Source of the DNA: Chlorops oryzae | Taxonomy: Eukaryota; Arthropoda; Insecta; Diptera; Chloropidae | Direction: 5' to 3' | DNA length: 64,000 nt | Assembly (NCBI GenBank): GCA_020466095.1 | Contig: CM035809.1 | Coordinates: forward strand, 20,004,430 to 20,068,429 | Shown: one piece after another, positions 1-64,000 of the stretch | Numbering within the stretch: the stretch's first letter is position 1 | Layout of the letters: the number at the start of each line of letters is the position of its first letter | Translations under genes and position numbers: made by a program | The notes under the pieces: generated by a model | The model's input: only the letters and a program-made list of their open reading frames with translations | What the model was told of the DNA's origin: nothing | Databases searched by the model: none

Positions 1-87
1 AATCCGGAAATATTACATTTCTCAGGAATAACCCTTGTTTCATGAAAAAAATATGGATCATTATGATAATTGATTGTATAACATAAC

Positions 88-1073
88 CCAACATACCTAT
101 ATGTACATAAAAAAAGAAAATTCGTCAACATATATGTACATCAATGCATCAACGTCTAAAAATACATTAATATGTATATTTAAAATTGAAATGTTTTTAT
201 TTCAATGTTTAAATAAATTTAAAACAAAGTTTGTAGATCTCCTAGTTCTGGATTATTGTAAGGTAGGAGATCTACTAACTTTGGAAATGAAATCTCCTAC
301 TTTTGAAAATTAAGACATGGCAACGCTGCATATGAACGATGAACGATTCTTTACTTTGAGTTAATGATTTTGTTTGTTGTTCTTTACATGACACACAGAG
401 CGCTAGTATTTGGGTAAATACTTACTGCTTTCTCCATAAATCTTATTTATTTTGAATGTTTTTTTTTTTCTAGCACTTTTGAAACGATAAACTGCTGCTT
501 TTTTAACAATCGAATTTACATAAATAAATATTTTCTTCGAAATAAAAATTTACATTTCGCAAACTAATAATCATCGCTTAGGCACGTTTTGTTTATGTAA
601 TTATCGAGTGTTTGAGTCGTTCGGCTTGTAATGAGGAACTCATTTCATTTTTGGAATTTGACCATAAATGTTTACAGCAATATTAAAAGAATTTTTATTT
701 ATCATTTTTTATTTTCGAATAAGAGCTCAAATTGCTCATATTACAAATGTTAAAATTGATAAAAACAAATAATGATTAAAATCATATTGCAACCCTGTCA
801 TGTGCTGACAGTTTAATGCACTCTAATTGGCAACGTTAAAAATGAACGTTTGCCATAAAATACACTGTTGCCAGTTTAGGCAATTGAATACTTTAGAGAA
901 GAAAAAACTTCAGTTGAATTTATATGGTATGCAGTGATGCCAACTCCAAACAAATTTTTTCCCTAAATTAATTTCAAAAACCTCCAAAATCCGGGAATTT
1001 CAGAACTTAAATACCCTAAAAAATTCGTGTAGCGATTTTTCGTTGAATTGGGTTGGTAGGGATGTGAGAAAAG
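88..1073. repeat. 1 kb direct repeat, copy 1 (truncated at its right end)
   Basis: About 985 bases that recur with high identity at 1768-2775, same orientation. Both copies begin with CCAACATACCTATATG and share sequence up to GGGATGTGAGAAAAG. Inside is a 12 bp stem, GTAGATCTCCTA pairing with TAGGAGATCTAC near 230-275. No TG...CA ends, so not an obvious LTR. The right part (from about 935) is the start of a hAT-like MITE that is complete only after copy 2, so this copy looks cut off where the mariner remnant begins. No coding potential. Confidence 0.8.
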
Positions 1074-1107
1074 TGAGTCACTTTTCGACAATCACAGGAA
1101 AATCGGT

Positions 1108-1628
1108 CAGAAACGGTTAACCGGCGGAAACGGTGGCCAAGCCAGGATTGACGGCCAGGAAGGTTTTGCTGTGTGTTTGGTGGGATTTGGCAGGGAATTA
1201 TCTACTATGAGCTGCTCCCATACGGCAAAACTCTTAACTCGGAACTCTACTGTCAACAATTGGACCGTCTGAAGGAAGCAATCGCCCATAAGCGGCCAGC
1301 TTTGGCCAATAGGAGAGGAATTGTGTTCCATCAGGACAACGCCAGGCCACACACATCGATAGTGACTCGCCAGAAGCTCCGGGAGTTTGGTTGGGAGGTT
1401 CTTCTGCATCCACCTTATAGTCCGGACCTGGCACCAAGTGATTACCATCTGTTCCTGTCCATGGCGAACAATTTTGCTGGTGAAACATTCGCTTCAAGAG
1501 AGGCTTCTGAAATTCGACTGTCTCAATTTTTTGCTAATAGGAACGAGGGCTTCTATGAGAGAGGCATAATGAAATTACCTTTAAAATGGCAACAAGTTAT
1601 CGAACAAAACGGCGCATATTTGACCTAA
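1108..1628 (+). pseudogene. mariner transposase, C-terminal remnant with frameshift
   Basis: Encodes the C-terminal half of a Tc1/mariner-superfamily transposase, which cuts and pastes DNA at TA sites. From 1173 a 151-residue reading frame contains HQDNARPHTS and YSPDLAPSDYHLF. The Asp of QDN and the last Asp of APSD are separated by 34 residues, the DD34D spacing of mariner. The WWD segment carrying the first catalytic Asp lies just upstream (about 1165-1180) in another frame, so one extra base near 1180 breaks the gene. The N-terminal DNA-binding half is missing and no terminal inverted repeat is visible. It sits exactly between two direct 1 kb repeats. A dead copy; the subfamily cannot be set with confidence. 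Confidence 0.93.
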
Positions 1629-1767
1629 ATCGGGTCATTCTAACTATCTTAAATAAAGCCCTCAATTTTATTTTTCTTTTTACTACACCTAATATGTCTG
1701 TTGGATAAAATTCGTCGACTATTTTTCTAAATAAAACACTGAAATAGAGATCCTTTTGTTATCCTTT

Positions 1768-2775
1768 CCAACATACCTATATGTACATAAAAAAAATTCG
1801 TCAACATATATGTACATCAATACATCAACGTCTAAAAATACATTAATATGTATTAAAGTTGAAATGTTTTTATTTCAATGTTTAAATAAAATTAAAACAA
1901 AGTTTGTACATCTCCTAGTTTTGGATTATTGTAAGGTAGGAGATCTACTAACTTTGGAAATGAAATCTCCTACTTTTGAAAATTAAGATATGGCACGCTG
2001 CATATGAACGATGAACGATTCTTTACTCTGAGTTAATAATTTTGTTTGTTGTTCTTTACATGACACACAGAGCCCTATTATTTGGGTAAATACTTACTGC
2101 TTTCTCCATAAATCTTATTTATTTTGAATGTTTTTTTTTCTAGCACTTTTGAAACGATAAACTGCTGCTTTTTTAACAATCGAATTTACATAAATAAATA
2201 TTTTCTTCAAAATAAAAATTTACATTTCGCAAACTAATAATCATCGCTTAGGCACGTTTTGTTTATGTAATTATCGAGTGTTTGAGTCGTTCGGCTTGTA
2301 ATGAGGAACTCATTTCATTTTTGGAATTTGACCATAAATGTTTACAGCAATATTAAAAGAATTTTTTATTATTTTTATTATTTTTTATTTTAGAGCTCAC
2401 ATTGTTCATATTGCAAATGTTAAGATTGATAAAAACAAATAATGATTAAAATCATATTGCAACCCTGTCATGTGCTGACAGTTTAATTCACTCTAATTGG
2501 CAACGTTAAAAATGAACGTTTGCCATAAAATACACTGTTGCCAGTTTAAGAGAATCTCCCCTAAATTAATGGTAATCTGTCGTCTTTAGGGACGATTTAG
2601 GGAAGAAAAAACTTCAGTTGAATTTATATGGTATGCAGTGATGCCAACTCCAAACAACTTTTTCCCTAAATTAATTTCAAAAACCTCCAAAATCCGGGAA
2701 TTTCAAACTTAAATACCCTAAAAAATTCGTGTAGCGTTTTTCGTTGTATTGGCGTTGGTAGGGATGTGAGAAAAG
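1768..2775. repeat. 1 kb direct repeat, copy 2
   Basis: Second copy of the repeat at 88-1073. Small differences: a short insertion around 2550-2600 next to an altered GTTGCCAGTTTA segment, and single-base indels. Beyond 2775 the sequence continues to the end of a hAT-like MITE, while copy 1 meets mariner sequence at the same point. Confidence 0.8.
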
Positions 2776-3041
2776 CATCGATACAAGTCAGCTTTTTCAT
2801 GTATCGAATATCACCATGAAGAATTCGGTACAAGAGAATGCTGTTTAAGAAACAAGAGAGTTTCGGATGAAAGGCAAACGAGAAAATTGTATGTGGTATG
2901 AATGCAAAAAAATTTGATTCAATAAAATTTTCCCCTAAAAAAAAATCCCTAAAAATTTTTAACCCCCAAAAATACCCAATTTAAATCATTTTCCCCCCAA
3001 AAATGGGGTAAAATACCCCAGTTGGGTAGTTGGCAGCACTA
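2636..3041. mobile_element. hAT-like MITE (CAGTGATGCCAACT ends)
   Basis: Begins CAGTGATGCCAACT and ends AGTTGGCAGCACTA, imperfect inverted ends like those of other hAT-like MITEs in this window. Flanks do not give a clean 8 bp duplication (ATGGTATG against ACATTATG), so it may be old or its ends slightly misplaced. Interior is C/A-rich with repeated CCCTAAA and CCCCAAAA runs and no coding sequence. Confidence 0.5.
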
Positions 3042-3083
3042 ACATTATGAAGATTTTCTTTTAAGAAGATTCTTAACGTAGAA

Positions 3084-3559
3084 CAGTGATGCCAGATTTT
3101 ATCGATAAAAAAACCCTCATATATTGGAAAAAAAGCCACTTTTCCCCATTTTCAAAAACTAAAAACCCACGAAAAAACCCAGAATGCTTTTTTGAAAATA
3201 TGGGCGTACCGATTTCAAAATTGAACATTGGATTTAAACACAATATTTTAATATTTTAATAAAAGTATCAAGAAAATAACAAAAAATAAAAGTAACTTAA
3301 AATTGCAGTCTTATTCATGACTTAAAAAAAATCCAAGTTTATTTACAACACTTAGGGAACACGCGACTAGATACAGCAAAAAGAGTCATGCATGGTACTG
3401 GAAGAGGGAAAACACGATTTTCATTCTCATAAGTAGTAAATATACCTTAAATGTAGTGCATAAATTTCGAGATAAAATTACCCATACTTTTCCCCATGTC
3501 ACGATATTTGAGTGAAAAAACCCACAATTTGGGGAAAAACCCACAATCTGGCATCACTG
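3084..3559. mobile_element. hAT-type MITE, family 1 copy A
   Basis: 476 bp element with perfect 15 bp terminal inverted repeats CAGTGATGCCAGATT / AATCTGGCATCACTG. It is flanked by an identical 8 bp duplication ACGTAGAA (3076-3083 and 3560-3567). An 8 bp target duplication and CAGTG-type ends fit the hAT superfamily. Non-coding, so it must have moved with a transposase made elsewhere. A 362 bp relative is at 44115-44476. Confidence 0.9.
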
Positions 3560-3657
3560 ACGTAGAAGATTTAGTGCTCGAATGTGTGACAGAAAGGTAG
3601 GTACCTATCGCTACAAATTCGATAGGTACTGGATAGTAGAGCTGTAAAATATCATTA

Positions 3658-3779
3658 CTATTCGGTAAAAGGTAACGATTACTGTAGTCATGCAAGTACT
3701 GATTGAAGTATCTCGCTTCTATTCGGTAAAAAGTAACGATTACTGTAGTCATGCAAGTACTGATGGAAGTATCTCGTTA
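3658..3779. repeat. 61 bp tandem duplication
   Basis: Two adjacent 61 bp units (3658-3718, 3719-3779), each starting CTATTCGGTAAAA and ending in AAGTATCTCG, differing at only a few bases. No function seen. Confidence 0.85.
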
Positions 3780-3841
3780 CTAGTACTTTTTTTTGCACAC
3801 ATGCCAGATGATGGTTGCCGGAGTAATTAAGTACTAATATA

Positions 3842-4012
3842 CAGTCGACTCTCGTTAATTCGAAACTCGAGGGACTCTTAAAATATTACGAATTATCGAA
3901 TATTTGAAATATCAAATATATAAATATATATAAAGAGATATTGTAGGGAACTCGTGATCACTTTGAATTATAGAGAGGATTATTGCAGGTTTGAATTAAC
4001 GAGAGTCGACTG
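3842..4012. mobile_element. pogo/Tigger-like MITE with TA duplication
   Basis: 171 bp element with perfect 20 bp inverted ends CAGTCGACTCTCGTTAATTC, flanked on both sides by TA. The TA duplication and CAGTC-type ends fit non-autonomous Tc1/mariner-pogo elements. Interior is AT-rich and non-coding. A more decayed element with similar ends is at 34828-34984. Confidence 0.87.
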
Positions 4013-4014
4013 TA

Positions 4015-4560
4015 ATGGGCCCACAAAACAGTATGCTAGTAGAGTGAGTTGAGTTAATATTTGATTACTAAATGCTGGGTGAATATTCAAAGAGCATGAG
4101 GGAGTTTTGATTACTTTATTAACCCATTTTACACCGGCTGTTCGATTTTTGAACAAAATTTGTGTCTTTTTGTTATTTTCGGAAGAAAATAGGTTAACAT
4201 TCATACATAACATTCATGTAACATTTTAAAAATTTAAGCATTTTTACAAGTCTACAAGATAGTTCTTGCCTGTCCAGTGTTTCTGGATGAAGAGTGAAAA
4301 GAAAAAAAAATGAGGTAACCACTCTCTTACCTAGTGGTATATCGCTATTGTCGGGACCCTTTCCGTAGCCGCGACGGCCCTTCCATAAGATCAAAAGTGT
4401 ATCTCAACAAAAAGATCATCACTGCGTTTGCAAAGGAGTACCTCCTCAATTCGGGACCTCTTTCAGAAGCATGGTCTCTGGGGGAGTATCCATCCATTCC
4501 TCTCTCCTTCTCTCACAAGGAGTTCTAGTGCTTAAAGGGTTTTCGTTAGCACTTTTCTGT
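4015..4560. other. no gene recognised
   Basis: Short open frames exist, for example around 4334-4528, but none resembles a known domain and they overlap frames on the other strand. Nothing else supported. Confidence 0.5.
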
Positions 4561-4569
4561 AAAAAAACA

Positions 4570-5400
4570 AAAAACCGCTGGAAAGAGATTTTTTTCAATG
4601 TCTTTAGGGTACTTGCTCCACAGTACATACTTCACTGCCCGAACTTAGCTTTTTGGAGTTGCCTCTGTTCTTGAAATTGACAAATCTGACAGTGCTGCCA
4701 GATTTTGCCACAAGTATTCTATAATTAGCTGTCGAGAAATCCTTTCACTACTTCTACTATAAATAAATGCGTAAAAAAGACTTCCATTTGTGTCGAAAAA
4801 AATTAAATTAAATAAATTAAAATTTTGATTGAAATTACGTTTAAGAAAACAAAACAAAAAAAAACGCTGGAAAGAGGGTAAACTTGCTCCACAGTACACA
4901 CTTCACTGCCCGAACTTAGCTTTTTGGAGTTGCCTCTGTTCTTCAAATTGACAAATCTGACAGTGCTGCCAGATTTTGCCACAAGATTTCTATCATTGGC
5001 TGTCGAGAAATCCTTTTACTACTTCTACTTTAATAAATGCCCAAAAAAGACTTCAATTTGTGTCGAAAAATATGAAATTAAATAAATTAAAATTCTGATT
5101 GGAAATTACGTTTAAGAAAACGTAAGCCATTTAAATTTCATAACATTTTCTAATAACAACTGGAAAGATTCACTTGCAACAAGTGAATCACTGCCCGAAC
5201 TCTTTATAATTTCTATTTTAAATTGAAAATTGACAGTGCTCCAGATTTGCACAAGATATCAATTGCTTTCGATCTTTTACTATTCAAATAAAGAAAAAAA
5301 AAGAATTCCATTTGTGTCAAAAATATCGATTGAAATCCAATATTAAAATTCATTAAATTCGTTTAAGGTCAAAAGTAAGCATTTAATTTCATGAATTTTC
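4570..5400. repeat. three diverging tandem units of about 270-290 bp
   Basis: Units start near 4575, 4862 and 5160 at CGCTGGAAAGAG or its variants. Each carries ACTTGCTCCACAG or a decayed form, CACTGCCCGAAC, GACAGTGCTGCCAG and CATTTGTGTCGAAA in the same order. Units 1 and 2 are close; unit 3 is much shorter and decayed. CAGTGCTGCCAG inside each unit resembles a hAT-like MITE terminus. Non-coding. Confidence 0.75.
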
Positions 5401-6664
5401 TAATAAGCAAAAAATTCATTGCATGTCAAATTAAATTTATTTAAAAAATTTATTAAATGTAATATGAATTTCTTTAACGAAATAGCCAACGAAGAAACAA
5501 AATGAATTTTATCTTCATAATTGATGACTAATCCAATCGCATCAAGCAATATTTTAAGGTCAAAATCCAACAAACTGCAATTTCAAAGGCAAACAAAATT
5601 CGCACTTTGTTATAAAGCAATTTATAAATGTAAAATGTATCGACTTTAAGAAACGTCCACGAGTCTGAAATCGTATTGTACGTACACAAAAAAAGCATCC
5701 GAACAAGCAACAAAAAAAAATCGTTTTTAAAGAAAAATCGACTTGATCTTTACACGTGGATTCAAAAAAAAAAAAAAAACAAGAATCGTTTTAAAAAAAT
5801 GCGAATGATTTTGAATGTGGATTCAAAAGTTTTATGGAATATGAATTGCATTTGCTTTAGAAATGACGCCTTTTCTTGCTTTTTTTAAAAAAAAAAAAAA
5901 GCTTTGCATATTTTTTGCATTCTTTCAAATGAATTTTTCTAATGAATATTCCAAATTAAGCGTTCAAAATGAGGTAGTAAACAAAAATACCGGTCTGAAC
6001 TGTAGTTCAAGGAGAATGTTTTGAATTTTAAATGAATTTTTGTTTATTCTTCTTCTTCTCAGATTTGTTTATTTTTGTTTTTTGGAATTTTTTCTTTAAT
6101 TAAACATTTTTATTTTTATTATCGATTTATTTTTATGGGCTCTCTAATGAATGGCAACCCTTAATGTTGTTCAATGCATGAAGCTATGATCTGGCGTAGT
6201 CGGACTCGAAGACCTCTACTTTGATTCAACTTACATATATAAGAATAGAGAACATGCCAAAAGATCGCACATAATCGAAAGTATTGTGAGTGCACAGGGT
6301 TGCATATGATTTTTTTCACATCGTGAGTTAATTTTCCCTATAAATTGAGACACTTGTTGATCACTTCCGCTTGAATAATTGTTTTTCAAAGATTTCTGTT
6401 CACTATTTGTTTGTGGAAAAATCTGACTGGTCATCGGTTGTTCCAGAAAGCTATTAGCCGGATTTTAAATGAGCATTTCCCGGGAATTTTTTTCCTGGAA
6501 ATATGTATTTCCACGCGAAAAAAAACCTTCTAAGCGGCAATAAAAGGGAAAATGAGAAGGTATTTGTTTGAGTATTTTCGAAATTCTTTCTTTCTCTTCT
6601 ATTAACTTTCCCATGTGTTTAGAATAGAAGAATTTTTTTTTGAATTCGCCGTGGAAAATTTCCC
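5401..6664. other. AT-rich stretch without recognisable genes
   Basis: Homopolymer A/T runs near 5710-5780 and 5885-5900. No domain, splice-bounded exon or clean transposon ends recognised. Confidence 0.5.
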
Positions 6665-6972
6665 GGAAATATTTAGAATCGGAATTTCCAAGCTGCACAA
6701 ACCTACTTCCATAAAGAAAATCTACCTTTTTTAGTTAAGATTAGACTAGGAGCACTTTCCTATAAAAACTGGATGGGAGGAGATTTTTTGATAGTGTTGA
6801 AAAATTTGCTCCACTGTATAGGAAATTTTTAGAATCGGAATTTTCAAGTTACAGCAAACCTACTTCCATAAATAAAATCTACCTTTTTTAGTTAAGGAGC
6901 ACTTTCATATAAAAACTGGATGGGAGGAGATTTTTTTATATTCTTGAGGGAAAATTTGCTCCACTGTATAGG
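6665..6972. repeat. two-unit tandem repeat of about 150-160 bp
   Basis: Both units (about 6665-6820 and 6822-6972) contain TTTAGAATCGGAATTT, CCTACTTCCATAAA, AAAACTGGATGGGAGG and ATTTGCTCCACTGTATA in that order. Unit 2 lacks about 12 bases near GTTAAGATTAGAC. Confidence 0.8.
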
Positions 6973-8311
6973 CAAGGCTGCCAATTAGAAAAAAATATAA
7001 AAACTCCAAGGCGATTCAAAGAAGAGCAATTTCACAAAAAATGATCCAACATTGATTTTATATAGAAAAAGCACAAATTTTGTGATGTAATTAGGTCCAA
7101 AGAATTTTTAAAGAATTGATTTTAGCTTTCCATTAGCCATAATTTTGTGCAATTGTGGCAACCGTGAGTATGAGCTTTCGATGCCCGTAAATTAAAAAAT
7201 GCAACTCTGGCATGAATTTGAAATTCAAAATTTCCTAATGTGGCAAGGCTCTTCAAACACTTAATGACAGGGTTGATTTGATTCTTGTTTAAAATTCTGT
7301 TGTTTAGCTCGTCACTTAATCGGAAACATCCTGTTAAAAACTATACGAATGACAGAAATTCGAGAAGAAAAACGGTAAAAACAAATAGGCAAAGAACTAC
7401 ACCGCGCTCTGAAAGCATATCAAATATCAGTCTATTTTTTTCCTCTAGTCAGCCAAATTCATTATGGAACTTTTATTTATTTTTTCGATTGATTTTATTT
7501 TTAATTTATTTATTTATTTTTTTCTTACTATTTTCTTGTTTACTGTTTTTCCATCGTGATCGTTTCACTCACCTTTGTAATGGAAATCACGTTCAAGGCA
7601 AATGTCGATATAAGCAGAATTCGATATGTGTTTTCCAGAAGAATTCAAAGTTAACAAAAAATAATACAGCAAGCAGCAAAAAAGAAAAAAAAAGAAAACT
7701 TTTAAGCAAATTAATAGCATTAAACTCTATTTACTGAAAAGTCAAAATATGTGCTGATCTTTGCCTAAACTTGATCCGAATTGAAGTCACAAATATTTAC
7801 GTAAACAATTTCGTTTTTCGATACTTTAACGTACCGAGAACCGACAAGACATAGTGAGGAACCGGTAGCGTTCGTTCGTTCGTTACTCACTATTTCACTT
7901 CGCGGTGACATAAAAAATTTAATTAATAATAATAAACAAAGATCAAAGTGATAACATAAAATTGTCAGCGATTATGGATGGAGCTGTTTTTTCTCTCGAA
8001 GTTAATTCAATCTTCCGTTAATTAATTTAACCCAAAAAAAAAAAAAAATTAAAGGGAAATTGAAATGTGAGTAAAAAGATAGAATTTGAATGTGGAATTG
8101 TAAGATGAACTTGTAAGAAAGCGATGGCAAAAATGGTGGTAGAAAAATCCTTGGCTTCAGATAGAAATGCATCTGCTTAAAGGTACCCAATTAGACAAGA
8201 ATTTCGACTTAAGGGTACTTAAGTGGTTATTCCTTGTTGTCGTTGTACGACATATCAGAATCCCTAAGGAGAAAATTGTTTGTGTGGGTGGTTGCGACCA
8301 TTCAAAAGCTC
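6973..8311. other. no supported gene
   Basis: The longest open frame (7285-7737, 150 codons) is low-complexity, rich in Phe, Leu, Ser and Lys, and matches no domain I know. Short (CGTT)n-like sequence at 7869-7883. Confidence 0.45.
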
Positions 8312-8313
8312 TA

Positions 8314-8892
8314 TCCCAGCGGAAAATTATCTCCTGCATGACAAAGTCACCAATGATGTCATCGATGACATATAGGTGACATTGTCATGCATGAAATCTT
8401 GGAGGACATGTCATCGTGGAGGGATGCTGTTCATGTGCTTGACTCTCATTGGCTACTGAAAATTAAATAAGGTTTTTGCGTCAGTTCAGCGTTAGCATGA
8501 AGTGGCATAGATGATGAGTGCTCGACTCAGAATCCGAAAATCGCGTGTTCGATCCCTGGCAGAGGCGAACAAAATTTGTTAAAAATAGATTTTTTTAAAT
8601 TTTCGAAACATTCAAAGAGAGGGCAAAGAAGAGAGTTATCAAACTGGTTTCTATAAATTGACATTTAGAGAGAAAAGAGCAATGTGCGCTGCTCTCAAAT
8701 GCTTTTTTCGCCATCGCATCCCCTAGCATGACCAGTGACATTTTCTTATCTTCCGGTGATAATGTCACCGCTGAAGTCCCTGTCAGCTCCTGTGTAAATG
8801 TCATACAAAGTGTCACCGGAAATAGCATGCATTCCGGCTCCGAAATCACTAGGACATCATCGGGGATGTCCGCGGGACATTTCCCGCTGGGA
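8314..8892. mobile_element. DNA element with TCCCAGCGG inverted ends
   Basis: 579 bp bounded by TCCCAGCGGAAAAT and ATTTCCCGCTGGGA (13 of 14 pairs), flanked by TA on both sides (8312-8313, 8893-8894). Near both ends there are many copies of GACAT/ATGTC-type words, a sub-terminal structure common in non-autonomous DNA transposons. No transposase. A tRNA-like sequence is nested inside. Confidence 0.7.
8493..8572 (+). repeat. tRNA-like sequence (SINE head or tRNA relic)
   Basis: Contains an A-box-like TGGCATAGATGATGAG (about 8503-8518) and a B-box-like GTGTTCGATCCC (about 8545-8556) at tRNA-like spacing. Between them is a possible anticodon arm with loop CTCAGAA. The acceptor stem does not pair well and no CCA-ready tRNA fold is convincing, so I call it a tRNA-derived element rather than a gene. 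It lies inside the TCCCAGCGG element. Confidence 0.55.
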
Positions 8893-9044
8893 TATTGTGA
8901 CTTCTGTACTGTACGATATGTACTGTCGATCCTTTCCACAATGAACTATTTTATAGAGGAGTTTTTTCGTTAAATTTTGATTGTTTTTTTTTCACTCCTT
9001 ACAACAAATTCCTTGATATTCGTTATAGAGAGATTTCCACTGTA

Positions 9045-9345
9045 ATTCCTGGCAATTTCGGAGGGGTTTGAACCCATAAATCACCTCCTGTATATGCCGA
9101 TATATTCAAATGATAAAAGAAATTCGACTTGCACCTGTCAATTTGTAGGATTTTTGAACTGAGGCTGTAGAAAACACTGAGGAACAGGTATAATAAGACC
9201 CTTTTTCAGAAGGTTCTGTAGCCGCGAAAAGACCGAGAAAATTATTTCGGGAGCAAATTTAAGCATCAGAAATTTATAAATCGTTGCTACATTTCGAAGG
9301 AGGTTTGAAGCCCCAAAAATCAGCCTCTGCATAAGCCGCTGTTCC
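9045..9345. repeat. two decayed hAT-type termini
   Basis: At 9056-9100 and 9295-9343 the sequence reads GAGGGGTTTGAACCC... and GGAGGTTTGAAGCCCC..., ending in ...TGCATAAGCC-like words. These resemble the right end of the hAT element at 25207-26514 (GGGGTTTGGACCCCC...GGATACGCGCC). No partner ends or duplications found. Confidence 0.45.
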
Positions 9346-9350
9346 AAAAA

Positions 9351-10438
9351 AAAAAAAACGAAAGTTTTCTAAAATTGAATTTTTGAGATCATTATCCTCT
9401 ATAGATCCATAAAAAAGGACAATCTATAGTTGAAATTTGAAGTCAGACTTTAAGATCTATTGAACAGAGAAATCTTAATTGAAACTTCACTATGGTGTGA
9501 AAAACTATGACGCCCTTAAATATTCAAAGTATGAATCATTTTATTAAAAGAAGGACTTCACAATTTCAACTTGATTTTCACCATTTACGTAAAAGATTTT
9601 TGAAAATTAAAATTAAAATATATTTTAATTATTTTTTTTTATATTACCCCGAAAGGCTTTCTTTCGCGGCATAAAGAGAAGAGTTTATCGCCATCAATTC
9701 ACGCCTCTGTTTTGCTGTGTTCTGTTCTGTTTTATTATGTTCTGCTCTGCTCTGTTGTGTTGTACGTTTCAAGGATGCGATTCTTTCTTTTGTCGCAATC
9801 GTCGCACAGAATTTCAAGGAGACGCAGCTGCTTGTTTTTATTTTCATTTATTTATTTATTTATTTGTTTATTTATTTGTTTGTTTGTCTGTTGTATATGG
9901 TCATATGGTGATACCTATGTAGCCTAGTATGTGCTTGTGTGTACATGCATTTTATTTGCTTCATTGCATATTCCTGCTTGTGAAATTCTTTGTACTCTTC
10001 ACAGAGAGTGTCTTTCATTGTATTTTATTTGTATTTTTTTTTTATTTTTTATTATTTTTTGTGTGTGTCTTAAGGCGGAAGGAAATGAGCCAGTCACTCA
10101 CTCACTCATTCACTCGCTCACTCATTATGTGAAAAATGATGTTTAGATGCAATTAAAATTGCTTGCAATTAATTTTCATTTTACTTGCACCTTTTATTGC
10201 GAAAAGTTAGTTTCATGAATTCTCTAGAGAGAGAGACAGAGACAGTGGGTTGGGAAGGCAGAGATTAAAAAAAAAAACATTTCCGCATTTTTCTTTTCAC
10301 TTGTTTATTAATTTTCTATTTCTTCCTCTGCACTTTTTCCTTTTATTGTGCACTTTTTCTTACTGTTCGAATTTCATTTTGAAATTCCCAGAAAGCGTCA
10401 CTTCCTATTTAACCTTTTCGAACTCGTTTGTGAAGCTT
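9351..10438. other. low-complexity stretch, no gene
   Basis: Contains CTCTGTT-type repeats (9715-9762), a (TTTA/TTTG)n run (about 9845-9890) and a (CACT)n-like run (10094-10127). Open frames here follow the simple repeats and are not credible genes. Confidence 0.6.
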
Positions 10439-10442
10439 TTAA

Positions 10443-10572
10443 CCCTTTTGCGCTCAACTGACAAAGTCCACACATACATAACTTATAGCATTTAGAGCAA
10501 TGTTGTGAATATTAAATGCTATAAATCGTTTAAATTATGAATGAATAAATTTTTACCTCATGCGTTAAAGGG
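10443..10572. mobile_element. piggyBac-like MITE with TTAA flanks
   Basis: 130 bp between two TTAA sites (10439-10442, 10573-10576). Ends are CCCTTTTGCG and CGTTAAAGGG, imperfect inverted repeats beginning CCCTTT. TTAA duplications with CCC-type ends are the mark of the piggyBac superfamily. Non-coding. Confidence 0.7.
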
Positions 10573-10682
10573 TTAAACGTTAAATTGAGCAAGAACATTG
10601 ACTAAAAATAGTCTTGAAACCAACATGAATGGCAGCACTTCGAACAGGGTTGCATTTTTAATTTTTTTTTTTTAACCTTTAA

Positions 10683-10818
10683 CCCATAATGGACATTTTT
10701 TTCACTCACATAAGTTAAACAATTTATGCTTGCATAGCATATTGTATAGAAGTGTAAAAAAAAAATTTATGAATAGTTAAAATTATGTGGAAAAAAAATT
10801 TTTCCCCTTATGAAAGGG
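10683..10818. mobile_element. second TTAA-flanked MITE
   Basis: 136 bp between TTAA sites (10679-10682, 10819-10822), beginning CCCATAATGG and ending CCTTATGAAAGGG. Ends are only loosely inverted, so this is a weaker call than the neighbour at 10443. Confidence 0.5.
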
Positions 10819-10822
10819 TTAA

Positions 10823-12425
10823 AAGGGTTTCTGATTTCTTAAAATACATCAAAATTGAGACACCAATTTCCTTTGAACGGACGAAAATTAAAAAAAAAAA
10901 TCCTAAAAATGTATGAAACGAATGGGTTAAAAACCATTGCGTTTTTTTTTAAAGCTTCATAATGGGCAATATCCTCCACTGTCACTTTGAAAATTGAATT
11001 TCCTTCAATTGAAATGGTCGGTAATCTAATTTGTTCTTACAAGATGAGCTAAAAATAGCTGGAAAATACAGTGAAGAAATGTGCAGGAATCAATGGGGAC
11101 ATTAGATACTTTCTTCATTTTACTATTGATTATTGAAGTCATGATGTGTGTGTGAAAAGAAACACCAACAAAATTTACGTTGCTCGACGCCCCGAACCCG
11201 TCCCACTGTACACGACGCTGCTTCATTTGAAAAGTGCACTCTGAACTTTACCGGGCGCATTGCCAATACATTCAGTCAGACAGTATTGCGTCTGCCACCA
11301 TTTCTATCTCCCTCCTCTCTCACACCCTCTCCCGATTTGCTTTCTCCGCTTGACTTTTTGCCCATTTACGTTATACCATTCTCATATCCATACAACGCTT
11401 GCTCGTCCTTGAATGGAAACTTTCAACTCGCTCTATTCGATTCATTCATGCCGAAGTCTGTTTGCGGTAGAGAGGGCACATTCACGCATACTATCTCATG
11501 ATGACGTTGCACACATATACGCAAACGAACCCCCAACTGGCAAGGATTGCAGCAGAACTTTCGCTTCATTGCGAGAATTTTATTATAGCATACTTTCGTG
11601 CGTTCGATGGTAATTTATATTGTATCGAGCTTATAAATTCAAAAATTCTTTATTGAAGGACTTCGCTTTTAAATCGAATTAGCAATTTTATCGTCATGGA
11701 TGACCATGGATGGTCATCGTGTGGAAAGAAATATCTGTATGCCTATTTAGAGCCAACCAATTACGCTCCTGTCGGACGCTATGAGAAGGCCCGTCATTTT
11801 TTTTGATTTGATTTCTATCTGTTGCATTTCAATGTCATTTCATGGCGTTTGTTGGTGTTGTTGTTGTTGTTAGTTTTCTTACGCCATTATTCTCAAGGCG
11901 AAAGTACGAATTGCCAGCGCAACAGTTCAGGGTTAAAGAAGGTGCGCTGGCTGCCATTGGCGTTCGTGTCTTTCTCTACCGGAGCGGTCTGTTTATTCTA
12001 AAAAACCTAATCGAGTTAAATAGTTTTGCACGATGGGAGCATTTTATCGACTTAGTTTTGTTTATAAGAATTAATGAGAGTATATTTAAAATGGTAATTA
12101 GATGCACAGTAACCTTGAGTGATGGCTCAGAATGTTGGCAAATATTTATCTAAATAAAATATTTAAAAAATTTTTTTCTCAGAAGCTTGTCAATAGAGAG
12201 ACTTAAAGTATCTGTGGAAAGTTTATTTTCGGTTCGGTTGTTTGGATTTCTGGTTTTTTTTGTTTACTTCGGAAGATTTACTTTTTCGATTTCAATTTTT
12301 CACGTAACTCTTGCCAGTCGTCAGATGATTTCTTATGAGTGTTTTTTTCTTTCTTAGTCTTATAGGTTTCAGTTGTGTTGTGGCGTGGAAGGAAGTTTGA
12401 TGGGTAATCTAAAATTAGGAAATAA
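10823..12425. other. no recognised gene; possible promoter-like sequence
   Basis: 11160-11620 is more GC-rich and CT-rich than its surroundings and includes an initiator-like TTCAGTCAG near 11271. This could be an upstream promoter or 5' untranslated exon of a neighbouring gene. No coding exon is recognised. Confidence 0.3.
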
Positions 12426-12429
12426 AATG

Positions 12430-13075
12430 ACAACATAATGTCCCTACTTGGGCGCCAATAATGTTTTTGGGAAAAACATTATTTTTGGGATCTGGCATAT
12501 GCATATAAGACTTGAATTGGTATGACCAGCCAGTTCCATTAAGCGACCCTTTTTCGAAATTTAATATCGAATAATTTATCTTCGTTCTCAAAAAAACGTT
12601 CGAAAGGACTCAATCTGGGCGCCAAAAATACCCTTCTGATTAAGGCATATACCTTTATTTGATTCTTATGATTTAGTAAGCATCACCCAGTGAGATGAGA
12701 AGAACTTTAAAAAATGAATATTTAATAATTTCCGTTCATTCTTAAAAAACCTAAAAAGGACCCTACTTGGGCGCCAATATTTTTCAGATTAAATATACAT
12801 ATTTTTGGATTTTGAGAACCACTCAGTGCGACTCATCAAACGACCTTTGAAAATGAATTTCGATTAAAATTTTTCGTTCTTCAAGAAACGCCTCAAGCAG
12901 GACCCCATTTGGGTGGCAAAAATCCACTTTTCAATGTAGTATGTTTGATTTGATTTGCGTGGCCACCCATCGCGATGAAAATAACCTACTCAAATTGAAT
13001 TCTCAATAATTTTCTTTCGTTCTTAAAAAAAAAACATCCCAAAGGAGACCTCACTTGGGCGCCATGAAAATTTTT
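12430..13075. repeat. degenerate tandem repeat with CTTGGGCGCCA box
   Basis: Five diverged units spaced 142-168 bp, marked by CTTGGGCGCCA or close variants at 12447, 12615, 12766, 12908 and 13054. Each box is preceded by a CGTTCT(T)AAAAAA-like run and AAAGGA(C)CC. The box resembles the 3' end of eukaryotic tRNA-Lys (GGGCGCCA); its complement is the primer-binding-site core TGGCGCCCA used by many LTR elements. No LTR retrotransposon coding sequence is present. Confidence 0.65.
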
Positions 13076-13079
13076 TTGC

Positions 13080-14285
13080 CATCAATTCATTTCAATCAAG
13101 TATAAGTCTTAAAGACTTGAACTTTGGCATAAACAGAAATCGAAAGTTGAAAGTCCTAGACCGGACCACACCCAAAACTATAAAATCCTCAAACAAATTA
13201 TGCGAGTTCATGCAGAACTGGGTAACTATTCCGCCGCAAGCGTTCATCTATAAAATGATTTCTTTATATAAGTGCAAACAGAGATGGAGGCTTGGCACGA
13301 AGTTTCCGAGAAATTCTTAGGGGAGAACACAAAAAAAAAGAAAAAACTATCGTTCAAAGTATTTTTGTTTACATTTTTCTAATCACATTTGCACTCGAAC
13401 GTGTTGGGAACGTCGCACAATCGCCACATCGCCGCTAATCCCATTCCTCGTGCCGGTGTTCGTTCCCAAACGTCGTCTTCGCTCAGTGCAATAAAATATT
13501 TATGCACTTTTCATATTGTCACGTTTGCGTTGTGGTGTGATAAAACTTGAACAAATAGAAAATTAAAATACAAAATAATACACAGAAGAAGAAGAAAAAT
13601 CAAGTAAAATCGTAACAATGTCCAATAAGTGTTTGTACTGTTGTTGATTTTTGTTTTCTTGTTTGCCTATTTCCCTAGGTAGAGGTATCAAGTTCGCGAT
13701 TAGAAAAAACACGAGGGAGACGGAAACATGAAGGAACCTTTGAATAAATATTGACGAGAAAATAACAAGCCACTTGATTGTTCAAATTGTTACTTGATTG
13801 CTGGCATAAGGCGATTCTCAAGAGACTTCGTTGTCGTTCGGTGTCGAGCACTTTTCGATACGCCCACGTAATTTGAGAAATTGTATATTACCGTTTCACC
13901 TTTGCGGTAAATTGCTCGCATTTGACTATAAATCAATCTTAAGATTTGTGGGTAGACAGCTTGAATGTGCGTATCGCATATAGAGTGTATTCAAAAGTGA
14001 CACAACGCAAAAAATTTCCATATTTCCAAGCTTGCCTTGAACGTTTCAAAAGAAATTGTTTGATTTATTGCATTCATGTTGTTAATGAGACTAATAATGT
14101 TAGAGAACATGGTATTTTGGGAGTCTCAGAAACTTTTTTGAGTTGTAACACTTTTGAAGAGTCCTTATATGACTGATATATACTTATTACTAGTCAGAAC
14201 AGCAATTACACTAACTTCAATATGGCCAGTTTTCTAAAAACTCATAAGTGTTTTAAAAACCTATAAAATCGAAAATATGAACATC
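13080..14285. other. no supported gene
   Basis: 13380-13500 is GC-richer with an initiator-like CTCAGTGC near 13480 and might be a promoter or untranslated exon. A pyrimidine-rich stretch ending CCTAG at 13678 could be a splice acceptor. Neither can be confirmed. Confidence 0.3.
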
Positions 14286-14289
14286 ATCT

Positions 14290-14670
14290 TTCGTGTTACT
14301 ATTTGGGCGCCTTGATGGTACTTTCTATAATACAAAGACCTACAATAATTAATTTCATAGAAATCTGCTTTGATAATGTCACAAAAATAACACATAAAAC
14401 TTTAATGCCAGTTAATTGTGACAAAGTCCGTGCTCGGGCGCCAAACAATTTTACATTTAATTTCACTGAAAGACCTTTTACATTTTGCGCCCAATAAAAC
14501 ATAGACCCAAAATACTAAATTCCACAGATATAAACTTCGATAATTGAGACAAGCCCTGATTTGCCAAGGCCTTTAGCATTTTTCATTCCTCATTAAAGAG
14601 ACTCTCAATATTTAATGTCAAAGACATCAACCTTTAAACCAACACAAGTCCTGCTTGCGTGCCGAAATTT
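14290..14670. repeat. further decayed units of the GGGCGCC tandem family
   Basis: TTTGGGCGCC at 14302, CTCGGGCGCCAA at 14433 and GCTTGCGTGCCG at 14653, with AAGTCC-type words upstream as in the 12.4-13.1 kb array. An inverted GCGCCCAA occurs at 14487. Probably part of the same once larger array. Confidence 0.45.
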
Positions 14671-15575
14671 GAAACATGAATGGAAAAATTTAGTTAATCC
14701 TAAGCAAAGTTCTCCCGAACGAAGAATGATAAAATATTTAGATATCCGTAAAAGATTTTCATAATTTCTCGTTCTTAACTCAAGTCAATCGCTAACGAAG
14801 GCCATATCACAATGAGATGCCTTGTCGCGGTAATATCACAACGCAATAGAAATGAAAGCAAGACATGATTTATATATGTATGTAGTATACTTTTGGTAGC
14901 ACGAAGCGTATACTACGTGAATATATTTCAGAGAAAGCAAACCAACCCCAAAGCGATGATAATCTCATACCCCTAACCTGCTTCAACATTTCAGTTATTG
15001 GGGTAGCAGTACCAGTGATAGTGATGGTATAGCCTATTTTCAGGCGTCGCAAAATGACGCTCAACGAAAGTGAAAGTTGAGAGCGAAAGCATTGCGAAAT
15101 TTCACTGCCCACGCGCATATTCGTTTTAAGTAGTGGCTTCACAGCGCACACAGAAAAGCACGACGGCATGAGTGAATGAACAACGATTGAAGTGTGAGTT
15201 AACGCCAAAAAATATGCTTTCAATAATGGGTTTTTTTGTGATTTGACTTTCATATATGAAGGTAAATAAATAGTATTTTTTCTGAATGTACGCGCAGACT
15301 ATTAACGAGTCTTTCAACGTGTTTCGAATTCATAAATATTTTCCTTGGGGGTGTGACGGCGTGTTAAAGGGAAAATTCATTTCCCCCAAGGTCGTTTGTT
15401 TTGCTTTTACCGAAAGAATTTCTGTGCAAGGGGCTTTTAAACTCGTATGAAAAGAAATTGTTATTAATAGGATTTGCTAATAATTATTAATAATTAAAAT
15501 AATAATAATTATTAATAATTATAATAATTATAATTATGCTTTGTTTATTATATTATGAAAGAAAGCAATATTTAC
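14671..15575. other. no supported gene
   Basis: Contains a small hairpin (GTAGTATAC / GTATACTAC, 14882-14917) and an (ATT)n-like AT microsatellite at about 15473-15537. Open frames on the minus strand here resemble nothing I know. Confidence 0.5.
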
Positions 15576-16620
15576 ATTGCATATTTTTTGGCTTCAAGGT
15601 TTCAAGGTTAAAAAGGACAAGAGGATAAAATTCCATTCGATATTCATGCAACCGGATATTATCATCTCACTGAAATGAAACTAATGCAGCATACTTTGCG
15701 GCTTTTTTGGCCGCATTTCAATTTCTCTTGATGCTTATTCTAGTAGTTTTTTGTTCTTCCTATATACGCTTGGCAGACGCCCAAGATTTTTTTTTATTAT
15801 TTTTAGTCTATTTGAAGAATTGAAAGTTTGAGGCTTTTTCTATAATAGTCTCATTGAACTGGAAAATGAAAAAATTAAAGCATACTTCAAGGTGTAAGAT
15901 ATTTTTATAAAATATTTGTAGTTCCGAGATAGTTTTATTACTTTTTGCGTATCAATTTAGAAAAATGCATTGAAATTGCTAGCCTCCCTTAAGATATGCT
16001 TCAATTTACTTAATGATACTTTTTAAAAGCTCTTTGAGTGAATTCGTTTCTTGGTTTCACTGAAAAGTCAATTAGGAAAAACGTGTTCTTTATTCCCCAG
16101 ATAAATAAGTTATTGGGTTTGAGGGATTACAGTTTTCGTGATTAGTGTTCACCATTTTGATTACATTTTTTTCCCCAAGAGAATGATTGCTTTGAGTGTT
16201 TTGTGATTAAGATTTACGTATTCAAAGAGTTTTTTTTTTTGTAATTATAACATAAAATATATAACAAAATAAAATAAATGATGAAAAGAATTTTTACTCC
16301 CAAAGATATGCTACATTTTTTAAATTTTTATAACTTTAATGATAGTAATGAAAGAACAAATCAAAAAATGGTCAAATAGTGGCACAAAAGTTCTTTATTA
16401 CACTGAATATTTTCCTCATACCGTAAATATGCTACATTTTTTTTTAATTTAATGAAAGAATCATGAAAGAAAAAAAAATGAAAATTATATAGAAATGGTC
16501 AAATAGTGGCACAAGCCCTTTATTAAACTTAATATCAGTCCTAAAAGTATGCCTTGTTTTCAAAATGGACAAGGCCAGCATCAAATAATCACGGTTCATT
16601 GCCCTAAGATATGCCTCCTT
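15576..16620. promoter_or_regulatory. cluster A of eight Su(Hw)-like insulator motifs
   Basis: Eight matches to nGCATAYYTTNNGG in about 1 kb. Plus strand: 15577 (TTGCATATTTTTTGGC), 15687 (CAGCATACTTTGCGGC), 15878 (AAGCATACTTCAAGGT). Minus strand: about 15983-16003 (AAGCATATCTTAAGGG), 16297-16316 (TAGCATATCTTTGGG), 16417-16436 (weaker, TAGCATATTTACGG), 16536-16556 (AGGCATACTTTTAGG), 16599-16618 (AGGCATATCTTAGGG). The core matches what is known of the Drosophila Su(Hw) site, a TGCATAYYY core followed by T-rich sequence and GG; the gypsy insulator also carries about a dozen clustered copies. Motif sequences are seen; binding and insulator function are inferred. Confidence 0.6.
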
Positions 16621-19200
16621 TTGTTGTATACATACAAATTACATGTAATTCACTCTCTATTTCGGCTGGAAAGACTTGAGCTTAACAGCTTATGAGAATA
16701 GCACGATTCTCGGGGTCTCTTATTAGCATCTTTTGTGCGTTGTGCATGAATAAAGCTGAAAAATTACGCTAATTACGTCATCTTTGACCAAAAATTAATA
16801 CCTAGAATTTTTGGCTTTGCACTCGAAAGTAAAAATTTTAGAATTTCCAAGTTTAGTTTAAGATTTCATTTGGTTTTTTTTTTTTATTATATAAAAACGT
16901 TGCCTTAAGTGTGCGATTAAATTGAGCTTGCAGCCGTCGGAATTTTCGACAGCTGTGTAAACTGGGCCAATATAATGGAATGCTATATACTATAATTATA
17001 GTAGGTACGAGTATATTATATATAGATAAGTATATTTCGTATGATAATCAATAATCTCGCGAGCAAAGAAAGTTGAATTCTTAAAGCCACTTGAATAAAT
17101 TTCGTCTTCTTTGTAAAGAAATATATTTCGGAGTAAAAAAAATTTCCCACACACACCCTCGAAAGCATCGCGCCTCCAACACATGAACACACACAATGAA
17201 ACACAAGTAGACTTAAGTTTGCGCATAGAATTGAGAGAGAGAGCGATTTTTGTTATTGCAATTTTCTCTTGCTTGCGTTAGTATTGGTGCGTTCGTTCTT
17301 AAGGCGTTCTTATAAGATGACATCAATGTTGTGCCACTGCCACCTTTCTTACACACTACAGAGAATGAGCGAGCGAGAGAGAATCTCTCACTTCTAATGG
17401 AGGAATTTTATATCACACCAGCACGTGCTGCTGCGGCATTTTTTTCTTCTCATTTTGCTGTTGTTTGTTTTTTTTTTTTGGCTGCTGCTTTCTCTCGCCG
17501 CCATTGCTAGGAGACATACCAAGAAGCTCGTTTGCTCGAGCGTGCAGTTGTAAACAAAGCGCGCACTCTAACGGATCATAGGCTTGCCGTCGTCGCGTGA
17601 ATGTGTTCTTCTAAACAAGTGCGCAATTAGTCAGTGAACAGCCAGGTATAGAACAGTGCTGTCGCGTTTGTACCTTTAAAGTAGCAAAATGCTTTTAAAA
17701 TGATCGTTTTTTATAAAATAAACGGAGTATATTAAAGAAAAAAGTAGTTTTTAAGCAATAGAAACTTGGAAAACTCGTCAACCAAGAAGACTTAAAAAAT
17801 GAATGAATGATATTTTGTATGAAAATTTTTATACTTTTTCACTTTGAAGCGAGTGCAATAGTTGTTGTTTTTTTTTGTGAATGGTAAAAACAGATAAACT
17901 TATGCGAATAAAAAATAAATAATTTACCGCACAAAGAAGCGGAAGAAGAAAAATTTACTTACATATTTACAACCAAATTAAAGTGCGTTAATAAAGGAGT
18001 AGTAAAGTAGTACGGCGGGACAAAAAGTAGTAAAAAAAATACTATAGTATCATTTCGACAGCACTCGGGACATTGTTAAAATAAAGAAATAAATTAAATT
18101 TAAAAAAAATAGAAAAATATTCAATTCAAATTAATTATAAATTGTTCTTTTTATTGGAAAAAATTTTTTTTATTTATTTTTTTCTATTTTTTCTAAATAA
18201 AAATCTTTTTTTTTCGCTTTGAGTGTACTCTCGAAAGTCCCTGAAACAGTGCATTTAACCTGAACTGACCTCCATATTATTAGCTAGGGACATTGTTAGA
18301 CGACAGACTTGCAACTTTTACATTTGTTGTTTTTATTGTGTTTTTCCTTTTTTTCTATCTTTTTTGCTCAGTCTTTTTTTGCAATTTTTTTTTTTTTGAA
18401 TTTTTTCTGAATTCATTTCTCGATTTGTGAAAATGTGAAATGTGCTGTTTTTGTGCGTTAAATGGATTTAAGATGTTTGGGTTTTTTGTTGTTGTTGTTG
18501 TTGTTCGTACAATGCATGCTGTTGGCGTTGCGCTGGTCGTTCATGCTCGGCTCGTTCGTTGCATTTGATAACGTATTTCCTGCTCAAACTAGCGTGTTTT
18601 ATTGTTGTTGTTGTTGGTGTTTGTTTTTTTTTTTCTCTCGTATATTGCTAAATTGGCAAATTGACATTTTTACGCTTTACGAAAAAACCTTGAGCTGGTC
18701 AGTGTTCTAAGCGAATAGTGCAATGAATTTTTTCAGTGCGAAATTTTTTTTTAATGCGATGAATGCATTTCGTGCATTGTTTGTTTGAAACGCGTGAGGA
18801 AAATGTGAAAATATTTTTTCTCAATTTTTTTTTTTTTTTTCATTTCTTCTTTCTGCTTTCTAGAGTCTATTATCGCTTGTAGATTGTATGAAAAATTGTT
18901 AGCGGAAATTTTATTCCTTCTCGATAATATTGATTTATTGTTCCTTTGAACCTCTTGAAGTGAATTCGAAAGCCAGTCTATCCTTCAAAGCCGTCCTTCA
19001 CTATCAAAGTCCAATGCTGCCTGGCTTACGTGACCTCCGACAACTGTTTGACTGCTTTCGGGTCGGGTCATTGGCAAAAGGCAATTTCGTTCGAAAAAGG
19101 AAATAGTTAGAAGTCAGTTTCAAGGATAATGGAATATAAGTACTTAAAAAAAAAACCTTCTACGTCGAACTTCACCACTTTTAACTCCTTTTTGTTGCAT
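16621..19200. other. intergenic, no coding exon recognised; possible promoter
   Basis: 17330-17660 is GC-richer and includes initiator-like TTAGTCAGTG near 17627, followed by a possible 5' splice site CAG/GTATAG at 17645. This could be a distal 5' untranslated exon of SNF4Agamma, but that is inference. Poly(T) runs are frequent. A Leu/Val/Phe-rich open frame at 18462-18710 is driven by GTT repeats and not credible. Confidence 0.35.
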
Positions 19201-19202
19201 TA

Positions 19203-19370
19203 GGGGTATTCACAAAGGCGTGTTAAAAACGTTGGAAAGTAGGAAAATCGAAAAATTGCGACTTCTTAAAAAAAAATTAAACTTTTTTTGTATCTTTCAC
19301 AACTTTTTAAGCAGATAAAATTTTCAGATTTTCCGACCTTACTATTTTCCGATGCCTTTGTGAATACCCC
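19203..19370. mobile_element. fold-back MITE (GGGGTATTCACAAAGG), copy 1
   Basis: 168 bp between TA sites, beginning GGGGTATTCACAAAGGCGT and ending in GCCTTTGTGAATACCCC. Long stretches inside the ends also pair. Same family at 19797 and 21772, which are in the opposite orientation. Non-coding. Confidence 0.85.
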
Positions 19371-19796
19371 TATTGATATGAATGAAGGGGAAAAAATGGT
19401 TGGGAATGACTCCTTTAAAATAGAGCAATAGTGCTGCCATACTTCTTTAATTTTCAGTTTCATAAATTAGGTATAAAAAGGAGGTAGAGGTCAATTTTGT
19501 GGAAAGGGGGGAAAAAGGTCCTTATAAGAAGGGAAATTTTATAACTTTGAAAGGGATGGTGCTTTGTTCCAGTTAAGATCAGCCCTTTAAACGTAGGAGT
19601 TTTTTTTACCATTCTCAGAGGCAGGCGGTGATGATGCGGTTAAACATTTGCAACCTGTCGCTTAAAAAATAATTAAAAGGGGCCAAAATTTTTCAAAATT
19701 GCTGTTGCGAGAGAGAAGAATGCCACATTTTTTTCATGATTTGTAGTATTCACTGTAGTATTTCAATGAAAATTCAAATTAATTCATCTCACAATA

Positions 19797-19959
19797 GGGG
19801 TATTCACAAAGGCGTCGGAAAATAGTAAAGTCGGAAATTCGGAAAATTTTATCTGCTTAAAAAGTTGTGGAAGACAAAAAAATTAAATTTTTTTAAGAAG
19901 TCGCAATTTTCCGATTTTCCGACTTTCCACCATTTTTAACACGCCTCTGTGAATACCCC
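19797..19959. mobile_element. fold-back MITE (GGGGTATTCACAAAGG), copy 2
   Basis: 163 bp. Left flank TA; right flank AA, so the duplication is damaged. Internal ATTTTATCTGCTTAAAAA and AAGTCGCAATTTTCCG are shared with the other copies. Confidence 0.85.
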
Positions 19960-20711
19960 AAATGAAAGAAAAAACTTGTTAAATCCCATAAAAAGTTGGA
20001 AACTTGCTACGAAGGGGTTAAATTTCGTGCATGTAAATGTTTTTTTGTAACGTAATTTAAAAAAAAAATGATTTAAAGCAATCATTAAAATTTTTGTTTA
20101 CACATAATTAATTGCATTTAAAATATTTAATTGGCTTACAAACGAGGTAGACATTAAATGCATTTAATAAGTTTCAAGGACAATAAAGTTTGCACGCTTA
20201 CAGGTTATTTTCGCTGTAAAAATTACAGTGAATGTCGCCATTTTGTTGTCAGTAATAAGTTAATTGTCAGGTATTTTACCCATATTATTGTTACAGGACT
20301 TCATTAAGGATGTCGTTGTCAGTTTAAGTTAGAATTGAGGGCTCTCGAATGCTTAAACTAAAGAGAATGGTGCCATAACAATGGGAAAATTAAAAATAAA
20401 TTGAAAAAAATGTTAAATTATCAAAAATGATCACTCACACAGAACACAGAGGACATTCGAAATCTTATCAAATCAGAAAAAAATCAATCGAAAAAAAAAA
20501 CTAAAATCACTAAAATCATTGAAATTGTTTGTTGCACTGTCCAATTACTAAGAATTTTTGGTCGAGCTACGCTCTGTCTTGTGTATAAAATCAGAGACTT
20601 CTGGAACTGTCTAGAAGATCTTCTCTCTCGTGTTTGTGTCATAAAATAAAGTCTGAACTTTGGAATCAAGACACGCCAATAAAGCTTTTTGACTCAATTC
20701 TTTTCTCAAAT
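19960..20711. other. no gene; possible decayed LTR-like promoter
   Basis: 20576-20692 has a TATA-like GTATAAAATCAGAG followed by two AATAAAG signals (20647, 20680), the order seen in an LTR. No paired LTR, primer site or clear ends were found, so this is only a possibility. Confidence 0.25.
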
Positions 20712-21339
20712 TGATTACGCCAGTCCGGTGTTTGCGCTAGGTTTCTTATAAAGTATATAAATGATTTATGCTAATTGGCAGATTATAGCGTGACAGTGGA
20801 GCCTCCTAAAAGAGGGTAAAAATAATTTTTTGCCGAGTCATTTAATGATTAGGGAAACAGAAAACATTTAAATTAAACTCCCAAAAGTATGCTTATATAT
20901 AAGAATAATTCTGATGTTGAGAAATCTCTTTATTCTTGAAGCTATGACTTTTTGAGCATGTCTTGAGCAAGGATTGCCGGAACAAAGGTTTGAAATGATC
21001 TGCATTGTATCTTTCAATATTCAATTGCATACCTTTAGGGGTTAAGTTGAAATTTTCTGTTGGCTTATTAGCAGGGCGAAAGAAAATATTTAAAGTCAAC
21101 ACCGAGATGTATGCTTTTAAATATTTCAAAACCAATTTTGTATAATTTTAAGCCTTCACCAATGATTTATAATTAAGGCTCTTAGAAGATCCACACAACT
21201 TCTTAAATCCTTGCTCAGGATGTTCTTAAATGGACAAAGCTACAAGAACGGAACAGATTTCTGACTATTGAAATTGTTCTTAATACATTTAAGCATACTT
21301 TTAGGTGCTCAATTAATATATTTTCTGTAGCCCTATTAA
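20712..21339. repeat. 620 bp repeat, copy 1, with four Su(Hw)-like motifs
   Basis: Starts TGATTACGCCAGTCCGG and recurs nearly intact at 23288-23910 in the same orientation. Carries four GCATAY...GG motifs: 20877-20896 minus (AAGCATACTTTTGGG), 21023-21043 plus (TTGCATACCTTTAGGGG), 21098-21118 minus (AAGCATACATCTCGG), 21288-21308 plus (AAGCATACTTTTAGGTG). No inverted ends, LTR features or coding sequence, so the unit is of unknown class. All four motifs are kept in both copies. Confidence 0.85.
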
Positions 21340-21771
21340 TATCAGTATTCAAGTAAATAATTTGATAAAAATCTAAAAAATATATAAAAAATATTCTTCT
21401 ATCTGGGGGACTTTTACCTAGTATTTACTGTATTTACTTTATAGATTTGGCCTTCTTTGTTGTTCAACTGCACACGCACGCACGATCGCAGCAGATACTG
21501 AGCGCCATCCTACAAAAGTGCGATAGTCCAAAGCTTATCAGCTTGCACATGCTTCAGCGAGAGTTTGCCTTTTTTTCTGCTCCTTTTATTTTTTCCATTA
21601 AATTATAAGTATTAATTTCATTTCTTCAATTACTCTTTTATCTTGTGAGTGTGTGAGTTGCACTTCATTCGGTTTCATTTTCATTAGATTAAAATTTAAA
21701 ATAATAATAAAAAAAAAAAAAAAAATTCACTATGAAAAGTTTCTCAAGAACTTTAAATTGTTGAGACATTA

Positions 21772-21937
21772 GGGGTATTCACAAAGGCGTCGCAAAATAG
21801 TAAAGTTGGAGAATCGGAAAATTTTATCTGCTTAAAAACTTGTGCAATATACAAAAAAAGTTTAAAATTTTTTAATAAGTCGCAATTTTCCGATTTTCCG
21901 ACTTTCCAACATTTTAACACGCCTTTGTGAATACCCC
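21772..21937. mobile_element. fold-back MITE (GGGGTATTCACAAAGG), copy 3
   Basis: 166 bp between clean TA duplications (21770-21771, 21938-21939); ends GGGGTATTCACAAAGGCGT and ACGCCTTTGTGAATACCCC. Closest to copy 2. Confidence 0.87.
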
Positions 21938-21939
21938 TA

Positions 21940-23287
21940 ATGTTTTGAAAAAATTTTTGCATCAAGAATTAATTTTCAGACCAATACAATTTCTGTGGTC
22001 ATGCGAAGAATTTTTTTTTATTTTTTTTTTTAAGTACTTCCATTATTTTTAGAGAAATTTAAATTGTTGGGCCAAAGTATAAAATTGTTGTCATTAAATT
22101 TTAATTTTTTTCAGTGTTATTGCCGGCACAATCGATTTTTTTTTAGGTTGGTAAGAATCTTCTCTTTAGAAATCGCATCAAAATTCCGATGTTGTTTGTT
22201 TTAAGAAACTATTTTCGGGGCAAAAACGCCATTGAATTGCTTAAAGTGAAAATGAAAAATGAAAAAAATTATTTTTCTTTCGATTCGAAAATACAAACGT
22301 CCTGCTTACGTAAATCAACATCGTTTGAATGCCAAAGAAATTATAAAATTTTTAATCTGCCGCAAAAGTTTTTATTTGGCAAAAATGAAATAAAAAGTAA
22401 ATGTATCAACTTTAAAAAAAAAAAAATAAAAATAATAATAATTCCGCTAGCACTGTCAAAAATCATAAATCCTTGACCTATTTAATAATAAACCCCCCTA
22501 CAAGTCATTTCTTTCGCAACGCATAGACCTCCGTTCAGGAAATTCCTCTACGTCTTTCGTCGCCTATATTGTATATTTGTAGTTATGTAGCAATAAAACT
22601 CAATTCTACTCTACACCTTTGAATACGAAAATCAAAACAGAAAAAAAGAGCAAAAAAAGACAAGAAATTTAAATTAAAAATAGTAAACAAACGCTTAATA
22701 AATATTAACTTTTGAACGTTATCACAAAATGATTCTTAGTGCGAAGATAAGGCGAAGCTTTTTGCGGGCAAGCAGAAGAGAGAGTGGAGAGGAGTTTTTA
22801 ATCAACAGCAGCAGCAAAAGTTACTTCATTTTGCCTTAAAGTGTTTTTCTGTTTCAAAATATTTTATTGTCGTTTTTCAATTTTCTCTTTTGTGCTCTGT
22901 AACTCGTGATAAAGAAGAAAAAGTCATAAGAAATTTAATTTTGTGATCGATTTAGATTGAGTCGAAGCGAAACGCTCCAACAATAACCGATAAGAATTGT
23001 TTATAGAGAGTGGTGATTTTTCATTAATTGAAAATAATTTTTTTTAGTAATTAAAAGTTTAATTAGAATTAAGAAATTGAAAGAAAAATTCATGTTTTAA
23101 AATTAAAAATTAATTTTCTAACAATTTTCCACTATTTCTCTACTAGAAGTGAGCTTTTTAAACCCTTAGAATTTCTTCAAGGCTTCCTATGAGAGTTAAC
23201 AGATCACTGTTAGGACAGTATAGAGCTTAACAGATTACTGTTGAGACACTGTTAAGGTGCCTCTTATGCTATTACTTGTAATTATTG
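21940..23287. other. AT-rich, no supported gene
   Basis: An open frame at 22189-22476 is Lys/Phe/Ile-rich low-complexity sequence without a known domain. 23200-23265 contains AACAGATCACTGTTAG / AACAGATTACTGTTGAG, a short local duplication. Confidence 0.5.
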
Positions 23288-23910
23288 TGATTACGCCAGT
23301 CCGGTGTTTGCGCTAGGTTTCTTATAAAGTATATAAATGATTTATGCTAATTGGCAGATTATAGCGAGACAGTGAGCCTCCTAAAAGTGGGCAAATAAAT
23401 TATTTGCAGAGTCATTTAATGATTAGGAAACAGAAAAGATTTAAATTAAACTCCCAAAAGTATGCTTATATATAAGAATAATTCTGATGTTGAGAAATCT
23501 CTTTATTCTTGAAGCTACGTCTTTTTGAGCATGTCTTGAGCGAGGATTGCCGGAACAAAGGATTGAAATGATCTGCATTGTATGTTTCAATATTCAATTG
23601 CATACCTTTAGGGGTTAAGTTGAAATTTTCTGTTGGCTTATTAGCAGGGCGAAAGAAAATATTTAAACTGAACACCTAGATGTATGCTTTTGAATAGTTT
23701 AAAACAACTTTATATAATTATAAGTTTTTACCAATGATTTATATTTAAGGCTCTTAGAAGATTCACACAACTTCTTAAATCCTTGCTCAGGATGTTCTTA
23801 AATGGACAAAGCTACAAGAACGAACAGATCTCTGACTATTGAAATTGTTCTTAATATATATAAGCATACCTTTAGGTGCTCAATTTATATATTTTCTGTT
23901 GCTCCATTGA
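23288..23910. repeat. 620 bp repeat, copy 2, with four Su(Hw)-like motifs
   Basis: Copy of 20712-21339. Motifs at 23451-23471 minus (AAGCATACTTTTGGG), 23595-23615 plus (TTGCATACCTTTAGGGG), 23670-23690 minus (AAGCATACATCTAGG), 23860-23880 plus (AAGCATACCTTTAGGTG). Order, orientation and spacing match copy 1. Bases around the motifs have diverged slightly more than the motif cores. Confidence 0.85.
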
Positions 23911-24649
23911 TTAATGTAAAGTCGGTAAAATGAGGACATTTCATAGAAAATTCAATCATTTTTTTTTTAACTTATTTCAATAAAGTCAAGATTTCTATAT
24001 TTTCAATAAATTAAATTTCATTTCTGACGATAAGCGATTGCTCGTGCCTACCTCCCCTCCCACACAATACAAAATAAAGAAAAAAATATCATTGTTCTCT
24101 AAAGACCGAAAGAAAGCTTAACAAATATTTCAAGAGCACTTCTCTCTTGTTGTTCATGAATTGAGATGTGCGACGAGATAAACGTGCATGTACATACGTA
24201 TCTGCTTTAACATACATATTTATATGCATATACATATGCATGAATATATAAACGTTAAATCAGCGTATGCTAATGACAATTTATTGGATATAAGAACGAT
24301 TAAAATGCAGTGTCTAGCAGCGAGAACGCCCACAAGGCGAGACGAAATCTGAACGCATTGTGTATCTCGTGTGGTCTAAGGTGACCACATGTGTGGAAAT
24401 AATTATCTCAGAATTGATGTTCATTTTTTTAAAATTATATTTAGGAAATTTTTTAATGACAACGGCAGTGTAAAGGGTTCCATTTGAGGACCTAAAAGTA
24501 TCCATTTTCTTTTTTGAAAAAATTTAAAAAAAATTTTGTGGAGTTGATGGATCTTTTTAAAGTCATTTTTAAGGTCCTTTAAAAAAATAAAAAATTTATT
24601 TAAAAAAAAAATTATTAAATTTTAGATTAAAATCCCTTTTGTTCTATTC
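23911..24649. other. no supported gene
   Basis: AT-rich; CATA/TATG-rich simple sequence around 24185-24250. Confidence 0.5.
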
Positions 24650-24658
24650 ACTATAAAC

Positions 24659-24898
24659 AGGGCTCGGATTTTATAGACTTTTATAAATTTAAAGCAAACT
24701 TTATGGGGCAAAAACTTCTTACCAGCACTTTGCGAATAAGTTAAGCGAAGTTGAACTTCAAATCGCTTTTTTAATTACAAAAAAATTAATATTGAAGTTA
24801 AAAATCGATTTGAATCCTGACTTTAGGTGAGTTGAACAAAATTTGTGCTCCATAAAGTATGCTTTAAAATTATAAAAGTCAACAAAATCCGAGCCCTA
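24659..24898. mobile_element. MITE with long inverted ends, Mutator-like
   Basis: About 240 bp with long imperfect inverted arms (about 55-60 bp each), outermost AGGGCTCGGATTTT. Flanked by a 9 bp repeat ACTATAAAC (24650-24658 and 24899-24907). Long arms with a 9 bp duplication fit non-autonomous Mutator-like elements. The right arm contains AAGCATACTTTATGG, one more Su(Hw)-like match (24846-24866 minus), while the left arm has a one-base variant (GCAAAC). Confidence 0.75.
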
Positions 24899-25206
24899 AC
24901 TATAAACGAAATATCGCATTTAAGTATTTGAAGTGATTTTTGGTTTAAAATTTAATCGTAAAATTCCCTCAAAATTGGGAAATTCCCGCAAGAAAGCATC
25001 ACTCACACATTTAAAACGATAGAGCAAGCTAATTCCAGATTTCCACACACAAATTTCTCTTTCGAAATGTTTAAGTTATGTGATGTGATTCGATGAGACG
25101 AAGAGGAATTTCTCCTCTTCCTCTTACCCTTCCCGCCTACATTGTCGATTTTTTTTAGAAGTAAAATTTCTCTGTAGAAAGTAGGTATAATGGGATGTGT
25201 CTCGGA

Positions 25207-26514
25207 CAGGCGCGTATCCAGAAAAATATTTCGGGGGGGGTTTTAAGAAAAAATATTTTAAGCTTTGTTTACATTAATTTTTCTTGAAGAAGAAGACATA
25301 GAATCGAGGACCTCGTCGCACGTTATTTCAATGTCTCGGTGAACGTTTAAAAGCGCAAGTCCATTTAATCGTTCTTCGCCCGTTTTGTTTCGAAGGTATG
25401 TTTTTTAATCTTCTCAAGGAGGAAAACGACCGTTCACTTGATGCGACCGAAATTGGAAGGGTTGCGCAAATTTTTAACAGGCGGTATATACACGGATATA
25501 AGCTTTTATCGCAGTAATTTAGGCTGTCGATAAAAGTAGTTGGCCGGTTCAATGAGACCTCTTACACAAGACAATTACTGACCGTCATGACACAAGAAAA
25601 CAAAATAGCGACACATCAGCCCGACGAAACAAATATAAACCAGAGAGTCGTCGTTGTTGTTTTGCATGTTAAATCGACTTTTCATTTTTTGATGCGAATT
25701 TTACATTTATTTGAAAATTAAGTTACCCGATTTTTATTTGAATGTAAACAGAAATGTTTGAAGAAAAATAGAAAAATTCATTTCGTTTTTATTAAGAACC
25801 TTTTCATTCATAATTTTGCATTCAAAGTGTCGCTTGTAGGAAATGTCACTCTAATAGAATGTAACGCTAATAGCGAATAAAAGTTAAAATTTCTGACGAT
25901 AATTGACTAGTGTAAAAAGCCTCATTCAGGAAGCAAAACCATATTTAGTAATTGGTCTGTTCCTATACATGAAACTGCCCAAAACTGTCCAATTTTTATA
26001 CAGTTTTCAACAAATTGGCCAGTCTTATGCAGTACGGAAACAGACCAGTTATCGAAAAATTTAACGTTTCTTGGTTTCACAAAGTCAATAATAGTCCTAA
26101 AATTGTTATTTTTGTTCGCTATTAGAGCTAAACCCGTGTTTTCTTGTAGGAAGAGGCACGAAATGGTCTACTGAGCATGTGAACCCACAAAATTCTCAAT
26201 TTTCTCTATATTTTCGCATAGTGCTCGCTCAGAAAGTATGATCAAATGTACAAGTCAACTATTGACTAGTGTTAAAAGTCTCAAACCAATGTTTTGGGAG
26301 CCACTAAAGCACTCGATGCGTCGATGTAATTTTATGAAACGTGAATTTTAAGAAATAAGCGAATTTTTAAACTTAAATTTATGTAATTGCACTTATAAAA
26401 AAATTTACATTGAGTCCATAATAAAATAAAGTTAAAACGTTTTTTTTTAATACAACGTAAAATTATTTCGGGGGGGGTTTGGACCCCCAAAACCACCCCC
26501 TGGATACGCGCCTG
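25207..26514 (-). mobile_element. decayed hAT transposon with 8 bp target duplication
   Basis: 1308 bp with perfect 15 bp inverted ends CAGGCGCGTATCCAG and identical 8 bp flanks GTCTCGGA (25199-25206, 26515-26522). G-runs (TTTCGGGGGGGG) near both ends are in direct, not inverted, orientation. A C-terminal transposase fragment is on the minus strand at the left end; most of the gene is deleted. Solo remnants of similar termini occur at 9056, 9295 and about 59655. Confidence 0.93.
25258..25555 (-). pseudogene. hAT transposase C-terminal dimerisation domain fragment
   Basis: Reading from 25555 down, the frame encodes a hAT C-terminal dimerisation motif, with LPISVASSERSFSSLRRLK as its hallmark. 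This is the ZMYM1/P52rIPK-like branch of hAT proteins. After the A6 run (plus-strand T run 25401-25406) the natural continuation, including LNGLALLNVHRDIEI and ending at 25258, is in another frame, so a one-base insertion breaks it. The N-terminal zinc finger and catalytic core are absent. Non-functional. Confidence 0.9.
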
Positions 26515-26548
26515 GTCTCGGAAAATAATTCAAAAATACCCTCTACTT

Positions 26549-26568
26549 TTGCCTTGAAGTATGCAATA
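26549..26568 (-). promoter_or_regulatory. single Su(Hw)-like motif
   Basis: Minus strand TTGCATACTTCAAGGC, a near-ideal match to the motif clustered at 15.6-23.9 kb. The last of the series before the first SNF4Agamma coding exon. Confidence 0.5.
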
Positions 26569-26600
26569 TTTTATTTTTTTAACGATTTTATATCAATTTA

Positions 26601-26816
26601 GACGGCATCTGTGCCGTAGTTGGTTGAGATGCCAACTAACGAAGCGCGAGGATCTGGGTTCAACTCCCAGCTGAGGTCGTTGATGTTTGTGTAATTTTTT
26701 CTGTTTCCGTTTTTCTTTGTTTCGTCATTATTCGTGGTATCTCAACGGGTCCATGGGAGGTCTAAGTGTGTCACCCTTGGTGGCAGCCAAACTAACCTAA
26801 CTTAACCTATCCTAAT
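26601..26816 (+). mobile_element. tRNA-derived SINE
   Basis: A tRNA-like head with A-box-like TGCCGTAGTTGGTTGAG (about 26612-26628) and a near-perfect B box GGGTTCAACTCC (about 26657-26668). A non-tRNA body of about 130 bp follows and it ends in an AACCTAAC-type tail (26787-26816). ATATCA(A)TTT before and ATATCATTTT after may be the target duplication. Transcribed by RNA polymerase III if active. Confidence 0.75.
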
Positions 26817-27638
26817 ATCATTTTCATCGCCTGGTCACCCTTAGATCTTAACAATTTCTATATCAAGTGCATCTATTGATCGAAGTAGAAGAAAAAAAAA
26901 ATCGAACTGCAACAATATAAACGAGGCGAAGTTTTTTATTTTATTTTTTTTTTTAATTTTTATCTCCCTCTCTTTTTTGCGATCACATTCAACACTTCTC
27001 AAACGTAATTTGCACTAAAATTCGTACTGTCTGCAACTTTGGCCTATTTTCAGTTCATTCAACTGACAATCCGTTGTCAACATTGATCATCAAAAGCCTA
27101 CAACGGCGGAAAAAACAAAATAAAAGCAACAACAGCAATTACAATCGAATTGCAACAAAAAACAAAACCAAAACAAAAAAGAACAAAGAACAAAGACAAA
27201 ATAAAAATTATTTTTTTATTAAAATTGAAATAATCCAAAAAGGCAATAAATAATAAAAAGAGCAGCAAAAAAAAATTGCAATCGAATTGCAATCGTGAAG
27301 AGAACGTGTTTGAGTGACTAAAACCAAATGAGAAGACGAAGAGAAGAGCGCGAAATTGTGCGTAATTGACAAAAAAACACACACACAAAAACCAAAAATT
27401 ATTCTAAAAACGCAGTGTTGCATTTGAATGAGCAAATAAAAAACCAACGAAAATGTGACTTTTTTCGCTCAAAATTAGAAAAACTAATTTATTTCACAAA
27501 AAAAAAAAAAAACTGAAATTTAAAATCAATGACAAAAGAGTGAATAAAATCTTTTACTTATAAAATAAATACAAAAAAACAATAGTAGAAAAAAAAATTA
27601 ATAAAAATATTAAATCTTAATATAAAAACCTTCGCAAA
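26817..27638 (+). other. probable 5' untranslated region upstream of first SNF4Agamma coding exon
   Basis: No open coding sequence. Long A-rich tracts with CAA/AAAC repeats from 27110 to 27638 are typical of fly 5' leaders. Transcription start not determined. Confidence 0.35.
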
Positions 27639-27879
27639 ATGCATGGCATAACCCACCTTTATAGACAGCATGCTGTCGAAAAACAACTAAGTACTGACAG
27701 TTGGCAGAACAGCAGCGCCTATGGAGGACGCAATAGCTATCCACGCGATAGCGTTAGCTTGTATAGCTCAGATTCCAATAATTCGGCAATACAAAATGGC
27801 GGCAGTCATTTGAGTAGCGTCGACTCGGGTAGCAGTTCCGGTTCGTCATCGAATTCGAAGTCTCCAAATTGGTCGCAAG
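27639..27879 (+). CDS. SNF4Agamma: SNF4Agamma exon 1 (long isoform start)
   Basis: Starts [16 protein letters not shown] and ends in a Ser/Asn-rich stretch (...[21 protein letters not shown]). The preceding A-rich leader and ATG context AAAATG fit a fly start. Donor is CAAG/GTAAATAC at 27879; ends after the first base of a Gly/Asp codon, completed by AC of the next exon. Confidence 0.88.
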
Positions 27880-30800
27880 GTAAATACATAGTTTCTTTTC
27901 CCCCCAATGGGTTGAGTGCTCTTTTTAACATCTTCCTCCTTCTCTTTTTGATTCGCAGACAAGGTGCTCGAGAAACTAGTGCAAGCATCAAGTCCACAGC
28001 CAGTACCGGATGGTGGAAAATCCCTTTCGAATCATTGTCGAAATTCACCAACAAATGGCTATGGAAAATGCTCGTACGAAAGCTATGGGAGCGCCGGCAA
28101 GCGAACGCCATCATCGAAGCGAAACTTCTTCGATCGTGCACACAGCCCAGCTGTCTATGCCGTAAGTTCCGATAGTCCATCGAGAATCTTCTTCCCATTT
28201 ATTTATGTTAATTTTTCTCTTTCCTCCTTCCTATTCACAGAGCGTTCGCCGGACATCGGCCGAGTGTTACGGCTCGCCGCCGATACAGGCCGGCTATTTT
28301 CCACATGATCTCGATGATATATACGAAAATCAGAATGACCATCAGTATTTTACTCATACTGGTGCCTCGAGCGCCCGAACGCCGGAGCGTCCCAGCATTA
28401 ATTCGATTTTTCATCGTGTCGGTGCCGCTTTTACATCCCTAGACGATTACAGTCACGCGCAGCGACTCTCGGTCGATAATAGTTTGCACTTTCGTCATCG
28501 TTTCGATAATAGCAGCTTCGCCAAGAGTCTCAGCATCAACGATGACGATAACGATGATCCATCGCCGAAAGGTCATCATCGTCATCATCATCATCATCAT
28601 AAATCAAAATCGAAGGACAAGGAATCGCATGATATTACATTCGCATAGCCATAATCATAACCATAAGAGCCATCATCATCATTCGATACAGGAAATGTTA
28701 AAACATTTTGGCAAAAAGGTTCATATCTGGCCAAAACGTTCTCACGAAGCTGCCAGCGTTTGTACATCGCCACAGAATGATCCGCAAGAGAATTTCCGTA
28801 TGCGATCGAAGAGTTTGGACGTGAACACGCTCAGTCGTCCGAATCGGATACTCGAGGATTGTGGTGCTACTTATAGAATCTATGATAATATCGTTAAAGA
28901 AGGTGAGCATGTCGCAGAGCATCGTTGCTGGTTGGTTGGTTGGTTAGTTGCTCCGATCAGTGGTGGAGGTGGTGGTAAGCGTGTCCAAGAAATACTTCCC
29001 TTTATCCTTATTAAGGGAACTTCAAAAAATTCCACTTGGTACTTGCTGCTGTAGTCGTCTAAGTAGGCATATAAAAAGTTTATTTTTAAATTAATTTTGA
29101 GAATATATTCTAATTTTTCGCATTTTTCACATTTTCATAGGTGCTCACATGCGTCGTGCTTCTGCTGATTTAGAGAAAAGACGAGCATCACTTGGCGCTA
29201 ATAGTCGTTTACGTGGTGATGGTACCTGGGATCCACACCATGCAGCCATTCTATTCAGAGACTCAAGAGGGGTAAGTGAGAGAGCTCCGCACAATACAAA
29301 AAAACAAAAAAAAAAAAACTCCAATTTATTCCATTAAGAGTTTCTTTTCCGCAAATTATCATGATCGATTTATCAAAATTCGATTCCCATCCCTAGCAAT
29401 CAGTATTTGTGAAACCAGTATTTTTGCCATGCGTGCTATGTCAGAGCTTTGTGAATATGTCTGAAAGCTTTCGATGAGTAATCGGATTTGTTTTTAGCAA
29501 TTGCTAAGAGATGGCGCTGCGGCTCAGTTGAACTTTCACATAATTTCAATTGATAACAATTCGTTGCTTAACCCTCTAAATGCCACAATTTTTTTTTTCA
29601 ATGAAATGTTCAGATATGACTTTTTGGGAAAAAACTGTTAAGTCATGAAATTCAATATATTTAGTTTTTTTTTGGTAATTTGTTCGAAAAAAGTCCGTCT
29701 AGACTCTAGAGACGGAGCCAGGAATTAGAGGGTTAATGAAAATATCTATATCGCCACTCTTCTTCTTTTGGCATCAAATAATAATTATTTTATACACATT
29801 TGTAGCGCATAATCAATGATCAGGATTGCCAATTAATCATAAAATAATCGAGATTATTTCAGAGTAAATAAAAAAGTCAAAATTTTGAAAATAATATTTT
29901 AAAAATAATTCTGAATAATTTAGAAAAATAAGTGAAAAATAATTAAAAATAATCTTGTTTGTTTTTTGATTATTTATATGCAAATTATTTAGAATTTTTT
30001 TTTATAAAGAAAATTAAATAACGGTTAATGAAAACAATATAATTAAATCACAATTGATCTTAATTCCCATCCAACGTCTCATTTAATGAGCATATCGAAT
30101 CAGCTGATTCACTAAGTTTCATTACGTTAAGTCGATACTTTCTGGAAGCAAAGTAATCAATTTGAAAAGTAATCAAGTCCCTTGCATCACTAATTTTTCT
30201 CTAATCGAAAACTACGTAATTGAGATAAACCTATTCTTTTTTTGGTTTTTGTTGTTTGATTATGAGTGAACTAATTGTTTTGGGGAATATGAAAATATTT
30301 ACAAAGTAACAGACATCAAAGTAACAATATGAATTTCGATAAGCATAACTTATCAACAATGTTTACTTTTTTTTAAATAAAGCTATCCAAAAAAAAAGTT
30401 TTAGATAAGAAACAATAACAGCAATTTGCGCTCACGAATATTATTTGTTGATAAAAGGCTCGCGATAGAAAGCTTTAAATTCAAATTGGGAACTTTTTTA
30501 ATAGACGTCAACGTTAGTAGAAAGCGGGATTTTCGATTATTATTTTTTAAAGCAACCTAACCTTAGACTAATTGCGATAATACCGCCAGATGATGCCAAT
30601 TTAGAGCTGGAGAACTGTTGATAGTTGCGACCATCGATAGTCTCGATAGCCTGAAATATCGATAGTACTATCGGAAGATATATTTTAAAATTTAAACTAA
30701 TTTCATTGGCAAATTGCTAGTGATTCAATCAACCATGTTTGAGCTGTTTAAATTTTAAATATCAATCATTTGAAAGTTTTATATTTTAAAAAATAATGGT

Positions 30801-33800
30801 GGTCCTACATATAATAATTTAATAAAATACTGTGCTTAAGTATCCCTCCTCAGAAGCCGAATTTTAGAACCTTTCTTACTCAATTCTGCATACTTTGTAA
30901 CCAGCACTGACGCTAGTCAGTATTTTGGTGACTCTTTTCCCTTGGATATTGAAAAAAAATCCCTTCATTTCTGTTTTCTTTAGGAAAGTGGTCAGTAAAA
31001 ATCCCTTGTAAATATTGGAAGTGATTTTTGGTTAAAGGTAAAATCGAAAAAATCCATCAAAACAGGAAAAAATCCCTCGTTCAGGCATCAGTGCACAGAA
31101 TAAAATTTTGGCATGACGCCTATAATTCTCATTTGGTTGGTAAAATGGGACACTTAAGACTGGCAAAATTTCTGAAGATTTTTCACGACGTAATGAAGCA
31201 AGAACTTGTGAAAGTTTGTCTTATTTATTGTGTCGATATAATCTGGGGAGCTTTCGATAGATTCGTTAGGTTCCAAAATCGATATTTTAATAATCGATTG
31301 GTTCAGTAATCGATTATTTCAATAATCGATAGGTCCAATAATAGATTTTTTCGAATAATCGATAATTCGATAATCGATAGTTCGATACCGATCGTTTCCT
31401 TAATCGATAGTAAAAATAATCGATAGATTCAACAATCGACAGTTTAAATGATCGGCAGTTTCAACAATCGACAGTTTCAATGATCGGCAGTTTCAATGAT
31501 CGGCAGTTTCAATGATCGATATTTTCAATGATCGGCAGTTTCAATCATCGATATTTTCAATATCGATATTTTCAATAATCGATATTTTCAAAATCGATAT
31601 TTCCAATACATAATAGTTTCTAGAATCTATATTTTCGATTATCGAACGTTTGAACCCACATTGCGTGGTCGATGTTTTCCTTTTTGAATTTTATAGTAAA
31701 TCCTCTTCATTTTGTTTATATTTAATTGAAGAAAGTATTGATTTTCACTTCTCGTGCATGAGTGCTATAGTAATTAATTATATCAATGCACAGCCGATAA
31801 TGAGTGCTTCTGTCCTCACGTCGATTCACTTTCAGTGGTGAGAGCGATTGCTTCACAATAAAATTGAATATTTTGCCACTTCAAGTAGCGGCGATTCTAC
31901 CTAAGAATGGCAAAAATTGTAAAACTTGCCCAATTGAAACGCATTCGATCAAAAAACAATTGAAGTTTATGGAGCATCGAGATAAGGAGTCGAGAGAGTG
32001 AGAGCGATAAGAAAAATCGACGTTGATTGTGCGTTTTCGATTTTGAGTGAATCATTGAGTGATCATCGAAACTGTTTATTTACTAAGCTTTTTATAACTG
32101 TTTATATTATATTTTATTTATATAGTCTTGTAGATTTCCATTCAATTTTCATCGTTCTTTATTATAGCCGTGTACATACCTTTATTCATTGTTTGAGTAA
32201 AGTTGGCTGAGCTCTTGGCCAACTTAGCTGAGTCATTGAAGAGGGAGAGGTACTCTTAAGACTGTTTTCTATTTTGTTGTTAATACTGTCTTAAAAGGGC
32301 TTTGATCGTTAGCAACTGATAGCGGCATTAAAGCTTTTATTCCTTGCTTTTTAAGTACTTACTTAGTGGATGACACGTTTTTCGAGGGCCTGTCGAAATG
32401 AGTTTAGATCCGCTTTTCTTTTCTCGTTGAAGTTATGAAATTTTTTTCATTTCAAACTAGTTTTCCACCTGTCATTTACTATCTCTTTTTTCGTCATTCA
32501 ATTATTCTTTCATTCTGTTTTTCTGCCACTCTATTTTCATACTATTTTTTCCACATTTTTTTTTTTTTTTTGCAGTGCTTGAAGCGCTCAGATTGCACTC
32601 AACTCAACTCAGCTTAGCTCATGTGCTCATTTAAAACACACTCATTAATTTCTCTCGCTCGTTTTCTCCCATGAGGTTTTCAGAAAGTAACCAGTTTCCG
32701 TTGTTATGTCCTATCAAAACAGTTTGCGTGCAGATCGTTCGATCGCGTTGATTTTTATTTATTTTTTTTTTTATTAATAATTTGCTAATTTCCTATTGAA
32801 AGAAAGAAAGTGCAGTGAGAAAAATAGAAAATAGACTAAAAGAAAAAAAAAATAAATAAATAGAAAAATAGAGCCATGTTCCGTCGTCGATATTCGGCCT
32901 TTGAGCCACCATCGTTACGTTCCCTTGGAGTCCTTGCCCAGCAAAATTACATTCCCGTCTTGAATACATCGAGCAATGAAAAAATATCATCGGAAGCCCC
33001 AACTAAGAAGGTCGCATTTGCGGAATTACCCGCAGAGAGCAAACAAATTCGTTCGAGTCATAGTAATGGTGGTGGTGTGGTGGTAGTGGTCACAAGGCAC
33101 GATCGTATAGTACGTCACCGATAAATCGTAAAAAGAAATTTCATCAGTTCCCCGCCGTACTCATCGCTGAATATGACGATGATGGCTACAATAGAGATTT
33201 ACCCGAATACGGTTCCTACGGTTCGTACTCTTCCACTGACGGTGAAGATAGTTCGGTCGATGGTGCACGACTTTCTTCTTCTTCTTCGAGTCACGTCAGC
33301 CGTCGCGATAATGTACGAAATTTGAATAGTATCGGCAATAGTCTCGGAACGACGCGATACAATCGATTGTCGGTCGAACAAAATGATCGGAGGAGACAGC
33401 AGAAACCGATTCAGCAATTGGTCTACTCGGCCAAGGAACAAAAGAAATCTGACCGCTCGTATAGTCCGGTCCATCAGGCCCTACTCATAAGGAGAACAGA
33501 GGAGAAGAGGCGCCAATCGATCGGTTCGATTAAGAATGGAGTGAGTCTGTTTTTTTTTTAAATGTTTTTCTTCATATGTTGATCCGATTTTGTCGAGAAT
33601 GCTTATCAAATATCGGTTCGAAATGTCCCTGAAGTGACGCAAACTTTGATTGGCTTCGAAGGTTTTTTTTTTTGTGAGTTTTTGTGTGATTCTTTTTCGG
33701 CATAGAAGTGGAAGTTTTTTGATAAGCGAACTTGCGAGAGAATTAAATTTATGTCGTCAAGCATTTATTTTTCGATTTCAAGTCTTTTATGCAGAAGTTC

Positions 33801-34747
33801 AATAGCGAATGAAAGATAAAGATAGAGAAAGAGAAAGAGAGAGAAGAAGAAATAGAAAAAGAGAAATCATGGCTCAAAATAGATGAAGCTCCGTACTTAA
33901 CTTCTTCGTCAAACTCAATTATTTCAAGCAGAAAGAATTAAACGACCACCAATCGAAATTTCTAAAGCGGCGAGCAAAAAGTTTCCGGAATTTCTTGAAT
34001 TAGGACTTAAAATGAATAATGATCGATTTTGTTAATGCCATAGAAAAGCATAAGAGTGTATTAGAAAAATCTCTCAACTACATCTCCTCTGATTTCTCCA
34101 GCTTTGCAATACCACACACAGAGTAGCGCGTGAGAGGTCAAAATATAAAAAACGTGATGTAAGAAATTTAAGAAATTTTTAATCCAAATTTAGTGGAAAA
34201 TATTGCGTTATATAAAATTTTAGAGCAATTAAAATATCTAATTTTAGAGCTCATAAAATTTTAATAGCTGCAAAGTATATCCTGACACTATCCGGTATGG
34301 GGCCGGATAATAAATTTAAGACCGGATATCCGGCTGCCGGATATTTACATTTTTTTCTTTTATTTTTGTTTAAAATATGGATTATCCGGTCTATCCGGTA
34401 TCCGGCCGGATAATAAATTTAAGCCCGGATAAGGCCGGATAGACCGGAAAATCCATATTTTAACAACAAATATATAATGAAAAAAATTAAATATCCGCGC
34501 TATCCGGCCTCACAGCCAGCCGGCATCCGGCCGGATACACTATCCGTTGCAACACTAATTTTTTATTACTGAAATTTAAGACTTAACAAATTTTAACGGC
34601 AGTCGTGACGGATCGCAGCTTCAGAATATAGTAAGTAGGAACTATAAAGTCCATAAAAAAAGGGAAAATTTCCTTGGAAAGTCAACAATTATATATTAAA
34701 AATGGATAGGTACCTGCAGGCTTTTCAATAAAGAGAGAGATGAGAAG

Positions 34748-34820
<73 letters not shown>

Positions 34821-37800
34821 AAATGTACATTCGAAAATCTCTATAAAGAATTTATCTCTATAGCGAATCTTCTCGAGGCTTTTTCGCTACATTTCTAATG
34901 CCAATTTTTCTCCTTATAACGAATTCTCCCTGTAACAAATTATTTTTCCGTTTCCTCGAAATTCGTTATAGAGAGTTTCGACTGTATTCAAAATAATATT
35001 TCTAAAAAATAACTGACATATGTACTTATTTTGACTTAAGTCTGAAGCCGGGATCCCACTATCTGCGCAATGGGGCGATTTTTACCCCAATCACGCGGCG
35101 ATAGTGTAAACGAAATTTTTGGACTCTGATGCTGGCAATTGTGATCGTCATGAACGATTTTTATCGCAATTTTATTGTTCCCCGATATCTTTTTGACAAT
35201 ATGCGACAATAATGTGTGAGTCTCACCAGCATTTTGGAAATTGTTGAAATTTGTGCCGATCTTCTAACCCTATAAAAAGCCGCCCCAGATTGTGCTATTT
35301 TGCGAAGATAGTGAGATCCCAGCTGTACAATTTTTTATTTACCTTCTTTATTTAATCTATTTCGATATACTATTGCAAACAATTTTTTTTTTTTTTTTTA
35401 CTTAAAGTATCAAATACATGATCTGCCATCAATCACATGTTCTGATCGCAGCCGCAAAAAATTCTTCAAAACCGCATAAGATCTCACCTCGTCTCGGTGT
35501 CAAATTCTTTCATTTTCCTAATAAATGAAATAAGGAATCGAAACGGCGATAATTTATTCCCGAAACATGAACTTTTTTCCAAACAAATTCTCTCTCACTA
35601 ACTTCTTAGCCACATCGCGTGTTCACTTTTCTATCTCCTGAGTAGTTTTTCAAAAAAAACTCAAATCATTCAGTCATTTCACTCAATTCGTTTTTGACGT
35701 TTGTTTACAAGCAATGTTTTTTATTGGTGTTCTTGTTGTTGCACAATTCTAGCACAATCGAGTAATAATCTCTTTAGCCGAAAATAATGGAAAAATATTC
35801 TTAAATCACGCTAGCAAAAAAGACAAAAAAAAATGTTTTTAAAAAATTTTTCTCAATGATTTTTGAATTAATTTTCAATTCGAATAAATCGTTCGTTGGT
35901 TTTTTATAAACATATGAAATTAATATTCATTCGATTCCATTTGTTCAACGATCGGTCTTTAATGTTTTATTTTTATATTCTCAATTCGTTTAAAATTTAA
36001 TTGCAAATTTTCTAAATAAACTAGAGAAAATAAAAATCTCATCAATTATAACTCAATTCCCTTCGAATTAATTATACAGAACATATGGATCTTTGGACTT
36101 GGTTCCTTATTTTCTATTCATTTAATTCTATTTTTTATTTTATTTTTTATTCAATTTCTATCCGAGTGCCTGGCTTCGCATTTGAATAGGTCTTCGGGCG
36201 TTCCTAACAAATGTACCTACGCTCATTCATACATATATTTTTGTCTTGTTTGTCCATAGTTTCCATACAAGTGGTGTGTATGTATCATGAAATTGTTTAT
36301 TGTCTTTAATTATTCAATTTAGCATGTAAATTCTCGAGTTTAATGTTTTAAATTATTTTTGTATTTTGTTGGAACGTTTCTGGCTGAGATTTATCGGACG
36401 TAATTTGAGAGAGTTTTAAGTGTGAATTTACTTCCGAAGCCATTCGGAATACCTACAGTCATAGATTCGTCAGAGGGCTTTATTTATCAACCAATTCACA
36501 CTTTTTTCTAGCGATTTCCATTTAGTGTCTGCCAGATAGCAATAGTAGGAGTGGAGGATTTTTTTGTTATTCTCTGATATATTTAGATTTTTTTTTTAAT
36601 GTCAATTTTAAGATTTTTCTTCTGATTTTGGCTAGTCATAGCCGCCCGTTTCTGTCATAATTATTTTTATTAATTAAGCGAATATGTAAAAAGTATTTTA
36701 GGTTTTTATACCCAGCGTAAGCGGGGTATATTAGTTTTGTGCAAATCTTGTAACAGGGAGAATTAAGCTCCGAGATATAGAAAAATATATATAGAAATGA
36801 TCAGGATCAAAAACTGAATCGATTTAGACATGTCCGTCTGTCCGTCTGTCCGTCTGTCCGTCCGTCCGTCCGTCCGTCTGTCCGTCTGTCCGTCTGTCCG
36901 TCCGTCCGTGGTCGGATCTCCTCCGAAACGGCTCTACCAATCATGTCGAAATTTGGCACACATGTATATCGGGGTCCGAGTATGATCCTAAGTAAAAATG
37001 GGAGACATTCGCCCACTGCCACGCCCACAAATTAATTTATTAAGTTTTCAGTAAAATGCTTGTAACTTGCGAACCACTCAACACATTTAATTGATATTTG
37101 GTGTGCTGGTAAGCTACGAAAAGGGACATTTCCTGGCAAAAAATGGACGCCGCCCTCCTCGAGCCACGCCCACAAATAAACCCAAAAATAAGGGCTTATC
37201 GTAACTTGTGAAAAAAAAGGCGTAGAAGCTTCAAATTCGCAGCATAGGTTGACCAAGGCAAATGAAAGGTGTAGGAACAAAAATTTATGTATCCCGCCCA
37301 CTGCCACGCCCACAAATAAGGAAATTTCGTAACTTCCGAAGTAAAAGGCGTAGAAGCTTCAAATTCGCAACATAGGTTCACCAAGGCGAATCAAACGTGT
37401 AGAAAAAAATTTTTTGTGGCCCGCCCACTGCCACGCCCACAAATGACGATTTTTCGTAACTTCCGAAGTAAAAGGCGTAGAAGCTTCGAATTCGCAACAT
37501 AGGTTCACCAAGGCGAATGAAAGGTGTAGGAAAAAATTTTATGTGGCCCGCCCACTGCCACGCCCACAAATAAAAGTTTTTCGTAACTTCCGAAGTAAAA
37601 GGCGTAGAAGCTCCAAATTCGCAACATAGGTTCACCAAGGCGAATGAAAGGTGTAGGGAAAAAATGTATGTGGCCCGCCCACTGCCACGCCCATAAATGA
37701 AGATTTTTCGTAACTTCCGAAGTAAAAGGCGTAGAAGCTTCAAATTCGCAACATAGGTTCATCAAGGGGAATGAAAGGTGTAGGAAAATATTTTATGTGG

Positions 37801-40800
37801 CCCACCCACTGCCACGCCCACAAATAGAGAAGCAAAACATATTGCGCTCATAATGTTGGGACGCTGGGTATTTCAAAGTCGGGCTTGACCGACTTTAGCT
37901 TTCTTACTTGTTTCTTCTGATTTCGGGTAAAAATTTTCAACTTTTCATTAACAAAACGGTATCAAGGAGCGCTAAGATAATATTAGGTTGTGGGAAGGTT
38001 TGTTTTTCCTTCATTTCAATCAAACAATTTTCAGAAAATTCGTGGTACTGACTTGCGAGATATGTTCCAGAAATGGTAAAAAAAAGAGTAAAAAATTGTT
38101 AATTGTTTGAGATTTTGGCTATTTGTATCTCTTATATGGAATATTTGTGGGTCAGTCAATACTACAGTTATTTTCTCCATGCCTAGGGCTAATACTTTGT
38201 TAAAGAGAGGAAGATGAAATATTAGACACTTTAAGAGATATCGCTATAAATAAGTGTGCAACTTAATTCTCGGCCAGACTTTTTGAAATCGATTTAAAAT
38301 TTACCCGTAGCGAATCTAGAAAAACTAAATATTGGGATTTGTCACATTTGTAAAGCATTTTCAGATTAGGTTTATCGGGCTGGTCTGTAAGACCGAGCAT
38401 AGACCCTATGGGTCCCTAGCTTTGCCAGTGAATGTACAAGTGATTTTCAGGAAAAGCAGTAAAAATTTTTCTTTTACGTGTTTCATCGTGCTATCATGAC
38501 AATTACATGGCTAATTTTGTCAATTTATTCCCTAAAAGCAGCCAGATCTAGCGGGAAATGAGCTTTATGAACAGAAGGTATCAAAAGAGCGACTGTGGTT
38601 CAAATTACTGTCGATTAGTTTGAAATCCAATGATATGGATTGAAGAAAGCTGAATTGTTTTATTTTTCATGTTGGATATTTAGCGGAATAGAAAAAGAAA
38701 CTAATAGCTTAGCGATCCTCCTATCTCTTTGAAATATACCTTTCAATTTTTTCGAAACAATTAACTTATATTTAATAAAATTATTGGCTAACTTAAAGAC
38801 TTTATTTTTCCATTCCAGTTGCCTGTAGCTGATCCGTTCCTAGAGAAAGTTAACTTGTCGGATTTCGGTAAGTTTGATAATTTTCTTACATTTTAAAAAA
38901 AATATATATAAAAATCAAAAATACTGTATCCACAAAAAAGCCATAAGAAAAAACCAACGAACATAATTTTATGATATTATAAAAGATATCCAAAACAGAA
39001 ACAATCATATCAACATATTTTTGCGTTGACGGGTCTAATAACTTATGACAAGCAGCGAACATTAAACATAAATTAAGAAATTATCAACCAAAAAAAAAAA
39101 AAATATATAAAAAAAAATAAATAAATAAAAACCGAAGAAGACAGACGGAAAATGAATTTCTATTAAAAGTTCGTGGCGTAAAGTTAATCCAAAAAGAAAG
39201 AAAATAAAATGCTGCACCCGCAAATTGGGCAAAAAATAAATCCCTCGTCAAATTTATACGTCAAAGTTGTGGGCGTGGGAATCTAGAAGCCAAAAATTAA
39301 AAATCGAATTAAAAATTTTTGAGAGTGGTTTCAGTGATTCGCTGTTTGAGGACTCATGGTTCTTTCTTCGAATGTTAAATATTATTTTATTTTCTATTAA
39401 TTTGAATTTTTAAAAAATATTTTTATTTTATTTTACTTTTTTATAAAATTATTTTTATTTAAAAATTTTAAAAAGTTAAACAAAATATCTTCTTTTTTTT
39501 TTGTCGTGAGAATTTCCTTGTCATTTTCGTTTTCACCAAAAACTTTGAAGCCATCAATAATCCCAGTGCCAAACCGGCAAGGAATTCGCATTCATTATTT
39601 TAACTTTTTTCGGCTTTTCATAAAAATAGATTTTTGAAGAAGCTCTTTAGATGACAAAATTGTTGAAGTGCGGAAGAATTATTATGAAATCTGAAATGAG
39701 TCATTCAACTTGGCTAATCATTCAATTATCAAGCCTTGTGAGACATCGATTTGAAGCCATTTATAATTCACTTTTCGTATTGACTAGAAGGTCTTTATTT
39801 TCTCCAGGTATAAATGATAGATTTCCTTATTCCTTAAAGAGAGATAACTGAGCTTCTTCATGCAGTTCCAGTTCCTTTATTTTTTTTTTTATAGATTCGT
39901 AGTCAAATGGCACAAAAAAGGTCTACTTTAGTTCTGAAGCAGGTCCTCCTTGTTTTCCTCCGACTTTTTCGCCTTAGGCTCACAGCTTATAGATAGTTCC
40001 TACGACCAATTGAAATACCTCATTAAATAAAGTTCTTCCTTCAGAGCTACTTTTGGGTTCAATATTTGGATCCAAATCGCAGGGCAAACGCATAAAATCA
40101 ATTTTGGAGCGGATTCAGACATTATTAAATTATATAACGTGATTATTTTCCGTTTTTTCTTTTATGGATCTTCCAATTTCGGAGAGGGAAGCACCTCTGC
40201 GTATGCCCTTGCCAAACCATGATGGACTAAACAAGGTCCTTCCTCTTCTTCTTATTATTCGTCTTCGTCTTTCTAGGGCCTTATATACAAAAACCGGTCC
40301 AATTGTCTTGAGATACATAGGCTTCGAATTCTTTCTTTTAAGGGCATCGCCTTCACTTAATCCCACAGCTGATAGGTAGGTCCTTCAGCTAATTTCCAAG
40401 TACTTCTCTCTTCTCATTTTGGCAATGAATCACAGCCAACTTGATGATTGAGACCACCTACCGCCGGATTCTAGCAACCATTTCTAGAGCCTTTTACCCC
40501 CTTTTTTTTCTCCCCTATTACAATCGCCTTCATTTTATATTCACAAAATTCTTCTAATGTCTATTTGAAAGCCGCATTGATCGATCGATTTGCACTTTAC
40601 CATTAGAGCAAAGAATTAATCTCTTTAAAGCACAAAACATGAATAAATTTTCTCTTGAAATAAATGGAAGAAAAAAATCCCCACTGAGCGAGCTTTTTTT
40701 GTGTAAACATTTTTCCTCTCGATTTTCCTCATTCAGCTTCATAGGGACGTGCCTCAGTTAAATTTGAAAAACGACGATTTTTCACAAATTTTCATTTGTT

Positions 40801-43800
40801 TTTCCGAAGAAGAAAATTTCGCTCGAAAATTATCTGTCGTTTTGTTTTTCATTTCCCAATTTATCTTCTTCGAGCGGACAGTCGCGTCGGGTCTTTCCTC
40901 GGATAGTGTGCGGTGAAAATTTGAAACGTAAAAAAAAAAACAATTAACGCGTTTTCCGGGGTCTGCCGATATACGGCGAAAATCAATAAAAAGTAAATGA
41001 AATAAAAGAGCGTAAATATTTTTGTGCCACAAGCGTAGAGAGATAAAGAAAATAATCATAAAAAAATATTTTTTGGAAAAACATATAAAAATTTTAATGA
41101 AGTTAATGAAATTTTATATGAAAAAAAAGAGTCCAACTGGCCTGACAAACATGAGAATAAATTAAATTAAATGAAAAAAAAAAATAAATTTCAAAAATTT
41201 AAATTAAATAAAAATAAATATAAATAAATTTCACGGAAGAGAAAATTCAATAAAAGAGTTCAAAGTAAATGATTTTGAACTACTGTAACCCACTTGGAGG
41301 TCTTTTGTGATGACTGATCTTTATAAATAAACCAACAACAAAGCGGAAAAGCAAGCAAAAGATAAACGTTTAGTGAAATAATTAAACAAAAAAAAAATTT
41401 TGCAAAAATACCAGAACCAGACACGGACACCACCCGCCTACCACTGTCAATTCTGAATGCCAACTAAACAATCGGCAACGATCGCTGTGATACCGCGCCC
41501 GACCCGATCAGCGCCATCTGAAATTGTATTGCCTGTGATATTGTGATATCGGTATCGAATTCAAATTAAGCGAAAATATATAAAGCCATTTCAGAGCCGC
41601 GTAGAATCGCGCTCAACGGATTTATGAGCTTTCAATGATTCGGCCATTGAGCCTGGAGAGAGGGCTTCTATATTCTTTTTATTTTTTATTTATTTATTTA
41701 TTTTTTTTTTTTTGTAGTTGTGTCGCCTTTGAACAAATTGCTTGACAAGTGACAGCGACGCGCTTTTTTCGCATAGTTCTTGAAATTTTAGATTTAAAAA
41801 AAATATTTTTACCGACTCAAGTTGAACTCATTTCTGTCATTCAGCGTGATTGGACACGAGCTGTCATTGGGCTAGAAAGCAAAGCACTTTGAAGTTTGTT
41901 TGTGTGATGCGAATGTGGGAAGATAAGCGTGAAAACTTTGGGGTCAAGAAAACGAAGGACCAAAATGGGGACATATGTACTTTGAGAATACTTTGTCAGA
42001 ACCTCTGATGCCTTTTCTTATCAAAATGTAACCCGTTTGAAGCGTCTGCTATAAAGCCTAAGGTGGTAAAATGGTCCTGAAATGCTCTAAAGGGATCTCT
42101 CCAGAAGCTTTACAGGCCACTTTAAGGAAAAGTTCCTTCTCATGTTCGACTCAAGTTTCTAGAACCATTTAATGTAAGAGATAGGGGCTGTGGCTATGTT
42201 AAGAGGCTCCGAATCTTGGCCAAGGGTTTTGACAATCTCAATATTCTTAGTGAAGATAAAATTGGTCGTCTTAGTCGTCTCTCTTAGGCTCACGTGTCAG
42301 GGGACAAGAATAATGGGTCCCCAAGCAATTAGTCGCTTCAGTTCCTCTTCTAAGGGAACATGGGCTGCACAAAACATCTTTGAGGTCATGATGCTATTAC
42401 AGCCTAAATTAGTAATAGTCTTCTCTACTGGGTATGCACTGAGTGTTATAGAGGAAGTCCAGGAAGGGCAGGTATCTATGTAAAAGAACCCGACCAAGTA
42501 TTCGAGATGGGTTGTTGAAATCATGGTCGCAGTGCCATGGAAGACTTTCTTTGCTAATTAATGTTATCATGTTTAGGAGTATTTTTGATCACCTACGCTT
42601 TTAGGTCGTCTCGATCGATTGTCTTAATTTTATAGGCCTCCAAATATTCGATTTCATGATTCTATATTTTCTTAAAACACTCGTTCGAATTATTCTGTCT
42701 TATGGACCTATGATCTATGTTGGCAAACAAACTACGTGCTATGCTAATGGTTCCCCTCTTGAACTTAGAATTCTTCTGCTTAGCCTCCTTTATTGCCAAT
42801 AAAAATTCTTTTTAATGACACACCCACGTTTTTCTTTTTCCAAAGTCTCGATTACCGAACAGTGGAAACCGTGGAGAATATAATTACCATAATAACGTTT
42901 AATTTACGAGACACACGAGCTGCTTTCTACTCATTTAAATGATTTTATTAAATTTGTTCTGCCTTCCTTTAGAACGCATCTCACTGTCAATTATTGTTTC
43001 ATAATATGCCTCCAGATGTCTGTTAGGCTTTTTTAAATCATTCAAAAAAAATATAAAAATACATTTTTCCATTATTGAAATACGAAAAAAAAAAAATTCT
43101 AGCAGACGAAAAATATTTACCTTTAAAATTTTTCTCTTGATTTCCATTATATTTTACCATGCGTGCGCGTCTATATCCACATATGTATTTGCTGTGTCCA
43201 ATCCACCTACACTTGCAAGGAAAGCAAAAAATTAGCAAATAAATAATGTTTTAAACAAACAAGCATATTTGAGGCGATTTATTTTTAAAGCCCAAATCCC
43301 TGCTGAACGGAATTATAATATCCCAAAAAAAAAAAAATCTGAAAAATTATAAACGAACCAATTTGAATTTTTTTCTCTTACGTCTATGACGCAGAAATAT
43401 TCCATTGTTGTTGTTATTGCTGCTGCTTTTGCGAAAGGAAATGTGTAATAATAATGTTAAAGAAATTATCGTTATTTGATTACATTTTAAAACGATTCGC
43501 TTTCGCCAATGTTAAATCATCGCTCCGCATGCATGCGTTCGCGTTCATTCGTTCAATGCTCAATAAAACCTACAAGGGACGACTCTGCGTATGTGGAATG
43601 TCGGCACTCATACGATGTGAGCTGTAGCACAGCTTGTGATTACATTTAAAAGAGTGCGGCGTTACTGTTTAGAAAAATTTTAGATATTTTGTGGTAATTC
43701 TTTATTTTATTTATTTTTTATTTTTTTTTTTTTTCTTTTATATTGCTGCAGTTATGTGCAAAGTAACGCTGCCGCCTATTTTTATTTTTGAATTTCTAAA

Positions 43801-46800
43801 TTTGATTTTATCGCTGGAAAGTGTTAATTTAATTATGAAGTATGATGATCAGACATTTAGGAGCCCCATTAAATTTTATATGCTGCGCAGCCGCCAGTTT
43901 AGAGACTTTTGAACAATTTATCGAGGCTAGTCAGAGTCTAACATTTGAATCTTGAGCCGAGTTTTTAGAATTTTTCATCCTAAAAAGGCTGTACTCTCGG
44001 GCAGTCTTTAATAGAGATGGCAAAAAAAAAAAAAAATACCGATAATATCGCAACGATATTTCGTATTCGATATTTATTTTTTGATATTTCGATGTATCGA
44101 TACTGAGTTGGCAGCAGTGATGCCAGATTTTATCGATAAAAAAAACCCTCATATATTGGAAAAAAACCCATTTTTCCCCATTTTCAAAAAATAAAAACCC
44201 ACGAAAAAACCCAGAATGATTTTTTGAAAATATGGGCGTACCGATTTCAAAATTGAACATTGGATTTAAACGCAATATTTCAATATTTTAATATTTTAAT
44301 AAAAGTATCAAGAAAATAACAAAAAAAAAAAAAGTAACTTAAAATTGTAGTAGTAAATGTACCTTAAATGTAGTGCATAAATTTCGATATAAAATTACCC
44401 ATACTTTTCCCCATGTCACGTTTTTTGAGTGAAAAAACCCAAAATATGGGGAAAAACCCACAATCTGGCATCACTGGTTGGCAGTATTTAAATAAGATTT
44501 TTTTTTTGGTTTTTGCAATAAGAAATTCAATCGGGCATGTGACAGAAATCGAATACGACAGAAAACGTTCGATTTCGCTTACATTTGTATGAAATTTAAA
44601 CCGAAATCGAACGTTTTCTGTCGTATTCGATTTCTGTCACATGCCCGAATGTTTGCCAAATCAGGGGCCGTCTCGAACAAAGATTTACTCGAAGTCGAAC
44701 ATTTCAAACTCCTCTCTTGTTCGAGTGTCAGATGGTTCGTTATACGTTATTGTTGTTAATCGTTGGACTCGAATAGTTTCAAAAAAATTTTGAATTTCGG
44801 TGATGTTTGGAAAAGCGGTTTGTACCTTCAGTGTGTAGGTAAAAAGGGCTTATTTTCGAGATTTCATCAGATTGGATCGAAATTTAAAGAAAATTTGAAT
44901 TCGTATAGCCTATTTTAGTCTGAAAAGTCAAAAAAAAATCTGAACAAGTCGTTTCTTTCCTATTGATAAAAGCCGTTCTATTGGTTTGTCGTGCAATATT
45001 CCATAAACTTTGTTTCTACGCTGTTAACCCTCCGAATCTAGGCTTTTTTTCGAACAAATTACCGAAAAAGAATAAAATAATAATGATTTTAGATTCGTCT
45101 TTCTCTTTAAAAGGAAACCTTCACTTTAACAGTTGCAAATAAGGGAAGTCTACTAAGCGATGCATCACTTGAACTATCCAACACTGTCAATAGCATTAGT
45201 TCGTTGCAGTCTTCAGAAAAGGTGATGTGTTCAAAGAAGCGTTTTTATTGTTTATCAAAAGTAGCAATTTTCAGGATTGAGCTTATGTTTACTAAAGCAA
45301 AACTTTTTGAACCCTCACTTTCTGACTGCTCATGAGAGCATTTTGGAAGCCTACCCAAATGGCATGCTCGAACAAAGTAATGTGTAAAAGTGATGAAATC
45401 GTCTTATGGTATCCTCGTTAGAATGTTCAAATTAATCGGAGAGCAAAATTTCCAACTGGTTCTAACCACACAAAGCCCATAGTCAACAAGTAGACAAGGA
45501 GATTTTCAACTGTTCCAATTGTTATAATTTTTCAAATTTTCTTTTCGAAATTCGTCTTAACTGAACTTTTCGTTGAAAAACGAAATTATGGCTTAGAGAG
45601 TTAATGTCTAGTTGTTCATACAAATTAAAAAAGAGTCTTTAAATATTTTTAAAAATCATGAATTTATTTGGAAGCTTTAATTTTTCCTCGCTTATTACAA
45701 TGTTTCAAAGGGTCAGGAATACATAAAGGGCCCTTGAGGAAGCCAATTGCGGACCTTATGAAATTTAAAAGCCCTGTGGAATAAATATATCAAGCTTAAA
45801 TTATTTTTTAAAACATTTTCAAAGTTAAAAAAATCAAAATTCGCACTTCTTGGAATTTTAATGGATAAAAGGTTAAAAAAGTCTTTATCGACTATATATT
45901 TAATTATATTTTTAGAGTTTAAAAATCCATTAAAAATGACGGTGGATACTCCACAAACTTATTATAACTGAAAGAAATTCCCTTCATATTGGGATTGTAT
46001 AATAAAAAGAAAGCTAAATTCATTTATCATTTCTTCCGAATGTGGAATACAACATCTGCCCGATGGGTGTGTGTATTCAAAATTCATTTCGAATTGTTTG
46101 GCTGTGCCACTTTCATCATCCAACTGAGCTTTTACATTATCTTTGATGTCATAGCTTTTTGCCACATAGATTTTTCATTTTCCTTGTAGCGTTTGAAACG
46201 ATCTTCCATCTCCTTGATCTCTTTGTTTATAGCCTCATTTTGAGGTTCCATTTTTTGTGCTTTCAGCAATACTTCTCGAGCTCTCTCATACTTTCCTAAA
46301 TATGAGTCATTAGTAAAATAGCTGCAAGATTTGATCTCAATTTACAAGAACTTACCCAACATCATCAATGCACGGCCTTCTGTAAAAAGCGCTTTGCATG
46401 TTGGTTTATTGCCGCTCAGACCCCAAATTCCTTTGCACATACCACTCGCTTTTTCTGGCATATTCATTTTATTATAGCAGACTGCCAAATTTGTATGGAG
46501 CTTTATAATAAACTCTGTGTAAGCGTGAAATTCTTTTGCATTTTCCAAATCCTCACAGAAATTGAGAATATGCAAAGCCTTATGAAAAGCGCGGCAAGCA
46601 TTTTTATACGATTGTTTTGCGAAAAAGTCTCGTCCTTGTTGATTTATCTGCTCAACTTTTGCACAAGCATAAAATACTTGTTAAAATCTCGAGGATTAAT
46701 TTGCACATCGGCACATAGGCAATCAAGATCATTAAATGAAATCATTTCAATAACGAAAAGAGCATCTTTTCCCGGCTTTACACGTGGTCGGGTATCCGTT

Positions 46801-49800
46801 TCGTCAAATAACAATTTATGTGATATAATAAATTGAGCGTCCTCGCCACAATACATGGTACGTGCTGCCGCTTCGAGCCCTTCAATAACTTCATCACATC
46901 CGGAACGGAAAGTAAATACACCTCGTAATGTTGTCGAATCGAACGCTTCGTCTTCACCTTCCCAATAAGCATTGTAGTGTAAGAGTACACGCGATCTCTC
47001 TGCCATTAATCCTTTATTCACGTCTCCTGGTAATATGATTCTTTTATGGATGTGCTCGTTAATGGCAATCATTTGGCCTTTAAGTTCGTCGAATGATTTT
47101 CTGAATGGAGCATAATCTTCATCTTCACAATCAGAATCAAACGGACCCATCTCTTCACTTAACTGTTTCGCATACTCCTTGTCCACGTTTGATTTTGATT
47201 CAGATTGTGAGCGGCGATACAAGTCTCTGTTAAGTAATTGCATATTATTGAAGGATATTAACGGGATAATTCTATCTATGTACATACATACATATATACA
47301 ATATATTCAGTTAACGGCACATTACCTTATTGTTGGAACATTGCTGCACAAAAGCTCCTCCTCGTCCGAATACATTTTTGATGTTTAGTGGTCCTTTAAC
47401 GCAACGCAACACAATTTACCTCAGCGATATGATTTTGCATAAACCAGAGAATCCTTTGAATTAAAAGTCGAGCTCGATCGTGTGACAAAATTATTACAAT
47501 GACCGAAAATGTCAAGCTTGAAGCTTCTTCTCCCGCGTGGAACTTGAGTAGAGTCTGTAACAAACCGTATGTATTCGTTACTGAGCAACGGGTGCGCCAT
47601 ATAGTATCGAGTAAGGAAACACGCTGCTCACGAAAACAGCCTTTTACGCTGGTCAATTATTGAGCTCAATTCTCACATTCGACGAGAGAAGGGCGAGGAA
47701 ATAGAGAAAAATTTAACGGTTCTTTGTTTTCATATATTCGTGCTGTGCTCTCTTTCGAACTCCCGAATGCAACCACAAAAGGGAATAAAAACGTCAAAAT
47801 TGCCAGTGTAAAACGGGTCATTTCTGAGACGAGATTTACACGTTATATGCCTGCCACACGTAGATCGAAATTGCTCAATTTCAAAAAATTTCAGAACAAA
47901 TTTGACATTTGAAAATGAGGCAATTTAAATTTTGTTCGGAAATTGCTCAATTTCGATCTACGTGTGGCAAGCATTTAAGACATTTCGATAACGAAATAGA
48001 CTTTTTGATGGCTTCGGACGCGCGCAGATGTGGTAAAGGATCGTTTTTCTATCTTCCCCGTTCAATCCTTGCCAACGAAAATGTGTCTTGCAATACAATT
48101 TTGATTGAAATATACAGCCATGAACACATAAATAGCACAAAATGGAAGTTGATTTTATTTGTGAATTTCTTGCTACATAAAACGTAATAGTTGCAACTTT
48201 TTCGTTATCCACTGTAGCTTTGGAACATCTAGTTTCTGATGAACTTGATTTTGTACCGGTATCACGTTGCATTGTTTTTGTAACTTGTTTTTTTTGTTAA
48301 ATTAGTATGTTTTTGCTTGGACAGTAAAATAGCACAACCTACTTAAAATAGCCTTGAAATTTTTTCCTTATTCCCAAATTTGTTTCTTTTGGTAAATTTT
48401 TTATTTAACTGCTTTTCAAACATACAGTGTATAATAATAAAATATATAATAATAATAAAATATATAATAATAATAATATAATATATATATATATAGGCAT
48501 ACCGTGATGCTTAATTCAAATTCAGTCCTCAGGAATCTACAAAACTTGCCTCAAAAGATTTTTCCATAAAGCTGTCCGCTTTCCCCCTAAGCCGGCAAAA
48601 GCTTCTGTGTTATTATTTTTAATATTAAATAGGTATCTTTTCTCGCCATGCTTTGTGAGCAAAACAAATAGCAAATGTTTTTCACGAATTATTTTGATTT
48701 AATTAAAATGCTTTAAATTTAATTCGCTCAATTTGTTTTTTTGGCAAACGAAACCATTCACGCCCAAACGTTTTTAATTTGTCTATCTCAGCGAAAATGT
48801 GTTCGAATATTTCACGAAATCGTCAGTGATGTCGATAAAAGACCTCTGCAGGTTAAAATTTTAAACCATTGCCATATGTGTTCGATGGGGCTTAAATTTT
48901 TTTTAAATGAGAATCTTTTTTTTATCCCTTTACATGACTCATGATGTCTAGTTATTTTTCATTGACAAGCCAATTTTAAAAAGACAGTTAAAGCATTGAT
49001 TGGCTACTTAAGCTTGAGTATTCCTAGTATATTTGTGACCAATAGTGTTGAAACGATACCATGAAAGTATCGATACCAGTACTCATTTATTGTATCGAGA
49101 TAAAGTATCGGTACCACTAAAATACCGAACCAAAAGTATCGATACTAGGTATAACTTGTTCAAGATTAAGCAAATTTTTATGATTCTTGGTATTTACACA
49201 TCATAACACAGGTAACACAATACTTCAGTGTTTTAAAACAAATACGGCACTTTGCACTTATCGAATCCAAGCGCGTAAAATGGATCCAGACCATAGACTT
49301 GGACATTCATTTTTGAATTACTGTTTCTTGTCAGTGCTGCCAATAATTTAACGCAAGTTTAACCTTTAGATTATTTATAAAAATCCCTTTCGCTTCCTAG
49401 TAAAATTGCTTACGAAAAATCCATTTCAAAATGAAATCGAAAAAGTCCCTCAAAAAGGGAAAACCCCCTCATATTTACAGCACTAATACAAGGGAAAATA
49501 TTGTGAGTAAATACTGACATTAAAGTATCGATACCGCAAAAATACTTGGTGGTAATTATTGAGTACAAAATATACTCAGTATCGACTAAAAGTATTCTCG
49601 ATATCAAGTAGTATTTACTCATTTTGTTTCAACACTAGTGACCTATCGGGGAGTAGTTAGAGAGTAGTCGGAATTACTGCAGGGATGCTTCTTTCATCTT
49701 TATTAATGCAAAACACAGCTAAATTAAAACAAAACAAAAAAAAACAAATAAATAAAATTAAAACAAGGAAATGTCTTTTTTGCTTGCCGCAGATTTCTCG

Positions 49801-52800
49801 TAAATTGATTTTGAAATCTGCTCTTCTCATTTCTATGTAATTTTTAATTAGCATTTATACGATAGCAATTGCTGCGGTCTTTACAAGCATGTATGCATTA
49901 AAAATAAATATTTCAAAAATATAAATAAATTATCGTTTTTCGCTGCATAGCCATAACATTTCATTTGCTTAATTAGGAAATACTTAATATTTAAAAAGGA
50001 ACAAAATTTATTTCGCCCTTGCGTGCCAAAAAAAAAAAAAAAAAAAAACGTGTGCGGCACGCCGCTTGCTTCTGGGCATGATGCGGCACTGCAATTCGGT
50101 GTGTTTGTGGAAAATCACAACGATTTAGACTTTTCACTATTCAAATTAAACTTAATTTATTGATGACAGTGAAAGAGAAAAATGCATTTTGTCTCTTTTG
50201 TCCGTGTGACGCCATCGGCAAAGTCCGCTGTCAGTGCCATCGATTTACGCTTTTGTGTTTTATTCTAACGGAAACTTTCATTCGTTCAATTGTTTTTTGT
50301 TTAAACAAAAGAAAGAAAGAAAAAAAATTAATTTTTTTTTAAATACTTATTTTAAAATTTATGGAAAATAGGGGAAAGCACGTCAAATATAGTATGCAAG
50401 TTTTTTTTTTTGTTGAGATTGTGTTCGGCAACATGTTGCTGTGATGCAGTGTTCAAAGTTACACGAAAAATGTTCTTAGAATTTAAATCGATTAACTTGA
50501 ATAAATAGGTTGTTTTCTGGTTGTAAAATATTTACTCAAATCATTTCAGTTCAGCTTCCTTAATGGAAAAGTTCAATAGAACATGTTGCGCTGTGATATC
50601 ACGAAAGTGTCGGTCAAGTTGGTTGTGAGTGTGTACCCTATAAAAGAGTTTAATTCTAGAAATTCTTTTCTAAACTCAAAGGCTAGAATTCCCACATCGA
50701 AATTCTTCTTTGAGTAAAGATTATCAATGTTACAATTAGAACTCTATGTTAGGATTCGATCAACATATTAAACGCACTCAACTATTCTTTGATTAAAGAA
50801 TAATTCTTATTAAGAAAGAAACATTTAAACAAAAAGCAAATAAAGCTGTCAACGTCATCGGATCGAGCATTTTCTTCAAATAATTCGCGTCTGCCTCGAA
50901 TTAATTAATAGAATGCTATCAAGCAAACAAAATCGTTGACGGGGTGACCACCGCATTGTGCTGCAAGAGAATAAATTTCCGATAAAACAAAAAAAAAAAA
51001 TAAAATAAAATAAAATAAAAAATTCAAAGAAAAAGAGAAACAATCCAATTCAATTCTTTTATGTTTTGTTGTTGTTTGTTTTTATTTTAAACGACGAACG
51101 AACATTTGCAACGGCATCAATCAACAAAGAGACAAGTGAAAAACCGATTCATCTCTTCGCGTCCGGCAACCGAAAATTTTTCATCGTTTCTCTGTATAGC
51201 GCGCGTAGTGATGTCGACGCAACTCGATTGCAAATTTTCTCGCAGTTAGTGTCGGGGCGAAAAAAGAAATTTAAACAAAAAAAAAAAAAACCAGTTCGCG
51301 TTCAAATTTCGTTGGTTTGACATTGTCAAGTCCATCATTGAAATTTGCTTTTCCGTATGTTACAACTTCATTTCTACTCGAATCATGCCGGTCATTTGGT
51401 ACTCGGTGGCGGCTCGAGGTCCACCGACGTTTGGTGGGCCTACGATATATATCCGATCGATAGTATAAAAGAATTCGAACAAGTCTCCGAGCGATGGAAG
51501 AAATGCTTAGCCGAAATATTGAAGAAAGGTGTGGAAGATTTAATGAGACATATTTGTGGATATATTTTTGATTATAATTCCATTTAAAAAAAAAAGCAAC
51601 TCTGTATTAAGTAAGATCGTTTGAAATTACTCGCAGAGTTGCATTTTGATTAAATTTTTTTTTAAATAATTCTGTAATTTCTTTGCGACCCTCTTACAGA
51701 GGAAGATGATTCTCAGATATTTGTGAAATTCTTCCGATTCCACAAATGTTACGATCTTATACCAACCTCCGCAAAATTGGTCGTTTTCGATACGCAACTC
51801 CTTGTTAAGAAGGCGTTCTATGCGCTGGTCTATAATGGAGTGCGTGCAGCACCATTGTGGGACTCACAGAAGCAACAATTCGTGGGCATGCTGACCATAA
51901 CGGATTTTATTAAAATCCTACAAATGTATTATAAATCACCAAATGCATCGATGGAACAACTGGAGGAGCATAAATTGGACACATGGCGCAGTAAGTTGAT
52001 CATTGTAGATTTTCAATAAATAAATATTAATCTTTCTTCTTCACTCACCCATTAGGTGTACTGCACAATCAAGTAATGCCATTGGTCTCCATTGATCCCG
52101 ATGCCTCATTGTTTGATGCCATAAAAATTCTCATACACAATCGTATACATCGATTGCCGGTCATTGATCCGTTTACCGGAAATGTTTTGTATATATTGAC
52201 CCATAAACGGATATTGAGGTTCCTGTTTCTATATGTAAGTTTGCCATGTTAAAACACTCCTCAGATTCTGTACTAATATCATTTTTTTTTTATAGATTAA
52301 TGAATTACCAAAGCCCTCGTATATGCAGAAAAAATTGCGTGATCTAAAAATTGGCACCTACGATAATATCGAGACCGCCGACGAGCATACGAGCATAATA
52401 ACAGCCTTAAAGAAATTCGTTGAACGACGAGTATCCGCATTGCCGTTAGTCGATGCCGAAGGGCGTTTAGTCGATATTTATGCAAAGTTTGATGTGATAG
52501 TAAGTTTTCAAATAACGGTTAAAGTGAAGCCTAAAATACGAGGAGATTTTCATAAGAGACTGAGCTATATTGAAAGTGTATCCTAGTATGATAGGTTTCA
52601 TTGTCTCTTTGAAGCATATTTGTTTACAGTGAAACCGATTTCCTTTGTCGGATAAATAATTTGCACCACAAATTTTCTTTATCCGCCCATGCGGATAAAA
52701 TTTTTGAGAGAAATAATGTGTGTATTTGTTTACTGTAAAACCGATTTTCTTTGTCGGATAAATAATTTGCACCACAATTTTGCTTTATCCGCCCATGCGG

Positions 52801-54221
52801 ATAAAAATTTTGAGAGAAATAATGTGTGTATTTGTTTACTGTGAAACCGATTTTCTTTGTCGGATAAATAATTTGCACCACAAATTTGCTTTATCCGACC
52901 ATGCGGATAATAATTTTGAGAGAAATAATGTTGTATTTGCTTACTGTGAAACCGATTTTCTTTGTCGGATAAATAATTTTCAACACACAATTTGCTTTAT
53001 CCGACCATGCGGATAATAATTTTGAGAGAAATAATGTGTGTATTTGTTTACCGTGAAACCGATTTTTTTGTCGGATAAATAATTTGCAACACAAATTTGA
53101 TTTATCCGAACATGCGGATAATAATATTGAGAGAAATAACTGTGCTTCAAGGTTGAGAAATTTCTTTCCCATTTGTATGAAAGGTCTTCTCAGCTCCTTC
53201 AATTTTATCCCCTTCCCATTAATGAACCACTAATTTTATCCACACTCTCTCTCTTCAATTGCAGAATTTAGCCGCTGAGAAAACCTACAACGATTTGGAT
53301 GTTTCGCTACGAAAGGCGAACGAACATCGCAACGAATGGTTTGAAGGCGTACAAAAGTGCAATCTTGACGAGAGCCTCTACACGGTCATGGAGCGTATCG
53401 TGCGCGCCGAAGTGCATCGATTGGTGGTCGTCAATGAGGAGCAGAAAGTGATCGGTATTATCTCATTATCCGATATATTACTCTATTTGGTATTACGGCC
53501 AAGCGGTGAGGGCATTGGTGGAATGGAGAATTCATTACGTGCCAGCGATCCGATTCTACAGAAACGATTTTCCGACGAAGACGATCGTACACCATCGGCA
53601 TCGGGTTCGGGCAGTCGAAGTCTAATCGAAGATATACCCGAAGAGGAACCATTACAATTAACAGCAACAACAACTTTAACGTCAACGTCAACGACGACGA
53701 CAACAACAGACACCATAGAAGAGTCAAAGGAAGAGGATAAAACAACAGCAACAATCAGTGAGGATAAGACGAATAATAACAATAAAAATAGTAATAACAA
53801 CAACAACAACAGTGATGGAAAAGAAATTGTTGTGGGTGAGGGTGTTGATGAGGATAAAGCGTTTGGTGATACGACAGCTACCAATGTCTCATTGGCGGTG
53901 GAAGCACAAGAAGATGAAGCCGCCAATAATGGCATTGACAGCAGCAACAAGGCTGATGAGAATAATGTGAATGGGTCGACGAAGGACGACGATGGGGACG
54001 ATGATGAGGATGTTAGTAGCGGAAATTCTGATGACTTAAAGCGTAAGCAGCAGCAGCAGCAAAAGCGTACAGTTTCCACGACGTCCGACGACGAAGATGA
54101 CGACCATAACGGACTAGAGAGTGCCGTATCGGCAGCTTCGGCTTTGGGACAAACCTCAAGCGCAAACAGCAATCGCATGCATGCGGCGGCGGCCCGCGAA
54201 GTTGCGCTCGTTAGTGAGTAG
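27639..54221 (+). CDS. SNF4Agamma: AMP-activated protein kinase gamma subunit (whole gene span, several isoforms)
   Basis: Regulatory gamma subunit of the AMPK heterotrimer, which binds AMP, ADP and ATP through paired CBS domains and sets kinase activity to energy state. Exons: 27639-27879, 27959-28161, 28241-28902, 29141-29271, alternative 32876-33540, 38819-38867, alternative 51357-51528, 51700-51990, 52056-52234, 52296-52499, 53265-54221. All junctions have GT/AG and matching phases. Three starts predict about 971 residues (from 27639, after allowing for one indel), about 781 (from 32876, one indel) and 600 (from 51357, no indel needed). The four CBS motifs lie in the shared exons; the N-terminal extensions are Ser-rich and His-rich. 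A FKBP6-like gene sits antisense in the last large intron. Introns are loaded with transposon relics. Confidence 0.95.
27959..28161 (+). CDS. SNF4Agamma: SNF4Agamma exon 2
   Basis: Acceptor TTCGCAG at 27958. Continues as [18 protein letters not shown], later [20 protein letters not shown]. Donor GCC/GTAAGT at 28161. Low-complexity N-terminal extension without a known domain. The intron on either side is under 100 bases. Confidence 0.88.
28241..28902 (+). CDS. SNF4Agamma: SNF4Agamma exon 3, His-rich, with a +1 frameshift
   Basis: Acceptor TATTCACAG; starts [14 protein letters not shown]. Encodes [14 protein letters not shown], then a His-rich tract ([14 protein letters not shown]). Near 28630-28645 the frame closes at TAG, but the adjacent frame continues at once with [15 protein letters not shown] and [16 protein letters not shown] to ...RIYDNIVKE and donor GTGAGC at 28903. 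Composition and His repeats continue across the break, so one extra base (or two missing) is the simplest explanation; an assembly indel in repetitive CAT sequence is likely. If real, the long isoform stops here. Confidence 0.85.
29141..29271 (+). CDS. SNF4Agamma: SNF4Agamma exon 4
   Basis: Acceptor TTTTCATAG at 29140; [19 protein letters not shown], ending ILFRDSRG, donor GGG/GTAAGTGAG. Basic RRAS repeats look like kinase phosphorylation sites (inference). Ends in phase 0, as does the alternative exon at 32876-33540, so both can join the exon at 38819. Confidence 0.88.
29272..31110. other. SNF4Agamma intron, left part
   Basis: Contains the TTAA-flanked MITE at 29572-29732 and a sequence at 30640-30680 with several CTATCGATA-type words. 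Nothing coding recognised. Confidence 0.5.
29572..29732. mobile_element. piggyBac-like MITE with TTAA duplication
   Basis: 161 bp between TTAA sites (29568-29571, 29733-29736), ends CCCTCTAA and TTAGAGGG. Internal GGTAATTTGTTCGAAAAAA recurs inverted near 45045-45070 beside TTAACCCTCC, a partial copy of the same family. Confidence 0.8.
31111..31216. repeat. dispersed repeat shared with 58261-58362
   Basis: GCATGACGCCTATAATTCTC, then TAAAATGGGACAC, AATTTCTGAAGA and ATGAAGCAAGAAC in the same order as at 58261. A short open frame through it is therefore not evidence of a gene. Confidence 0.75.
31271..31650. repeat. 16 bp tandem array rich in ATCGAT
   Basis: About 23 consecutive units of close to 16 bp of the type TTTCAATGATCGGCAG or TTTCAATAATCGATAT. 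Two unit types alternate in the middle. Many units carry ATCGATA, which contains CGATA, the core bound by the fly factors BEAF-32 and DREF. Lies in the intron between two alternative first exons. Confidence 0.85.
31651..32875. other. SNF4Agamma intron; putative second promoter region upstream of 32876
   Basis: No coding exon recognised. 32660-32875 would contain the promoter and leader of the isoform that starts at 32876; GATCGTTCGATCGCGTTG at 32732-32749 is a conspicuous palindrome-rich spot. The start site is unknown. Confidence 0.3.
32876..33540 (+). CDS. SNF4Agamma: SNF4Agamma alternative first exon, with a -1 frameshift
   Basis: ATG in context [27 protein letters not shown], then [14 protein letters not shown]. 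In the GGT repeat near 33067-33083 the frame runs out (stop at 33122), while the next frame, if one base were missing, continues with [20 protein letters not shown], ...[16 protein letters not shown], a Ser-rich run and [16 protein letters not shown] up to donor GGA/GTGAGT at 33540. The run to the donor and its phase 0 end argue that the exon is real and the break is an indel in simple sequence. Confidence 0.85.
33541..34269. other. intron, no feature supported
   Basis: Only a GA-rich tract (about 33800-33865). Confidence 0.5.
34270..34560. mobile_element. CCGGAT-rich palindromic element
   Basis: Packed with CCGGATA/TATCCGG words. Core hairpin 34372-34461 has 27-base arms with one mismatch (outer AAAATATGGATT, inner GGTCTATCCGG). 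Outer parts CACTATCCGG... and ...CGGATACACTATCCGTTGCAA are also inverted. Probably a non-autonomous DNA transposon; its exact ends are unclear. Confidence 0.55.
34728..34817. repeat. (AG)n microsatellite
   Basis: About 90 bases of AG repeats with a few interruptions in the first third. Confidence 0.95.
34828..34984. mobile_element. decayed pogo-like MITE
   Basis: 157 bp, TA on both sides. Ends CATTCGAAAATCTCTATAA and TTATAGAGAGTTTCGACTG pair with three mismatches over 24 positions. A solo right end of this type lies at about 9018-9042. Confidence 0.65.
35050..35320. mobile_element. MITE with GGGATCCCACTATC ends
   Basis: 271 bp, ends GGGATCCCACTATCTGCGC and GCGAAGATAGTGAGATCCC (two mismatches in 21). 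No clear target duplication. Non-coding. Confidence 0.6.
35321..36702. other. intron, no feature supported
   Basis: AT-rich, no coding exon or clean repeat recognised. Confidence 0.5.
36703..37913 (+). mobile_element. mini-me/DINE-1-like (Helitron-related) element
   Basis: Begins TTTTTATACCCAGCGTAAGC, contains GATCAGGATCAAAAACTGAA followed by a (GTCY)n microsatellite at 36831-36909, and ends ACGCTGGGTAT...TTCTTACTTGTTT. ATACCCAGCGT at the start and ACGCTGGGTAT near the end are inverted. These features, a TA-rich core, (GTCY)n and a CTTGTTT end, match dipteran mini-me/DINE-1 elements, usually viewed as non-autonomous Helitron relatives. It carries an array of 127 bp units. Confidence 0.8.
37165..37825. 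repeat. 127 bp tandem repeat inside the DINE-like element
   Basis: CGCCCACTGCCACGCCCAC recurs at 37295, 37422, 37549 and 37676, and as CACCCACTGCCACG at 37803, an exact 127-base period. A diverged unit precedes them (from about 37165). Each unit has AGTAAAAGGCGTAGAAGCT and CGCAACATAGGTTCACCA. Long minus-strand frames through the array repeat with the units and are not genes. Confidence 0.92.
37914..38818. other. intron, no feature supported
   Basis: Ends in a polypyrimidine tract and CATTCCAG acceptor at 38818. Confidence 0.5.
38819..38867 (+). CDS. SNF4Agamma: SNF4Agamma exon 5 (short shared exon)
   Basis: 49 bases, [16 protein letters not shown] plus one base, between acceptor TTCCAG and donor G/GTAAGT. 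Joins in phase 0 to either 29271 or 33540 and passes phase 1 to 51700. Links the variable N-terminal regions to the CBS body; the isoform starting at 51357 would skip it. Confidence 0.88.
38868..44114. other. large intron, no supported gene
   Basis: 5 kb of AT-rich sequence. Short frames on both strands (for example 40130-40379 and 42190-42524) overlap each other and match nothing. T-rich and A-rich tracts at 41675-41715, 43090-43100 and 43700-43740. Confidence 0.5.
44115..44476. mobile_element. hAT-type MITE, family 1 copy B
   Basis: 362 bp with the same 15 bp inverted ends as 3084-3559 (CAGTGATGCCAGATT) and a clean 8 bp duplication GTTGGCAG (44107-44114, 44477-44484). It lacks about 110 bases present in copy A between CTTAAAATTG and AGTAGTAAAT. 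The two copies prove the element boundaries. Confidence 0.93.
44531..44648. repeat. perfect 47 bp inverted repeat with 24 bp loop
   Basis: Arms 44531-44577 and 44602-44648 are exact complements, starting TCGGGCATGTGACAGAAATC. A-A-T stands outside both arms. Either a very young MITE or a hairpin-forming element. A trans-acting transposon is the likeliest origin; no such element was seen. Confidence 0.9.
44649..45961. other. intron, no supported gene
   Basis: A partial TTAACCCTCC MITE relic is at about 45024-45085. Nothing else recognised. Confidence 0.5.
45962..47375 (-). CDS. shu: FKBP-TPR protein, FKBP6/shutdown-like
   Basis: Family role: FKBP6/Shutdown binds Hsp90 and helps load piRNAs into PIWI proteins in the germline cytoplasm. 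Exon 1 47375-47326 ([16 protein letters not shown]), exon 2 47226-46356, exon 3 from 46295. An FKBP-like domain ([18 protein letters not shown], then [19 protein letters not shown]) is followed by TPRs ([58 protein letters not shown]). The end, EINKEI-like helix then [13 protein letters not shown], resembles FKBP6. One base seems missing near 46655, between FKBP and TPR parts. In frame the stop is at 46132; another frame stays open to 45962 ([18 protein letters not shown]), so a second indel is possible. It lies antisense in an SNF4Agamma intron. Confidence 0.85.
47376..49034. other. upstream of the FKBP6-like gene; no further gene supported
   Basis: Probably holds the minus-strand promoter. 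Includes an AT microsatellite (48431-48496, AATA/TATA type) and the small MITE at 47847-47974. Confidence 0.45.
47847..47974. mobile_element. MITE with TGCCACACGTAGATCG ends
   Basis: About 128 bp. Ends ATGCCTGCCACACGTAGATC and GATCTACGTGTGGCAAGCAT pair with one mismatch, followed by further pairing (AAATTG). Target duplication not resolved. A short open frame across it is incidental. Confidence 0.7.
49043..49637. mobile_element. hAT-like MITE rich in TATCGATAC words
   Basis: 595 bp, ends TAGTGTTGAAAC and GTTTCAACACTA. Flanks GTGACCAA (49035-49042) and GTGACCTA (49638-49645) match at seven of eight bases, fitting a hAT duplication. Sub-terminal regions repeat AAGTATCGATACC-type words. It seems to contain a second, shorter insertion (about 49334-49487, CAGTGCTGCC... 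with AAATCCCTTT and CCCCCTCAT). Confidence 0.7.
49646..51356. other. intron and probable third promoter/leader of SNF4Agamma
   Basis: No coding exon recognised. Poly(A) at 50029-50047. 51060-51356, with CGCGTCCGGCAACCG and TCGCAGTTAGTGTCGG, is GC-richer and may be the leader of the isoform starting at 51357. Confidence 0.35.
51357..51528 (+). CDS. SNF4Agamma: SNF4Agamma alternative first exon (short isoform)
   Basis: ATG at 51357 gives [18 protein letters not shown], then [20 protein letters not shown] and [16 protein letters not shown]. Splicing at AAAG/GTGTGG (51528) gives phase 1, as required by the exon at 51700, and the resulting 600-residue frame is fully open to 54221. The donor is not strong. 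Without splicing the frame stops at 51587. Start and donor are inferred. Confidence 0.75.
51700..51990 (+). CDS. SNF4Agamma: SNF4Agamma exon, CBS motif 1
   Basis: Acceptor [29 protein letters not shown] begins the conserved body. CBS1 includes [30 protein letters not shown] and [16 protein letters not shown], with the Asp of TITDF in the nucleotide-contacting position. Ends KLDTWR plus A, donor GTAAGT. Confidence 0.97.
52056..52234 (+). CDS. SNF4Agamma: SNF4Agamma exon, CBS motif 2
   Basis: Acceptor [29 protein letters not shown], then [18 protein letters not shown] and [18 protein letters not shown]. The HRLPVID Arg and the HKR Lys/Arg are the expected AMP-phosphate ligands of the family. 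Donor TAT/GTAAGT. Confidence 0.97.
52296..52499 (+). CDS. SNF4Agamma: SNF4Agamma exon, CBS motif 3
   Basis: [20 protein letters not shown], then [19 protein letters not shown] and [21 protein letters not shown]. 68 codons, phase 0 at both ends. Donor ATA/GTAAGT. The next intron holds a 106 bp tandem array. Confidence 0.97.
52615..53145. repeat. 106 bp tandem array in the SNF4Agamma intron
   Basis: Five units with AACCGATTT at 52633, 52739, 52845, 52950 and 53057 (period 105-107). Each has TTTGTCGGATAAATAATTTG, then TTTATCCG and CATGCGGATAA, so TTATCCG/CGGATAA can pair within and between units. The last unit is the most diverged. Open frames on both strands follow the repeat. Confidence 0.93.
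53265..54221 (+). CDS. SNF4Agamma: SNF4Agamma last exon, CBS motif 4 and acidic tail
   Basis: Acceptor [30 protein letters not shown] completes CBS3; CBS4 has [20 protein letters not shown] and [20 protein letters not shown] with the SLSD Asp and HRL Arg typical of the nucleotide site. From about 53580 the tail is low-complexity: [13 protein letters not shown], a Thr run, an Asn-rich run, Asp/Glu-rich sequence, [17 protein letters not shown]. Stop TAG at 54219-54221. The tail is of insect type and absent from mammalian gamma1. Confidence 0.97.
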
Positions 54222-55851
54222 AGGAGGCCAAAGTATGAGCGTCCGACGAGGGAATGTTCATTTTATAATTTTTTTTTTTTTTTTGATTTTGTAATGCGCG
54301 GACGTCTAAATGTAATGTTAACGTTTTATTATTATTATTTTATTTTTTTTTGTTTATAGAAAAGGAAAAGTTTATGAATTTTCATTTAGTTTTTCGCCGC
54401 TTAAGTCTTAAAGTCAGTCGGTGTAGTTAATCGTTATATCGGCTTATTACTCCGAAACGGCTATGCAGTGAGTCAGTCAGTCAGCTAAGCGTTTTGGAGT
54501 TCTTCGCGTAGCTTTCTAGAAAACCTAACCTCAAAAAATTAATTCGTATATTATACTACATTATTATATCTACAATATTTTATAAAACAAGACATAAATA
54601 CAAAATTTGAAAACAAAAAAAAAGGATTCGTTAGAGAAATGTAATTAATTTTAATTTCAACAAATTTTCTTAAATTTAAGTAGAAATTTTTGATTTTCAG
54701 CAAAGAAAAAAGAAAGAAAAAAAACACCAACATACAAAAGCTTTCAGCTTAATCCGCTTTTCATATATAGGTACACATAGTCTTAAAATCGGTAGAATAT
54801 TTACAACATATATACACAAAAGGTACACTATTTTCATATATACTAATACATAAAGAAAAGAAGAAAAAAAAGTTGAAACAGAAATGAAACCAAAATTAAT
54901 TCTAAGCAACACAAAAAAATAAAAGGCAAAGAAGTAACTAAGGAAAAAGGAAAATCTGTTAACCTGCTCGTAGAGACACGCCTCATAATTGATTAAATTT
55001 TAAAAATATATTTTTAATAAAATAAAATAATAAAATAATGATAAATAAATAATTCAACGGCTTCATGAAAATAATTGTTGAAATTTTTTCTATTACGATT
55101 TAAACTGTTACAAACTGTATTAAAAGGAAAAAGCTTTCGATTTTTTGATTCCAAACGTTAAATATCTACCAAAACACTGCATTGCTTGAGGGACAAAGAA
55201 TAAAGAAAACAAGCAGGAAAATATTAAATGAATAAAATAAAAATTGAAATAAATATAAAAATAATAACAAAGCAAACTAATTTAAAACAATGAAAAGTAT
55301 AAAATGGCAGGAATGCAAATTTTTTTTATAAATTATTTTCTTATAGTAATTATATTTAATGTATAAATCTATTATATATACATATAAATACATATATACA
55401 TTAAATTTAAAATGATATTTAACTGATTAAAGCATAATTGTGTAAGGCTATCTGAAACTTTATATTAAAAAGGAAACAGAGAAAAAAAATCAACAAAAGA
55501 TTAATAATAAATAATTAAAAATTTATTTTATTCACAAAAAACAAATATTTTCAATGTATTTTTTTCCTAGTGCTAATGTTAGATGCAACATATTGCAAAA
55601 GGAGCGAAAGTCTATGGCCCACGACACCTTATAAGGTATGACACTGGAGTGATCACATCTACACCACCGCCGTTAACTGGCTCTCCAATGATCCTTTTTC
55701 AATATATGTACGAAGCCTTTAACTGAGATTTGAATGACCAAAACTTTGTCATTGCCCTTCGTACACCAACACATTACCCTTGAGAAGTAGTTAAGTTTGA
55801 TTGACGGTTGATTTTGCGATTGTGTGCAATAAGAAGAGTGAAAAATTCGTA
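54222..55851 (+). other. SNF4Agamma 3' UTR and downstream sequence
   Basis: AT-rich without coding sequence. Repeated AATAAA signals near 55015-55050 and 55195-55265 are candidate poly(A) sites; which is used cannot be told. CAGTCAGTCAG-type repeat at 54473-54485. Confidence 0.5.
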
Positions 55852-56081
55852 CAGCCCGATTCTGAATATTTCCGGGGAACGAATTCCCGGGGAGATAACT
55901 TTTCTCGAGATTAAACTTCTTCTTTTTTAAATACTTGGGGACAGAAATTTGATGGGTAATGGATATTTGACCCATACCCATAATTTTCCTTATCATATCT
56001 ATTTCAAAAAGGAGAATTTTACTCTCGAGAAAAGTAAATTCCCCGGGAATTCGTTCCCCGGGAATATTCAGAATTGGCCTG
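55852..56081. mobile_element. MITE with CAGCCCGATTCTGAATATT ends
   Basis: 230 bp, inverted ends extend about 40 bp through CGGGGAACGAATTC and CCCGGG. Flanked by GTA on both sides (55849-55851, 56082-56084). A three-base duplication suggests PIF/Harbinger or CACTA type, not proven. Copy interrupted by an insertion at 57282-58243. Confidence 0.8.
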
Positions 56082-56084
56082 GTA

Positions 56085-57281
56085 GTAAATTTTCCTCACG
56101 CTCAGTTGCTTTTAGGATTTTTGGGGCTTTTTTAGATACTGCTGCTTCTACTGCCTCTGCTGTTGAGCCAATAAATGAAATTATTGTTCCATTAATGTAT
56201 TCAAAATATATCTCTCACCACTGCACAGTGGTTTTGAGGAATAAAATAGAAGGAGTTGTTGTAGAGCAATAAGTTTTCGGACATGTATTTCTCTTGGTAA
56301 TATTAATAAAAAATAAAAGTTTCATCACAATCGGCCACACCCACCACCCACCTCCCATACACCCCAAAAAGTTTATTTCATATAAAACTTTATTTTTTGT
56401 CGGAACTCCTTAAAATTTTGCCCAAACCTAAAAAATAACACAATAAACCCACCCTGAGAATTTCATCAAAATCGGCCACGCCCACCATGTTTTTTCATCA
56501 ATCCAATTTTTGAAAATAGGATTTCAGCTTCTACGAAATAAATGAAAATTTAGCACATTTTAGCGGACTTGAACGGACGCGAGAAATATTACATTCATAT
56601 AAAAGCACTCAAAATACCCTTTCACAAAATATATATATGTCATGGAACCCCTTGGAACCTCGCGAAATCATTCCAATTCCACTGAACACAAAAATTATCA
56701 ACAAATTTGCAATACCACAACTATTTGCACAAACTAAAACAATATTTCAAATCTTCATACCTTCATTGATATTTTCCATAGTAAATACGAACTTCTTTTA
56801 CGTTTGTTCTCTTTTTACGGCTTTTTAAACTTGAAGTATTCTTTCACTACATCGAACTTCAACAGAGAATTCAAAACAATGACTTTGTCAGCTGTTCGCC
56901 TAAAACCTGGTTTCCACCGTGCAACTTTTTATTCAATTTGAACCTAATGGAACTTTTGGTAATCAAATGGCATTTTCGGTTTTGCGAAATGAAAAGGTTG
57001 AAATTTTGATTCAAATTCCTCAAAAACTGGATTTGAAACCACTGTGCACTGAACACTAAATATCACATAATCCATTGGAACATTTACACAAATGGCTTAA
57101 GTTCAAAGAATCGAATCCTTGAGTTGAAAAAAGTTCACACGAGAGAAGCGTATTTTAAAAATTGAATAGTCGATAGTCGGAACCATCGATAGTATCGATA
57201 GCACGTGGAATATACAAGGAGGCCTTTCTTACTTTATTTCTCTCTTAATTTTCAGGAATATATCCATACTTGTTAACCGTA
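56085..57281. other. intergenic, no supported gene
   Basis: 56320-56490 contains ATCGGCCACGCCCACC-type words like those in DINE-like elements. 57165-57205 has ATCGATAGTATCGATAG. Nothing coding recognised. Confidence 0.45.
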
Positions 57282-57568
57282 CAACCCGACTCTGAATATT
57301 TCGGGGAACGAATTCTTTTACTTTTTTTCTCACATAAATTCCCATTTTTTAAATAGATAGGGTAAGGAAAATTATGGTTTTGGGTCAATTACCCATTCCC
57401 TATTGTCCGTTTTTGCCGCCGTCGCTACGCAACTAATTCGCTGCCAGCGGCGAAAAAACGGGAAAAAGAGGGCAGCACTTCAAGCCCAGCTGCTCGCACT
57501 TTTTCCCGCAGGGCTTGATTGGCAACACCAGTCAACTTGATTTTAATCATATAGAACATTTTACTATA

Positions 57569-57799
57569 GTTCCAACCATATATTACTATATATGTCACTC
57601 TCATAGATTTTGGGCGGGACATTTCGCGCCAGTTAGAAAGAGATGTTACTCGGCAGGCAAAAAAAGAACGAGAGAGAAATACTTTTGGTGAGTACCTAAG
57701 TGAAAAATTCTCATTTTGGTGGGTACCCAAGACCGTGTTGAAAAGAGCCAAAATAGAAACGGCTCCTGAGTGACATATATAGTTATATATGGTTCCAAC
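57569..57799. mobile_element. nested MITE with GTTCCAACCATATA ends
   Basis: 231 bp inside the insertion, with near-perfect inverted arms of about 32 bp (outer part GTTCCAACCATATAT; one mismatch seen). Contains GGGCGGGACATTTCGCGCC and two copies of GTGAGTACC/GTGGGTACC. A minus-strand frame across it is not a recognised protein. Confidence 0.75.
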
Positions 57800-57902
57800 A
57801 GTCAAGTGAGTAACGCGTGTCCTTTTTTTGGTCTGAGTTCTTCCGCGAACGTAAAGTTTCCGAACTAAACAAAATAAAGGCCTGTCGGTTTTTGTTTTTT
57901 AG

Positions 57903-58045
57903 ATAACGTGATTCGGGTCGAACCGCGAGTGTCGCGTCGAATTTACTGTCCACCATCATCAGCCGCTGCTTCAAGCAACACCAACAGAAGTCCCAGCTCG
58001 AGTGTCTGCAGCCACAGCGACGTCAACACCATCGGTAGTCCAAGT
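57903..58045 (+). other. exon-like island of unknown origin
   Basis: A strong polypyrimidine tract and acceptor GTTTTTTAG (57902) precede an open frame read from 57905: NVIRVEPRVSRRIYCPPSSA, then a Ser-rich stretch ending HSDVNTIGSPSV. A possible donor AGT/GTACGT follows at 58045. Composition looks protein-coding, but there is no matching neighbour exon and I do not recognise the protein. It sits in the TG...CA insertion, so it may be a captured exon, or the R-U5 part of a solo LTR that looks coding by chance. Confidence 0.35.
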
Positions 58046-58260
58046 GTACGTGGTTGATTCTTCTTTTTTCATCCTCAAACGATTTCCCTTTGCCCCATTA
58101 TTTGGTCAAAAGACCAGTAGAGCTTAGTGGCACAAACACCTATCAAATTTCTTCCCCCAAATATTTAACAAAGAAGAAGTTTACTCTAGAGAAAAGTAAA
58201 TTCCCCGAGAATTCGTTCCCCGGGATTATTTAGAATCGGGCTGATAGTATATGCAGTTTA

Positions 58261-58362
58261 GCATGACACCTATAATTCTCATTTGCTTCATAAAATGGGA
58301 CACATAAGACTCACAGAATTTCTGAAGACTTCGAGACGTGATGAAGCAAGAACGTGCGTAAG
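58261..58362. repeat. dispersed repeat shared with 31111-31216
   Basis: Same word order as the other copy (GCATGACACCTATAATTCTC ... ATGAAGCAAGAACG). Directly followed by a CAT-rich array. Confidence 0.75.
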
Positions 58363-58365
58363 TCA

Positions 58366-58459
58366 TAATCGTCATCACCATGACCGTCATCATCATCACC
58401 AACATCATCACCATCATCAACACCATCATCGTCATCACCAATCGCACCATCATCATCAC
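58366..58459. repeat. short CAT/CAC array
   Basis: ATCGTCATCACCATGACC-type trinucleotide sequence, similar to the large array at 59914-61435. Ends where a hAT-like MITE begins. Confidence 0.85.
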
Positions 58460-59068
58460 CAGTGCTGCCAACTCCTCAGATGGAAAAAGCGCTGATTAAT
58501 TTTAAAAACGCGCTAAAAAGTACCAGCAATCAATGATTCCCAATTTCTAATTTCAAAAAGTGCTAAATCAACCAAAAGAAAGCGTTTTTGGAAGGGAACG
58601 TGTTGTTTTTTTAAAATGATCATAGTATATTTTGATGTTTTTTCTTTGAATATTTATTATAAAACAAATGATTAAATATGCTTCTTAAAAGACTGTGTTT
58701 AGATTAGAATCGATGCGACTAAGGCACCGATCAACCACCTCTTTCTGCCCCATATGCCATTCTATATCACAAAATAGTCACGTAAAATGTTTCTCTAGTG
58801 ACTAGAGTCTAGTCTAAGCGCAATCACAAAATTTAAGCTGCCAGATTCATCATTGGTTCATCTTACAGATGCTGTGTTAGAACTTGTTGGCTTACGTTAT
58901 TACAATGTTAAAAATTGAAGGAAAAACTAATTTGAAAACATTAATGAACGCCACGAAAAAGTGTTAGATTTCGCGCAAAAATAGCTTGGCGCTAAAAAGA
59001 AGTTTTCGCGCCGCGGGCCTTCCAAAAGCGCTAGATCTAGCGCGAAAAGCGTTAAGTTGGCATCACTG
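58460..59068. mobile_element. hAT-like MITE (CAGTGCTGCCAACT ends)
   Basis: 609 bp, ends CAGTGCTGCCAACT and AGTTGGCATCACTG (one mismatch in 14). Sub-terminal AGCGCT/GCGCTA words occur at both ends. No clean 8 bp duplication, perhaps because the left flank is an unstable repeat. Confidence 0.7.
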
Positions 59069-59913
59069 CATAAATCTATGTCCCGTTAAGTCCGATGGCT
59101 GATTTAAAACAAGCCATGGTGGGGTTCATGGGAACATGGAAGATACAGCAGAAGACTTCAGGGCGATGACAATATCACATCTTTTGATCTCTTTGTTCCT
59201 CTTCGACTTAATTGTGCTGCTGTCCTACTCGACTGTCCTTATAGCAAAAAAAACGGGATAAGCTTACACACTAAAGCACACACACACCAATTTTAAACAG
59301 CATTCACGCATGTTTCTTGCACGGATTAAGGTTACGAAAACAATGTACACTTAAAAAAATACTCTTCAGGGAGATATTTCCAAAGCCGACGGAATGAAAG
59401 TCATTCAAAAGAATTCTATCCTTGCCCAATTAAACTCCTCGGTGCCTCGATGCAGCCCGCTGGACAAATTGTATATTCGTATACCCTTCTTACATGGGAC
59501 CCAAAAGGGTAAGGAGATACAAGCTATCACGAATTTTTAGTTGCCTTCCGACACGCACCGACGCAGAAAATTATTTCTGAAGAGGTTTAAGGCATAACAA
59601 AACTCTCCACCGAGATCATTTTCTCAATCCCCTTTGTAATTTCCCACATTTCGAGGGGGGCTTGAACCCCCAAAATCACCCTCCGAATACGCCATAGGTC
59701 CCTTTGATGGTATTCGTCCTGAAAACAAAATTCCAATCATTATTTCCCTCCAAATGCAAAACTACCCAGAGAAGTGGTAATTTTTTTCAAAAAATTCCTA
59801 CAATTCTCACTGAATTCATCATTTCGGAAAGGTATATAAAGCAATGAATTGAAGAAATTCTCAGTCATCTCAGTAGAGCTGGAGAACTGTCGGAAGGTAT
59901 GTTTTCAAATTTG
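59069..59913. other. intergenic, no gene
   Basis: 59650-59695 is another solo hAT terminus (TTTCGAGGGGGGCTTGAACC, then GAATACGCC). 59874-59890 TAGAGCTGGAGAACTGT recurs at 30602-30618. Nothing else recognised. Confidence 0.5.
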
Positions 59914-61435
59914 AACACCATCAATACCATCATCACCAACCTCACCACCACCATCATCACCAACCTCACCACCACCATCATCACTATCATCAACACCATC
60001 ATCACCAACATCACCATCAACACCACCATCACCATAATCACTAACCTCACCACCACCATCATCAGCATCAACACCATCATTTCCATTATCACCATTATCA
60101 CCATCAACACCACCATCACCACCACCATCAACACCATCATCACCACCATCACCATAATCACCAACCTCACCACCACCATCATCACTATCATCACCATCAT
60201 ATCATCACCATCAACACCATAATCTCCATCATCACCAACATCACCATCATCACCATCAACACCATCAACACCATCAACACCATCAACACCATCAACACCA
60301 TCATCACCATCAACACCACCATCACCAACCTCACCACCACCATCATCACTATCATCACTATCATCACCATCATATCATCACCATCAACACCATAATCTCC
60401 ATCATCACCAACATCACCATCATCACCATCAACACCATCAACACCATCAACACCATCAACACCATCATCACCACTCAACACCACCATCACCAACCTCACC
60501 ACCACCATTTATCACCATCAACACCATCATCTCCATAATCACCAACCTCACCACCACCATCATCACTATCATCACCATCATCATCATCACCATCAACACC
60601 ATCATCACTATCATCAACATCATCACTATCATCACCATCAACACCATAATCTCCATCATCACCAACATCACCATCATCACCATCAACACCATCAACACCA
60701 TCATCACCATCATCACACACCACCATCACCATCACACTCACCAACATCACACATCATCACCATCAACACCATATCACCATCATCACCATCATCACCATCA
60801 TCACCATCAATCACCAACTCACCACCATCCATCACCATACCTCACATCATCTATACTACATCACTATCATCACCATCAACACCATATCATCCATCATACA
60901 CCAACATCACCATCATCACCATCAATCACCAACTCACACCACCATCATCACATCACTATCAACACCATCACATCACCATCACCTCACCATACCATCACCA
61001 ACCATCACCACATCCACCATCATCACCATCAACACCATCATCACCATCAACACCATCATCTCCATTATCACCAACATCACCATCAACACCATCATCACCA
61101 TCAACACCATCATCACTATCATCACCATCATCTCAATCATCACCATCATCACCAACCCCACCATCATCATCACCAACCTTACCATCATCATCATCACCGT
61201 CATCATCATCATCAACACCATTATCACCATGATCGTCACCACTATCATCACCATCATCACCAACCTCACCATTATCATCATCACCATCATCTCCATCATC
61301 ACTATCAACATCATCAACAACATCAACACCATCAAAATCATCATCACCATCAGAATCATCATCACCATCAAGAACATCAAAACCATTATCACCAACATCA
61401 CCATCATCATCATCATCATCACCACCATCATCACC
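59914..61435. repeat. 1.5 kb ATC/CAC-type trinucleotide array
   Basis: Almost pure mixture of ATC, ACC and AAC triplets (CACCATCATCACC, CACCAACCTCACC), with higher-order duplications of 100-250 bp. TTATCACCATCAACACC-type phrases return many times. Frame slips cluster around 60725-60995. The Met/Val-rich, Thr/Ile-rich and Asp/Gly-rich frames on both strands are products of the repeat, not genes. Confidence 0.95.
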
Positions 61436-61835
61436 CCTAATGGGATTTATCACAGTGACTTCAGTTCGCTATAAGAGCATTAAACATTGATTCAACCCCG
61501 AAACTTTGATTCTTCCAAAAGAAAAAATAAACGACTGGGCAGCCATATAATTCAATTATATTTTAAGTCTTTTATTGCAATTTTTATATATATAAAAATA
61601 TCGAAAAGTTATACTTTGTTTTTTTTTTTTACAAATTCTAAATAAATTCTTCTAACATTTCGCATTTAAAATTGAACGCTGGACTATTAAATACGCCACG
61701 CCATATTTAATTTACTAATAGACTAACTAATTAACAAAGTTGTATATTTTATTCTGCTTGCAGAGCGGCACGAGACAAAAGGCTTATACATAACTAGGTG
61801 TATTCATATATATGTATGTATAGGAAAATCTATGA
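61436..61835 (-). other. Fatp 3' UTR region
   Basis: Downstream of the minus-strand stop. Minus-strand AATAAA signals (plus-strand TTTATT) near 61567 and 61748 are candidate poly(A) sites. AT-rich, no coding sequence. Confidence 0.45.
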
Positions 61836-62777
61836 TTAGAATCGCAATTCTCCGCTCTCGATTTTGTCATACAATTCGGGTGTGAGTTTTTCATATCTTC
61901 CCTTTGAGGTCAGATAGCAAATCGGGTCCTTGATAATGCGTGGATCGAAGCCTTCCTTTTGGATTTCGACTTTTCGCAATTTGAATGTTCCCGTCATATC
62001 GACTTTTGTTAGGAAACGTAAGAATTGCGGCTTTGCATAGGAGGGTAATACTTTATTCAGATTCGTCGAGAACTCATCGAGATCAACTTGATGTTCGGGA
62101 TCATAAATGGCCGCCATGCCGGCACGTCCCTCCGTATGCGGTATAGAAACTCCAAAAACAACAGTATCCTTATAGCCGGCGACATTGCTAACCTGTCCCT
62201 CAACTTCACTAGTCGAGACATTCTCACCCTTCCAACGGAATGTATCACCGGTACGATCTTTGAAGAAGAGATAGCCACGTTCATCGGCAACGAGAATATC
62301 ACCCGACAAGAAGGCCATATCGCCTTTTTTGAAAACGTCGCGTACGATTTTCTTTTGCGAGGCCTTCTCGTCAACGTATCCGAGAAACTCTCGCGAAGGA
62401 TTTCCCTTAATGATTTTACCAATGAAAACACCCGGTTCATTGGGCTTACACAGTTGACAAAGCCCATCGGGACCCCGTACCGGCTCGCCAGTGCTCGGAT
62501 CCGCTCGTATTATCGAAATAGGATAGATCTGCGGGACAATACGCGAAACGAAACCGATTGCACCGACAGTATTATCGGTATTCGTTATATTCGCATTGCC
62601 TTCGGTTGCACCGTAGAATTCCCCTACTTTCGGTATATTAAATCGTTCGATGAATTGCGTCCAGATTTGCGGTCGCAGGCCATTTCCAAAAACCATACGG
62701 ACATGATGTTTCCGATCGTTTTCGGAACGTGGCGTCGAAAGTATATAGCGGGCCATTTCACCAATATACTGAGCGAC
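61836..62777 (-). CDS. Fatp: Fatp last exon
   Basis: Acceptor GTCAAATAG; VAQYIGEMARYILSTPRSEN to stop. Holds the GATEGN motif and the FATP signature. No break in the frame. Confidence 0.95.
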   Translation of the reverse strand, partial: VAQYIGEMARYILSTPRSENDRKHHVRMVFGNGLRPQIWTQFIERFNIPKVGEFYGATEGNANITNTDNTVGAIGFVSRIVPQIYPISIIRADPSTGEPVRGPDGLCQLCKPNEPGVFIGKIIKGNPSREFLGYVDEKASQKKIVRDVFKKGDMAFLSGDILVADERGYLFFKDRTGDTFRWKGENVSTSEVEGQVSNVAGYKDTVVFGVSIPHTEGRAGMAAIYDPEHQVDLDEFSTNLNKVLPSYAKPQFLRFLTKVDMTGTFKLRKVEIQKEGFDPRIIKDPICYLTSKGRYEKLTPELYDKIESGELRF

Positions 62778-63750
62778 CTATTTGACGGGGTAAAAAATAT
62801 GAATGTGAAAATACAACTCTGTCTTGTAAACATTTTTTTTTTATAACCTACCGTTGCATTGAACTTCACACAATCGGCGAAATATCCGGAAGCAGAGAAC
62901 TTCTTGCGTATGGCAACTGTCGAGCCGAAAAGGATTCCTTGTCCGATGCTCATAATGCCACCTGCGGTATGATACAGCGGCAGAGGGGTATAAAATATAT
63001 CATCCGTTCGAAATCGAAGGGTAAAATGTGCGCCAGCGGCAATAAAAAGGTACCTACATATACATATATGTATGGAGGAAGTTAAAGAGTGATCGATAAA
63101 TAACTGAAGGCTATCGTTATGCCAACCTGGAATGTGATATCAGAGCTGCCTTTGGAAGTCCCGTTGTGCCCGATGTATAAATATAGACCAATTTATCATG
63201 ATGATTGCTACGCTCTATACTATTCGGTATTTTATCCTTATCCGCTATCTCTAATAATTTGTTCAAATCCTTCGCGTTATGCTCCACCGGTGCATTCGCT
63301 TCATTGTTGAACTGATAGAGCGCGATCTTTTGTGGCAGCTCCTTATAAATACTATCGACAGCCTCGACGAAACCTTCGCCATAGATCAAAGCCGCACAAT
63401 GTGCCACCGTTATGCTGTGCAGCAAGGCCGGTCCACGTAAATTCGTATTGATCAGGGGTGTGACTATACCGATTTTCGATAGTCCCAGCCAAAATCCAAT
63501 GAATTCAGCACGATTCTCTAGCTGCAGTCCGATGACATCGCCTTTCTTGTAGCCCTGCTGGTGGAAGGCATTGGCAACGCGATTCGCGAATTCGTTCATA
63601 TCGCGGTAAGTCCATTTTTGCGTCTCACTTATGATCAAATATTTATTGGGATCCCTGGCAACGTGCTCCTCGAAAATATCCGATATAGTGAGGTTTTTCC
63701 TTTCACAGCTCTTCACATGATTGATAAGCTTCATGTAGGCCCAGAGAGCC
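61836..63750 (-). CDS. Fatp: fatty acid transport protein / very-long-chain acyl-CoA synthetase (3' part)
   Basis: SLC27A/FATP family: membrane-associated enzymes that activate long and very long fatty acids with CoA and so drive uptake. Three exons, 63750-63127, 63053-62852 and 62777-61836, joined in consistent phase, give 588 residues to the TAA at 61838. Motifs: AMP-binding YIYTSGTTGLPKAA; FYTPLPLYHTAGG; GEFYGATEGNANI; and the FATP signature TGDTFRWKGENVSTSEVEG. C-terminus YDKIESGELRF. Compared with about 620-650 residues for the family, the N-terminal exon(s) with the membrane segment lie beyond the right edge: the first exon here starts at an acceptor (TTTACAG/G) in mid-codon. Convergent with SNF4Agamma. 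Paralogue number among fly Fatp genes not decided. Confidence 0.95.
62852..63053 (-). CDS. Fatp: Fatp penultimate exon
   Basis: YLFIAAGAHFTLRFRTDDIF to DCVKFNAT. Acceptor ATATGTAG, donor ACG/GTAGGT. The intron to the last exon is only 74 bases. Confidence 0.92.
63127..63750 (-). CDS. Fatp: Fatp first exon visible in the window
   Basis: ALWAYMKLINHVKSCERKNL to GTTGLPKAALISHS plus AG, donor GTTGGC (AG/GTTGG, weak but supported by the phase and the protein). An internal Met (63734) is not the true start because the family aligns upstream of it. Confidence 0.92.
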
Positions 63751-64000
63751 CTGTAAATTAGAGGGGGGAAAATTGAAATGTTTTAATAGTTCAAAGAAAT
63801 TGAAAATTTAATTAACCCTCGAATGTCCTAATCAAATTATAAAAAGGTTAATGAAGTGTGAAAAAAAATATGGCAAATATTTTAAAGACTTTCAAACTGG
63901 CACTAATCATAAGAAATTCTTTTACAGTATTCCCTAAGCTCAAGTACCATAAAAAATAAGTATATGAGAAAAAGTACTTTAGCTGTTGTCCATTAATTAC
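63751..64000. other. Fatp intron, incomplete
   Basis: No coding sequence on the minus strand. TTAACCCTCGAATGTCC at 63814-63830 resembles the start of the TTAA-type MITE family seen at 29572. Confidence 0.4.

What the first reader, a model, noticed from the sequence alone, without database searches (positions are those of the whole stretch)
15576..26568. Array of about 18 Su(Hw)-like insulator motifs upstream of the AMPK gamma gene
The same motif, nGCATAYYTTNNGG, occurs about 18 times between 15.6 and 26.6 kb, on both strands, and I found no equally good match in the other 53 kb. Eight sites lie in 1.04 kb (15577-16618), four in each copy of a 620 bp repeat, one in a MITE arm and one alone at 26549. 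The core GCATAY and a GG near position 14 are nearly fixed although flanks differ, which suggests selection or a shared binding protein. The motif matches the known Drosophila Su(Hw) site, and the gypsy insulator works through a similar cluster. This could be a strong endogenous boundary separating the gene-poor left flank from SNF4Agamma.
Basis: partly seen in the sequence, partly recalled or inferred. Interest (0 to 1): 0.88.

Follow-up and report, generated by a model that had tools for sequence, protein, structure and literature searches.

The report
Su(Hw)-type insulator sites spread by transposons
In this fly genome, sequences that match the binding site of the insulator protein Su(Hw) are very common, many of them carried by small mobile elements, and one unusual cluster of them in single-copy DNA lies near the AMPK gamma gene.

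Summary
The motif array is real and far above chance: 14 exact GCATAYYTTNNGG in 64 kb, 0.13 expected. A matrix from 15 published D. melanogaster in vivo Su(Hw) sites picks out the same region, and this genome encodes a Su(Hw) orthologue with mostly similar finger helices, so Su(Hw) is the likely binder. But the array is two things. Seven of the 14 exact matches lie in repeats: a hAT-type MITE with a site in each terminal inverted repeat, and a duplicated 629-bp block made of a second TIR-like unit. Genome-wide there are 14,923 exact matches against 506 for the reversed pattern; 3,765 are the MITE's variant. The other seven lie in a 1.4-kb cluster (15,201-16,617); 15,540-16,660 finds only itself in the genome, and no coding or family-2 remnant was seen there. 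So about half of the 'array of 18' is repeat-delivered; the left cluster remains a fair candidate for an endogenous multi-site Su(Hw) element. Binding, insulation and boundary function are inferred, not shown. The wider surprise is MITEs that seem to have seeded thousands of Su(Hw)-type sites.

The parts
15201..15220 (-). Su(Hw)-type site, cluster 1 (14.9 bits; exact core match)
15576..15595 (+). Su(Hw)-type site, cluster 1 (15.7 bits; exact core match)
15686..15705 (+). Su(Hw)-type site, cluster 1 (17.8 bits; exact core match)
15877..15896 (+). Su(Hw)-type site, cluster 1 (10.7 bits; one core mismatch)
15983..16002 (-). weak site, cluster 1 (4.3 bits; exact core match)
16295..16314 (-). Su(Hw)-type site, cluster 1 (14.9 bits; exact core match)
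16416..16435 (-). weak site, cluster 1 (6.9 bits)
16536..16555 (-). site, cluster 1 (9.3 bits; exact core match)
16598..16617 (-). weak site, cluster 1 (7.3 bits; exact core match)
16306..16535 (.). diverged tandem duplication inside cluster 1 (16306-16410 / 16427-16535, 72% identical)
20712..21340 (.). 629-bp repeat, copy 1, read as two tandem family-2 TIR-like elements; sites at 20876(-), 21024(+), 21098(-), 21290(+)
23288..23911 (.). 629-bp repeat, copy 2 (93.6% identical); sites at 23449(-), 23597(+), 23671(-), 23861(+), and a further matrix hit at 23376(-), 15.8 bits
24658..24898 (.). hAT-type MITE (family 1), 8-bp target duplication ACTATAAA; member of a high-copy family
24691..24710 (+). 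Su(Hw)-type site in left TIR (15.1 bits; core is GCAAAC in this copy, GCATAC in most other copies aligned)
24846..24865 (-). Su(Hw)-type site in right TIR (16.6 bits; exact core match)
24487..24506 (-). isolated weak site (9.6 bits)
26548..26567 (-). isolated site (11.8 bits) just outside a decayed hAT element (25207-26514)

Best explanation
The sites are recognition sequences for the fly's own Su(Hw) protein. They reached this locus in two ways. (1) An AT-rich 1.4-kb cluster (15,201-16,617; five sites above 10 bits, four below), mostly single-copy DNA and partly enlarged by tandem duplication, which by likeness to the gypsy array would bind several Su(Hw) molecules and, through Su(Hw) partners, act as an insulator or repressive anchor. 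It ends about 11 kb before the ORF at 27,621, which I take, unverified, for an early SNF4Agamma exon. (2) Ten further sites brought by repeats: a hAT-type MITE with a site in each TIR, and two copies of a 629-bp block of a second TIR-like unit with four sites each (plus an eleventh, seen by matrix only, at 23,376). Shown: the motif excess, the matrix match, the repeat structure, the lack of other copies of 15,540-16,660, the genome-wide excess, the Su(Hw) gene. Inferred: occupancy, insulation, any effect on SNF4Agamma.
For: Matrix from 15 in vivo D. melanogaster sites (PMC2374998 Table 1, seen): 12 sites >=14 bits in 11.4 kb against 0.17-0.34 in Markov sequence; 0 of 200 column-permuted matrices reach the observed counts. 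Array sites score 9.3-19.1, three weak cluster-1 sites 4.3-7.3; fly sites 12.7-27.4 leave-one-out. Su(Hw) orthologue at C1:28.384 Mb; the best named hits are 'suppressor of hairy wing' at 61-63% over the whole 567-residue query; zinc-finger block 286 of 391 residues identical to the D. sechellia sequence. 15,540-16,660 finds only itself in 442 Mb (the tool skips simple repeats and very common words); 7 exact cores in 1.41 kb against 0.048 at the genome rate. MITE: 2,391 first-look candidates, 40 scored; 29 of 32 aligned copies keep GCATAY in both arms, a biased sample; 17 of 18 copies tested have 8-bp target duplications with at most one mismatch.
Against: No binding, chromatin or reporter data. 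Sites cluster genome-wide (13 gaps under 500 bp among the 100 forward-strand C1 places listed, 1.8 expected), so the odds for cluster 1 are overstated; L045 carries 10 sites >=9 bits in 3 kb, at least seven of them in repeats. Four of nine cluster-1 sites score below 10 bits, below every fly site used. Fingers 11 and 12 of this Su(Hw) differ strongly from Drosophila, and single differences at three other fingers fall on positions that usually touch bases. In D. melanogaster endogenous Su(Hw) sites are mostly single (40 of 41 fragments, PMC2374998), and 1A-2 was reported not to be an insulator at its own place (PMC2493044 passage). No relatives were held, so conservation of cluster 1 was not tested. 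Whether it is intergenic or intronic is unknown.
Confidence: 0.62

Rival explanations
1. Passive hitch-hiking: the sites may bind Su(Hw), but the array has no locus-level function. Repeats carrying the motif pile up in such DNA and cluster 1 is an old, decaying by-product.
For: Half the exact sites are in repeats; motif-bearing repeats pile up elsewhere, as in L022, L045, L047; cluster 1 holds weak sites and a duplication.
Against: 15,540-16,660 has no other copy; cluster 1 has no family-2 unit (best E 0.63) and no Pfam domain; 7 exact cores in 1.4 kb among diverged flanks is hard to get passively.
Confidence: 0.33
2. In the MITEs the motif is a transposase-binding element of the TIR, and its likeness to Su(Hw) sites is incidental.
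For: In family 1 the motif lies in the TIR, 36 bp from the end, in 29 of 32 aligned copies on the left and 31 of 32 on the right, a biased sample.
Against: A second TIR-like unit with unrelated ends carries the motif pointing the other way; at least three more repeat units carry it; cluster 1, outside any repeat recognised here, carries it too; GCCTACTTTTNGG, another Su(Hw) variant, is also enriched (245 against 41 reversed, though 40 of 100 listed are packed at C1:91-96 Mb). Composition-matched sequence reaches the best score of family-1 copies in 0 of 150 and of a family-2 copy in L045 in 2 of 150.
Confidence: 0.12
3. Cluster 1 is the relic of a gypsy-like retrotransposon leader carrying a Su(Hw) array.
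For: Multi-site and AT-rich (72%), like the gypsy array as described in PMC2374998 and PMC7168160 (passages).
Against: No Pfam retroelement domain at E 0.01 in six frames of 15,001-27,000; no other copy of 15,540-16,660; site starts 62-375 bp apart, on both strands, against 12 sites in 340 bp.
Confidence: 0.05
4. Chance matches in AT-rich DNA.
For: None of weight.
Against: 0 of 100 shuffles; 30-fold genome-wide excess over the reversed pattern.
Confidence: 0.01

Closest known systems
[quoted passage not shown] 2007, PMC2374998; passages seen)
   Same: Same ~20-bp consensus with GC[A/C]TACTTTT and GG; this genome has an orthologue of the protein.
   Different: Drosophila sites are mostly single; here one 1.4-kb stretch holds nine, four of them weak, and many others lie in MITEs.
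gypsy retrotransposon insulator (12 Su(Hw) sites in ~340-350 bp; PMC2374998 and PMC7168160 passages)
   Same: Several Su(Hw) sites in one AT-rich stretch; Su(Hw) sites carried by a mobile element.
   Different: Here the carriers are DNA-transposon MITE ends, and cluster 1 is in no recognised element; sites are farther apart and on both strands.
ISX element dispersing sites of the dosage compensation complex in Drosophila (PMC4384637; start of abstract in search listing only)
   Same: A mobile element spreads binding sites for a chromatin factor.
   Different: 77 sites on a new X there; here another factor, hAT-type MITEs, and thousands of motif matches; function untested.
hAT MITEs (general features recalled)
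   Same: ~240 bp, TIR beginning CAGGGCTCGG, 8-bp target duplications.
   Different: A Su(Hw)-type site in each arm; not reported in the passages I saw.

Membership tests
Su(Hw) binding site | Match to the in vivo consensus beyond the core | tested here: met
   16 sites >=10 bits in the region, 12 >=14, repeats counted; for single columns. The first matrix had two of 15 rows in the wrong orientation; one search is the corrected one.
Su(Hw) binding site | Cognate protein with the same DNA-reading fingers in this species | tested here: met
   Of 12 C2H2 windows found in the D. sechellia protein, the first is cut off in the query; of the other 11 seven-residue helix windows 2 are identical, 5 differ by one residue, 1 by two, 1 by three, and the last two by seven and five. 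Met for most fingers, not for the last two.
Su(Hw) binding site | Occupancy by Su(Hw) | not testable with these tools
   Needs ChIP or CUT&RUN.
gypsy-type Su(Hw) insulator | Several sites in a few hundred bp | tested here: inconclusive
   Nine sites, four of them below 10 bits, in 1.42 kb; looser than 12 in 340 bp.
gypsy-type Su(Hw) insulator | Lies in a gypsy-like element | tested here: not met
Insulator / domain boundary | Enhancer blocking or Hi-C domain edge | not testable with these tools
   No such data.
hAT MITE (24658-24898) | TIRs, 8-bp target duplication, many copies, no coding | tested here: met
629-bp block as a mobile element | Dispersed copies with TIRs and target duplications | tested here: inconclusive
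   TIR-like units recur in L001, L010, L022, L024, L045, L047 (in the HMM's own building set) and in L029 (new); the whole-block genome search did not complete; the second copy may be a local duplication.

The most novel reading that the evidence does not exclude
Several unrelated miniature DNA transposons of this fly have each taken up a Su(Hw) site, in two families within their terminal repeats, and have seeded thousands of Su(Hw) sites through the genome, because the bound insulator complex favours the element (for instance by breaking piRNA-cluster transcription or keeping its surroundings open); the host's insulator map has thereby been rewritten by MITEs, and cluster 1 near SNF4Agamma is a domesticated or independently grown hub within it.
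Probability: 0.27. Interest if true: 0.85.

Novelty: new variant of a known kind. Interest (0 to 1): 0.58.

Why it matters
Su(Hw) sites in a mobile element are a textbook case through the gypsy retrotransposon. Here small DNA transposons appear to carry them on a genome-wide scale, which would let one ask directly whether transposons rewire insulator maps in insects, and whether insulator sites help elements escape silencing: Su(Hw) sites break piRNA-cluster integrity in Drosophila and are rarer there (one per 45 kb against one per 14 kb genome-wide; PMC6471301 passages). It also gives a concrete candidate for an endogenous multi-site Su(Hw) element, which the Drosophila survey did not find to be usual (PMC2374998 passages).

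Tried and rejected
Chance: rejected. Retroelement leader for cluster 1: disfavoured. Family-2 origin of cluster 1: no credible unit. Rfam scan of the window: 0 matches. Sigma-type promoter scan not run (bacterial model). Constraint on the motif inside the MITE: of 32 aligned copies 20 are or closely resemble the window copy and 7 came through the motif; of the 5 diverged ones that did not, 3 keep both sites, 1 only the right one, 1 neither, so no selection is claimed. Other insulator motifs (recalled strings): GAGAGAG is denser at 16.6-18.0 kb (2.9 per kb against 0.8), one CTCF-like core there, nothing notable in cluster 1. One search used three site positions one base off (15984, 16417, 16599); their right scores (4.3, 6.9, 7.3) are in the same output. 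Wanted but did not complete: whole-genome search of the 629-bp block, a paired-site pattern, a GCATACYTTTRGG count.
Full report
1. Is it there? The literal motif GCATAYYTTNNGG occurs 14 times in the window, 0.13 expected from dinucleotide shuffles; with up to one mismatch 21 against 3.6. All exact matches lie between 15,205 and 24,862.

2. Is it the Su(Hw) site? To avoid testing the motif on the sequence it came from, I built a 20-column matrix from 15 of the 20 in vivo D. melanogaster fragments in Table 1 of Adryan et al. 2007 (PMC2374998, passages seen; five rows dropped, see Tried and rejected). In one search two rows were wrongly oriented; one search is the corrected run and the one used. 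Sites >=14 bits: 12 in 15,201-26,600 (11.4 kb) against 0.17-0.34 in Markov sequence (four in cluster 1, six in the 629-bp blocks, two in the MITE); 3 in the other 52.6 kb against 0.8-0.9. None of 200 column-permuted matrices reaches the inside counts. Leave-one-out scores of the fly sites run from 12.7 to 27.4; the best window sites reach 19.1.

3. Is there a Su(Hw) here to bind it? The window belongs to an unnamed 442-Mb genome. A recalled piece of Drosophila Su(Hw) finds two neighbouring exon pieces at C1:28.384 Mb, 82% and 67% identical, E 3.5e-26 and 2.5e-21; the next hit has E 1.5e-10. The 2.2 kb fetched (L048) reads on through further fingers to the C-terminal end. The joined 567 residues match proteins named 'suppressor of hairy wing' over the whole length at 61-63% in blow flies and three tephritids, 58% in a fourth, 58-61% in Drosophila and 46-47% in hover flies (best 120 listed), so the species is most likely a schizophoran fly without a close named relative in that list (inference). 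Against the D. sechellia protein the finger block is 286 of 391 identical. Of 12 C2H2 windows found there, the first is cut off in my query; of the other 11 helix windows two are identical, five differ by one residue (three of these at positions -1 or 6, which usually touch bases), one by two, one by three, and the last two by seven and five. So most fingers are kept, the last two are not. The C-terminal end is kept in outline (LDMLVDG.TLKKFGWP here, IDMLVDPPILKKYGWP there). PMC5094011 (passages) reports Su(Hw) in all major arthropod lineages that it investigated.

4. How special is the locus? Genome-wide there are 14,923 exact matches; the reversed pattern gives 506. The single variant GCATACTTTATGG accounts for 3,765 (control 8); of the 100 places listed, 58 form 29 convergent pairs 138-187 bp apart, as the two MITE arms would. 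GCCTACTTTTNGG, whose GCCTAC core is seen in 4 of the 15 fly sites, is enriched less: 245 against 41, and 40 of the 100 listed are packed into C1:91-96 Mb. In 16 regularly placed background stretches of 10 kb (of 20 asked; four did not exist), 9 exact matches and 19 sites >=14 bits were found, 6 and 10 of them in one stretch, L022. The window's 14 compare with 2.16 at the genome rate.

5. The repeat part. The element at 24,658-24,898 has target duplication ACTATAAA and belongs to a family with 2,391 first-look candidates, 40 of them scored; apart from itself the scored full matches listed are 92-96% identical. Target duplications of 8 bp with at most one mismatch were seen in 17 of 18 copies tested, as expected of hAT elements. 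Of 32 aligned copies, 29 keep GCATAY in both arms; the window copy has lost it in the left arm. The sample is biased, and of the five diverged copies not fetched through the motif only three keep both. The 629-bp repeat (20,712-21,340 and 23,288-23,911, 93.6%) is itself built of units ending in about ATATTTTCTGTTGCCC, with the motif just inside and pointing outward. Such units recur in L001, L010, L022, L024, L045 and L047, which went into the HMM, and in L029, which did not. At least three further repeat units carry a site (L010/L026/L045; L007/L045/L046; L006/L026). Three other MITE copies in the region (19,189; 19,791; 21,766) carry no site >=9 bits, so not every repeat does. Composition-matched sequence reaches the observed best score in 0 of 150 trials for three family-1 copies and the window's two family-2 stretches, in 2 of 150 for the L045 copy, and in 13 and 76 of 150 for two control MITEs.

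6. The single-copy part. The stretch 15,540-16,660 has one hit in the genome, itself (it leaves out the site at 15,201, and the tool skips very common words). Cluster 1 has nine sites from 15,201 to 16,617 with scores 14.9, 15.7, 17.8, 10.7, 4.3, 14.9, 6.9, 9.3, 7.3 bits, 72% AT, a diverged tandem duplication of ~105-110 bp with three sites at its ends, no credible family-2 unit, and no Pfam domain: over six frames of 15,001-27,000 the one hit, a hAT dimerisation remnant, lies at about 25,391-25,513. Seven exact cores in 1.41 kb compare with 0.048 at the genome rate; as sites are clustered genome-wide this is not a true P value. After 15,201 the three left sites point right and the five right ones point left.

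7. How it most likely works. Su(Hw) binds; several bound molecules recruit partners (CP190 and Mod(mdg4) in the gypsy complex, PMC2374998 passage) and insulate or repress. All steps after the presence of site and protein are inferred. The ORF at 27,621 as an early exon is my guess, 11 kb from cluster 1. A GAGA-rich stretch near 17.2-17.4 kb may be a promoter (weak). Whether cluster 1 lies upstream of the gene or in a first intron is unknown.

8. Known or new? Su(Hw) sites in retrotransposons are known, and Idefix and ZAM have insulators (PMC7168160 passages). I searched for 'miniature inverted-repeat', 'MITEs' or 'terminal inverted repeat' with 'suppressor of hairy' (12 of 311 papers listed, looser terms; 8 papers; 4 papers). 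Of these I opened only PMC3169594 and PMC7168160, and PMC6471301 and PMC2493044 for other reasons, all by passages; none of the passages reports Su(Hw) sites in MITEs. The library lacks most subscription papers, so this is no proof of novelty. ISX dispersing 77 sites is the nearest parallel (PMC4384637, abstract start in listing only). A selfish benefit is conceivable, since Su(Hw) sites break piRNA-cluster integrity (PMC6471301), but nothing here tests it.

Noticed in passing
window 25207-26514: Decayed hAT element with TIR CAGGCGCGTATCCAG, target duplication GTCTCGGA and a hAT dimerisation-domain remnant at about 25391-25513.
   Followed up: partly
window 19189-19386, 19791-19965, 21766-21943: Three copies of another ~180-200 bp palindromic MITE (ends AGGGGTATTCACAAAGGCG) without a Su(Hw)-type site; a useful negative control.
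   Followed up: partly
genome C1 about 91.0-96.0 Mb: 40 of 100 listed GCCTACTTTTNGG matches packed in 5 Mb: perhaps a satellite or pericentromeric repeat carrying the C-variant of the Su(Hw) core.
   Followed up: no
L042:1158: A site scoring 27.4 bits, as high as the best Drosophila site (leave-one-out), with flanks shared by no other site in hand.
   Followed up: no
L029:1113-2184: Six family-2 TIR-like units (E below 0.001) within about 1.1 kb, an array of motif-bearing units.
   Followed up: no
window 37181-37830 and 52617-53144: Tandem arrays of 127-bp (5.1 copies) and 106-bp (5.0 copies) units.
   Followed up: no
window 59916-61435: 1.5-kb tandem repeat of a 9-bp CACCATCAT-type unit, left of an AMP-binding (fatty-acid transporter-like) gene.
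   Followed up: no
window 1152-1625: Transposase_1 (mariner-type) fragment.
   Followed up: no
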